DNA from: Hyaloscypha bicolor E
Taxonomy: Eukaryota; Ascomycota; Leotiomycetes; Helotiales; Hyaloscyphaceae
Assembly: GCF_002865645.1 (NCBI RefSeq)
Contig: NW_020194557.1
Span: 1,201,362-1,265,361, forward strand
Reading direction: 5' to 3'
Length of the DNA: 64,000 nt
Positions 1 to 64,000 of the stretch are shown here, piece by piece (the stretch's first letter is position 1; every line of letters starts with the position of its first letter). A program made the translations under genes and the position numbers. The notes beneath the pieces were generated by a model. It did not search any database. It was not told the origin of the DNA and was given only the letters and a program-made list of their open reading frames with translations.

Positions 1-388
1 ATTTGACATGCTCGTCACCGCATGGCTACCACCAAAATGTATCGATCGCGAGCTGGTCGATGAATTTTTGGAATTGGGCAACTGGGACTTCTACGCAAGG
101 CAGGACGGCACGGAAAAGGACAAGTTAAGCACCTACGACCCCGACTTCCTGGGATCGGTCAACAGAACCATCTGGACCACAAGACGCTGGCATGTCACTC
201 ATTGCCTCTTCATGTTCAAGAAGCTGAGTCGAGCATTGGTAAATGGCTGGACGGTGGACGCCGAGGCTGTCTCGGAGCCGCACATGGAGCATTGCATGAA
301 GACGTTTATTGAACAAGTGTTGTTTGGGCCCAGTCTTGATCCAAATGAGATAGAAACCTACCTGGAAATCATCTACCCACCATGTTGA
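1..388 (+). CDS. 3' end of a probable UstYa/DUF3328-like protein (partial)
   Basis: The frame is open from the window edge to a TGA at 386-388, so the 5' end lies outside the window; the Met at 8 is probably internal. The visible 126 residues contain two HxxHC motifs, WHVTHC (about residues 61-66) and HMEHC (about 92-96). They are about 30 residues apart and each is followed by a helix-like stretch. Paired HxxHC motifs are the hallmark of UstYa-type proteins, which act as oxidases or cyclases in some fungal peptide pathways. The complete UstYa-family gene at 4584-5438 has the same paired arrangement, but the surrounding sequence is quite different, so this would be a divergent branch. Family assignment is an inference from the motifs alone. 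Confidence 0.42.
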   Translation, partial: FDMLVTAWLPPKCIDRELVDEFLELGNWDFYARQDGTEKDKLSTYDPDFLGSVNRTIWTTRRWHVTHCLFMFKKLSRALVNGWTVDAEAVSEPHMEHCMKTFIEQVLFGPSLDPNEIETYLEIIYPPC

Positions 389-507
389 GTTTCTCGAGGG
401 AGATGTTGGCGGCATGCGTGGAGCTCAAGGCGAGGGCTGTTAGGTGTTGTCGGTTTTCTCGGTGTATTATTGGATCAGAGTATTGTATATGAGTAGCCAA
501 TCATAAG

Positions 508-767
508 CGAACTGTCTCCGGACAGATGGATCGAACTTAAGGTTTCAGATCGATAAGAAGGCGGCGAGGCGTGTTTCGGAGCTTTGACAGAACGCCAAGA
601 TATTATAATTAATAATTCAAAGTATTAATTTTTGCGTAAGCGGGAAGTAGGTTTGGGTAGTAATTGGCGGGTAATCCCTTTTAGCGAAGCGCGCTGGAAG
701 ATGCGGCAGAATTAAGCTTATCGGATCTGAAACCTTACGCTCGATCCATCTGCCCGGAAACAGTTCG
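508..767. mobile_element. 260-bp foldback element with long inverted arms (MITE-like)
   Basis: Two arms of about 50 bp are inverted copies of each other (about 508-557 and 718-767); the outer ends read CGAACTGT and, reversed, CGAACTGT. The flanks AATCATAAG (499-507) and AATGATAAG (768-776) match at 8 of 9 bases, which looks like a 9-bp target duplication, the size Mutator-like elements make. The centre contains GCGTAAGC followed by a G-rich stretch that resembles the inner right part of the larger element at 3313-4338, so the two seem to be one family. No coding capacity. Confidence 0.6.
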
Positions 768-776
768 AATGATAAG

Positions 777-1421
777 CTTTTGGGCGGCTGCGCTCTCGGT
801 GTTACCTCGTATGCAGCCATGTCATAATCTGCAGTACCACAAGCGTTTGCCGTTATCTAAGAGGACAATGAGCACCGGCATAAAGAGCCGTGCCGCCTTC
901 TCGCTGTTCCTGCAGTCCCTGTCGCCATCAGCCGCATTACAGTACATGCATTCACATATCCGAGCTAGGGTGGAAGCCGGGCTGGTCTTACTTGCATATC
1001 ATTGGGATACATTCTACAGCCCTGCAAGCATACGACAGTTGAATACCACCGACATCTGCATATCTTTCTATCCCCTTGAAGGAGCAGCGAAGGACTGCGG
1101 CGACGTTGCATATTTCTTCTCGGAAGGCTAAACCTTCCAGCACCTCGATCACCAAAAGTTACGCAAAAATTCAAGGCCCAGACGCGCGCTGTGATGTCGC
1201 ATGCAGACGCCAGTGGACGAGGCGGCACATTGAAGCGTAATGCATAAGTAAACTCGACATGGCTTTTGCGTCCAACAGCCCCCCTGTTTATCAAACGAGG
1301 GAGCATGAGTCACTGTCATGGTCATCATCCTCCTCCTCCTCCTCCTCCTCATGTTCAATCCCCTTTCTAGTCGTTGACGCCTCGTCCTCAACTACAACAC
1401 TACTCGGAAGTACTGCGGCCA
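777..1421. other. Intergenic region, no confident gene
   Basis: An open frame on + (769-1131, 120 codons) starts at the edge of the foldback element and shows no motif I recognise; its opposite strand is equally open, so I do not call it. A short (TCC)n tract lies at about 1330-1350. The rest is probably the promoter and 5' leader of the transporter gene that starts at 1422. Confidence 0.4.
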
Positions 1422-2716
1422 ATGGCCATAGATTCAGGGGTCCCGTCCTTCATCGAGCGGTGTCGTCCGTCTCTGTTTGTCTTAGTTTCGCAAGTGGTCG
1501 CTGCTACGCTGAATACCGTGGCAAAGTTCAGTGAGACAAGACCCGAGGCAGTCCATCCGTTCATGATCCTACACATACGGATGCTGATCACGGGACTCGG
1601 ATGTACACTGTATCTTTGGCATATCGGATCCTCAAAGTTAGAGGTCTTGATCGGAATACCAGATGTGCGAGGTCTTATCTTATTGCGGGCCTTTGGTGGA
1701 GTTTGTGGTGCTACGGGATTCTTTTGTACGTTTTGTTGTCCATCTCTCTCATTCCGAGAATCTTTTCATCATGCGAGTTTAAGATATTTGACTTGTTGGT
1801 CGTTACACTAACTCACCAACTTCACACTAGTCTCCATGATATACTTGAGTCTCAGTGAAGCCACAGCTTTGAATTTTCTGGGCCCTCTAGGATCGTTGAT
1901 CCTAACGAGGTGCCTGTCCTTCGCCACGGTCCATTGGACTGACTGCATCGGCGCTGTAGGCGCGCTTGTAGGCGTTGTGCTCGTAGCCCAGCCTGAAGAC
2001 ATATTTGGCATGACAGAGACCGGTTCTGATGTCTCTGGAAAGGTGCACGGCCACTTGAAAGGCTTGGCTTTTGGTGTCTTTGGAGTCTGCGGAGGTGTAG
2101 TAAGTGATGATAGCTTTCATTGCGATAGATTTGGAATTCTTGACTGCTGAAGGACTAATATCTCCATAGATTGCACTAACGTCAATCCGTCGGATTGGGA
2201 CGCGGACTCATCCACTAACAAGTGTCAATATGTTTGCGTGGAGCCTGGTGTTTGTGAGCGGGATCGCCCTTATGGTAATTCCAGAAATAAAATGGCCGAG
2301 GAGTCCATTTATATGGGCTTGCTTAATATATATAGGCACCTGCGGCCTCGCGATGGTAAGTTAACTGCATCTTATCTTTTACCCTCCTCTTTGGAAGGCT
2401 TCCGACTCAAAAACCTTCTTAGGAATATCTCCTCACAGTTGGAATATCGAGGGACTCATCTTCAGCTGCTACGCTCATGATCTATACTCAGATAGTTTGG
2501 GCTCTCGCAGTGGACCGCGCTTTATTCCAAATTACAACCAACGCATGGGCCCTTTTCGGTGCCGCAACTATCATCAGCAGCCTGTGTCTTGTCACTGTAG
2601 TTGGGGAAGGCGGACAATTCGGCGGCGGCATTTATACACATCTAACGAGTGAAGAAGACGAATACGCAGAAAGGTTGAGTTTGGATGAACTCCACGCTGA
2701 ACAGATTAGTCTTTAG
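1422..2716 (+). CDS. EamA/DMT-superfamily membrane transporter
   Basis: Four exons give a 350-residue protein: 1422-1725, 1831-2099, 2170-2355 and 2423-2716. Donors are GTACGT, GTAAGT and GTAAGT; acceptors are CACTAG, CCATAG and TCTTAG; phases agree at every junction, and intron 1 has an ACTAAC branch site. The product is mostly hydrophobic helices, e.g. around SLFVLVSQVVAATLN, GGVCGATGFF, GALVGVVLVAQP, WSLVFVSGIALMVIP and ALFGAATIISSLCLVTVV. This fits a roughly 10-helix drug/metabolite transporter with two EamA repeats, including the LRAFGGVCGATGFF element seen in SLC35G-like fungal proteins. The C-terminus is a short acidic cytosolic tail. The ATG at 1422 is the first in frame. Substrate cannot be told; two UstYa-like genes flank it, so export of a peptide-derived metabolite is possible but unproven. 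Confidence 0.85.
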
Positions 2717-3312
2717 AAAGAAATCGACCCAAAAAATAAATGTGGCTGTCCCAAAGTGTACTTATTCTTCATCTGTAGTGATCGATTCTGTGAGGAGACG
2801 CAATTGCATACATGACATCTTATTTCCAACACTCCAAGTAGTCAGAATATGACCTGGGGGACTTTTGGAAGCTAATAGAAATGGTGCAAGATGTGATGCT
2901 TGGGCGTTTAAACACTCACTACTAACAACGCTACTGAAGACCTAGAATCTGAAGCAGTCCCAAATTTCACTCACTTTGCTCAGATCCTCCGGGATGTGTT
3001 TACGGATCCGCGGCATTAAAAGCCTCAATCTTCTTGCGAACATGTAGGGGCATCATCCGTGGTAACTGCCTTGGAAAAGCCATTATGAGTTGCCTAGAGT
3101 GGATAGAACTGGCGTCCCTGTGTCTTGGCTTACTTCTCTGTGGCCAGGAGCTATTCTTCCTCTTGGCCACCTTCCAGAAAACCAACTGAAGGCATATGTC
3201 CGTAAGCATTGAATCAAGGCTGATCGTCGGGAGGCGTCGGCATGATGGCTGCAAAACGATACTAGGATGTTTATCCCGCGCCTGGCAGCGGTCTGGCTCA
3301 ACCCTGAAAAGT
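2717..3312. other. Intergenic region downstream of the transporter
   Basis: GC content is ordinary. An open frame on the minus strand (3000-3356) begins inside the inverted repeat of the neighbouring element and has no recognisable motif; I treat it as chance. I see no other structure. Confidence 0.35.
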
Positions 3313-4338
3313 CCAACCCTTTCGGGGCAGACACTTTTGAAGGCTGCCTGCCCCATAATATTATCGGTGAAATGATTCTGCCGCCCGTAAAGGCGCTCGG
3401 ACAGAAATACTAAAAACCAAGCTTAAATTAAAAAACCTAAATATTTAATAATTTATAACTTAATAATAAGCTTAAGAAAGCCTAGAAATTTAATAAATAA
3501 GTCTTTAAAACTAAATATACAAGCGTTATAAGGCTTAAAAAAACGAAACTTAATTAATATTAATATATAAACTTTTTTAAATTAAGTTTTTTTTCAATAA
3601 ATTATAAAAGAAAAGCTATTTAATATTATATTATTATATAATAATTAAAAGCTAATTATGTAACTTGTTTTTATATAATTAAAATTATTGTATTTGAGCT
3701 TAAGCCTTTTATATTATATATAATTAACTTTATTAAATTAAAAATTTAATAAATTATAAGATTTAATTTTATTTTCAATTATAAAATAATATTAAATTAT
3801 TTAAAAACTCAAAATTTATATAAGCTATAAGCTATAATTATATTATAATAATAAGAATAAAGTAATAAAATAAATTTTAGAAACTTAAAATTCTAGTATT
3901 TTTAAAATTTAAGGCTAAAGAAAAAGAAAGAAAATAAAATATAATAATAAGTAAGTAAGATATAACTAAAACCCTTAAAATGCTGAGTATAATTTAAATT
4001 TTAGCTTGAAATTAAGTTTATATTAATTATATAATACTAGCTATTATATATATTAATTACTTATATTTTCTTTTTATTTAATTTAGATCTTAGAGACACT
4101 AATACTTTAAGTTAAAATAATTAATACAATATTTCTAACACTTCGAGTATTATCTAAGAACTTAAATTTTTTAAATTTTTAATAAAGTAAATATAAGCGT
4201 AAGCAAGAAGGGGATTTAGGCAATTATTAGTGAATAACCCCTTCTAAAGTTCAGCACACCCTTTACCTCCTTGAGTTTCGCCGATAATATTACGGGCCAG
4301 GCAGCCTTTCAAAAGTGTCTGCCCGGAAAGGGTTGGTT
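3313..4338. mobile_element. About 1-kb AT-rich TIR element
   Basis: Left arm 3313-3370 and right arm about 4280-4338 are near-perfect inverted copies (about 58 bp), with CCAACCCTTTC at the outer end and ATTATCGG at the inner end. The interior is extremely AT-rich and has no frame. The right interior (GCGTAAGC then a G-rich stretch) resembles the 260-bp element at 508-767. The left interior (GGCGCTCGGACAG, then text like AAGAAAGCCTAGAAATTTA) resembles the two MITEs at 27007-27634 and 52588-53204. It is therefore a relative or a mosaic of both families. No clear target duplication is visible. Confidence 0.6.
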
Positions 4339-4583
4339 ACATGGCCCGCTACCTCCGAACCTCCGTAACTGTTCAGAGGGAGGGGGGCGGCGGTGGGGAA
4401 ACAGTAGGTATTCCTGGGTCCCCCGTTAGCGTAAGTTGAATCACTCAACGATATTCTATACACCTCGTTGATATATACTTGACTTCCATCGAAGGCCGAG
4501 GCTCAAACCAAAAATTGAAGATATACCCCAGTCGTTTCAATAAAATCCTCTTATCACGGGATCTCCGTACGCATCAGTTGAAA

Positions 4584-5438
4584 ATGGCGTCCAAAGAGAT
4601 TGCATACCAGCCTCTAGAGAGGTCCTCTGATGATATCCGCGATGAGGTTCTGCTTCAACATTATGCCACAAGCACTGGAAAGCAGCGCTGGGAAAGAATT
4701 GTTTGGACATTGTGTATTCTTGCCATCGTGATCAGCAATGGAGTCTGGTTCGGTGTTTACAAACACCAAAAGAACGTTCCTGGTAAAACGTCAATCTATT
4801 TTGCTCGTCGTTGGTAACTTTGATGGCTGACTTTGTTCTCGCCTGCTTCTAGCTGCCAAAGAATATCACGTACTCTCCCCCTATGAATACGCAACGCCAT
4901 ACGTTGACGGTAATCTTACGGAGATGAATCAGCTTTGGACAGACCTTTTCCCGCGTAAGAAAAGCCCTCTTCTCGTCATATTAAGAAGACTCCAGTTGTC
5001 TGACAGACCAAAAACGCTTAGGAGGTGGCGGAGCGGTCAAAGTAGATCCCCAATGGGCCATTGACAGTAACCTTCAACAAACACAAGGGTATGCCGCAGA
5101 CGGGAAGGCTATATATGTTGTTGCAATGTACCATCAGCTTCACTGTGTTGTAAGCCGCCAGTCGAAAGAGTCCAGTGAATACCGTCTAGAAACTGACAGA
5201 GACCAAGACCGTTATCCGCACCAGCCTTTACCAACAATACAACGGACGCAAGCAGATCGATAATTGGGGTCATATCACCCATTGCATTGATACTTTACGA
5301 CAAGGGATACAATGCTTAGCCGACCCAACTCTTGGTGGCGTTGGTGCGAACCATGAGTGTCGAGACTTCGAAGCACTCAAGAGATGGACGAAGGAAAATG
5401 CGTACACGGACAATCTGGACCTTTTGAACATCGAGTAA
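4584..5438 (+). CDS. UstYa-family (DUF3328) membrane-anchored protein
   Basis: Four exons: 4584-4782, 4853-4954, 5022-5149, 5202-5438, giving 221 residues. Donors are GTAAAA, GTAAGA and GTAAGC; acceptors end TCTAG, CTTAG and CAGAG; phases agree. The start is the ATG at 4584 (MASKEIAYQPL). One transmembrane helix lies at about residues 40-62 (IVWTLCILAIVISNGVWFG), followed by the luminal part. Both family motifs are present: YHQLHC and HITHCIDTLRQ. UstYa-type proteins are oxidases or cyclases, best known from ustiloxin-like RiPP and cyclochlorotine pathways; they work in the secretory route. I saw no precursor peptide with repeated cores nearby, so the pathway is unknown. Length is usual for the family and nothing is missing. 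Confidence 0.88.
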
Positions 5439-7052
5439 TGCTGATCGCATCTCATGACCCTTGGACTTAGACTGGAGTCCCTCCCCTTTCTTCTATTGTT
5501 AAGAGTGAGCGAACACAAAGGTTATGGGTGTCTGGACAATGGATTGATTGAGGGCATATATATATCTGATTTATTTCCCCGCTGAAATGTCCCTTTTTTC
5601 TGTACTTTTTTTTTGTATTAGGCATTCTTCGTGTTTTAGGTTATTGGCTATGGCTGTTTAAGATAGTCAACGCTCAAAATATTTCTATCCTAGAGCGAAC
5701 CCACGCTGCTGGACCCTCAACATACTCCTTATAATCCTTCATTTCATCCAACGTCTACCAGACACTAGTGGACTATTATTGTAGGATACTCTGTCGTCAG
5801 TCAGGGTTTCAAGTCTTGTAGTCCCACATGCCTTTCCTAAACTGTAACAATCATTGAATAGAACTGCATTTTTACAGGCCTGATTTCACCTGATGTAGGT
5901 ATCTAAGTAGGCATCTATACCGCGGGGGAATGCTGCCTATGCGTGTCTCTGTGTTTTATTAGAGAGGATGCCGATATTCCTGTGAGTAAATTCCAATAGT
6001 TTGACTCAAGGCCGCTATAACCGGAGTGCCTCACCCAATTAAAGCAAACCATGGCATCTCATGAAACTGGTTTGTTTATCTCTACCAGATAGCACTTCTA
6101 TTATATCAATACATGTACTCGTAAGCCTCGGCAGCACTATAGAATTCTCGCACTTTAATAAGGTTGCAAAGGCATAGTTATCTAATGTATTTATATAAAA
6201 CTGTATTAGAATTTCTCTTATTACTAAAAGTTTAAAGGTCTTTAAATTAAACTATTATAAGTTTTATTAAGTTCTATTGAATTCGAAGAAATAAATATAA
6301 ATAAATTAAATTATATATATATAATTTTAGTATATTTTAATCTATTTAAAAGTATAATAAAATCGGCTTATTATTTAAATATATTTAATTTCTTATTTAA
6401 GTTATTTTATTATTATATATAAAAATAAAACTTTTTATTTTAATATTTTTTTTTAATTATTTTTATTAAAAATTAATGAAATTATATATATATATAAAGA
6501 ATTATAAAAAAAATCTAAAACAAATTTTAATAATATTAATTTAATAAGAAAGTTATTTATTATATAAATTAATAATTAAATATATTTTTATTAAAATTCT
6601 GGTTTAAATAATATTTAATTAATAAAAAGATAATTCTTAAATATAAATAATTATTATAAGAGAAATTATAAAAGAAAAATTAATTAAATTTATTATTATC
6701 TTTAATTATAATTAATAATAATATTTTTATATTAGTATTAAATATCTGCGCCCGTTATAAGGCTCTCTTTATATAGTTTATAAGGGAAATTATAAATAAC
6801 GAATATAATAAATTATTCGAATATTTCTAATATATCTAGTTCCTTTGTTTTTGAGGCTTGCAGCTGTCTTTGGCAAGCGGCGCTGCTTTTTCACTTAATC
6901 AGGAGCTGAATGGTATAGAGCTGATACCCAAGTCGGTGGAATGAGAGTAATGATTTATATTGCAAAAGTAGTAATTACCTCTGAGACTTGCAAATTTTAT
7001 TTTCATTGACTTTTCCCATTTTGAGTTGTTCTTCACAACTCACGATCGCTTG
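5439..7052. other. 3' flank then AT-rich gene-free DNA
   Basis: 5439-6170 has ordinary composition and probably holds the UstYa-family 3' untranslated region; I see no gene. 6180-6840 is highly AT-rich, with TTAAT/ATTAA runs, and looks like decayed repeat DNA. 6841-7052 is of ordinary composition and contains nothing I recognise. Confidence 0.4.
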
Positions 7053-7060
7053 TTCTTACC

Positions 7061-7634
7061 CAGTGTGTCAAATGAGTAGAGTAGAGTAGAGTAGTGGGTC
7101 CTACTCATACTCTACTCAACCAATTATAGCGCTACTCATACTCTACTCATACTCTACTCAAGCTACTCATAAGTAGTATGAGTAGTGTAAGTAGGCACCC
7201 ACGTAACGGTTACACGTGACAGGCTAGCCTAATTAGGTAAACCTCTCATCTAGCGCAGCTCTAGCGCCAAGTTTCTACCCAATTAGGCAATGGCATTGCT
7301 TAGTAAGCGAGCCAAAGGTCAGGGGGAAATCAAGATTCTAAGAAGCATAACTAGTTTATTATTATAGAAAATTAATATTTAGCTAGTCCTATACAAGCCC
7401 TAGCTTACCTTTACTGGGGCTACTTAATAAATATTTTTATTATTTAATTATTATTAAATAAACTTTAGTTTATTTTTGTCACGTGACGGCTACTTATTAC
7501 TACTCATACTACTCATGAGTATATACTCTACTCTACTCAAATTTTTAGGACATTACGCTACTCATATTCTACTCACGCTACTCATGAATATTCATGAGTA
7601 GTATGAGTAGCATGAGTAGTTCTTTGACACACTG
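7061..7634. mobile_element. Non-autonomous hAT-type element
   Basis: Ends are CAGTGTGTCAAA at 7061 and its inverse at 7634. The 8-bp sequence TTCTTACC directly flanks both sides (7053-7060 and 7635-7642). An 8-bp duplication and a CAGTG end are typical of the hAT superfamily. Both subterminal zones are packed with short ACTCAT/GAGTA repeats in both orientations (about 7071-7190 and 7485-7620), as expected for transposase-binding sites. No transposase is encoded, so it would need a helper elsewhere. The perfect duplication suggests a fairly recent insertion. Confidence 0.8.
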
Positions 7635-7660
7635 TTCTTACCGAGGCCTCCAACCCTTAT

Positions 7661-8613
7661 CCTGCCAAAACCCCGATTTTTCATGACATTGCGCATTTCC
7701 GCATTGCACATTATGCATTCGCACATTGCACTTGAATTCGGAGATTTTTAAATAAACTAATTATTTCAATTCCTATTAATTTATTTAATTCTTTATTTAA
7801 TTCTTTATTAATTAGTAAGAGCTATTTTAAAAAATTCTTATATAAGTAATTAAATTTAATATTTTCTTAAATAAAGGCAAATAATAGTTAAAAGTATATA
7901 AGCTATTTAAGGCATATAAGCCTTTAAAGTATACCAGCCTTTAGGATATATAAGCCTTTGCAGCCGCTTTGCTTAAATCTTACTAGAGTCTGTAAGGCAC
8001 GTAATAGCAGGGTGATGCACAAGTAGTCAAGGTAAGTAAGCTGCGGAGTGACGCTTGCAAGTGTAACTGATTCCAAGAATTGATTCCAACAAGAGACTAA
8101 TCGATGCCCCTTCCAAAGCTAGGAGCGTCTCCCTATATATTCCCTAGTGCTTAGCCAGGCATGCGAAGCCCTTTACTTAATTAGGAAATCCCATGCGATC
8201 CATACGATTCCGATCGCAAGCTGTACCCAAAATAGGAAACTAGATCCACGACATCTGACACCTGTCCATACGCCATCACGTGTGCCCATCACAGAGTCTT
8301 TCCAAAAATCTTTCTTTCATATATTAAGCTTATTAAAGCTCTTATTAGTCTTAAAAAATAGCCTCAAATTTCTAAGAAGAAAATAATATTAAAAGAAGAA
8401 CTTGAAAATTTTACAATGAAAAAAAATCTAATTAGAAGAATTCTAATTAATCTAAATTAAAGAAAATAATTAAAAAAGTATAGGAGCTATTTGCAAGCTT
8501 ATAAATATCTTATATTATAAGTGATTTATTATATATGAAGTAAAAAGTTGCGAAAATATCAAGTGCAATGTGCGCAAATGTTGTTTGCAATGTTTTTTCG
8601 GGGTTTTGGCAGG
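7661..8613. mobile_element. 953-bp TIR element, unclassified
   Basis: The left end 7661-7735 (CCTGCCAAAACCCCGA, then ATTGCGCA/GCACATTGCACTTGA) is repeated in inverse at about 8558-8613. The inner part is AT-rich on both sides with a middle of normal composition (about 7970-8290). An open frame at 8147-8386 shows no motif. No target duplication is evident. It begins 18 bp after the hAT element's right flank. Confidence 0.5.
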
Positions 8614-9297
8614 AGGATCGCTATCGGGTGCAAGTAGCTCGACAGCAATGACATGTGGCACAGCGTCGATCATTGGTGAATCTCCGGATCCCAAGATTTT
8701 TCACGTCTTGCTCCTTTGTCGAGCATTTGAAAATGGTCGAATATTCCTATTGACGTGACGCGTCTTCTCTAGTGAAGAGCCACACATCAAGTGAAGTCTG
8801 TTCTCTTCAAAGTTGCTGAAGACACCTTTGCTTCTTGCTAAGCACCGGGTTTGTTTACTTTCGAGGTTTTGGCATGTGATCGCGTCAGGGAGAAGAGTTG
8901 TCTTGAAGCTGTATCTGCTGACGATGGCAGGTACGGCGACAAAGTTGAGTCACAGATATGAACATCGTGCAGAGACGATGGGAAGGTCGTGAGCAGTATC
9001 ACAGATTTGTTTTGAGTGGGAACGGAGGGTTCGGGTTTCTCATGCCCCTTTTCCAGTTGTTAGTGCTGACAAATACGCAGCATAAATTTCTCAGAACGCC
9101 AGGCCCCCCTGTATAAACCTCCGGCCCTACGTTTGTATCAAATAGTCCCCTAATAAGTTCTCAAATTGAAATTATTGCAAATAGCAAGGAACAGTGATTT
9201 GCATGAATGGTTGTCTGATTAAAAGAAGCTCTGAAGGGAGCCTCTAGATCTAGCTAAATAAAAGGGAGCCGCTGAGTAAGCGAAGCTAAGCTCCCTA
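8614..9297. other. Intergenic region, no confident gene
   Basis: Normal composition. A 62-codon frame at 8570-8758 starts within the inverted repeat and has no motif. The last two bases (9296-9297, TA) are the target duplication of the next transposon. Confidence 0.35.
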
Positions 9298-12200
9298 CAG
9301 TCGGTCCGATCCAAAAGCGACGAAAAAAAAATAAAAACCACCACAATACTAATTGATATAAATTGTATTAATTAAAACTATACTATATACTATAGGAAAT
9401 AATTCTATGTTCTCAAAATTATAATATTTTTATTATTAAGAAAGTTATAATGCACGTGATTAAGCGAGCAAATATTTTTGCGTTTTATATAGTCGTTTTT
9501 TTACTTTGGTTATCACGTGACTGCCCCCCTCAGTTAACCGCTCTTCTATAATTATATTAATATCTCAATAACTATAAACCCAATTAAGTACTTCTTTTAT
9601 ATACTTCCAATAGCTACCTCTATAAGCCTTTAGAAACGCAAGCGAGCTAATTCGACTCTTGATTTAATTATAGTTCTTATTATAGCTAAAGAAGCTATAA
9701 TTCAAGTATCTATTAATAAATGGTATAGGAAACCATCTAATATAGAGAACGATTCTAATAAATCAGATATTGAATAAAATAATAAAGTAGAGCTTGAAGA
9801 TTTGACTTTCTTTTGGGCTTAACGAAAGCTTATTATTAGTAGTAATAAGATAATTATTTTAGAGAAGCCTATCTTTATATAGCGAGAGTAAAGACTTATA
9901 GAATAGGCTAGTAAGTTTCTTATTTTATTTTCTTATTTTTATATTATAATATAAGTATACTAATATTATTTCTAGCTTCCAGAGGCTTATATATCTCTAA
10001 ATTAATAAAGGAATTAGTAAAGTTATTAAGAACTTAATAAAAACATATATATAATTAGAGGGCAAAAGATACTCAAGTTATAGAGTAATCTAGTAGGTTT
10101 AAGACTCCTATAATTATACTATCTTTTAAATAAAAGAAGCTATAATTCAATATTATTAGGGGGTTAATTAATATCTCTAGGGATATATAATTAAGGAAAG
10201 AGTAAAGGCTTAAAGATAAAGATAATAGAACGAATAAGCTACTTTTAAATACCTTTATTAGAAACGCTTACAGAGATAATAAAGCTCTAGATATATAAAT
10301 GACTTATTAAGAAGTCCTTAATAATATAAATATTAAGCTAGCCTAAACTAAAGAGCTATATACTTTATATATAATTACTAACTTATACTTATTCCGGTAA
10401 TATACTTAATAGCTTCTAAAGCTAGGGTAATATTGACTTAAAAGGGTTAATATATTACTCTTAGTAGCCTCTAGTAATTATTACTTAAATAATAGAAAGA
10501 TATTAGCTCGGCGAATTAGGGGGCTATTTAATTACTATTAATAGTAGTATAGTATTCCGTAAGAAACTAGAAGTAATAAAAGAGAGAGTGTCTTTTATCT
10601 AGATAATAAGGATATTTTTTTAGCCTGCCGTACTTGGTTAATTAATTAAGAGCTTGAAATAATATTACTAAATAATTTCCTGAATACTATTAATTAGGAG
10701 ATTTTATCTCGATTATTATTAATAATAGAAAAGCCTATTGCCCGTACTATAGCTTACTTATAGCTTTTTAGACTCGGCTTTTATTACTATAAGACTAAAA
10801 AAGGGCTTTATATAAATGGATATAAATAACCTAATATAATTTAGTATTATTAAGAGATATTTTTACTATTAATAAAGGAGCTTTTATTATATATAGTTTA
10901 ATATAAGAAGAATAAAGCTAGTATATAGTATATAATTTAATCTTTACTTCTAATTAGAGTTCAGGTATACATAATATACTTCTATAATAAGAGCTGTTTT
11001 TATGGATTTGACTATAAAAAGAGCCTCTGGCTAGCAGATAATTAGTAAAAAATGCCCGGAAAGAGTAAAGGGAGGCTAATTCACGATTCTGAATTCGTAG
11101 GCCCTGAGGGGCGTATTAGGGTACCAAATAATAAAGGCATTTTTATTCCGGATAATTCTAATTTGAATGCCCGTCAAATTATATATCCAGGCTTAAATAG
11201 GGACCCCTGGTGGGATATAAAACAGCTACTGGTACAGATTACTAGGATGCTTAATATATTTGAATAGAAGTACCCAAATTATATAGCTATTCTAATATTT
11301 GATTAGTTTTCTATATATACTTCATATAGCAAAGGTGTACTGAATGCCTTTAGTATAAATAAGGGATTAGAGGGAGTTAAAAAGGGTAATATTAAGGCCT
11401 ATAGAAGGAATATATACTTTTCACTAAAGTATATAATCCCGGGGTTATAGGGCACTATTTAAGTCCTTTAATAACTTAATTCGAATAGAGAAAGAGAGCC
11501 TAAGGGTATGGAACAGATTCTTATTAAGTAAGGTTATAATATATCTGGCTTAAGATTTAAGTATCTAAAGGATACTAAGTATACTGCATCTCTTGAATAC
11601 CCTTCTGATATTGAATAAACGTGCTGTTTAGCTTATATACTATTGAATTACTAAGACTTCTTTAAAGAGAAGTCCCAAGTTAAAGAGCTTATTACAGATC
11701 GGGAATATAAGGCTGTATTTTTACTAAAGTTCCACTGCGAAATTAACCTAATTAAGATATACTAGGGGTATAGTAAAACTCGATATCGTTAAGTAAAGAA
11801 GACTAGCTTTCCAGATGCCAAGATTAAGGTAATAGAGGCACTTGAAGCTTGTTTAATTGAGACTATACAGAGGTTTTATAACTATATATTCTGCTGAATG
11901 GATGCATATTAGAAGGAATTAAGTATTAAATAAGCTGCTTAATATATACGGAAGCAAAAACGCTATAGAACGATATCTAAAAAGGTAATAGATAAATGGG
12001 ATAATATGTAAAAGTAAGGGAAAGAAGGTAGCTAAGTAATAAGTAAGGTTTATGGATTTAGTTTGGCCAAAAATTAGCTTGAAACCTATATAATTAGGGC
12101 CCTACTATATATATAATATATATAGTACCAGAAAAAGCTATATTTAGTATTTAGGAAGGCTTACTTAAGCTTATAGGGCTTAATTATTATTATTATATTA

Positions 12201-12501
12201 ATAATAAGGCTGGTGAGATGCCGCGATCTCCCCTTAAAGCCCGGGCTCACGTGACCTTAGCAAGCAAATATATTTGCGTTTTGTATAGGGAAAAATCAAA
12301 AAAGTAAAAAGGGTCCGTGCACTTTAAGCCTCGATTATTAATGAACCACAAATTATATTAAAAATCTGATTAATAGGTATTTTTCGCCTGGTTCTATTCT
12401 ATAATCGCATTACTTAGAATAAATTAATTGGGGTTGTGGTTAAAAAGTTATTATGGGCGTAAAAGAGCGACCGTTTTGTCGCTTTTGGATCGGACCGACT
12501 G
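9298..12501 (+). mobile_element. 3.2-kb DDE transposon, TA target site, RIP-decayed
   Basis: Ends are 24-bp perfect inverted repeats (CAGTCGGTCCGATCCAAAAG then CGAC) at 9298 and 12501, each flanked by TA. CAGT ends with a TA duplication point to the Tc1/mariner superfamily, although 3.2 kb is long for it. The interior is AT-rich with stops in every frame, but transposase remains on + are readable at about 10950-12000. A roughly 45-bp stretch (CACGTGA..AGCAAATAT..TTGCG) near both ends (about 9453 and 12249) repeats in direct, not inverted, orientation. Confidence 0.8.
11040..12000 (+). pseudogene. Decayed DDE transposase
   Basis: Between frequent stops one frame still reads like a fungal DDE endonuclease. 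Visible pieces are RLIHDSEFVGPEGRI, YPGLNRDPWWDIKQLL (11052-11267), then downstream a LIFD segment and FHCEINLIKIY followed by a stop and GYSKTRYR. These match, in order, the conserved blocks of large fungal transposases: the WWD block, the FxFDxSSxH block and the FHCELNPIE-W block with the catalytic acidic residue. Many stops sit where Trp or Gln would be expected, as RIP produces. Not functional. Confidence 0.7.
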
Positions 12502-12600
12502 TAGTACCCGTATATACGACAGAAATAAACACTGTGCAGATTGCATCTTTGTATCCCTATTTAATATAAGCTTCCTATAATACTAAATAAAACTCACTAA

Positions 12601-12960
12601 CTAATACGGTCGATGTTTTGGTGTCTCCTCTGGAGGTGTGCGTGCGTTTGGTTTGCACCTTGACTTTGCTCTAGTCTGCCCATAGAGAGCGTCCGGATCA
12701 AGCTTCTTAAAATTTGAATTCCAAATCCAGCCAACTTCTTGCGACGGGCCATCTTGGCTCGTAGCAAGCCACAGTATAGTCTTTTGTCCAAAAATAAGAA
12801 TTTCCTTTTCTTCAAAAACATCGAAAAGATACACTCGAATCGGTAAAGTTTATTTTCAGTGTCATCATCACTCACTTCTCCAGCCTGGAATGATAGGAAT
12901 GGGTATCCTACTTCAAATTCCATGGTAGTGCGGTTGAATACGAATAGAGTTGCAATGAGG
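12601..12960 (-). other. Possible remnant of a small hypothetical gene
   Basis: On the minus strand a frame from about 12848 to 12601 reads like protein (e.g. LFDVFEEKEILIFGQKTILW, then GWIWNSNFKKLDPDALYGQ). Upstream, a different frame contains an ATG (about 12923) and a plausible hydrophobic start (MEFEVGYPFLSFQAGE). A GTGAGT lies between them, but the phases do not match, so I could not build a clean model. It may be a broken gene. No family recognised. Confidence 0.28.
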
Positions 12961-12983
12961 TACAAGATGCTACGCGCTAACAA

Positions 12984-13652
12984 TGTGTCGTCGCTCTTCC
13001 ATTGGACCCAGGGGTAGCTCGAGTCGTACCTGGCACATCGGGGGTAGTAACAGTTTACTCAGGATCTGGAAAATGATGATTAACAGAGTTCACTGTTTCA
13101 ATGGCCGATGTAGGTAATAATTTGAGCATCGAATTACCCTACAATCATGAAAAACTGTCAAACGGGAGCGAGAATTCAAACTTGTTGGGGGATTCTTCAG
13201 TAATATTCGGCATCATCTCGATCTCCTGTAGTTTTTGGGTGGAATGAAAGCTAGGAGGCATTGATCGAAGACCAGAAAGCTACACATAGAAATCTTCCAC
13301 AACAGCTCTTTTCCGCCTTTTCTCTGGCGTTTAACCTCGCCAGAGTCGAGGCTTGGTGGCTGTGAGCCATTAGCAGACTACGTTACACAGCGACGTGCAC
13401 AACTACACTAATGATAGAAATGAGTAACTGACGGTAGAATAAGTTTCGAGGAATCGCAGGTGCTGATTAATAGATGAAAAGAAATGGATTAAGTGAGCTT
13501 CATCACCATCCCCTCGCCTTTTAAATTCCCACGAACGCTCGAGGGTTAACATGAGCAGCACATGTTTCAAGAATTTAAGGGCTTTTGGGTAGTCTCATAC
13601 AGTTGTGATTGTCTTGGAGTGGACGGGGTGTTGCGTAGCTATCCTCGTGGGT
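12984..13652. other. Intergenic region
   Basis: Normal composition, no gene supported. It lies downstream of the HET gene on the minus strand and will include its 3' untranslated region. Confidence 0.35.
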
Positions 13653-15602
13653 TTATTCGAAATGCAAAGTCTCAACTACCATCTTTCCTTCCTCCACTTC
13701 TGCTAGAATTTCCCCGTTCATCAAACCATAAATATAACATTTGCCTACTACCAGATACTTTTCTCCAATGGCTCGAATGACTAATGGTTTATCGCAGCCG
13801 AGCACAACACATATCTTGTCCCCAATTTGACTGTCCGGCGGACCCATCCCCATGTATCCTTTAGCGGTAATGAAAAGGGCTCTGTCACTAGAAGCAACTT
13901 CGAATGTGAATGCCCAATCTTGAGCATGTTGAGCAACACCAGATTCGTCGTAGGGTTCCGGCCACTGAAGTTCATCTTCCGGTCTAGTGGCCGCGAGGAA
14001 TGGATCCAGCATCTCTTTCTTTGACGGGATACCGGTTTCCACAAAGTCCAGTGAGGAGCATCTCCAAACAGTAAAGTTTTGTGCGAACAAACTCCCACTT
14101 TTATCGCCTTCTATAAATCTCTCTATTTGTTTTACAAACACCGGATCATTTTTACGACGCACTAGGCTGCCAGCCCCGACTATATACATGAAGCCGGCAG
14201 CTTCGTCGAAGAAATCGCTTTGCCTATTTCCGTGAACCCTCACCGAGTCGTCAGTGATTGTTGTTCGGAAAAATACTTGATACTGTGAGATTCCTGTAGG
14301 ATGGGGGACCTCGGCATGACTCAAAACTAGGTCTTGCCAACTTCTTTTCGGCCAACGCTCATGTTGTCGTTGGGACGTGATCGTATCAACTACTACACCA
14401 TCGCAATTCAAGATTTTCGATCCTGACGAGGAGCTGAAAATGCTTTTGCGCCCACCAGACGCACGATATTTACCTAAGCTCATGCTTTGGCCATGTCTGT
14501 TACCACTTCTAAAATCAGGGACCCACGAAGGTGTATCCAGAGGGTATTGGTCGCCTAAAATGCCAATTCCCGCAAACGAAATAATGGAAAGGTCAAGATA
14601 TGCCATGATATATTTCATGGTAAACTCTGCGTAAACCTCAGAGATCGGCTTATCATAGTCCGGCACCAGAAGTAGATTTTTCAGTTCTGCGACACCGAGC
14701 AGAGCATAAACCAAATCTCTCGGATCTGTTGATTTCAATCGAGTCATCAGATGTATAGGGGAAAAGTTCCACAAGTCGCCAAGTTCTCTGCTTTCGAAGT
14801 ACCTGGGGAGTTTGACGTGGATAAAGTCCATGGGAATCGAAAAGTTTGCAAGAATGAGGTAGATCAGCTGGTCCCCAGTTAACAGACTTCTTAATGGGCT
14901 GCTCACAATCCTTCCATGCGCCACCGAAGCGGTGCTAAGATCCAACCAGTCAAAACGGTCAGGGCCGCATCGAAATACCGCAGCCTTGGAGACTATGAAC
15001 TCCTGGAATACCCAGACTCGGGTCCACCATGGCCTTTCAAACAGCCTCCTCACTGCTAACCAGGCAGTTTCATCCAATAATCCCGGATTTTGCTCATATA
15101 GGTTCGAAACAATAGGTATTATCTCAACAGCTTCGGTCGCGGCGACCAAATTATCGACCAAGTTTGTATCAGTTAACATCCTAATCAACTCCACAGCCAG
15201 CGAACTATCCTCCCCTTCCTCGCCCAGCCAGACATCCACAAATTCGGCCCTGTGGTATAGATCCCTCATTATAGTAACCTGATGACTCTTCTCTGGGTTG
15301 TTCGTTTGATCGATGCAGATAGCATCGATCCAGTAAACTCGCGACTGGTCCGCATGCCTCAACCTTCGCAGCGCATGACACAAATTGACCGTTACCGGAA
15401 ACGAAACTCCATCAACGATGATAGGAAGGCGAACAGACGCGTCCCCCCAGCAATACGACAAGGCGATGTATTCTATTGCGTCTTCAAGGTTTGTCTTAAA
15501 TGCCTTGCATTCCACTGGAGCGGAGAAAGTGGGGGACGGCTGGATCTCGAGCAAGCGGATTTCACGCCGGCGGCGGTCGAGGGGTTGGTACTGATACGAC
15601 AT
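13653..15602 (-). CDS. HET-domain protein (heterokaryon incompatibility, HET-6-like)
   Basis: A single-exon gene of 649 residues, starting at the ATG at 15602 (MSYQYQPL, the usual beginning for this class). The frame extends upstream only to a TTG. The HET domain is complete: ALSYCWGD (about residues 47-54), a VDG..F.VT.NL..ALR.LR stretch, YWIDAICIDQ (about 90-99), VDVWLGE (about 122-128), and WWTRVWVFQEF near residue 200. The C-terminus has the family ending with GYMGMGPPDSQIGDKICVV and YLVVGKCYIYGLMNGEILAE. HET domains are TIR-like cell-death modules that trigger incompatibility when unlike strains fuse. Length and motifs are normal and I see no lesion. It sits between a hypothetical remnant and a large transposon that begins about 180 bp upstream of its start. 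Confidence 0.9.
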   Translation of the reverse strand: MSYQYQPLDRRRREIRLLEIQPSPTFSAPVECKAFKTNLEDAIEYIALSYCWGDASVRLPIIVDGVSFPVTVNLCHALRRLRHADQSRVYWIDAICIDQTNNPEKSHQVTIMRDLYHRAEFVDVWLGEEGEDSSLAVELIRMLTDTNLVDNLVAATEAVEIIPIVSNLYEQNPGLLDETAWLAVRRLFERPWWTRVWVFQEFIVSKAAVFRCGPDRFDWLDLSTASVAHGRIVSSPLRSLLTGDQLIYLILANFSIPMDFIHVKLPRYFESRELGDLWNFSPIHLMTRLKSTDPRDLVYALLGVAELKNLLLVPDYDKPISEVYAEFTMKYIMAYLDLSIISFAGIGILGDQYPLDTPSWVPDFRSGNRHGQSMSLGKYRASGGRKSIFSSSSGSKILNCDGVVVDTITSQRQHERWPKRSWQDLVLSHAEVPHPTGISQYQVFFRTTITDDSVRVHGNRQSDFFDEAAGFMYIVGAGSLVRRKNDPVFVKQIERFIEGDKSGSLFAQNFTVWRCSSLDFVETGIPSKKEMLDPFLAATRPEDELQWPEPYDESGVAQHAQDWAFTFEVASSDRALFITAKGYMGMGPPDSQIGDKICVVLGCDKPLVIRAIGEKYLVVGKCYIYGLMNGEILAEVEEGKMVVETLHFE

Positions 15603-15924
15603 GCTTCTGTGAAATAAAGACGCGAGCGAGTGCAAAATATTTGACTCCTTGTTCTGGACTCTTCCTAGGAGGCACAGTTTGTCGAGAACAGAAGTTGAGT
15701 GTGTGTGGGGTCGCGATCTCTTGAATTGGTGTTCTGTTGTGAGGCAGTGCTGGCTTCCGGCGTGTACCGAGCCTCTTTAGTACGGGTGACCATAGCGACC
15801 AAAAGGGTCAATGGCTTTTTCCGCAAAATCGAATTTTTGGAAAATCGAATTTTTGACCCATTACATATTACTTACTTGAATTATTCCACTTTTAACATAT
15901 TGCACGCATTATACGGCACTAAAA

Positions 15925-16740
15925 ATGCCTCCAAAGATTGATCTTGAGCCTTATAAAAATGAGATTCTTAGTTGGATCTCTGAGAAGCATATAATTCCTG
16001 AGATTTTAAGTAAAATAAGAGGAATTCTATAGATTAAATATAGCCTAAAAATACTGAAACAAGCTCTCTCTAATTAGGATATATCGCATAATAGAAAGAA
16101 TGGGTCTCCTGAGATTAAGAGAATTAAATTATATATCTCTAAGTTATTTGCAAGTAATTATAATAATAATATAATTCTCTAAATACTTTTAGTTAAGGAA
16201 ATATCTCTCTACTACTAATAGCTCGCATAATATAAGCTAGATCTTGGCCTTGTTCGGAGAATAATAATAGAGAAGAGGAAATAAAAGTACTAATAGCTTA
16301 TAAATATTATATAAGAGAAGCTAGACTATAGAAGAATTAAAGGCTATAAAGTAGACTTAATTAAGATATATTTCTATTAAATAGAAATTACTATTTTTTA
16401 TAAATTAATCTATAATATTATTAAAGGCTTAGATAATAAAGGCTATAAATATTATATAAATAATATATAATATAAAAAGCAAGAAATAGTAATTAAAGGC
16501 TCGAATTAGAAGTAATTTCTTAATTAATATAATAAGCTAGCTCTATAGGGCTTCTAAATCTATACTATTATTAATATTTATTCTTATAATATTATCTTAT
16601 ATTATATAGGCATTTCTAATTATATAGTATATAATATACTTAGCTAGTTTCTTTAAATACTTAGAAAGCTTAACTATTATTCCCGAGTAATTTCCTCTAA
16701 TAAAAAAAAAGAGATTTCTTTTATTAATAAAGTCTAATAT
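15925..16740 (+). pseudogene. Decayed integrase-core (rve-type) transposase
   Basis: It starts MPPKIDLEPYKNEILSWISE, an N-terminal helix-turn-helix-like block (LEPYKNEILSWISEKHIIPE, then ILSKIRG). Further on, between stops, the frame carries residues matching the fungal block normally written D-G-H-D-K-L..Y-A-A-I-D-A-Y-S-R-Y-I: here NKLAL, then IYTIINIYSYNIILYYIGIS. The key acidic residues and Trp codons are replaced by Asn, Ile or stops, i.e. G-to-A and C-to-T changes. This identifies a retroviral-integrase-like transposase used by some large fungal DNA transposons. Inactive. Confidence 0.6.
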
Positions 16741-18460
16741 ACTTTCTCTTATATAATAATACTAATTTCTTCTTTTAAGAAAATCTATTACTTTAGAACT
16801 AATATAAAGAATTAAAGAATCGAGTTTTAATAAAGTTAATTTGAGAAATCCCGGCTATATTACTAGTATATTTATATTTATATCTATTTATATAATTCTT
16901 TTATTTAGGCTAATCTAGTATAGGACTTTTTTTAAGCCCTTATAATAGCTAGGGACTTTAATAGTACTTTTATAGACCGAATTACTATATTAGCTATTTA
17001 TATATTTATTATATAATATATTATAGTATTATATATAAATATATAAAATTACTACCGGATCTAAAAAAATCTAAAAAGAAAATACTATATAATAGGCATT
17101 TTTATATTTCTTTATAAATATATAATTATTAAGTAATATAAGCTTCTAGTAAATAAGGGGCTCTTAGCTAAATTAGAATAAGTTATTTCTATAATTTCTT
17201 TTTTTTTCTAATTTAAATAATAGCTTATAATATAGCTTAACTTAAAAGTTTATATAATTTTTATTTAAATAAATAAATTAAACTCTAATATCTTTTTATT
17301 ACTAGTTTCTTTTCTTAGTTCTAAAATCTCTTAGTTAGCTAAACTATAAATACATCTTTATATACTAAGATTATTAGCTATAAATATTAATAAATATTTT
17401 CTATATAATATTTTAATATAATATAAATTAGAGTTTATAGATATTAAAATTAATTCTTTAAGTCTTATAGAAGAAACTAGTAAATTAGATAATTCTAGAC
17501 TTTATATTAAAATATATTACTGCCTTTAGTTTACTATATAATATTATATTACTAGTAGAAACTCAAGCCTATAACTAGAACTTATTTTAAAAATTAAAAT
17601 TAGTATTAAGGAAATATAATAAAACGAATCTTGCCTTAAATAACTAATTTCAGAAAACTAGAAGTTTATAAAAACTATATAATTCTAATAAAAAGAGATT
17701 AAAGAAATAAATATTAGTAAAGAAAGTAATTTAAATAAATTAGATAAGAAAGAATAGAATAAGAAATAGCCGAATAAAAGAAATTTATTAGAATAGAAAA
17801 TCTAAAAGAAAAAGTAAATCTTTATTTAAGAATTTTATTATATTTTTATTTTTATTATATAATTTATTTATAATTATATCTTCTTTTTTTATTTATTTTA
17901 AAATACTTTCTAGAAAGATTTCTGGCTTTCTTTTAAGGTATTTTATATATAGAAATACTTTTAATAAATCTAGCTAGTTCTAATATAAATAATATAATAT
18001 AGAAGTTCCTTATTTATTTAATTTATATAATTTAAGACCTTAATATTATAGTATTTCTTTAGTTAATCTTATAATATCTTTTCCTATATTATAAAATATA
18101 AAAGAAACTACTATTAAGATTTTAGATAATAATTCAATATTTCCTATTAATAGCTTTTATTATATAGCTTTCTTTTCTTCTCTTTTATTAAGTCCGAATT
18201 AAGCCTAAATAAAAAGTCTTTTATAGAAAGGAAACTATAATAAAATAAAAGCCTATATAAAGTATATTAGAATATAAAATATAACTTAATAGTAAAATAA
18301 TAAATTAAAAATATAAATAGTAAAGTATAAATAGTATATAATATATAAAAGCTTAATTAATTAAATACTTAAAAGAAATTATTCTCTAAAACTATAGAAA
18401 AACTAGTATTTTTATATAATTTCCGTAAGTTATATAGTAAAGGCTATAGCCTTTACTATA

Positions 18461-18712
18461 TAACTTATTATAAATATAAGATCTAGGGCCTAAAAGGCAG
18501 AGTTAAACTATCTTTATTCTAATAATTTAAAGCTAAAAAAAGAAAAGAATTTTAAAAAAGCCTCGGATCTAAATAATTATAAGCTATATATAGACCTATA
18601 TATTAGCTTAAACTCGGGGTTATATATAATTATTAGGTAATTATAGATACCAGATATCTTACTAGTTCTGGTTTAACCCTTACTAGTATTATATATTATA
18701 ATAATTATAATA
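18461..18712 (-). repeat. 3' LTR of the gypsy element
   Basis: Direct copy of 24203-24453; the shared text includes AAATATAAGATCTAG near the start and TTATAATAATTATAATAT near the end. Differences between copies are nearly all C/T or G/A, as expected from RIP. Ends set by where similarity stops, so plus or minus a few bases. Confidence 0.75.
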
Positions 18713-21700
18713 TTACTTCTTTCTTTAAAGTAAGCTTATCTCTAAGCTTTAAAAGTTCCTATTAAATTCTCAAGTTATAGGTTATATATTAAAGGTCAGG
18801 GCCTTTTATATATAACTTTAAAGGATTTCTGTTTATATTATATAGTTCCGGTAATCTATTTTTTTGGTATAGTCTAACTAATAAAGAAGGTTCTAATACA
18901 ATTCTAGCTATTCGGGATTCTTATTATAGAAGCTTTAAAAAGCCAGAGTACTATTACTTAATAAGAATATAAAATATTACTTCGAATCTAGATTTTATTT
19001 TTTTTACTAGATCCGGTATTTTAGCTTCCTATAAAGTAGTTTTACTACTAATATTTTCTAAACTTTATACTTTATTTCTCTGTTCTATAGTTCTAATAAT
19101 AGAGGCTTTAGATTTATTTATCTAGAAAAGAAATTATCTAGATCTTTATATAGCTTCTCTATATAAAATACCAGATATATTCTATTAATTCTAGTAGCTT
19201 AAGCCTAAAAAAATACTTTATTTATTTCAGAATTTCATATAGTTCTTCTATTTAGTAAACTAGCTTATAGCTCGAATAATTATTCTTCTAGTATTTAGTA
19301 ATAATTTATATCTTATTTCTTATTCTAAAGTCTACTAATTAGTAATACTTATTAGCTTAAATAGTATAATATTCTTATATTTATATTATATTCTTTTATA
19401 TCTTTTATTATAATTCATAAAGCTATATTATTAGAGCCTTTATTTCTTATTTATTTAGCTCTTTCTTTAGAATATCTAATTATATCTGAATTTTCTAGTT
19501 AAATAAAATTCGCGATTTATAGCCCTTTTCTATAAGAAATAGAATCTGGCCTATAGTCTTATAGATTAGAGCTATTTATTAATAATTAATTATTATTATT
19601 TATTTATTCTAATTATTCTAGTAATAGTTTATATAAGGATATAGCTATTAGTTTAGAAATAGTTAGTAATTAATAATTTAAGCTTTATACTAATATATTT
19701 ATAGAACTCGCTCTAGAAATCTAATATAAACTAGAGTTCTTAATTAGATACTAGAGTTTTTAGAATACTAATTTAGTAAACTATATAAATAAGAAAAAGA
19801 AGTACTATTTCTTTAGCTATAACTATATCTCAAATAGGAATTATAATAAAGTATTTACTTAAATAATTAATAAAGATTATTACTATATTATATTTATTTC
19901 TATTTATTAGATACTTCTTAAAATCTACTAATATATATTATTAGAAGTAGTTAGAAACTAGTAATAGATATAAGAAACCCGGTTTTTTATTTCTAAAAAT
20001 ATAGAATTATTAATAAGTATAATAGTTATCTTTATACTAATTAATATTTGTTTTCTAGTCTAGCTAATAGTAGCGGGCCTAAAGAAGCTATTTAAGCTTA
20101 GTTCTTCCGAAAATTTTTATTAGAAGCTATATATATACTTTTTAAATAAAAGTAATATATAAAAGTATCTCGAGTATTATTATATTATTAGATATAAATA
20201 ATTTATTATATTATAAGAAAAAACTGCCTTATAATATTTAAGTATATTTTTTTTTATTTCTTGCCTTATTTTATAGCTTTTCTAGCTCTAGTAATTCTCG
20301 GTTTTTACTTAATAGCTTATTTATAAGCTAGAGATTATTATATTAGGTTTCTTTCTAAGCCGGGCTTACTAAAGCCTTAATTAGAGCTAATTAGAGATCT
20401 CGTATAATATTATTATTAATCTTTTATTATAAGAAGAGAATTTGAATCTAGTAGGCTATTATTATTTTATTTTAGGTAATTATATTCTTATATTTCCTAT
20501 TTAGAATATTTGCTTATTTATTTAACTTATTTATTTAATATATAAACTTAAAATAATAATAAAAAAAAAAATTTTATCTAATAAACTTATTTTACTAAAA
20601 GCTTCTTTATAGTTATAAAATACTTGAAAGCTTAATAATCTAAATAAATTATAAAGAGTACTTCCTATAGGCTTTTTAGTTCTACTTACTATTTAATTAA
20701 GGAAGAAATAATAGTAAATATCTATTTATTATAAATATTATAGTTTAGTTTTACTAACTATATAGTTTTAAAAAGAAATACTAGCTATAACTTTATTTAA
20801 TATATCTGTTTTAATTATAATAGAGAAATTTGGATTATAGTAATATAAAATTAGTACTAAAAGTATAACTTACTTTAGCTTAGTAAAACCTTTTTAATAC
20901 TAATCTATTTACTTAAATTGAACTCTCTTATATATTAGAGCTATTAAAAGCTTTATTATATAGCTATATTTTATAATAAAGTATTAATAAAAGTTATAAA
21001 AGCCTAGAAAGCCTTATATTTCCTTAATTATTATTAGTAATTACTAGTTTTTAATAACTACTATTTTATTTAAATCTATTTTAATATTTTTAGTAGAAAT
21101 AATAAAGCCTAAATACTTTATATAAGTAATCTTAAATTCTAATTTCTTAATATTTATTTAGAAACTAGTATTTTATAATTACTAAAGAATCTTTTATATA
21201 TAGTCTTTATATTTTAGGAAATTATTTGAATAAATTAGAATATTATTTAAATAAACTATATAAAAGATATTAAAATAATTAAAAAGAATATTATTTATAT
21301 ATCTCTAATATAATAGAACTATTAGTTAGGCTTTCCCAAAAAACTTTATATTTATAAGCCCTATATTTTATATAAAATATTATAAGTTCTTCTAATTCTA
21401 GATCTATTCGAATCTAATAAAATACTTACTAAATATCTAGCTTTATATAAACCTTAGCTTAAGCTAGTTATATAAGAATCTCGTAAATAAAAGAAAGAAA
21501 ATAGTAATTCTTTTATATTAAGTTATTTAGCTTATAATAGTTAATATAGAATTAGAAAGCTTTATTAGTCTTTTTTATAAAAAGAATTAGAGATATAAAA
21601 GAGAACTAGCTTGGCTTAATAAAGCTTTATTAGAGGTTCTTTTTAAAGAAATACTTAATTTTCTATAATTTATAGGTTAATTATTAATAAAGCAGGAAAT

Positions 21701-24202
21701 ATTTTAGGCTTTCTAGGCCTTTAGAATTATTAATTTAAATTTTATAGTTATATAATTAATATAAAAATAAAATATTTAATACTTTCTTTAAAAAAATATT
21801 TATAAATTTCTTAAATTTCTTTAGTAAAACTCTTATTAGCTATTATAGCTTTATTTCTTCTAGCTATTACTTGCCTGAAATAAACTTATTCTTTTACTAT
21901 AATTCTAGCTTTTTATTAATCTCGAAAAATAATATTATAAAGAAAAAATTCTTTTTCTTTTATAGATTTATCTAGAAAATAGCTAGTAAGATACTTATAA
22001 TATTAATTATAGGCCTTAACTAGATCTTATAGCTTTCTTTTAGATAATATAATTTTAATATTTCTATATCTAGCTTAGAAGAAACTTCTATATTTCCTAA
22101 GGCTATTTGTATTTCTTTATAATATTAAGCTTAATTCTTTTATTATATATGGGTTTCTAAATCCGGCTTAGAAAGAAAATAAAGGAGTTTTCTTTTTATA
22201 ATTTAAGGTTTCTAGAACTTATTTATAGCTATAGCTTTATTTCTTTTATTTATATCTTTTTAGTATTAGTTACTTTTTTTAGATTTTAAATTCTTATATA
22301 TAATAATTAGAATCTTATTTTAATTCTTTTTTCTAGGCTAATTATCTAGCTAGATTAACTTTCTATTCTTATAATTAATTAGAATACTAGTATTTATAAA
22401 CTATTATTATTTCAAAATTATATTATATTTATCTAGCTTTATAACTAGTATAAATACTAGAACTTTCTATTTATTAATTAAAAGTATAAGCTTAATATAG
22501 TAAGTAATAGATATAGTTTACTTATTATTAAACTCTCTTATATTATAAGGTAATATTAATTAAATAGGCTTAATATCTAGAAATTATTTAATTATTTTTA
22601 TAAACTTGAAATTAATAAAAGTATATCTATTTACTCTGGTATTAATAAGAGAAGAAATCTTAATATCTAATCTATTATTACTAATTATATAAGGAAGTAT
22701 AAATACTTTATTTTCTAATAGCTAGCTCAAATTAACTTCTATTATATTAATATAATATAGCTCTAAAAAGAAAACTTCTTTTAGAAGTTCTCGTTTTTCT
22801 ATTTTATATCTTTAGATGGCTTACTTATAATAAATACTATTAGCTTGGCTACTAAAACTTGCTTTATATATTTGGTTTTAAGCTCTAAATAATTCCTAAA
22901 TATATAACTAAATTTATTATAGTTATAATACTTAAGATCTAAAAATTCGGGCTTTAAAGTAATAGGCTTATCTATTATTAGGGCCTTAAAAGCAGGCTTT
23001 ATATAAAGAGCGCCTTCTAAGCTTGGCTTATTTATATTTTTATTAGCTTTCTTAAATACCTGGTTTTTCTTTTTATAATAAGCTCGAATTTACTAATTAT
23101 TTATAATATAAATAGCCGGATTATTATAATATATAGCTATAGCCTCTTAGAGCTTCTAGATAAGCTTATTATTTAAGTTATCTTTAAGGTTTTATAAGTT
23201 AATATTTCTATTTACTATATATTTTAGAAATAGAATATAGAACTTCTAAATAATCTAGCTTTTTTTTATAGATAGTTTCTTAAATACTTGCCAAGTATTA
23301 TATTTCTTATTTAGATTACTATATAGCTTCTCTAAATAGATATATAGTTCTCTAATAGTCTTATATATATATTAATTATTTTAGTTTAGGTAAAAAGAGA
23401 TTAATATAAAAATATAGCTACTTATATAGCCGGATATATAAATAATCTTGAGATTCTTTATTTAATAAATATTAGAGTTATTATAAAGCTTATTTTTAAT
23501 CTAAACTAACTAATTATTAAAGATAATACTATTCTTAGTTATATTTTTAAAAATAGAAAAGTTAGAGAATTTAATTAAATATTTACTTTCTAGAATAAAA
23601 GAATTAGTTATTCTAGTAGGCTATATAATAAGCTTTTTAATAATAGCTTTATTCTTTTATAAGGCTTACTTAGTTTCTTTTAGCTAATTATAATAATTTT
23701 TATTATAGATAAGAATATTATATATCTTTAGAATTAGCTTAATAATCTCTTATATAAATTCTCTAGATTTCGAAATAACTCTTAGAACTTTATTTTTAAT
23801 AAGGCAAGTTCCTCTTTTTTCTTTACTTTCTAATAAAAAGTATCTTTTTTATTATAAATATTAATGAAATACTCGAATCTCTTAAAAGACTTAATAAGAG
23901 GCTCTAGTCTATTTTCTAGTAATATACTAGTAATCTCTTATATTATAGCTTCTTCTAACTAGCCTAGTTATTTCGAAACTTACTTCTTTATATCTTTTTT
24001 AGTAATAAGGTTACTAGCTTTTTTACTTGCCTAGCTAGTCTAAAGCTTTCTTATCTAGTTATTCTAGAGCTTTCTTTTATTCTAATATTAGTTAATTAGT
24101 ATAGAAATAGCTATAGTATATTATATTTATACTTATTAAAAACTAATTAGATAAGTATTATTTAAATTCTTTATAGAATTAAGAAATAAATAAGCTTTAA
24201 AT

Positions 24203-24453
24203 TATATTATAAATATAAGATCTAGAGCCTAGAAAGTAAAGTTAAACTATTTCTATTCTAATAATTTAAAGCTAAAAAAAGAAAAGAATCTCGAAAAAGC
24301 CTCAGGTCTAAATAATTATAAACTATATATAGATTTATATACTAGCTTAAGCTCGGGGTTATATATAACTATTAGATAACTATAGATATTAGATACTTTA
24401 CTAGTTCTAGTCTAATTTCTACTAGTACTATATATTATAATAATTATAATATA
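24203..24453 (-). repeat. 5' LTR of the gypsy element
   Basis: Direct copy of 18461-18712, at the upstream end given the minus-strand reverse transcriptase. Ends are approximate. Confidence 0.75.
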
Positions 24454-25844
24454 ACTAAAACCTTAAAACTACTAAAATAATATAATTTTTAGAGAATATA
24501 ACCTACTATACTATACTACTTTATATAATTTAAGAAGGTTTAGGCTATTCTCTATTATTACTTTCTTTTCTATTATTATTAATATCTCGAATATTATATT
24601 AGGTTATATAACTATAATAAATATAGTTATTATATACTTTATATTACTTTTCTTCCAGAATTCTTAAATACTTCTTAAAAATGCCTTAATTATTTTAGTA
24701 AATAGTATAAGAAGTTTAAATATTAACTTGGCTATTATATTACTTAGTATAAATTATATAAATTTAGAAGAAGTAACTTATACTTATTAGATTAAAATTA
24801 TATTAATAATTTCAGAAAGAAGTAAAATATTAAAAATAATAGTAATATAGGAACTCTTAATTATAATATCTAAAAGTTCTAAATTATTAATATTAAAGAT
24901 ATACTTTTACTAAGGGCTATTATTAATAACTAAGGGCTAGAGCTTATTCTTTTCTATATAAAAAAAGTACTAAATATTATTAGAGATATTTATATAAGTT
25001 CAGATAACTAGATCTTATTAAGCTTAGGCTATTATTATATATATATAAAGTATTATATATAAAATATATATAGAAAAAGAAAGTATATAAATATATATAT
25101 ATATAAGAAAATTAGAGAGAGGATTGGGAGCTAAGAGCCTATTTTATAGATATCTGGGGCTAAAAATAACTCAAATAGAAGCCTAAATAATTCAGATTAA
25201 GCTATAAATCAAGCTATAAATCATATAGTTATTTGGTATAGTTCAGATAATACAAGTAAAATAATTAGTTAGGGCCTTAGAAATAAGGCTATAAAGCTGT
25301 GAATTATATAGTTATTCAGTATAGTTCAGACTATAGGGCTAAAATAATTGGCTGGGGCCTTAGAAATAGTTATATGAAGCTGTAAATCATATAGTTGTTT
25401 AGTATAGTTCAGATAATGGGGTCAAAATAATTAGGTATAGCCTTAGAAATATGGCGAAAATGGCGAAAATCAGGCATTGACCCTTTTGGTCGCTATAGTC
25501 AACCAGATTTAGGGCTTGGTGGCTGCGGCCACTGGAAAAAATATGGCAATGCATTATTCATGATTCATGACTGGAGCGGATAGAACAATATTAATTTTCC
25601 CGTCTCTGATTAGAACCCTTGGATTCGTTATTATCTGTCCTCTTAATCTTCGCTTCCTTGGTCTGGCTGGTAGTGTGTAACCCCTTTGGTAGGGAAAGGA
25701 ATAGTATATTTGAGTTGGTGCATTCTAAGAGCCAAACGTTGATCTCCACTCGCCGAAGTTCTGATGTGTCTTGACCACGATCCCTGAGCGTGCTGGTCCA
25801 TCCGCGTTATCCTTCATACGGGGATATTGTCTTTCCGGCTCTGG

Positions 25845-26842
25845 TCATGGCTGGCCCTCAGGAGAAGTGGAGGAATTCCTAGCATCTTCCCACCACGGGA
25901 CCTCCTGGTCTGTTGAAACATTCACCGTAACAGGATCCCAACCGCTCACCTTCGTCAAATTCCCTCCGTCTTCATCCTCGGTCCACATTTGGGTCTGGGA
26001 ATTTCTACCAGCTTTTGACTGGGCAGGTTCCACCTTCCATTCCTCGTTTCCCCATCCTTGCTTGCTCTCCTCGCCATTCCATTTCTCACCCTCCTTCCAC
26101 TTCTCCTTCTCCTCCCATCGTTGGGTCTTCCACCCTTGGTCTTCCCATTTGTCGTCTTCCCATCTCTCGCCATCATTAGATGTATCGTGGGATTTCCATC
26201 TCTGGTCGTCGTTCCATTTTTCGTCCTCCTTCCATACCACTCTTCCATTCTCCGTTTTGATATTGATCCTGTGGAACAAAATCTAACTGCTTCGTCGTAT
26301 CAGGATGGCTGGGAATGTCCTTCTGGTCTTCATTGCCCTTCCGATCTCTCGATGAAAGGTGAAGCTCTCTGTGACCATTGTGAATTTCTTTTCTCGTCAT
26401 TCTCTGTTTGAACTTACAAGCTCTTCAACTGAAGGGACAGCAACAGCGTGGTTTTGTTGGACTCTGGACTAGAACGCATCTTTTGCAACTCCGTCCGGGT
26501 TAATGACCAAAATAACCCAACCATTGACTTGTTTATCGAGCCTTGCGATGCAGACCGCCTGATATCTTTGCATTTTGCTTTGATTGCTTTTAGCGTTGCG
26601 TAGCAGGTGTTCAATGTGCTGATCAAATGTTTATCATCTAGTGGTGCTGCGAGTGTCGATTTCCCTTCAACATACTTCTCGAGGCTATTTATTACTAAAC
26701 TCAACGATTGAAGCTCTGCAGCTAGAGTCTCTAGTTTCGAGAAAGCTTTGTAATCCTGCGCGAGGCTGTTTAAGGAAACGAACGTTGCCTGAACCAGGGT
26801 CCCCAAGGCTATGGCACTGGCGGTGATGGAGAGGGGGTCCAT
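25845..26842 (-). CDS. Small protein: STAND-type N-terminal domain plus Trp-rich charged tail
   Basis: Two exons: 26842-26418 and 26268-25845, joined by a 149-nt intron (GTAAGT donor, TTTTGTTCCACAG acceptor), giving 282 residues. The start is ATG 26842 (MDPLSITASAIALGTLVQA), the usual opening of the fungal N-terminal domain of STAND/NLR receptors (Helo-like family); helices continue to about residue 140. There is no NTPase or repeat domain. Instead exon 2 encodes a highly charged tail with a Trp every 5-10 residues (RWEDDKWEDQGWKTQRWEEK and similar), then a short Pro/Thr/Trp end. Such stand-alone N-terminal domains often act as adaptors or death executors for NLRs; here this is only a suggestion. 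A shorter intron of 49 nt could use another acceptor and give a different tail. Confidence 0.62.
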
Positions 26843-27006
26843 TTGCACTAAAATTCAACTTTTCTTCTCAGCGTTCCGCACTTGCTGTGAAGTAAACCGA
26901 GATCGATCAGCAATCAAAGACATTGGGGTGCGTGATATGCAGGAAGGCAAGACAGATGGGGGATGCAGGGTGTCATAGCGTTTCAGTAGATTAGCATCGT
27001 AAAATG

Positions 27007-27634
27007 GGGAAAATGTAAAACGACCCCCCACCCCCCCCCCCCGGGTGTCGATGAGGGGTGTCGATTGGAATTTGGGGTGTCGATAAACTTGTAATTAGCT
27101 ACCTAAGCTCTTCAAAAATCTTAGGTTATATTTTTTAATATAAGTATAAGCTAGTATATTATAACCCTAGTATTATAATTACGTACTTTCTAACTTATAA
27201 TAAAAAGATTTCTTAAAATAGAATTTTAATTTAAGGAAGTTTATATACTAATTAATTAGGTTCTAGTTTTTGAACCCTATAAGGCCCTATAAAATAGGGG
27301 CTTATAGGGCTCTTATATTTGGTTTTAGGGACTTATTCGCTAAATTTCTAGGCTTTCTTAAGCTTATCTTTAGGCTATAAAATATAAAATTTTTGATTTC
27401 TTTAATTAAAAGAGCTATTACTAATCTAAAGTCTATAAAAAGCTTATATTTAAATAGTACTTAATTAGCGCTATAATAAAATAAAATAAGTATTAAATTA
27501 TATTAATTCCTTATAAAATTGAATTAAATTATAGAAATAGCCAAAGTTTTGGTGTTCCTGTCCGAGCGCCTCTACTTTAGGTTAGTTCGGCCCCCAATCG
27601 ACACCCGGGGGGGGGGGTCGTTTTACATTTTCCC
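27007..27634. mobile_element. 628-bp MITE with poly-C inverted ends (copy 1)
   Basis: Ends are GGGAAAATGTAAAACGACCC in inverted orientation, followed inside by runs of 10 or more C (left) or G (right) and GGGTGTCGAT. The flanking GTAAAATG(G) at 26999 and 27635 is an 8-9-bp target duplication. The AT-rich middle has no frame. It is about 95% identical to 52588-53204 by eye, in the opposite orientation, with mostly C/T and G/A differences. The 9-bp duplication of the other copy and G-starting ends suggest a Mutator-like non-autonomous element. It sits only 15 bp downstream of the next gene's stop codon. Confidence 0.85.
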
Positions 27635-27649
27635 GTAAAATGGTTCTTC

Positions 27650-30600
27650 TTATCTGTTCCGCCTCGGCAAGTCGAGCCGAAAATACCTCCAACCCCACTC
27701 AACCACAATCCTGCCCACTAGTTCGGTAGCTACACCGTTAAAGATAGTCCTGCCCATAGCCGTTTCCCATCCATATATCCAGCTCCGAGACAACAAGTAC
27801 CTCGCCATCAGCGGAAGGCCAGCTAAACCATACAAAGCGCAGCCGATCGGAATCCATATCAACCAGCGTCGCGGAAACTGGTACGATGGTTCGATGTCGA
27901 GCCTCGTCGGCTGCTCTGTGGCCTCTAGGTCTTCGACCGAAATTTTATCGAGGGATTTTGCAAGCCGCTCGTATCGAACTCGCTCAGCCACGGCCTCTAG
28001 TCGCGGAACATCGATCAGGTAATATAAGGCGCGCCTGCCGCGGAAGAACGCCGAAGACATGGTGATCCGTGCATGGGGCATAACCATTTGAGTGAATTTG
28101 TAATACCAACTAAGTCCCGGAATCGTTGCCATCCACTGCATGAGCGGAGTGCCTTTGAGCGGATCGACGTGCGACCAGCAGGGATCTCGGTATAATGAGA
28201 CTGCTGCATAAGCCCAAACTACTCCTATGGTAATACCGATTGGGATTCGTAGACTACCTTGCAGGCTTTCAGCAATTGGTCTCCTGTATCTTGGCTTCAG
28301 TCCATCTGGAGTATCTAAGGTTGCGAGTTAGCGGCGGCCTAGACGAAGCCGGCAGAAGCCTTACCACAACTTAAAACGCAGATACGGTCGGTGATAATGC
28401 TCCCAGGTTCCAAATCCACAATATCTCCGCCAGCGTTCGATTGGATACCTCTGGTGGTAGATTGCAATTCCCATGTCAACGGGCAGATGAAATTTAACCG
28501 CATTCGAGCATCTACATCGTTTTCCTTATCAGATAGAAAGCAGCACGCCCCGAGGTTTGTTCGTGCGTGTATAAGAATACAAAGTGTAGATCCTGCTGGC
28601 ACGCGACGTAAATTTTCCAACGAATTGGGGTTCAAGAAGACAGATATCGTGTTGACACCTTTCTCATTGTTAGGCAAATGTGTCGTGCGCAAAAGGCTCG
28701 GGCTTGAGAAAATTGTTCCGTTCAGAGTTTCTACGCTGGACTGTGTCATCACCGCCTCCAGATTAGAATTTCGTAGGGAAAAACTCAGTCCACCGATCTT
28801 ATCCAGTCCGCTGCAGTCCCATCTCATGGTCCCGAACTCTAGATCCAATGATCCAGTTGGGAATCGAGGCATCCAGTCATTATTGTTACACATTGGCGTA
28901 TTTGGAGGAAAAGACGTGAATATCATTGACAACGGCAAGGATGCTTGTGACAGATACACTGCCAGCATCCGCTCAGCCGAGCTTCGTGTTTTTTGGTCGT
29001 CGTATGCCGGCACCCTCTTATCTTCGCCGGCGTCTGACTTGTGTGATCGCATTTGCGGATCAAGAATTTCTTGTGCGCTTAAACCGAGCAGGACGGCGAG
29101 GAGACCGTGCAAATCATCCGGTATGCTTGTCCTTCTGGACGCGAGATCATTCCATATCTGGACAAAGAGTGCCGGTTCCTGTGGCGATGAGCCATGGACG
29201 CTTCTGTTTAGTAAGTCTGGCATATCATTGAGTCCATCAAGAAATTCTCTCATGAGAGCTTTGACGAAGGTCCGTGGCGGCTTCCGAACAACACCACCGG
29301 CGTTGAGCAATGACAGGTGTTTCGGGTTGACCCACCCATCCATCAAGAGGAAAGTTGTCTGGCGTGACAGCGAGCCTTCCTGGTACGTCCAACTGCGTGT
29401 CATCCACGGACAGCTCATTAGCTCTGCTGCAAGTGAGAGCCCAGTTTCTGTCTGTACTGAGAGCTCTCTGACTGACTGATCGATTACCAAGACTTGCATT
29501 GCCATGGAGTATACTAGAGCCATGCTGTCGATTGCCTTCCTTTGAAGACGTTTTTCGTCCGGCGCTGGGTTGGCTGGAATGCATAGTGTGTCTATCCACA
29601 GGTATATTGTAGACGTGTCTTCGCCAGTGGCACCGAGAACGACACGCTCTAATGCATTTTGAAGCCAGAACCAGCCTTTTAAACCATAGTAGAGGGGAAG
29701 CAGTGATATATCGCCTTCGAGCCAGTCAGTGGTTTCCGTTAGATCTCTACCACCATCGCGATTGCCATAAGATATGTCGTGCTTGTTGGCCTTTGCTCCA
29801 TACAATTTCTGCCTGCAGGAACGAGCGCTCCGATAGAGGAAGTCTAGCTGGCACTGCGGAAGCGTATTTTCCGAGAAATTGCCAAGACCACCAGACCACA
29901 CATGAGAGATGGCGATATATGGTTTGCCATAAGCATGCTCTACGACTTCAATGTCAATATGAGCGCTCGGGCTGTCGTCTCTCGGCCGTAGTCGAATAAG
30001 TGGAATGCCGCCCCGAGAGATTATCGAAGATAAATCATCAAGTCGCCTGCCATCAACGCCGCGAAAAGCACAATCTGTCTTACTGCAGCTCGTTGCATGC
30101 TTTGTCTGATAGGTCGCATATTCGACGTCGTAGACTGTGCAGGGCCCGGCGGGTGGACATTCACCGTGGCCAGCGTGACGTACATGCGGTATACCAGACA
30201 TGTAGTACAGCTGAATGGGTGAGAGCTTTTGAGCGTAGACACGTGTCCAGTACGGGCACCAACCAGCCCCTATCAGTCGATGCTCCGGCCATTGAGCCCC
30301 CGTACGTCGACGGAATTCATAGAATCGCGACGTTCTTCGAGGGGATACTGACCATAGAAGCGCCCAAATCGAGAAACCGATAGTCCAGCAGGGCGGCTCG
30401 AACGTCTCAAGCAGGGCCACACATTGGAAAAACGCGGACGTAGCGTGTTGATTTCCGCGAAACAGGTCCTGAAGAAGCTGCTGAAATACCTTATCCCTGT
30501 CGAATAACCACTTCTTGCTCCAGCCGCAAGATTCATTCAACCTCCTCAGTGTGATGACTCGTAATCCAGGGTCCAAGGTGCCAGTGGTGACGAAGTCGCG

Positions 30601-30849
30601 AACGTCAAAGCTCTCACCGACGAGCTCGCGAAGAACGCGTAGGTAGATGCCTGCCTGCGCAAGCACAGCAATCTCGAGCATATCGTTTGATTCAGCCATT
30701 TTCAAAAACAAATAATCAATGATGGAAGACGGGAAGTCAACAGAAAAGGCTTCTGGAGGCACATATCGTGCCAAGTTCGCGTCAGTGCAGAAAAACGGAA
30801 CCTCGATGCCCGCTTGCGCAGGGTCATCAGGATATGGAAGAAAGTCCAT
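27650..30849 (-). CDS. Large HET-domain protein with C-terminal membrane region
   Basis: Two exons, 30849-28365 and 28314-27650, with a 50-nt intron (GTAAGG donor, CTAAC branch, CCTTAG acceptor), giving 1049 residues. Without splicing the first exon stops after 836 codons, just after the donor; the spliced frame continues in phase. HET signatures are YIAISHVWSGGLGN (about 310-323), LWIDTLCIP (about 417-425) and CPWMTRSWTYQEGSLS (about 475-490). The first 300 residues are a helical N-terminal region of the kind seen in long HET proteins, with a Cys-rich piece (HATSCSKTDCAF). Exon 2 adds hydrophobic helices (IPIGITIGVVWAYAAVSLY, then WLIWIPIGCALYGLAGLPL), so the protein is probably membrane-anchored. 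I see no lesion. Confidence 0.85.
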
Positions 30850-31781
30850 CGCAGGAAACTAGGCTGCACGCAGAGCGGAGGTGTTAGTCGAGCGTTAGAA
30901 GTAGCCGATATTAAAGAGTCTCTTTCGCAATACGTCACGAGTATTCATGCCGAAAAAATACGCTGCCGGGGCGGCGGTAGTGCATTTTGCCGGTCACGTG
31001 ATTACGCTTTACTATTTATAAATGTTGAAATTAGGGCCCGAGGCCCCTAATGGGCTTAGTAAGCCCCGGAACGGAACGCCATGGGGCTGTGCACTATGGG
31101 GATTAGTACCCTGTACAGCTGGAATGCCCTGTATAGCTGGAATGCCCTGTATAGCTGGAATACCCTGTACAGCTGGAATCGGTTCAGCTGGCATAGGGTA
31201 ACTAGTGCATGTGATTTAGGGGGTTCAGGGCTATATATATGGGCTACTTTCCACTGTAGAACAGCAGTCAATTCAGTACGTTTTACTTGATTTACATTGC
31301 AAGCACGTGACCCTAGCTTTATTATTAAGCTAGTTCAACAATAAATAGCTAAAGTTAAGACTAACGATACTAGCCGCCGCGCCGTGACTTGATACAGTCT
31401 AAGAGCTAAATATTATAGTCGTTTGCAAAATCAGCTTCGTTTCCTTTCGGCTAAAAAAATTCTAAGTATAAACTATATTAGTATAATACTCACATTGCTT
31501 AGTACAGTGAACTTCGAAACCGGCTTGGCTTGGTAGTTTATTATGTCGAGAATAATAGTCACTCCTCACGTGAGATTAGTTATCATGGCGCTATATCTTC
31601 AAGCTATAGAGCTCACTTTGTAAACCAGTTCAAGACCATTTGACAGTTTGCTCATTGGCCTGAAACTGTACTTTTGTTTTCCTATTATCACTTTCTAAGA
31701 GACGTAACAAGCATGCTGGAAACAGTCTGCTTCTTTCCCCTTTATCTCTACTAATAATGCCATCTTCACTCTATGTGCTTG
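30850..31781. other. Intergenic, with a minisatellite and repeat debris
   Basis: Upstream of the HET gene. Apart from the 18-bp repeat at 31111-31180 and CACGTGA/CACGTGACC motifs at about 30996 and 31304, I recognise nothing; no gene is supported. Confidence 0.35.
31111..31180. repeat. 18-bp tandem repeat, about four copies
   Basis: The unit CTGTATAGCTGGAATGCC is repeated with small changes. On the minus strand an open frame runs through it as GIPAIQ repeats, but that frame has no support outside the repeat, so I call only the repeat. Confidence 0.75.
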
Positions 31782-32069
31782 TTAATAGTTGATTTCGTTG
31801 GAAAATTGTAGCCGCTCATCAGATTGAATTTGGCCAGGAGTAATATTGCGGTTGTTGATTACTGAGGATCGGTGATGGCTTTTAAGATACCACATAGAAT
31901 GAGAAGGCTTGAAGTTGTAGTGGGTTGTTGGCGTACAGGTATGTGGATTTTTGATTGTAACTCGTATGCCCTTTTTCATGCCGGATGCTCGAATTCTGAA
32001 CTTGCAGCTATTGTCCTTACAAAGCAATACAAATCGTTGACTGTCTGATTTAGGGGGAGGTTCAGTCAT
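31782..32069 (-). pseudogene. Mutator-like (MULE) transposase, N-terminal fragment
   Basis: Starts at an ATG (32069) and stops after 95 codons. The sequence has the zinc-binding FAR1/MULE-type start: LLCKDNSCKFRIRASGMKKG, then PHTCTPTTHYNF and the NRNITPGQIQSDERLQFSN block that precedes the catalytic core in fungal MULEs. The core is absent, so this is a truncated relic. It is relevant because the MITEs nearby make 9-bp duplications like MULEs. Confidence 0.65.
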
Positions 32070-32763
32070 TTGCCGAAATTTTAATTATTTTCAGGAAACC
32101 AAGTTAGCTATTCCCCGGCCCAATGACTCTTTCGTAAATAATCAAGGAACTTAAACAGGTTGAAGTAGGCTCACGAACCTAGAAGCCACCACTTCACAGG
32201 GGCTGGTAATACTGGAGCTACGATTTGATTTGAAATTCCTCAATTTTCAATACCTATCCAGAGCTTAATATAAGGTATAGCATTTCACTCTCCCAACTCA
32301 ACGCCCTCTTCAAATTAATATTAAAGTCGGTAACCAAGTTCCCAGACATCTTTTTCTGGGATGCTTGGGGTCTGTAGAGAATCCCACGAAGTGCCACTTT
32401 CTATACGAACCTCGACTTCGGCTAATGAGCCTGGACGGGTGCTTTAACACGAGCCTCGCTAAGGCTCAAGAGAAGCTTTTGAAGTGGGCAGTTAGTACTA
32501 CGGCAGCCCGAACGCCCAGGCTTCGGGAACTCCGGATGCTTATACAATTAAGATCGAGGAGTATAATACTAGGCAGTTGGCCTACGGGGGAAAAGCAAGC
32601 TTGAGTTTCATTTCTAATTAAGGACCTGGACTTGAGCATAATACTACGAATCGTACACAGCTACTTCTTTGCTATATTGTGATCCCTCCTATTGCCCTCT
32701 CAACAGCCCTAGGGTTGTTACACTCGTAAAGGTGGTCTATAATGTAAGAAAGAACGCTTTTAA
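32070..32763. other. Intergenic region, no confident gene
   Basis: Normal composition. A 79-codon + frame at 32365-32604 starts at TTG and shows no motif. It lies downstream of the HET pseudogene. Confidence 0.35.
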
Positions 32764-34971
32764 TTAAACTAGTGAAACTATCTCCCAGGCCCAATTTTCG
32801 ATAGAAATGTTCGGGTTTTCGAAAGATGCTATTCCAACACGACGATAAACGCTCGGCTCTCCCTCAACCAAATCAATGATCAAAGCATTCCATTTGCTGT
32901 GTTCCCTCTGCGTTGGCGAATTTGTTGAATCATGATTCCTTCCATCGTCCGGGGATTGAATGGTGGATCCGATGAGAAGTAGCTTGTATGCCTGCTTGCG
33001 GAGGTTTTTAGGATCATACCTCAGTATGCAATTACTAACATCTTCAGGCAATTCGAACTTAATTGCGCCCCAATTGTAATCATAATCACCTGGCTGAGGT
33101 CAAAATAGTACAAGCCGGCTAAAGGAACCGATTTATCGTATTGCCTTTCGCTCCGAAATAGTGACTGAGTACGCCCCTTTACCCGAAGTCTTCCCGACTT
33201 AACTTCACCGAAAGGGTTCTGCTGAACCAGGCCGATATCACATGTTATGAATTCTGCATCATCGAGTGTCGCCACCCGTCGATAAAATGGACGCGCAAAG
33301 TGGATCTCTCCTTCGCAGGATGCCCAACTCCATGAAGGTGCGCGAAACGCTTTTGTTGGCCTTGTTTTCGACCAGCTCTTCCATAGCAACCCCAGGTGCA
33401 GATCGTTACGCCACAACCCTGCCAGATAAATATCATTGGTGAGTTGATGGATATATGAAGCTAGTCCGGAAAGAGCAGGAAATTTATCTTTCTCGAATGT
33501 TAATTCTCGGTTGTCGCAGTAGAGGGAAAGTACACTGTGCCACAGGTTGTAGATGTCGTCTCCTCTTGCTTCAGAGTGGGCTACTATGTAATTTGAGGTC
33601 GCCCAAAGCGTTGTGAGTGATAGAAAGTTGACGAAGAAGGATTCGATGACTGGAGAGTCTTGTTCTCCATCAGCTGCATGGTGTCCTCCTTGGCACTCCC
33701 AATAGATTTGCCTCTTCCCGAAATAAAGAGTCCTGTGAGACAATAGTCGTTCTTGCAGTGTCCAACTTCGCTTTGCTAATGGTGCGTCAAATAGGCAAAA
33801 GAAGAGGTCCTCCTCTCTCCAATCAACTCTTGTCAGAGAGACTGTATCTCGCGAGTCGGAGTTCGCATGAAGCTTGAGCTGGCAAGGCGGGTCTAATTCT
33901 TTGGATGCCTGAGGTGGTACACTTAAAAGTCCCGTGTGACTATTTGGGGCACTTGCAGCCGCAATTGTAATGGCAGCTCGTCGATATATCTCTCCCATCG
34001 CGCCTGACTCCCTGTCCCAGTCGTCTGGACAGTCTTGAAGAATGCACAAAGAGTCAATCCATAGGTATGAAAATCCAAGTCTGTGTGCAACAATCACGGC
34101 ATCTCTAAACATGGCTGGCATACTAGCGAGTGCGATGCCTCTTGACATTTGTTCAGTCGTTGCCTTAGTTGCTACCAGTGAATTTTGCCCTCCCCAGCAG
34201 TAACTCAGCGCGACATATTTGCCCGTCTAACCCTCTGAGGTTAAGAGGTGAACGTCTTGCAGATCGATTGTTGTCCCGAAGTAAAGGATCCGTGTTGGGA
34301 GAACGACATCTTCGATATCTGGACATCCCAGGGATCGGTGTTCTCTTTGACAAGTTGATAGCCATTGTCTCGCGAGATCCAAGTTCGAAGTTGATCCAAG
34401 GTTGGCATCTAAGTCAAACCGCCCTACTCTATATTGTCCCAGGCTCCTAAGTGGAACTGAGATAATCAGCCTAACTGAAGTAAATCAGTTTCATGCATTT
34501 GAATGCATTTCACGTACGTCTTGGTGCACTCAGCCGAAAAACAACCAGCATATCTTCAGGTAATGCGCTCGCAAACTGCAGATACAGAGCATCATTTGCG
34601 GGAGAAAGTCCATGTTCACGCGTTCCGTGATAATCTCCTAGACAGATTCTCACGTCTACCCTCTGTCCTCTGGCAAGTGCTTTATATATCATCTCTTCAA
34701 TCGTCTTCTGAGACCTAAATGAGTCTAGGCCACCGTTCCATCCATCCCACAAGTCTGGTCGTCCAAAGCACTGGTACTGAGAGCATTCTTTCCAGATAGC
34801 ATGGCACAGCTCACAGCCAGCTTTAGCTGATGTAATGAGATCTTCGTAGCTCGGTTGGTGTTGGTAATATCTCTGAGGGAACGTGAGAGGATATGCATAT
34901 ATATAGCCAAGTTTCTCGGCTATCTGGAGAAGGCCAGTAATCGTAAGGTTGTCACAATAGCTACAGAGCAC
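32764..34971 (-). pseudogene. HET-domain gene broken by a stop and a frameshift
   Basis: The first exon runs from about 34971 to 34518 (CSYC and CELCHAIWKEC zinc-like N-terminus typical of HET proteins). A 61-nt intron follows (GTACGT donor at 34517, CTCAG acceptor at 34457), then exon 2 from 34456. The HET core is well kept: VALSYCWGG, LGFSYLWIDSLCILQD, IYRRAAITIAAASA, KRSWTLQERLLSHRTLYFG. Three problems appear. An in-frame TAG at 34227-34229 lies a few codons before VALSYCWGG. At about 33089 the frame shifts by one base, the true C-terminal part continuing in another frame to 32764. No ATG is visible in frame at the 5' end (the first open codon is GTG), unless an upstream exon exists. Probably inactive. 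Confidence 0.78.
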
Positions 34972-35713
34972 CTTGAGGGCAGGGTACGACAGGGTGGGTT
35001 AAAAAAGGAAAGAATCGACCGTTATCAATCAAATGAAAACTGTGATCAAACATCGAGCTAACAAAATTGTTCGCTTAGCTCTGTTGCGAGTAACCGAGTT
35101 TCACACTCAGTATATAAGGGTTTAGGGTTAAGCTAAGGTCAGGGCCATTCATTCCGAAAATAAACGTTGCCAAGGCGCAGCGTTTTTTTCTGCCGGTGCA
35201 CGTGATCAGCACGTGCCACACGCGAATAGCTATATTCTTCACTAGATAAAAGAATATATTTAGAAAGGCTATATAAAGATTACTAGTAAAGGAAATAAGG
35301 AGGCTACTTAATAAGTAATTAATTAGTAAGTAATTAATCAAGCATACGGGATCCTTATTAGTCAGCTTTCCCCCACTACCCAAATTTTCTAAACAAGGGG
35401 TAATTTTCTTAAAAACGCTGCCACTAGCAATAGCGTTTTCAGTTACGGGATAAGTAGTAGTTTTTATTATAATTTGAGATAACTTGCCCGCAATAAGGTA
35501 TTTCTTTAAACGGAGAACGAGAAGCTTCCATTAGTACATTGTACTATAACTCTATTAATTTAATTTATAAGAAAAATGCTTGTTATTATCGTACTAATTA
35601 ATTAAAGGGGCCTTGTAACCGGACCTAAGCTTTACTCGGGCGGTGAGGGATATGCGCACTAGCCGTATCTGGGGCGAAGGTGCGGCAGCGTTTTTTTTGC
35701 GGGGATAATCTTA
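34972..35713. other. Intergenic, repeat-rich
   Basis: Short AT-rich patches, a CACGTGATCAGCACGTG palindrome at about 35200 and GC-rich pieces. No gene supported. The 102-codon minus frame at 35075-35383 is low in complexity and rejected. Confidence 0.35.
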
Positions 35714-36415
35714 CGAGCCCAACCTCATAGGTCTGTGCGTACAGGGCATTTTAGTGATAACGAATATTTTAGAACTTTTAAATTTTGAGAATTAATTCAT
35801 AGAACTATACTTTACCTACTTTAATTCTCAAAGCCCGGATCGTGGGCCGTAATTATTTGTTGCTGTCTTGTAACAGTTACGAGCCTGCGACCATGGGTCT
35901 GTGCGCACAGGCGCTTTTTCAGGCTTCACTCAACCAGCCCCCTAAACAACCCACCATAGCCCTGAACACACCCCCACCGCTCAATTTTCAGCACGAGAAA
36001 GGCTATGAGATCCCTACGAAACATAAGGAGGCTATGCGCCAGCTTCGCTGGTTTGGAAAGGTCCCCGTTTGCGCCCTAATAGTACGATACAAGCTCAGCG
36101 ATACCACGGTCCGCAAGATCCTTAGCTACCCTTACCCAGAATGACGACGCCCTAATAAGCTGATTTTAAGGCAAGAGCATTGGGTACAAGTACTTATGTA
36201 GCGGCATGGGTAGTCAACTCCTAATTAAACGCTACTTTAATACCTAACTTTCGTGCTTTTTTGATGAAAATGCCCTGTGCGCACAGACCCATGGTTGCAG
36301 GCTCGTTAAGTGATTGTGAAGACTTTTGCTATTCGAGACCCTGAAGTAGTCTTCGCGTAGCCTGAAAATGCCCGGAAAATGCCCTGTGCGCACAGACCCA
36401 TGGGGTTGGGTATCG
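35714..36415. mobile_element. Nested TIR elements with a transposase HTH fragment
   Basis: The outer pair of inverted ends is at 35714-35753 and 36376-36415 (core GGTCTGTGCGCACAGGGC). A second pair of the same family lies inside, at 35880-35915 and 36270-36305. All four ends are flanked by TTA (35711, 35877, 36306, 36416), suggesting a 3-bp TTA or a TA duplication. The short + frame 35842-36144 contains a helix-turn-helix-like piece, KHKEAMRQLRWFGKVP then YKLSDTTVRKILSYPYPE, as in the N-terminus of fungal Tc1-like transposases, then stops. The DDE core is missing. It looks like a truncated element nested in a relative. Confidence 0.6.
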
Positions 36416-36595
36416 TTACATTCTATCACGTTTAAGAATACAAAATCTGTCATTATTCATCGTCCCTCAATTGCGCGCGATTGAGTAAAGCCTCGAATGG
36501 TTATCCAACTTGGATATCGTTTTTGCGCCGGAAATATTCGAGCAGTGAATCTGGACAACCCACTCGGTGCGGTCACGAAGTCATTCCACAAACGA

Positions 36596-37510
36596 TTAAT
36601 CCATCCTTTTCGTCTCTACATCAAAACTTAGCCCGTTCCACCCAATTTTAAGGTCCTTTGTATCCAACCCACCACCAAGCTCAATTTCGTCTTCCTGCAT
36701 AGTTTCATCCTCCGAGTCTTCCTCTTCCTCAATCACTTCATCTTCATCTCTTCCCATAGCAAGATGCTTCGCCTTTGCATACTTCGCCGGTCCCAGAACA
36801 ACATCGTCTCTGAAATAGCCAGGGACTGATTTATCGAAAGGCCTTTTCACCTTGACGACATCATACGCAACCGCAAAGATCAGAGGCTCCTTCGACGAAA
36901 ACTTTTGTCCGCGCACATTGTTGTCTGATGCCGATAGCTTGACACTCAAATCGGGTCCAGGAATTGGTCCAAGAGCGATAGTTGATAATGGAACCTGTCC
37001 TTTGATGCCAGCTGAATGTCCTCGCGTCCGCTCACGAGTCCAAACGGAGCCTTCTGTGGTGATGAATCCAACGACGAAGTAAGCTTTCCGGACACCATGC
37101 TCTTTCAAAAAAGCTCGAACCTCGGTGTTGTAAGCATCATCTTTCATCAGTCTACCGAAGGAATCTTTGGTCTGCTCCAGCGAGTATCTTTTGACCACCT
37201 TGCTTTCCAGAGTCAACTTCTCCTCGTCGGTCCTCGCGACGTTGAACCCGAAGAACTCGGTGAGACCAGTCCGTGCTTCCCCCGAAATGTTATTTTGGAT
37301 GAAATCTTTCCGGTTTGTCGACAGGAGGGGACTAGGGAGCAGATTTGGGATGATGTCTTGTGGATTTCGTCCTGATGAGGTTTCCTCCACAGCCTCTCTG
37401 GGTGCGAATGCTTGCAGCGGTGAGGCTATATCTAAGACGACACGACCAATCAATTTCCCAGCATTACTTTCAGCAATGGACTCGTCGAGGACGAAATGGC
37501 GGGCTGGCAT
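36596..37510 (-). CDS. Gasdermin-like protein (RCD-1/HET-Q1 type), probable pore former
   Basis: Single exon, 304 residues, starting at ATG 37510. The N-terminal 225 residues resemble fungal gasdermins in order of features: ESNAGKLIGRVVLDIASPLQ near residues 14-33, a FI..ISGEAR segment, LESKVVKRYSLEQ, then AYFVVGFITTEGSVWTRERT and a late strand LIFAVAYDVVKV. The last two look like the paired strands of the gasdermin pore-forming domain. The C-terminal 80 residues are strongly acidic (EDEVIEEEEDSEDE) and end IGWNGLSFDVETKRMD, a likely regulatory tail to be removed by proteolysis. In fungi such genes usually sit beside a subtilisin or CHAT-domain protease gene, and a CHAT gene lies divergently 379 bp away. 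The family call rests on remembered patterns plus this context, without a search. Confidence 0.62.
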   Translation of the reverse strand: MPARHFVLDESIAESNAGKLIGRVVLDIASPLQAFAPREAVEETSSGRNPQDIIPNLLPSPLLSTNRKDFIQNNISGEARTGLTEFFGFNVARTDEEKLTLESKVVKRYSLEQTKDSFGRLMKDDAYNTEVRAFLKEHGVRKAYFVVGFITTEGSVWTRERTRGHSAGIKGQVPLSTIALGPIPGPDLSVKLSASDNNVRGQKFSSKEPLIFAVAYDVVKVKRPFDKSVPGYFRDDVVLGPAKYAKAKHLAMGRDEDEVIEEEEDSEDETMQEDEIELGGGLDTKDLKIGWNGLSFDVETKRMD

Positions 37511-37889
37511 GTTGAACAGGTAGAGCTCTGGTCGGTGGTGCTGGCGTCGTGACCCTCAAGCCTGAAGCTGCGGGGTTGGGCACGCCTTTTCAGCTTCGAG
37601 TCAAAAGAAAAACTTCTAAAACGCCACGCTCGTGGTATAGTGGCTATTGGCATATTGGTAGCACTAAATCGGGCCTGAAACATGACCTAAGGGGCATTGG
37701 TACAAGCGCGGTGGCTGAGTGCCACAACATCCAGGGCTGAATCACGAGGATGTGTCACAGTGTCACTGACCTGACCCCAAGAAACACAGCCTCCATCCTA
37801 AAGATGTGAACTCTTTTGCTATCTCCATCAACTTAAGTCCAGTCCCCGAACAATTCGTTCACCAACACTCGTCACGCTTGTCCACAGCA
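37511..37889. promoter_or_regulatory. Shared divergent promoter region
   Basis: 379 bp between the start codons of the gasdermin-like gene (minus) and the CHAT-STAND gene (plus), so they probably share control elements. No clear TATA box. The + reading frame is open upstream to 37806, but only from a GTG, so the ATG at 37890 (context GCAATGG) is taken as the start. Confidence 0.5.
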
Positions 37890-40800
37890 ATGGGAGAAGC
37901 CTCGGGGACAACAACCTATCACCTGAGAATACTCGCTGAAGCCTCGAAGACGGACGTGCCTGGATGGGGAGTCGCTGTGTATCTCGGCGGGGCCTGTTTT
38001 GCCAAGAACATCACACTTTCAGACCCCTTCACAAATATCGAAGAGGATGAGTGTCGGTGGTATCTGGAAGACTATCTCACCAAATCCCCTTTCGAGAAGG
38101 GCAGAGCAGAGCTCGCTGTCGAGTCCCTGAATTCGTATGCAGACAGTTTGTTTGAACAGTTGCATCTGAGTCGAGTCTGGAGGAGGCTGAGTGACAAGAC
38201 AAATCACTCCAACAAAGTCCTCGAAATAGATATTGTGGAAGACACCAAAGACTCCAGCTCTGTCTCATCGGATACAATCCACCGACTTCATTGGGAAGTT
38301 CTCGAGTGGCCACGACTATGGAAGCATATCAGGCTGCAAACATTACTCCGGCGTATCATCCCGCAAAATGAAGCAACGAATCTCACCATTAACAGAGTTG
38401 AGTCTTGGTCGAGAGGGGTGCCGTCGGTCAACGTGCTGCTTGTGATATCACGGAGACTTATCAATCAGGGAGCAGATGAGGTGGATCCGAACTTGGCATT
38501 ACAAAGCCTCCAAACTCTTCAAAAAGATTTGGAGACTCGAGAAGCACCCTTCCGCCTTAACATTGAGACCGTTCGTCCAGGCTCATTCAAAGCCTTGAAA
38601 AGACACTTGGAAGAAAGATCTGAACGTCAACACAGCGGCGATGTTCATATTGTTCATTTCGATGTACATGGCCGAGTGGGTCTTCGAAGCGTGAAAGGGG
38701 AAGACAAAGCAACAACGGCAGCTTTCCTTTATTTTCAATCTGGAAAGGGCGACGGCAGATTGTCCCCAACTCGAGCTGGGTCCGTTGCGGACCTCTTGCG
38801 GAAACACAACATTCGTATTGCCGTCCTTAATGCTTGTGAATCTGCCAAGGCAAACAAGGGAGACGAGGCGAACCTAGCAAGAGTCTTCACCAAAGCCGGC
38901 GTTCAGAATGTACTTGCTATGGCGTATAGGACCCTTGGGAGCACATCAACGGAATTCATGCGTGCCTTTTACGAGGCTCTCATCGCCAGAGGCAAACCAT
39001 TTTCGACGGCTATACGTATTGCACGAGAGCACCTACGCGCATCACCAATTAGAGACGCCCGTTTCGCTCTCAGGAGATCACTAGAGGACTGGATCGTACC
39101 TGTTGTGTACGCAAGTGGAAAAGATGTTGAGCTTCATATTTCCTCTGTTGAGAAAGGTGTCCTCGCCCTCGAGAATCCAACACTTACCACAACAACTCCC
39201 AAAGACCAACTTACAACTCCTCTTACGCTCTTTGGGCGCGGTTTTGACGTCCTCAGGTTCGAAACTATTTTCCTTGCCTCAAAGCTCATTGGAATTTCAG
39301 GTCCTGCAGGAGTTGGAAAGACTGCGTTCGTTCACCACCTTTTGCGCTGCTGGAAAGACACGCGACTGTACGAAAAGACACTTTATGTGGACTGTGCGTC
39401 AATCGATGTGAGTGAAGTCGATACTCCCGGAGCGCTATTTCAACGAATCTTAAGTGATGAAAATCCGGGGAAGAGTGGCCAATTTGAGGAAGACGAGACC
39501 GTATATCGATCCAACTTGTCAGAACTTGGGAGCCATTTTCAAGTCATCGTTTTCGATAATCTGGAAGCAAGCCACTCGGCATTCAAAGAAATGGACGAAC
39601 ATGGTCGCTGGCCAGAAAATGCAAGAATTGCTTTGGTAACCCTGATAAGAGATATCATCAACAGCAGATCACAGTACGAAGAAAGCCCGTCACTGATTTT
39701 GGTTGGGAGACGGGATGACGATGACTGGTGGGCGGGGCAGTTCCCAGACCTGCCTGGATTTCCCCGCTATAAACTGAGGGATTTGTCCCATCCGGATGCC
39801 ATAGAGCTCTCTCATAATGTTCTTGAAGATTTAGGATTCGACAGAAGTCAGTGGAACAATGAGGATGAGAATATCTTGTCACAAGTTCTGAACATACTTC
39901 AATGCAACCCATTGGCCATTGATATCGTTCTAAGAACAGTTGTCTCCAAGAATCATCCCTGGAAAGAATTGTTCAATCAGATATTATTCCACCAATTCAC
40001 CGGAGCATGGCTTTTGCATGAGTACCAATGCCGCTTTCAAACCCGAGACATAATGTTTGGTAGTAACACGGGACCCCTTTCGGAATATTATGCCAACGTC
40101 TACTGCAATTTGACCCTTTACTGGCACGAAGGACCAGTAAAGGATGTTTTTCAAAACTGGTTGGATGCTTCTCTAGAGGGAGGTGGTTGCAAAGCGATCG
40201 AATTTGGGGTCGATAGGGGATATTTCTCTTTGAATCCCGAAGGACGTATCGAACAGATCCACCCATTGTTCACTCTTCTCGGGCGCTCCATATTTCCTTT
40301 GGTACCTGGAATTCTTGCAGTGGGGCTTGTGTGGGCGATGGCAGCGGAGGAAGAATCATTGCCAGATCAGTTTGTCGAATAGTTCGTCGCGTTATTCTTC
40401 CAGGGGATGTGGAGTCGAAACTTAAATGAACCACTACGTTCAAACGTCGTCGATGGAAAGTTCACAGAGATAGAGAAAGATGCGAGGCCGGCCTTCTACA
40501 ACATTCTCACCTGTCTAAAACTCTGCTCGATGGGTAAAGACTTCGTCTATCCAAGTATCTGGCCGGAGGATCTAATCGTATACGTCACCCTTGGAATATA
40601 TTTTCTTTCCGTGGACGAGATGTCTCTTCTTATCAAACATTACGAACATTTCCTCCGGAGATTCATAATGCGCCGCACAATGACGGAAGATGCGCTGACG
40701 CTCTTCCGCATGATCTCAATTGGAAACAGCCTTACCACTGCCCATTGGACTCTCTCGACCCTCGACATAAAGCGAGCTCTAGAGTTTTCTCGATTGACAT

Positions 40801-42632
40801 ACGACATAATCGACAAAACGGACGCGGCATTGCTTAAAGACCCTAGTCTCACCGGTGCTGTTTCGTTCGCCATGATGAATCGTGGATTTGCCGACTTTGC
40901 GCAGGGCACGAAGACTGTGGCGGAGTGCAGAGCTTCGGGCAACTCAATACCTGACATGATGTTCCGCCAGGTCCGAGATGACGAACAGAGGTCCTTGATT
41001 GACTCGTTGACCTGGGATGACGTCCCAAATCCCAACCAGGTACCAAATCTACAGCAACTGGCTCCTCAGATGGAGCGTATCTTTGAAAATAGAGATATGC
41101 AAGCCCGTGTATCCGAGATAAGTGAATCAGTCCATCGCGGCACAGGTTCAGTTGAGTTGATGGATACTGTTCTCGGGGAATCTGCCATACGCCCAAATCA
41201 AGAGGAGTTCCTCGAGCGGTGGACCAACTTATGGAGTCAGGCAGTACAACAAGGTTCCAATGTGAGGAGTCTGGACTTGGAGAAAGCACTCGACGTACGA
41301 AATCGGCTTGACGCAATCACACATTACAAAGCACTCTTGACGCAGGCGCTCAAAGAACAGAACGTGGAAGCACTTATCGAAATACTAAATTCCATGATTG
41401 AAATCTTCCAGTCAGATGAAGTATTCGCAGAGGACCTCACCCAGGCACTGAAGGTCAAAAAGGCGTTCGAGAGTGTCGTCCGAGTCATTCAAGTGTGTAT
41501 ATCTCCAGGTATAAACAGATCCCCTACAGAAATCCAAGCTATCTTGGATGACGTCGACACCGTGGAGTTTCTGGAATCTCAGAAAGAGTACCATGACTCC
41601 ATGCGAGAACACCTGCGGAAAGTGGTGAAAAGAAAGCTGCTGGAGGGTGAAAGTAAAGAAGCGATCAAACACCCGAAGAGACGCTTGAACGATGTGATGA
41701 AAGAGGTGATGGGATATGCGGCCACACCGGAAGGCCAGGCAAAATTGCTCGAATTTGGCGTCCCACTTCGAGCTCGTATCAAGCAACTCGAGCAAGCGAT
41801 AGAGGCCGAGGACTTTGAGACAGCTATTGCTACAATGGACCAAATCGTCGAGAACAACAATCCAACTATGTTCGCTGACTTCGATACAATGGATATGGCC
41901 CAGGAACGGCAAAGGCTTGTCAGTTCTTGTGACTTCAAGAAAGCTCTTGTTCCTTATAATCATGCCCTGCAAGAGAATCGCCTTGAAGATGCAATTGCCA
42001 TAGCCGAGGGTCTTCTCCAGGATCATGAAGGCGGCAAGTATCCAAACTTGATGGAACATCTTGTCCTCGGTACACGGGCCGCGATGGAGCGGCTAGTCTG
42101 GTTAAGACATGCTCAGAAATGGGAGATGGCTTTCATTGCTGATGACTACCCAACTGCTTTCACTGAGATCAGGACACTGAGGCGACTTGAAACGTCGAGA
42201 GCACTCGACGAACCAATAACAGCACCAATCCTAACAACAACACAAACCGTCACCTTCTATGCACGTGATATTACCGAGTGGGACTATCTCAGAACGCTTC
42301 ATCGACACTTCGGCGAAACTAAACGCCCTCGGCTTGCTCTTAGGACAGTGGTGGCTCTGCTAGAGCGATATGACCATCCCGACGACCTCGAACAACCTGC
42401 ATGGCTTCTTGCCGGGGTCATTGAGAGTGAACGTGGGTTTAAATGGCTTTACGAGATTGAAGTTGCAATTGGAAAGTACACGAGTTGCCTCGCTGTGGAC
42501 CGCAATATAACCTCAGCTGCCAAGCACCTTGAGGTTGTGCAACGGCTCATGACCCAGAATGTTCCCGAGGAGATACCGCAGAAAGAATTCAAGAGGGTAA
42601 ATTTCAGCAGAGAAGGACTCGACAACCTCTGA
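37890..42632 (+). pseudogene. CHAT protease / STAND NTPase / helical-repeat protein, interrupted by one TAG
   Basis: One reading frame of 1581 codons runs from ATG 37890 to the stop at 42632 with a single internal TAG at 40380-40382 (codon 831). Domain 1 is a CHAT caspase-like protease: VHFDVHG with His260 and VLNACES with Cys316 form the expected dyad, followed by GVQNVLAMAYR and AFYEALIARGKPFSTAI. Domain 2 is a STAND-type NTPase: ISGPAGVGKT (471-478), VIVFDNLE as Walker B, LILVGRRDD and CNPLAIDIV. After the TAG come about 750 residues of helical, TPR-like repeats. A 102-nt in-phase intron (40302-40403) could remove the stop, but its GTACCT donor is weak and no branch site is visible. Most likely a recent nonsense mutation; a truncated 830-residue protease-NTPase might still be made. 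It pairs with the gasdermin-like gene. Confidence 0.78.
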
Positions 42633-42890
42633 AGGTCTTTACGCTCGGATTCACCTCTAATTGGCGGTACCTCTCATCCTTCGTCTTCTTTTTGATCTCT
42701 GGACTGGACAAATACTCACGCTCCCCTCCTTCGACCAAAACCAACGTACTGCCAGTGTTCTTGTCGTCTTCTTGAACCAGACTTGGAGCACAACAATACT
42801 TCCAATTTGCCAGCTTTGTCCTCAACAGAACGCATACCAACATTCGTCTCCTACTCAGCCTGCGCTTCCTTCTACTGAGGCCATTAGCGG
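42633..42890. other. 3' flank of the CHAT-STAND gene
   Basis: Normal composition, with no gene of its own. The large transposon inserted just after it, about 260 bp past the stop codon. Confidence 0.4.
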
Positions 42891-45800
42891 GCTAGCGGAC
42901 AAATCCGAGAAGCGAAAAGTGATTTTCTGATTTTCTGATTTTCGAGCCCACACCTCACTAAAAAAAAAAAGTACAGCATACACGCCTTATTCTTGACTAC
43001 TCCTAACCCCCCCTTAGCTTGCGTGGTCCGTAAGGCAAATCCCATAGATTACGAGGCATATCTCTATTTCCCTTACTATCTATATCCTCCGTACTACCTA
43101 TATTACTCGAATTATCTATATCTCCTTTATCCCCTTCTCCTCTAGTATCCTTATCCTCTTCTACTATAACCTTTTTCCCTATTACCTTCTAACCTTATAT
43201 CTGTTTTTATACTCGCTTTCTATATCTTATAGGCGGTCGAGGCTTTAGTATAAAGGATTTTATAGATATAGAGTAAGGCTTTCCAGACTTGGTAGAATTA
43301 GTATTAAGTTAATAGAAAGTATAAACTTTACTATTATTATTATATCTATAATTTATATAAGTACTATTATTATTATATCTATAATTTATATAAGTACTAT
43401 TAAATTTGCCTTCTATAACTATATAGTATTTAAAAAGGCTTCTCGGTCTCTTCTTATTACTATAAGTAATATAAGTTTAAGAGAATTTAGTTCCGCAAGT
43501 ATATATTAAGCTTGCCTCTAGATTTGCCTTGCCTTTCTCTAATCTCTTTAGCTCCCTGCCCTAGTATAGCTTTATCTCTCTAACTTTAGTCTTATTATTA
43601 ATTCGCTTTACTACTTTAGTAGTATTATTAGGTAATATAAGGAGATTAAAGTATTATTATAGAAAAGAAGAAGAAAGTCATATATAAGAAAGAAGTCGAG
43701 GAGTAAAGGGATTTATTAGTTAAATATATTAATGAGAGAGAATATTATAGACTAAGTCTAGATTATTAGAGAATATATTATAAATATTATTTTTCTGCTT
43801 ATTTATAGCTTTATTATCTTTTTTATTACTTTTACTTTTATTAGAGCTATTATCTAAAGCTATATTTAATATATCTTTAATAAAAAAGAACTTTAATAAT
43901 AGTATTATATATTAGAATTAAAGTTATTTTTAAAAGAAGATTAAAGTTAAGGTTAAGGCTAAAGTTAAAGCTAATATAGCTATATCTTTATTATTTACTT
44001 TTAGAATATAAAAATATATATTTAATATAATTATTTAAATCCAAATAAATTTATAATAAATAATACTTAAAAATAAAAATATTAGTACTTAATAGCCCTA
44101 GATTAAGTATATTTAAATATTAAAAAAATTATAATTTTAGATATTATAATTATAAAAATAAAAATATAAATATTTTTTTTCTTACTAATTCGTAAAAGCT
44201 AAGATATACTAATAATAATTAAATTATATTTAACTTATATAATTAGTTAATTTACTTTACTAATTATAAATAATTTAAAGTAATTTAAATTTCCTTAAAT
44301 CTCTATATATAGCTTATTATATAAACTTCTATATTTCTATATTTAGTAATATTATAATTTTTAAATAAAAAAAATTCTTTTATTCTAGTATATATAATTA
44401 TATTTATTTCTTATTTTTCAAATATATAATTATTAAATTAAAAAGATTTAAGAATTCTAAGTAATACTTTTTCCTAAAAGATATATATTCTTAATAAATA
44501 ATAAAAGTAAATATAAAATTATATAATAATATAATTACCCTATATTAATAACTTTATTTTCTATAAAACTATAACTCTATTTTATTTTTACTTTAAAACC
44601 TCTATTCTTCTTCTATATTTTTTCGACTTTACTATTAATACCAAGAGCTTCTATCCTCTACTAATACCTTCTCTATTAATACCTTTATTAATACTTTTAT
44701 TAATACCTCTATTAATATTAAGAGCTAGTATCTAATTACCTTATAATCTTTCTTTTCTTTTCCTTACTTCTTCTTACTCTTTCTCCTTATTCCTCTTCCG
44801 AATCTCTTTTCTAAACCCCTTCTTCTTTAATACTTCTTCTATTAATACTAAAAGCTAGTATCTAACTACTTTATAATCTTTCTTTCCTTTTTTAAATTCC
44901 TCTAAATCCCTTTTTTAAATCCCTTCTCCGAACCCCTTCTTCTTTAATATTTCTACTAATAATATTAAAAGCTAGTACCTAATTATTATTTCCGGGTCAC
45001 TTTTATTCAGAACTCTCATATTATAAGTCTTTAATCCACTTACTTCTTAGAAAGCTAAATTTTAAATTCCTTCTCTCTTTTTCTAATATTTCCTTTTCTC
45101 TTTTTCTAATATTTCTTATACTTTTGGGCCCTTTAGAAATACCTTCTCTCAAACTTCCAAAAAAGAAACTAACTTCTATTTAGATCCCTTCGAACTTTAA
45201 TATCTTCTCTCCTCTTTTAATACTTATAAAAGCCTTTGGGCTATTACTAAATACCTCTATTCTTTATCTTGAAATATATACTAACTTATTCTTATAAGAA
45301 ATAGCCTTTCTTTCTCTAATCTCGATTTCTTTAATATATATTTCTTATTTTTAGGCTATTTAGATATTTCTTTATTTACTTTTATAAAATATATACTAAC
45401 TTACTTTTTAGTTTCCCTTATCTTATCTTTTCTTTAATATTACTATATATATCTAGTTAGTACTAGTTCTTATAACCTATAATTAGGCTTTCTATTTATT
45501 AAATACCCGGGTATTTTATTTTACTTTTACTTTATATATTTTATTTTATATATTTTATTTTTCTTTTATTATAGATTAAAACTCAAATAGTATTTATCTT
45601 AAGTACTTATATTCTCGGATATATAAGACTTCTATATATCTTTCAGGGTTATAAACTAGTCTATTTTAGTTCGGAAAAGCTTTCTTGAGAATATTTTAGG
45701 AATTATAGTATTTATTATAATTTCTTTTAAAAATTAATATAATATAAGTATTTCTGGTTTATTCTCTTTTTATAAAGCAAACCGCTATCCTAAGTTTATA

Positions 45801-48800
45801 TAAAAGTTCTAATTATTTTTTGAGTTAAAATATAAGTACTTTTTATTTTTATTAAATTAGGTATAAAAAATAGTAGGTGCCTTTAGGCTAGATTATAATA
45901 CTAGTTAAATACTAAAACTTCCTATATCTATCTTATAAACTTATAATTCAAGATATATTATATTTAATAGGGCTTTTATATCTAATTATTTTATATTATA
46001 GTAAAATATCTTAGTATTATAATTAGAAAAGTTCTACTTTATAATCTTATTTACTACTTATAGATTTTCTAGCTAATAAGTCTTGGCTAATAACTAAGAA
46101 ACTTATTAGCTATTTTATCTAAAGCCTTTAGAAGCGGGAAGTTACTTTAATAAAGACTTAGTATTAAAAATAGGTTTAACTAATTAATCTAAATAAGGAG
46201 TTTATAGTAGAAGTTTTTATATATAGGTAATTTTATATAATAAACTCAAGTTCCTATTTCTAGTTATATAAATAAGCTATATAAGAAACTCTTTCTGGCT
46301 TATTAGAATAATTCCTATTCTTAATTATATGAGTTATAATATATAATAAACTCAAACTTTTCTTGAATTATTTTTAGAAAAATTAGTAAGCTTTTCTAAA
46401 TAAACTTATTAAGGCCTTAGTTTTCAAAAATATTAGTCTAGCCTTTTTATTTCTTTCTTAAGTAATAGTTTAGCTCTCAGGAATTATATATAAATATTGA
46501 AATAAAAAAAAAAATATACTATATATATTTTCTAGATAAATTAGAATAAAACCTATAGGATTCCTATAATATTTTTATTAAATTTATAATACTAGCTAGT
46601 AAAAACTTTAATAATCTTAATAAGACTTGAATTATAAATCCGGCCCTCAGATTTCCTACTTAACTTAAAGGTTAAGTAGTTTATAATAGATTACTTATTA
46701 TAAAACATATTATATTCTTTTCCTAAAAAGTATTAGATATTAATAATAATTTAGAAGCTCTAAAGCCCTTTAGACTTTTTATAAGTTTCGGGCTTTAGGG
46801 CTTTTTTATAGCTAGCTAATTATATAAAGTCACGTAATTATACGAGTCCGGTATTAATATAAAGTAATTAGTAACTTTATATATAAATATAGTATAGTTT
46901 TTAGTATAACTAATCTAATATATTATATATTTATATATAAATACTTATAATTTTATTATTATAATATAATATATTCTTAATATATCCTTAATATAAAAAT
47001 TTCTTTATAATCCTAGATTTTTAGGAGCCTCTTTTATACTAAAGGCAAAGTATATAATACTATTTAGGTATTAAACTCAAAAGGCAAAGAATTATAAAAG
47101 CCCTAATAATTATAAGACTTTATAAACTTAAATAAATTTGAGTATTATAAAAGTATTAAATTTAGTAGCCTGATTTTTAAATTATATAAGAACTAATTAA
47201 AGAGTATTATTTTAAAATATTAATTATAAATTTCAAATATATATATATCCGCAAGAAAATAAGACCCAAAATAGTATTAAGCTAATTATAAGATATAGGA
47301 AAAAATATATTAGATATTAGGCCTATTTTTTCTTAATTACCTTAACCTTAATAAATATTTATATATAATTTATTAGACCTTATATAATAAGTTTACTTAG
47401 GAGAAATAAGGTTAATTAGCCTGAGAAGTTTAATAATAATAGTTAGACTTCTGTTTAGAGTAATAAGTAAAGTACTAGTAATAGCCCGGATATTTTGAGT
47501 TTGACTTATAAAGCTAAAGATATTATACTTATTAATTTTCTATATCTAATAAAAAAGAGAGATAATATATTTATATCTTTAATATATTTATTATTATAGA
47601 ATAATACTTATATAATTTATAAGATTAATTATAGTTCTCTTTACTAGAAAAGAAAATAATAAAATTAAAGAAGAATCTAATAGCTTACTACTATTATTAT
47701 TATTATTACTATTAGGATTAGCTTTAGTAATACTTTTAGTAATACTTTCCGTATTATCTTATAGCTCCTAAAAATTAATAAATAGAAAAGAATCCTAATA
47801 TATATAAGTTAATTAAACCTAAAAATAAAAAAGAATTTATAGAAGAAATAAAGAATAGAAGCCAGAATTAAAGAAAAGAATTATATATATACCTTTATTT
47901 ACCTACTAGTTTATTAGATTTCTTCTTATTCTTAAAGTCTTATACCTATACTAGTAAGTAATACTTTTCTGGGCTTTTTGGGCTTCCTTAGTCTATTATT
48001 TAATCTCCTCAAGTTATTATACTTTCTAAGTATTTTCTAGCTCTTTATAAGTAACTTTAAGATAAAGATCTTTATATAAAGTTTTCTTCTAAATATTTTT
48101 TAGCTTTTTATAAGTAATTTTAAGACGGATATCTTTATATAAAGTCTTATCCTAGTATAAAACAAGAAAAATTATTTAGATATCTTTAGGGTCTAGATAT
48201 ATATTATAGTAAGAAAGATTAAAAATAGTTTAAATAGAACCTAGTAAGACTATAAGTTCCTGAGCTCTTTTATTATTAAGACTAATATAAAATACTAGTT
48301 TATTTATATTATTAATAAATTAATAATAGCGGATAGGTTTACTAATATAGAAAGAGAAGTAAGAAAGTAATTACTAAGAAACTATATTAGAAAGAATAGA
48401 AAAAACTCGATTATTTATTTTAAATTAAAAGCTACTTATTAAAAAATATCTATTAGAATTTATATAGAGAATTTAATAAAAGAAATAGAAGAAAACTTAC
48501 TACTAACTTCTTTAGAAAATTAAATAGTTCTTTACTTAGCTCTCTAATTCTTTATATTATTAAATACCTACTTATAAAGAACTAGTTATAAAATTATAGT
48601 TTATAATTTTATAAGACTAGATCCGGCTATATTTTAATTCATAAGACCTTAAAAAGCTCCAGGTAGCCTATTACCGGTATAAGAAGCTATAGCCTAGATA
48701 GCGGCCTAAATAACTCTTATATTTATAGCCCGTTAAGCTTATATAATAATATAAGTATTATTAGAAAAGTAGTTAGGTTAAGTAATATGGCTTATAGTAA

Positions 48801-51800
48801 AAGGAAATATAGAAAGAAGTAATTATAGGGCTATTAAAGTAAAAGAAGTTTAGAATAAAGTAAAACTAGTACCTAGTAGCTATATAATAATAGTAACTAG
48901 AGAAATAGATATAATAGATATTTCTAAAAGAAAAAATACAGGATAAAAATACTAAAAAAAGCTAGAGATTTAAAGTATTTTAGGTATAAAAAAGGAAATA
49001 AATATAAACGGAATTCTAGAGCTATAAAATTCAAGTTTACTAGTATTATTACTTTAGGCAAGTAAAGTAGTAGCCTTTATATTATATTTATTATTAGTAG
49101 ATTAATAAAACTTATAATATTAGATATTATTATATTAGTATTTAGTTATAAGATATATAATATTAAAGCAGGTTTTAAGAAATAATAGTATTATTTTAAG
49201 AGATAAGAATTTAAGAATATAGAATATTTATATAGTAAATAAACTTAATAATTTTATTAGTATTATTCTTAAAAATAAGAAAAGAATTTCAAAAATAATA
49301 TATTTAATAATAAATAATACTTATCTTAATATATCTAGTTATTTTACAACTGGCTCGTTTAATTACCCTATATTATTAGAAGTATTACTAATAAAGGGCT
49401 ATTTCTAGATAAAGTTCTGAATTATTAGGAATTATACGAGTATTTTTCTAGCTTATATATTATTTATATATTCTATATTTATTAGAATAATTTATTTAAG
49501 AATTCTATTTCATATAATAGTAATATTATATTTACTAGTTAGCTTCTCGAACTCTCCTAATATTAGTAGCTGCCCTGAGGCTATATATATCCGGACTATA
49601 TATTAGAGCTAGTAATAAGCTTAAATATATAATTAGTTATTATTTCTATTAGTATCTCCTATATAAATATTAGCTATATTTATATTATAAAATATAAGCT
49701 TCTAATAATATTACTCTAGTATTTCTCTTAATAGAAACTTATTAATATCTATATTAGTATATAAGTAAATTATTTATATAAAGCTATATAAGGTTATATT
49801 ACTTACCCTAAACTAAATAATTATTAAGGATTATATTATAAAGCTTTATATCTATAGGACGACCCTAGTACTATATCCTGCCTAGGGGCCTTATATATAG
49901 TCTAAATAGCTTACCGGCTACTATATTAGGTCTAGATCTGTCTTTTCTAATCTTATAAATATTTTATAAGTTTATAAACCTATATATCTTATTTTAAATT
50001 TACTATATATAAAGTACTAGTAAAGTAATCTGGTTTTATAGGTATTAGTAATTATAATTCCCGGTATAAGCTAGTTCCTAAAAGTAGTTCTATATATACT
50101 AATCGGAATTAGTTATATAATCCGGTACTATAATACTAGACCTAATAGCCTTAATAAAAAGTAGTATAATTATTAGTACCTAATACTTTCTCCTAATAAT
50201 AGAAAGAATAAGAAGCAGATATAAGAAAACGGAATTACTTATATATTACTAGTATAGCTAGCTTTTCTAAAGCTCTTATTACCAGGATTTAACCCGTTAA
50301 TTCTCGGTACTTTTCCCAGAAATAAAGTAGTTTTCTATATATATAACTAATAAATTAGCTATCTACAAGAATATAAAGTATATTTTAGTAATAAGAAAGA
50401 ATTTAGAGCCTTAATTAGCCCTAAGAAAGTAAAGGCAGTAGCCTATTTAAGTATAAATCTAAAGATACTACTATATAATTAAATAAGTAATCTAATTAGA
50501 GATTTTAATATATATCTAGATAATATTATATAAATAAATATTAATATAAGTATATATCTTAATCCCAAATAGTAATAGCTTATTATATTTATTAATTAAC
50601 TAAATCTAGTCCGGCCCAGATATAATATATTTTCTCTTTTTAAACTATATCTATTATATTTATAGTATAATTACCTCGGGATCTAGAAGTTATAATATTA
50701 TATATAAGCTCTCCCTATAAATAATAAAATATATTAGTAAATAAGGCCCTAATTTTCCAAGCTAGGATAAAATAGTAAAGTATAAAAAGACTAACCGGGT
50801 TACTAATAAACCTTATTAATAGAAGTATATATATAAATACTATTATCTATAACTTATAACCTGCCTATTATTTAGCTTACTCTATAATATTATAAATAGT
50901 TACTTATTCGCTGCTTACCTATCTATTATAGTTATATAGTAAATAAGACCAAGCTTCTTATATATATAAATAACTTTAGTAATTAAAGCTATATAACTAT
51001 AATTCTCAAGATCCTTAAGTATTTCCTTATTTATATCTCTCAGATAATATAGGATTATAATCTATATATAAAGAAAAGATATATCTACTATTTAAATATA
51101 TATTTAGATATTCTATTCTTATAGTTACTATTAGATCATATATAAATTAACTGAGATTTTATATAAATCTTTTAATCTATTTATAATTTCTTCTTAATTA
51201 ATATTTATATAAGCCCATTTAGTAATAGCTTTATAATATAGTAATAGATTTATTAAAAGTCATAATATTATTTTAATAAAATCTACTAAGTTATTTTAAT
51301 AGGGATTAAGTTCAGGGCATACTTTACTATTATAATATACTTTTTAGTAATATAAGTACTAAAAAACTCGAGTAATATTACCCCTATATAATTTTATTAA
51401 TTAATTACTAAAAAAAAGTAATTAGCCGGCTTCTTAGTTATTTTAATAATTTAATTTTCTTATTTCTAATCTCGGAAACATTAAGGAAGTTATTAGACCC
51501 TGTTAATAGCATTATCCTAGAAGGGCTTATAGCCTATAATTACCTGACTATAGTAATTTGTAATAAATACTTAATTTTATATTATATTACCTGGCCTAAT
51601 TTTGGCATAATTTCATACGGTAATATAGGCTCTCACTTCGTTAATTAGACAAGCAAGCAGCCTTACTATTATTGCGTTATCTAAGCCGAAAGTCACGTAT
51701 GGGTGCTATACCCCTAATTAGGAATTCTGCCTTGGGGAGGAGAGGGGGGGGGGGTGTGCGGGGCGCTAGTGCGAAAATCAGAAAATCAGAAAATCACTTT

Positions 51801-51825
51801 TCGCTTCTCGGATTTGTCCGCTAGC
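42891..51825. mobile_element. 8.9-kb element with perfect 54-bp inverted repeats
   Basis: 42891-42944 and 51772-51825 are perfect inverted copies. They start GCTAGCGGACAAATCCGAG and end in a triple ATTTTCTG-type 8-bp repeat. The junctions (GGCTAGC and GCTAGCTAG) allow a TA or CTAG duplication. The interior is highly AT-rich with stops. Coding remains read on the minus strand: near the left end an acidic tail ends NRDMPRNLWDLPYGPR (about 43021-43070) and near 49840-49960 a stretch includes VAGKLFRLYIRPLGRI. No family recognised. A 33-bp unit occurs twice at 43331-43396, and three degenerate copies of a piece containing AGCTAGTA-CTAA lie at about 44720, 44850 and 44970. Intact ends on a decayed body are unusual. 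Confidence 0.72.
43331..43396. repeat. 33-bp tandem duplication
   Basis: Two identical copies of a 33-bp AT-rich unit beginning CTATTATTATTATATCTATA, inside the 8.9-kb element. Confidence 0.7.
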
Positions 51826-52587
51826 TAGCTGTGGGCCTCAGTACCTTCGCTTCGCCTTGAAGCACAAGAAGCCGGTGGTTGAGGAATCGCCGCCCAATGC
51901 CGAATATCCCATGGAGATGATCAGTATAGAGAGAGACATATCGGGTGAGCGGAGGCGAAGGTCGAAAGGACATGGCCATCGACACCTTCACCTATATATA
52001 TCGAGGCAGGGGATAGCGAAGGAGAAATTTCTTTTTGCACATGGTTGAGCCTTCTCCAGGAGACAAAAAGCCGACCAAGGCTACCTATTTTCGTACCCAC
52101 GCTTGCACCCAGTCCGACAGTAATTTTGCTACGGGATCTGCGCTGCTTGCTGGTATCGGCGTTGAGCACAGCTTTTACCTTCTTCTACCGTTGTGACGAA
52201 CCCAGTCAGCTGACCTCCTAATAGTTAGCCTTACCTGTAGCGCATACAGGTGTAGCGGCTAAGCAGGGTAGAAAGTGGTGGTTCTATTAAGGATCTAAGG
52301 CTGAGGAGAAAAGGAGAAGAAGGAGAGCTGAAGCTCCGGACGAGGGGATATAGCTACAGGCTAGTTTCAGGTTAGGTTTCAAGCTATACCCGCTATCTAT
52401 CTGAAGAATAGGTTAATAGTCTAGAGGAGTAAGCATTTCTAGCAGAAGAGAGAAGGCAAGCCAGGAACATACCTGACCCATGTTTTCAATCAGTAACTTG
52501 TTGTACGCAAGACGAGGAGAGTTCATGGTCTCGACTTGTCTGCGATATGTTGGTTGAATGGTCGAAGATCTCGGGCTGGTATGATGG
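51826..52587. other. Intergenic region between two transposons
   Basis: Normal composition. A 63-codon + frame (51857-52048) and its antisense frame show no motif, and I do not call either. The last nine bases (52579-52587, GTATGATGG) are the MITE target duplication. Confidence 0.35.
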
Positions 52588-53204
52588 GGGAAAATGTAAA
52601 ACGACCCCCCCCCAGGGTGTCGATTGGGGGCCGAACTAACCTAAAGTAGAGGCGCTCGGACAGGAACACCAAAACTTTGGCTATTTCTATAATTTAATTC
52701 AATTTTATAAGGAATTAATATAATTTAATACTTGTTTTATTTTATTATAGCACTAATTAAGCGCTATTTAAATATAAGCTTTCTATAGACTTTGGATTAG
52801 TAATAGCTCTTTTAATTAAAGAAGTCAAAAATTTTATATTTTATAGCCTAAAGATAAGCTTAAGAAAGTCTAGAAATTTAGCAAATAAGTCCCTAAAACC
52901 AAATATAAGAGCCCTATAAGCCCCTATTTTATAGGGCCTTATAGGGTTCAAAAACTAGAACCTAATTAATTAGTATATAAACTCCCTTAAATTAAAATTC
53001 TATTTTAAGGAATCTTTTTATTATAAGTTAGAAAGTATATAATTATAATACTGGGATTATAATATACTAGCTTATACTTATATTAAAAAATATAATCTAA
53101 GATTTTTGAAGAGCTTAGGTAGCCAATTACAAGTTTATTGACACCCCTATTCCAATCGACACCCCTCATCGATACCCGGGGGGGGGGTCGTTTTACATTT
53201 TCCC
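52588..53204. mobile_element. 617-bp MITE with poly-C inverted ends (copy 2)
   Basis: Same family as 27007-27634 and in inverted orientation to it. Ends are GGGAAAATGTAAAACGACCC at both sides. A perfect 9-bp duplication, GTATGATGG, flanks it (52579-52587 and 53205-53213). The C/G runs inside the ends are shorter than in copy 1. The interior matches copy 1 throughout with scattered transitions, and no coding frame remains. Confidence 0.88.
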
Positions 53205-53213
53205 GTATGATGG

Positions 53214-54542
53214 GCTGAAGAATTTAGGATGACTCATAAGCCACAAACCTGTCGCCCGCAAACCCGTCGCCTGCAAACCCGTCGCCTGCAAAGTTGTGGC
53301 CTGCCAGCCTTTCCGCCCGGGATCCAGACACGGAGGGGCTTAGGATGACGTGGTGTTCAGAGCGGTCAATGTAGTTCAGATACTGTACAGAGAGACAGTA
53401 GAGTATTTCCTCTTCCGATGTACAAAATGGACGGCGCACCGGACAGAGATGCTCCAATGCACAGACACACATAGAAGTAATATTTCCTTCTATTTGGGAG
53501 GGAAATCAACTTCAGATGACAAATGCTGGACTCCGAACATGAAGGCCGTTTGAGCAACAATACAGTTCGCAATAGCTACCGTCCGACTTGACGCAAACCA
53601 ACTGCAGATAAACCAGAGCACCTAACTCGCAACACCCGACCCAACACACCCATCACCTCGTGCCACAGACAGCAGGCACCGCTTCAGTTGCCGAAGATAG
53701 GATGCTGAACACTTGGAGAACCGCCTTCAAGTTAGCCTACTTGGGAGGGGAGCCCATAAGCCCGGGTGGTGTTTGTACCTTTGTTGCCGATTATTTTCTT
53801 CTTCTTTTGATTTGGCGTTATTATGGGGGATTTCTGCTTCAGTGGGATGAAGTGCAAATGGGCGCAAGCCTGGTGGATGTCTGAATATCTCTTTTGTACT
53901 CCATACAGCACTCTCAGCGTTTTTTTAATTTATCTTTCGTCATTCTTGTCGCCCCGAGCCTGGCCATGGTGATCATGAAAAGAACTGCCGGTTCCCCCCT
54001 GTTCTAATTGATGCAGCCAACGGATGGGCACACTTCAGTCTGCCTCGCTAGCAAACTCATTGCAGGCAAGTGCATTGTTCTGCAAGTCGACCATTTCACT
54101 GTCCACGTGGCACCAATGAAAATTCTGCTGCATGAGGCTGATAGCACGGTACAGCATCCGCAAGCCACTGCAACGAGTTTTATGCAGCCATTGGTATGGA
54201 TCCAGGATGGTTGAGCATTTTTGGGGGCTTCTTGCACGACCTCAACTGCATTCGTCGAAGACCGAGTGGTCGCGACCAGTAGAATGACAGGAAGTGGACC
54301 AATGGTACAATGGGCAAGCCAGAAGGCCGATTCACTTTCAGATGTGGTCGTCTTTCCCTCCTCCAAATTCCTTTTATACTTCCACATATGTTCTTGGGAA
54401 AATCTGATGGTACCCAGCGGATTACTTCCTGAAAAGTATATTCTCTTCGAGCAAAACCGGTCGGCGGTCACAGCGTGAAGCTATTTATACTTCCAAGTAT
54501 CAAGAGATTGCTTAACCTACGAGACGTTCACGACCAAGGAAG
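53214..54542. other. Intergenic region with a short minisatellite
   Basis: 53251-53295 holds three copies of a 15-bp unit (GTCGCCTGCAAACCC). Frames at 53660-53884 (+) and 54004-54471 (minus, GTG start) have no motif and overlap frames on the other strand; I do not call them. The end is the promoter of the gene at 54543. Confidence 0.35.
53251..53295. repeat. 15-bp tandem repeat, three copies
   Basis: Unit GTCGCCTGCAAACCC with one to three changes; a fourth, weaker copy follows. Confidence 0.75.
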
Positions 54543-57500
54543 ATGGCTGTCCCTCGCGAGCCCTTGCACTGCTCTTGGCCCCTCAAATTCTTCGAGACAC
54601 GTCCAAACTCCGACCGCGCTCTCGAAAACCAACCTTATATCGACTGGGTAAAAGAATGTGTGAGTGATTCATGGGGTGCTGGAGATGATTCTCATGATGA
54701 AGACGATTCCGAGTGGACGAGTGACGAGGATGGAGAGAGTGAATGGAGTAAAGCCTCTGAACTTTCAAGTGGTGCAGAAGATCATACCGCCGAAGAGCCT
54801 TCTCTAGATCTAGAAGACTCCGAATCGGTGGTATGTTATGACCAGAAAAGTACTGTTAGACTTTTCAAGGAAGGCGAGGGTGAAGAATTGCTCCCCTATC
54901 GCGATCAAGTTGATGTGGTGGCTGGGTTCTGTGAGATGGATGGCACAAACCCAGACAACACGAGAAGAGACAACCCGGTCGAGGGCAGTGTGGTGCTACT
55001 TGGCGAGAGCGGTAAAGCAGAGAAAGCTCACTCAAAATATGGACAATATCGGTGTTACCGAGGACCTATGACTTCTCAACAGCTTAAGTCAGAATTGAGT
55101 AGGAAGGTAGTGAAATCCCACTCCCATGCTGTTCTTTTTGCTAACTCACAAATCACAGCGATTCTGCAACAGTTCAGAGCGAAATAATCGCAGAGATTTT
55201 GACGTAGAGAGAAGGCTGATGTAAGAAAATTGATATCCTTTGGGAGCTATAATCGCACTAACATGGCTAGATTCATCACTCATTTAGATGCATCAACCGT
55301 CGAGACACTTGCTGCAACGGCATCGAGAAGTCAAGCTTTTGCTTTCAAGAATCTCTTTTACAAGCACTTGGCCGGCCGAGCGTCCATTGGCGTAGCAATT
55401 CACGTAAGTCATAAGTTGCTTTCAGAGCGCCTCATTTCGCTAATACTACACTTTGTATTGTAGTTAAGGGGACTCATGACCTACAATCTAGAGCTTCATA
55501 TTCCGTTTTATGTCTTAAAAGGAGGTTTTCGACCGGTTCAAGACCCGCGGAAGGGACATGACGGCTGGTAAATTCCGTTCGAATGAACTACCTTCAACAC
55601 CTAGGGAGTATTTCTTCAAAGTGTTTGAGATTCAACTTATTCAAGTTCTGCGAGAATGAGAGGCTATAATTGAACAGGTGGAGGAAGACGTTGAAACGTG
55701 CGTTCGAAACTTATTTCTTTTCAATAATCTTGTGGGCTTGAAGTTTGAACATGCCATCTCGTGCACGGCGAAATTTTCTACATGACATGAATTGTCAGCG
55801 TACTAGCAAGGTTCTCTTTTCTTATATCTATTGGCAAGACCAAACATCCTTCCATAAGGACCAAATTAACCGATTTTAGATCTTCGAAGAATCAACCCTT
55901 GAGCTTGAAAGAGGGGGAGACGCAAACGAGGAATTCTATCCACGAATTTGGGGAATGGAATAGAGAAATGGTGAAACTGTTAAGAAAACTGATGAGTAAA
56001 CTCGGGGATACTGCCGAAGCGTGGGAAAGATTCCGGCGCAAGGATATTGGCTACTTTATCCCCGACGATGATGGCGTGCCTTCAACATCCTCGTTCCTCA
56101 AATGCTCGGTTAATGTTGTCGATAATATCTTTCTGGATCTAAAGGATATTTTGAGGAAATTTAGACATCTGGAGCAGGAACTCTGCAAGGACAATTCTCT
56201 TATGGGAGTAAGCTATTCTCTATACTGAACTTCAACGAGCAAAATATCTGCGCGTTGAGTTACAGATGGCTCATGATACTGACCAAAGCAGCTCAATGCC
56301 CATTTTGGCCATGGAAACCATGAGGCTCAATTATGCCAGCAAAAGAGCGCCCGTCACATCCAAGTTCTCACTGTTATCACCATTGTAAGTAGTCTCTAGA
56401 ACGTCTGATCAGAGATTTAATCTACTAACGGAACACCAAATTTTTAGATGTACCTACCACTAGCCCTCGCAGCAAACATGTTCAGCACCGCTCCGGGAGT
56501 TCTTCCATTTACGCCAAATTTTGGACGCTTTATACTTTCATCCGTTGCCCTTTCCTTACTAGTGTTAGCTTCAATCGCTACCTTGTTTAGATGGCGTAGC
56601 TGGGCCGAAAAGTTATTGCACATCTTGCCAATTGGTCAATTTGGTCGCAGCTCTCGCAAGCACTGGGACGTGGAACATGGGCAATACGGAGATACGCCGA
56701 ACTTTGGAGTAATGCCGTGTCCATTGCTTGAGGGCCCAAACCGCTCAGCATACTCGCCCCTTCCCATGAATCATGATTCTCAGCGAGATCATAGAGGCGA
56801 ATACCACGGCTATATAGTGTGGGTAAGAGACTTCCTAAGTCGAGCCCTCAAACGAAATAAGACAACGCTATCAAAAACGAAACTTTCTGGAAAGTTCACA
56901 CCTTTAATTCCAAGGTCATCGATCAGGTATTTTTTCACCTTCAGCAACGTATTGAACATATTTCCTCGTCCAGGACCAGACCGTGGAAAAGAGCGAATCC
57001 ATTGGACATGTGTAAAACTTCCCAACTTACCCCATTTCAAGTTTCGACTACTAATGGTTTTTTGCTAGAGGTGCGGCCACGAATTGTACACAGATCTTTC
57101 CAATCGGTCACAAGATGAAATTGCTCGGCTCGCTTCGATCTTGCAGCATACTGGGTATTCGACAACGAAACCTCACGAAGCGCATTGTTTGAGTACTTTA
57201 CCAACAAATGACTCACGCTTGCAACCCAGTATCTCTAGCAGAGCTACATTCTCTTCCCCAGCCCAAAGCACTGCGGCGTTGAGCACTTCAACTTCTGTCG
57301 CTTCAGATTCGAGTGCAAACGTACCCAGCACTGATCTACCACAGAATCAAAGTTATCTCGAACTTTGCATCAATACATCACAACGCACAAAGATAATTTG
57401 TGAGATAGGCTTGAAAGATATCAAAACTGATGTGGAGCTCTGGGCAAGAATTCGGCGCGAATACTTCCGCCTCCGCAAGCCCCGCTCACTTCTTTGGTTT

Positions 57501-58056
57501 CTCAAACCATCGGGAATCAAATTTGTGAAGGTGTGTAAAGTCAGAAGCAATCTAGAATGGGGTCCAAAGCAATGCGAATGGAAACAAAGACTCACATATG
57601 CTGCAGTTCGCGATACGAGATTCTCTTGAGGTCTCCGTTCTCCAGTCCGGGTCTGTCCCTCCGCCCGAGGAAGTCACCGCCGGACGTTACGATTATTCGC
57701 CATACCCCCTCAAAGATGACCGCCCGATGGATTCGGACACGGTCTTGCATTACTTGTATTGCGACCCTCCGCTCTCCACCGCCTGGCTTCCTCGTCTTCC
57801 CAAAAAGTCTGAGGAATCTATTTTCCGATTCTCGGGGCCGATGAACGAAGGATGGGGAATATATATCACTGAAGGACTAAATTGGTTCACGATTTCGATA
57901 TTGCATCTCTTTATTATAGTCATAAGTGGTGTTGCAGCGGGACTTTGGAAGCTATATAAGAATGATTTTCAGGGAGGATTTGGGTTCGCTGCGTGGATCC
58001 TTGGGGTGGGTGTTGCAATTATGGGCGTGTATTTTGCGAAAATGAAGAGGACATAG
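54543..58056 (+). pseudogene. Decayed CorA-like membrane protein gene, apparently fused to a second membrane domain
   Basis: Exons can be followed as 54543-55106, 55159-55220, 55271-55403, 55464-about 55518, then pieces to 55740, about 55876-56207, 56289-56384, 56448-57011, 57069-57530 and 57607-58056. Most introns are 50-81 nt with clean GT/AG and CTAAC/CTGAC-like branch sites. The start is ATG 54543; an acidic stretch follows. RRLIFITHLDASTVETLAAT and LELHIPFYVLK are family blocks. Lesions: after FYVLK the central part seems deleted and the frame changes; an in-frame TGA at 55657-55659 sits in the helix REYFFKVFEIQLIQVLRE; another frame change occurs near 55930. The end is better kept: VLTVITIMYLPLALAANMFS is the CorA-type membrane anchor. 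The same frame continues through IHWTCRCGHELYTDL to a final membrane pair (SILHLFIIVISGVAAGLW, then GFAAWILGVGVAIMGVYF). This family is common but uncharacterised in moulds. Confidence 0.66.
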
Positions 58057-61000
58057 AATTTGAATAAAACCTTTAACTACCCCTCACTATATTAGTCGCC
58101 CTTTTGCAGGGCATGATTTCCCTGCACTTTAAAGTGGCAGGCAGCAACCCGCTTCCTTTATTCTCAATTTAAGCGAGAATAAGTAATCTTTCAGCTATAG
58201 CATAATATAATCCAGTTATACAGATTTATTACTAAAATATATAACGAGATTATTAGAAATTCTTTTCGAGTATATAGCTTTATAAATTTACTAGCTATTT
58301 TAAAGCTTTTAATTTCTATTTTTTTTAAAGCTAGTTTTTAAAATTATTTAATTTAAGTTTTTATAAGACTTTATTTATTTTAGTTTTTTATTTTATTAAA
58401 ACTTTATATAGCTTATATTTTAAGGGATTTTATATTAGAGCTTTATATTTAATAGCTTATATATTATTATTATTATTAATTATTTTTTAAATAAATATTA
58501 TCTTTTTTATTAAATTATTATTAGTAATAAAAAATTAAATAATATTAGTAAAGATATATATAAAGTTAATATTCTTTTATTTTTATTTATTATAAAAATA
58601 GATTTATTAATTAAAATAATTAAAAATTTAAAAGAAAAATACTAAAACTTTTTTTTATATTAAATTAATTAATAATATTTTCTAATTTTCTATTATTTCT
58701 TTAGTTTTATTTTAATAATAAATAATAAAAATCAAATCTTATTTAAAAAATCTTTTATTAAACTTTATAATTTCTTTATTTTTATTAATATTCTTAAAAT
58801 ATATATTATATATTATTATAAATATAATTAATATAATATATTTCTAAAAAATTACTTCTTTATTTTTAATTACTATATTATTTATTATTAATATCTAATA
58901 AAATAAATATAAATTATATAATATTTAGAATAATTCTAATTTATAAAAATTTTTATTAAATTTTAATAAAAAACTTTTTTATAATTTCAAATATTATAGC
59001 TATTATATCTAATAGTTCTAATAGCCTTATAAAGTCTTTTCTGGCTAGCCTAAAATATTTTGTTTTATTTAATACTACCCCTTATACGAGGCTCCTTTTT
59101 CGGTAAAAGGTAAGAATGCCCATATACTAATTAGTATATATACTACTAACTAATACACTTTCCGGTAAAAGGGATTTCGGTAAAGGGGTACCTCCCCTAC
59201 TACCTTTTAATAAGTATTCCCTTGTCTCGAAGCGTATTCTCGTTATGTTATTATATAATCTAGCTTATAGAGTTATTATCTATTATACCTATAAGTTCTA
59301 TATTATCCTAGAGGCATATAGTCAAGAATAGTACCTGCGAGTATAGCTATACTAACTCTTGGGAGACAAGCTCAAGGCAACTATAAAGCTTCTTAGTAGC
59401 TATAACTTGAGGAGTATAGCCGAGCTAAGAGAGTATAAGCCCTGGCCTAAAAACAAGTACTAGATAACTAAGCACCTAGTTAGCTATAATAGCATTTACT
59501 ATCTATAGCCATAGTATAGCTATAGTACCTGCCTATAGGGCCGGATCTTATATATTAAAACAAGGAATTACTTTATAAAACTCTATTACCTAGTATAGGC
59601 TAAACAAGAACTAACTGCAATTAAATAGTAGTTACTAAAAGGCCTAATAGTATAATAGTAGTATATAGAGTTAGCAAACTCTATAGCCTAGATTTGATTC
59701 CTAGTTAGGCTCCTGATTTGCTTCTTGATAAATGCTCCTATAGTATTTAGTAATAAGTAGATCTATTTTTTTTGGTCTTGTTTTTTGAGTAAGAGATACT
59801 ATATAGGGACACTAGTCCAGCTTCAAGAAGTATATAAAGCCCTCCTCGCCTGCCCTTTACCTCTCCTTCTCTTCTTCCCTTCTCTTCTCCTATTCTCTTC
59901 TCCTCTGGCCGCTTCTCCTTCTCTTCTCCTTACTTTCTCCTAATTAAATAAGCAAGAAGTAGAGATAGTACAAGAACCAGAATAGTAAAAGAATTAGTAG
60001 CCAGTTATACTCTAGGGTTTTACTCCCTAAGCTTTCCTATACAGGTCATTTCATCGGGTACTCACCCCGGAGGGAAACCACTCACGTTACCTGCCGGGGC
60101 TTTAAATCTATAATTAGCTCACTAGTATAGTATACTCGAGACTATTTATAGACCGACTGCGCTGCTCTCTTCTTCCGGAAGGCCATTAATACCCGAAATA
60201 GTAATAAGGAGGCCGGAGCTTCCGTTATATTATAGCTAAGGGATTGCCATAATAGTAAGGATATATATAGTTAGTTCTAACTATACTATAAAGGCTTGGT
60301 ATTAGGCTTTTAGTAAATCAAAAAAGCTTATTTTAATATATATAACCTAGAGCCAAAGTGAATGCAGTTACGTACTCGCTTAAGTCACGTGACTGCATTT
60401 ACTCGAGGCGTCCCAGTAAAATCCACTAGCTAATTTAATTATAAATGCTATAAGCTAGTAGGATATATAGCCTGGCTTAAATTAACCTAGCTTCTTTAAA
60501 GAAAGAAGTTATATAATTATATATTACTTGGGCCCTCTCGTACTTAGAAGTAAGAAATTAGTTTCTAGATTCTATTATATAATATAAGCTAAGTAAGTAT
60601 ATTATATACTTTTTTATAATATCTTAAATTTAATTCTTTATAGAACTCTTATCTTTTTTATTCTTTTTACTTTTCTTTATTATTTAAATTTTTAAAGTAA
60701 TTTATAAAACTTAATATATTTATTTTTCTAATAATCTAATCTAGTTAAATATTAAAAGAAAATATAAAATTAGAGTTTAGATTCTAAGTTTATTAGAAAT
60801 AAATAAAAGAAATTAACCTAGTATTATTATAAATATAAATTATATTAATATAATAAATTATTATAAATAATTTATATAATAATAATAAAAAGAAAAGAAA
60901 ACTTAAAAATATAAAAGAAATTCTAAAATTAAAATATATTTTATTTATAATATTTAAATTATAAATAAAAGAAAAAATAAGAAAAAGAAAAGAAGAAATA

Positions 61001-63905
61001 GAAAAGAAAAAGAAATAAAAGAAATTTTTTATATATTAAAGGAAAAAATATAAGAATTAAAATTAAAGAAATTTAGTACTATATATAAAAAGAAAATATT
61101 TAAATTATAAATTAAATTCTAAGTATATTTTTAAAATTTAAAATATTAAAAAAATAAGAAAAAAAGAGAAATAAAATATAAAAAGAATTATAAAAAGAAG
61201 TAAGAAGAAAAATAGAAAAGAAATTAAAGAAATATAATAAAAGAAAAAGTAATAATAATTAAAATAAAGAAAAAGAGGAAAAAAGAGAAAATTAAAAATT
61301 AATAAGAGAAAATAAATAAAAGAAGAAAATAAATAAAAAAAGAAAATAAATTAAAAAAGAAAATAGATAAAAGAAAAGAATAAATTAAATAGTATTATAG
61401 TTATATTTTTTTCGTAATAGAAGTTAGCTTTATATATTTGGATTAAGAAGTTCTAGATAGGAATTCAAATAAGTTAAATAATATTATAAGATAATAGTAA
61501 GAAGTATTATATAATTATAAATATAAGAATATTATTTGAGTTAAATATAAAGCTTTAAATATAATAGAAAGTATTTTATTTATATAGACTTTTTATATTA
61601 TATAAATTCTATATATTTTTATAAATTATATAGAAATATTTAGAATTTATTAAAATTTCTTATATAATCTAATACCTGTAATTTCTATTTAAGAATCTAT
61701 AATATAGTAAGTACTATATTAAATCTATAGTAAATAGTAAGGAAAAAAGAAGAAAAAAACGAATTTATAAAAGAAGTAAAATTAATAAAAGAAAAAGAAT
61801 TAAATAGAATTTCGTAAAATATAAGATTAATTAAAAGAAATAAGATATATAGAAAATATAAGCTAAATAATAATAATAATTTAAAGAAAAGTAAGTTAGA
61901 TATAATAAATATATTAAAAGAAAGAGAAGTTAGAACTAAAAGTAAAAGTAATAAGTAAAAAAGAATATAAGAAGTAAATAAGAAATAATTAAGAGAAAAG
62001 ATAATTAATAGAGAGAATAAATAAAAGAAGAGTTTTATAAGCTAAAGAAAGTTATAATAAGGGAAAGAATATAAGAAAAAAGTTAGAATTAAAAAGAAAA
62101 AGATAAGGGAAAAGAAAAATAGTATAAAAAAAGTAATTAGAAAAAAAGAATAATAGCGGGAAAGGAAATCAAATACCTGAAAAGCGGGCATATAAGCAAG
62201 GCGGTTTTGAAAAACACATATTAGCGAGAAGCTTTCTTACTAAAATCATATAGTTAATAACTCGATATTAAATAACGGACAAATAGCTATAAGTTAGGTA
62301 CTAAAATAATCACATATTACCAGGTTTTTAAAAGGTTATAGCTATATATTACGTATTAGTTATATAGTAAATTAATCGCGATTTTATAGTAAGAGTATAT
62401 ATATTAAGAACTAAAAAAGCATAATATACGTAATATATATATCTTAATAAAACCGATATTATATTATTAATAACTTTCTTTATATTAGTTTAAGGCCCTA
62501 AAAGGCTACGAATTAAGTACTAAATTAATTATATATATTATAATAGAAAGTATATATTTTAGGATTTAATATATTATAATATATATAATAAATTTATTAC
62601 CGAGAGTTTGGAACTCGCTTAGAGATTAAGGCTAGAGGTACTTTCTAAATCTAAACCCCTTTTACTCTTAGTATAATTAATAATAATTTTTTTAGATATT
62701 ACTTCTAAATAAGCTAATTCTTTAATAGCCTTTTATTCCCGAACCCTTAGCAAATTATTACCAGATTTCAATCTTTTATTTCTAAATCTAATTCTCTAAA
62801 AATACCTTACCTAAAGAAAAGCAAAAAAGAAAAAAAAGAAATAAGGTATAAAAGCAATATAACTAGATAAGTATACTAGCGGGAAAAGTATTAATAAGTT
62901 CTAGATCCTAATTTAATAGATTATTATTTGCTTACTTATATTTCCTCAAGCTTCTTCTATTTACTATAGATTTAATAACTAATATATACCTTTTCCTAGC
63001 TTCTTTAAATACTATTTAGTAATCTTCTCCTTAATAACCTCCTCCTTAATAACCTCCTCCTTAATAACCTCCTCTTTCTTTATAACCTCTTTCCTTAGAT
63101 ATACTAATCTCTTTAATTCTAATTATATAATAGCCTAACTCTTTATATATATTACTTTCTTGCTATATCCAAGAATATTTAAATACTATAAGCACTTTAA
63201 GTATAAAGCTACTTGGCTTCTAAATACTATTAATTTGACCTCGAAATATACAAGAATTATTAACTAGATATTAAAGATCTATACCTGATTCTATAGGACT
63301 TTTATTATAAAGTATAGGCCTGCCTTATATAATATAAGAGCCTGCTATTCGCAAATCTGCTAGAATTTAAAGGCAAAGTACCGAGTTATTACTAACTAAA
63401 CAAGAAATTACTATCTGCTTATTTACGAGAATCCGAGAATAAAATATTAAATAATAATTACCTAATAATAGATATTATAGAGAGACCTAAGAGATTCCTA
63501 GTAAGATCCAAAAGACTCCCTACTTGAGCCCAAGTATTATAAGTACTATCTTACCTTATAACTTTTCCGAAAATATAGTAGCTTTCTAGCTAATTACTAC
63601 TAAATTAATAACTATATCCCTATAAATCTACTATAAATACGAATCTCCTAGACCCTTATAACCGAGAAATAAGGGGCAGATATATATATGTTTTATAGAG
63701 CCTGCTATATAAATAAGCTATGAATTTGGTAAGGCCTATAGGATTAGGCATTTATAATATATAAGTAATAAGGAATTAGAACCTATTAGTTAACTTTAAG
63801 GGAATTAATAATCTATTCTCTAAATACTAACTATTTACTAGAATACTAATCTGGAACTTTCAAATTTATAAGACCGGAATAGGAATTCCTTACTAAGTTA
63901 TAATC
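58057..63905. other. Gene-free subtelomere
   Basis: 58160-59040 and 60480-63905 are extremely AT-rich with A/T runs and no frame. 59041-60470 has more normal composition. It contains repeated CGGTAAAAGG-like motifs (59100-59190), a TATATAAA followed by a long CT-rich tract (59832-59940) that looks like a promoter or LTR start, and CCGG-rich text near 60030-60240. It is probably old retroelement DNA. No Y'-like helicase gene was recognised. Confidence 0.5.
63029..63073. repeat. 15-bp tandem repeat, three copies
   Basis: Three perfect copies of CCTTAATAACCTCCT within the subtelomere. Confidence 0.8.
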
Positions 63906-64000
63906 TTAGGGTTAGGGTTAGGGTTAGGGTTAGGGTTAGGGTTAGGGTTAGGGTTAGGGTTAGGGTTAGGGTTAGGGTTAGGGTTAGGGTTAGGGTTAGG
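63906..64000 (+). repeat. Telomere repeat (TTAGGG)n
   Basis: Fifteen perfect TTAGGG units plus TTAGG run to the last base of the window. The G-rich strand points 5' to 3' outward, as at a right-hand chromosome end. There are no degenerate units at the inner border. Confidence 0.98.

Follow-up and report, generated by a model that had tools for sequence, protein, structure and literature searches.

A divergent gasdermin-like and CHAT receptor gene pair, with an in-frame stop in the receptor, near a chromosome end of Hyaloscypha bicolor E

Do two divergent genes near a chromosome end of Hyaloscypha bicolor E form a cell-death system, and is that system intact in this strain? The genes lie in the 64,000-nucleotide stretch of DNA analysed here (the window), which is the final 64 kb of contig C23 in a genome of 82 Mb. 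We consider it likely that they represent a two-gene fungal regulated-cell-death module, composed of a gasdermin-like pore former and an NLR-type CHAT receptor, that is impaired in this strain. The window ends in (TTAGGG)n telomere repeats (63906–63995) and therefore reaches the chromosome end, which places the pair about 21–27 kb from the telomere. Protein searches with the receptor and the gasdermin-like protein returned fungal matches. The features discussed below are listed in Table 1.

Table 1. Positions of the gene pair and of neighbouring features in the window
Feature	Position	Strand	Evidence
HET-domain (heterokaryon incompatibility) ORF	13653–15635	-	Pfam 8e-32
AT-rich blocks, 19–22% GC, strong RIP indices	16001–24000, 44001–50000, 58001–62000		
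HET-domain (heterokaryon incompatibility) ORF	28339–30849	-	Pfam 9e-9
HET-domain (heterokaryon incompatibility) ORF	33021–34148	-	Pfam 6e-23
Putative fungal gasdermin-like pore former, 304 aa	36596–37510	-	Fold and profile
Acidic C-terminal tail, residues 254–304 and stop, predicted inhibitory/removable	36596–36751	-	Charge; analogy with HET-Q1
Divergent intergenic region between both start codons, 379 bp	37511–37889	.	Sequence and ORFs
Receptor N-terminal half, 830 aa, CHAT protease and NOD ATPase	37890–40382	+	Pfam, fold
In-frame TAG between WHD end and helical half	40380–40382	+	ORFs; ungapped relatives
Receptor helical C-terminal half, presumed sensor/autoinhibitory part	40383–42632	+	749 open codons, first ATG 40407

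The initial annotation described the smaller gene as encoding a gasdermin-like protein with an acidic C-terminal tail, and both parts of this description stand. The net charge is +6 over residues 1–250 and −16 over the last 54, and the protein comprises a gasdermin fold (about residues 1–247), a conserved HLAMG segment (249–253) and the acidic tail. Structure prediction, named beforehand as a check that could overturn the assignment, returned a gasdermin N-domain fold, both in Foldseek and in VIA, a re-examination of Foldseek's own list. The nearest solved fold in both is RCD-1 (PDB 8jyz, 8jyx, 8jyy), and bacterial gasdermins rank 5–6 in Foldseek and 4–5 in VIA. The protein has 24 homologues at E ≤ 1e-3, which is beyond chance, and its matches include Hyaloscypha bicolor. 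When a profile of 15 of these 24 homologues, four paralogues and the window protein (A3) was compared with PDB sequences, the top two were RCD-1-1 (E 0.0012) and RCD-1-2 (E 0.14), a weak signal that agrees with the fold; RCD-1 was not found in PDB sequence searches with the single query or with a profile of the 25-row alignment of the protein and its homologues (A1). Pfam gave no relevant family for the 25 members of A1, and the protein was unmatched in NCBIfam and PADLOC. Scans of viral and prokaryote contigs yielded no gasdermin relatives, as expected because the family is fungal. One match, P0001 (96% identical; ENA data, 17 member sequences, contig of 1248 bases), possibly comes from the same or a close species sampled elsewhere and could serve as a source for an allele survey.

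The tail is where a protease would be expected to act. By analogy with the F238 site of HET-Q1, we predict a cut at about residues 250–253, near HLAMG. L250 in this segment is invariant across the 25 rows of A1 and varies in the broader A3. The C-terminal ends of three of the four paralogues are also acidic (−14 to −21), and that of the paralogue on contig C1 carries only −3; disorder was modelled in the window protein alone.

The divergent neighbour encodes the CHAT–STAND protein anticipated by the initial annotation, at the distance given there. We take ATG 37890 as its start because six other rows all begin at the matching column in an alignment of the window receptor with five of its 29 matches and the same-genome paralogue on contig C34 (A2); the GTG at 37806 is merely a mechanical ORF start. 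Pfam recovers CHAT (1.2e-16) and NACHT (9.7e-8). The CHAT domain, supported by profile and by fold, covers about residues 9–416, and a NOD ATPase with a WHD extends over about 439–828, with Walker A at 471–477. Foldseek's top rows are NOD-type ATPases, the CHAT fold matches coming from VIA, and NCBIfam and PADLOC gave only weak sub-threshold matches. The earlier claim of an intact CHAT dyad and Walker A is borne out: His260 and Cys316 (numbered from ATG 37890), which we take to be the catalytic pair of CHAT, are invariant together with G471, G474, G476 and K477 in 24 of 24 rows of an alignment that includes 23 of the 29 receptor matches (A4). Hyaloscypha variabilis is among the species matched.

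What does not survive is the reading of the receptor as a single open gene to 42632. It consists of two ORFs in the same frame (37890–40382 and 40407–42632), split by a TAG after residue 830. Beyond the stop the frame is open for 749 codons, a length of which 500 base shuffles reach at most 212. Four relatives (P0026–P0029; 1525–1580 aa, 49–52% identity over 95–98%) all run ungapped across this position in A2, and the C34 paralogue is one single ORF of 1661 aa. The stop lies just behind the last predicted NOD helices, so that CHAT and a complete NOD are left and the helical half is lost. The C-terminal sensor/repeat region, which is found in frame downstream and in the full-length relatives, is missing from the same protein. 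This helical half matched no Pfam family above cut-off and has a single match in the genome; the receptor locus is single-copy in the assembly, which therefore offers no second allele for comparison. In this strain, translation of the receptor probably does not extend into the helical half. Since the receptor stops after the WHD, the pair in its present form probably does not work as a complete system. The interruption directly behind the NOD indicates that the allele is most likely impaired, or at best produces a sensor-less CHAT–NOD protein.

It is unlikely that the receptor is intact after all, with a short intron or translational readthrough removing or bypassing the TAG and the pair fully working. 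The long open frame beyond the stop would fit this, as would the lack of RIP signs in the gene and the frame-keeping GT...AG pairs seen by eye around 40302–40403. However, an intron at the stop is improbable because the four relatives align there without a gap, meaning that it would remove sequence they retain, and because the C34 paralogue is one ORF; inspection by eye also revealed no convincing branch-point sequence in this stretch. The less likely alternatives to a true interruption are an assembly error, splicing or readthrough.

The pair is located inside a GC-normal island flanked by AT-rich blocks. The two RIP indices are 0.42–0.57 and 1.21–1.29 in its three segments, and 1.32–1.38 and 0.19–0.47 in the AT-rich blocks. 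These values speak against RIP as an ongoing process in the pair and are compatible with a single change. All three HET-domain ORFs occur in the same subtelomeric window, the third about 2.4 kb from the gasdermin-like gene. Just past the 3′ end of that gene is a dispersed short repeat of about 115 bp (36305–36419), which the genome matches, in full or in part, at 24 or more other places, seven of them near full length (91–99% identity). An Rfam search over 35500–43500 gave no match.

If the two genes function together, similar pairs might occur elsewhere in the genome. Searching it with five gasdermin-like proteins (E ≤ 0.01, best candidates scored, so counts are lower bounds), we found at least seven gasdermin-like places: five with open frames (C23, C34, C45, C25 and C1:3155822), a fragment at C58 and a degraded copy with in-frame stops at C1:2909638. 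The genome's CHAT list comprises at least 23 matches in about 22 loci. Six of the seven places, out of at least seven, adjoin a match on this list. The seventh is about 0.5 kb from a stretch that resembles the C25 receptor in its TPR half (E 5e-7); this stretch lacks an open frame of 60 codons, and no CHAT domain was seen there. The linkage asserted earlier thus holds among same-genome paralogues. In the window the protease-bearing receptor gene is well within 10 kb, at 379 bp. The arrangement is divergent in the window, at C34 and at C45, tandem at C25 (1,159 bp) and convergent at C1 (629 bp). Among the matches listed for the receptor N-terminal half at E ≤ 0.001, the only other places are C34 and C45, both with gasdermins. 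The CHAT genes of C25 and C1 are of a TPR type, with CHAT C-terminal and no NACHT match. Two places, L043 (C1) and L030 (C58), are relics of gasdermin–receptor pairs. One of them carries many in-frame stops, and together they suggest a turnover of such pairs by birth and death.

The pairing is non-reciprocal for CHAT as a whole. We scanned 20 regions of about 10 kb round all CHAT matches outside the window, using ORFs of at least 80 codons and the A1 profile, and found a gasdermin-like ORF in four of the 20, plus the C58 fragment. One CHAT match, at C70, sits at the edge of its region. Across the five open-frame pairs, gasdermin and CHAT similarities co-vary in a Mantel test (r 0.81, 2 of 120 permutations; r 0.73, 5 of 120), a result that is suggestive only because it involves five pairs. 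As the C45 receptor is split, only the C-terminal half of CHAT entered the test. On the gasdermin side, the matrix was built from the full-length C25 protein and, for the other four, from residues 1–250, the C45 gasdermin beginning one codon late. In the C45 receptor itself, Lys replaces the catalytic His (HFDMKG) and the sequence is distributed over three ORFs (L013 2571–7173), which could reflect introns, decay or a pseudoprotease; this speaks against a simple pairing story.

The loss of the catalytic His at C45 would suit a different account, in which the 304-aa gasdermin works independently of this protease, as RCD-1 does when allelic variants meet, and the neighbouring CHAT protein has another substrate. 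The closest structure is also RCD-1, which is reported to need no cleavage and to become active when its variants are present together. We regard this account as improbable. RCD-1-1 and RCD-1-2 are reported to have only 257 and 244 aa, whereas the window protein has an extra acidic tail; six of the seven gasdermin-like places adjoin a CHAT match and the other a receptor-like remnant; and the similarities of the partners co-vary.

The most likely reading, drawn by analogy with published fungal pairs, is that of a CHAT receptor that would cut the tail off a pore former. We hypothesize that the gasdermin-like protein is held inactive by its short acidic tail, and that the receptor combines an N-terminal CHAT cysteine protease (separase/caspase clan) with a NOD (NACHT/NB-ARC) ATPase and a long helical region. 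A ligand, encountered on fusing with another strain or supplied by a parasite, would relieve the helical half; the NOD would then oligomerise and the clustered CHAT domains turn active. Active CHAT could cut the gasdermin in or near HLAMG, and the freed N-domain may form plasma-membrane pores, leading to cell death.

Pairs of this kind are known, and the term candidate system in the initial annotation overstated their novelty. Reviews that cover Clave et al. 2022 (PMC10197012, PMC12881547, PMC10989679) count about 1900 fungal gasdermins across 400 genomes and place about 80% of them in clusters with protease genes; in one review 19% have CHAT genes nearby, and in another CHAT accounts for about 17% of the partner proteases. 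They also mention NLR or NLR-like proteins with a CHAT domain, by the dozen. Because CHAT–gasdermin clusters are already described there, including two-gene clusters with CHAT-NLRs, the window pair belongs to a known type, and its one unusual feature is the interrupted receptor. As in the Q2-L clusters of Clave et al. 2022, as described in these reviews and in PMC9815663, the gasdermin adjoins a protein with N-terminal CHAT, NOD and a long C-terminal region; unlike them, the window receptor is stopped in frame after the NOD, and its C-terminal half lacks a Pfam family above cut-off. According to these reviews and PMC9815663, HET-Q1 of Podospora anserina is cut at F238 with the loss of about 40 residues, and one review describes activation of a P. 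anserina gasdermin by a TPR-bearing CHAT protease. HET-Q1/HET-Q2 likewise combines a short C-terminal tail (about 40 residues there, about 51–54 here) with a protease partner, but HET-Q2 is described as a subtilisin-like serine protease instead of CHAT, and cleavage is reported there and predicted here. RCD-1-1/RCD-1-2 of Neurospora crassa is nearest both by solved fold and by profile, where its two proteins lead the PDB sequences, but it is shorter and is reported to be switched on when allelic variants mix, with no cleavage involved. Bacterial gasdermin–protease anti-phage pairs are similarly described as a pore former adjoining an activating protease; the window protein, in contrast, belongs to a fungal sequence family and had no sequence relative in the contig scans. 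Aspergillus fumigatus hetB is presented in PMC11138114 as a large CHAT-domain protein that acts in heterokaryon incompatibility. Gasdermin involvement is left open there for hetB, whereas a gasdermin gene is adjacent in the window.

The truncation might also have a function of its own. The remaining CHAT and complete NOD, with invariant catalytic residues and a stop just past the last predicted NOD helices, could constitute an autoactive allele, that is, a constitutive protease that kills fusion partners with a cleavable gasdermin, as in the pseudogenization model for het-Q1/het-Q2. Constitutively active sensors are described in the review literature as a route to allorecognition systems. We nevertheless find such an allele doubtful here. 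The same strain has an open gasdermin gene next door, and expression of an autoactive receptor would then be expected to kill the cell itself, except where this gasdermin is cleavage-resistant. Moreover, transcripts carrying an early stop codon are often degraded. More speculative still is an adaptive truncation, in which a sensor-less, autoactive CHAT–NOD protease beside a resistant or silenced gasdermin would constitute a new heterokaryon-incompatibility allele, lethal to fusion partners with the cleavable gasdermin; if true, allorecognition by the published pseudogenization route would have a counterpart among CHAT-NLRs.

With the impaired module as the preferred reading, the locus contributes one more CHAT-NLR/gasdermin pair with structural support. 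The genome holds four other gasdermin-like genes with open frames, each beside a CHAT gene, so that two styles of pairing, with CHAT-NLR or with TPR-CHAT, can be compared within one strain. The break between NOD and sensor beside an open gasdermin gene offers a model case for whether a receptor of this kind is inactivated or becomes permanently active once its sensor is lost, the point on which the pseudogenization model of allorecognition depends.
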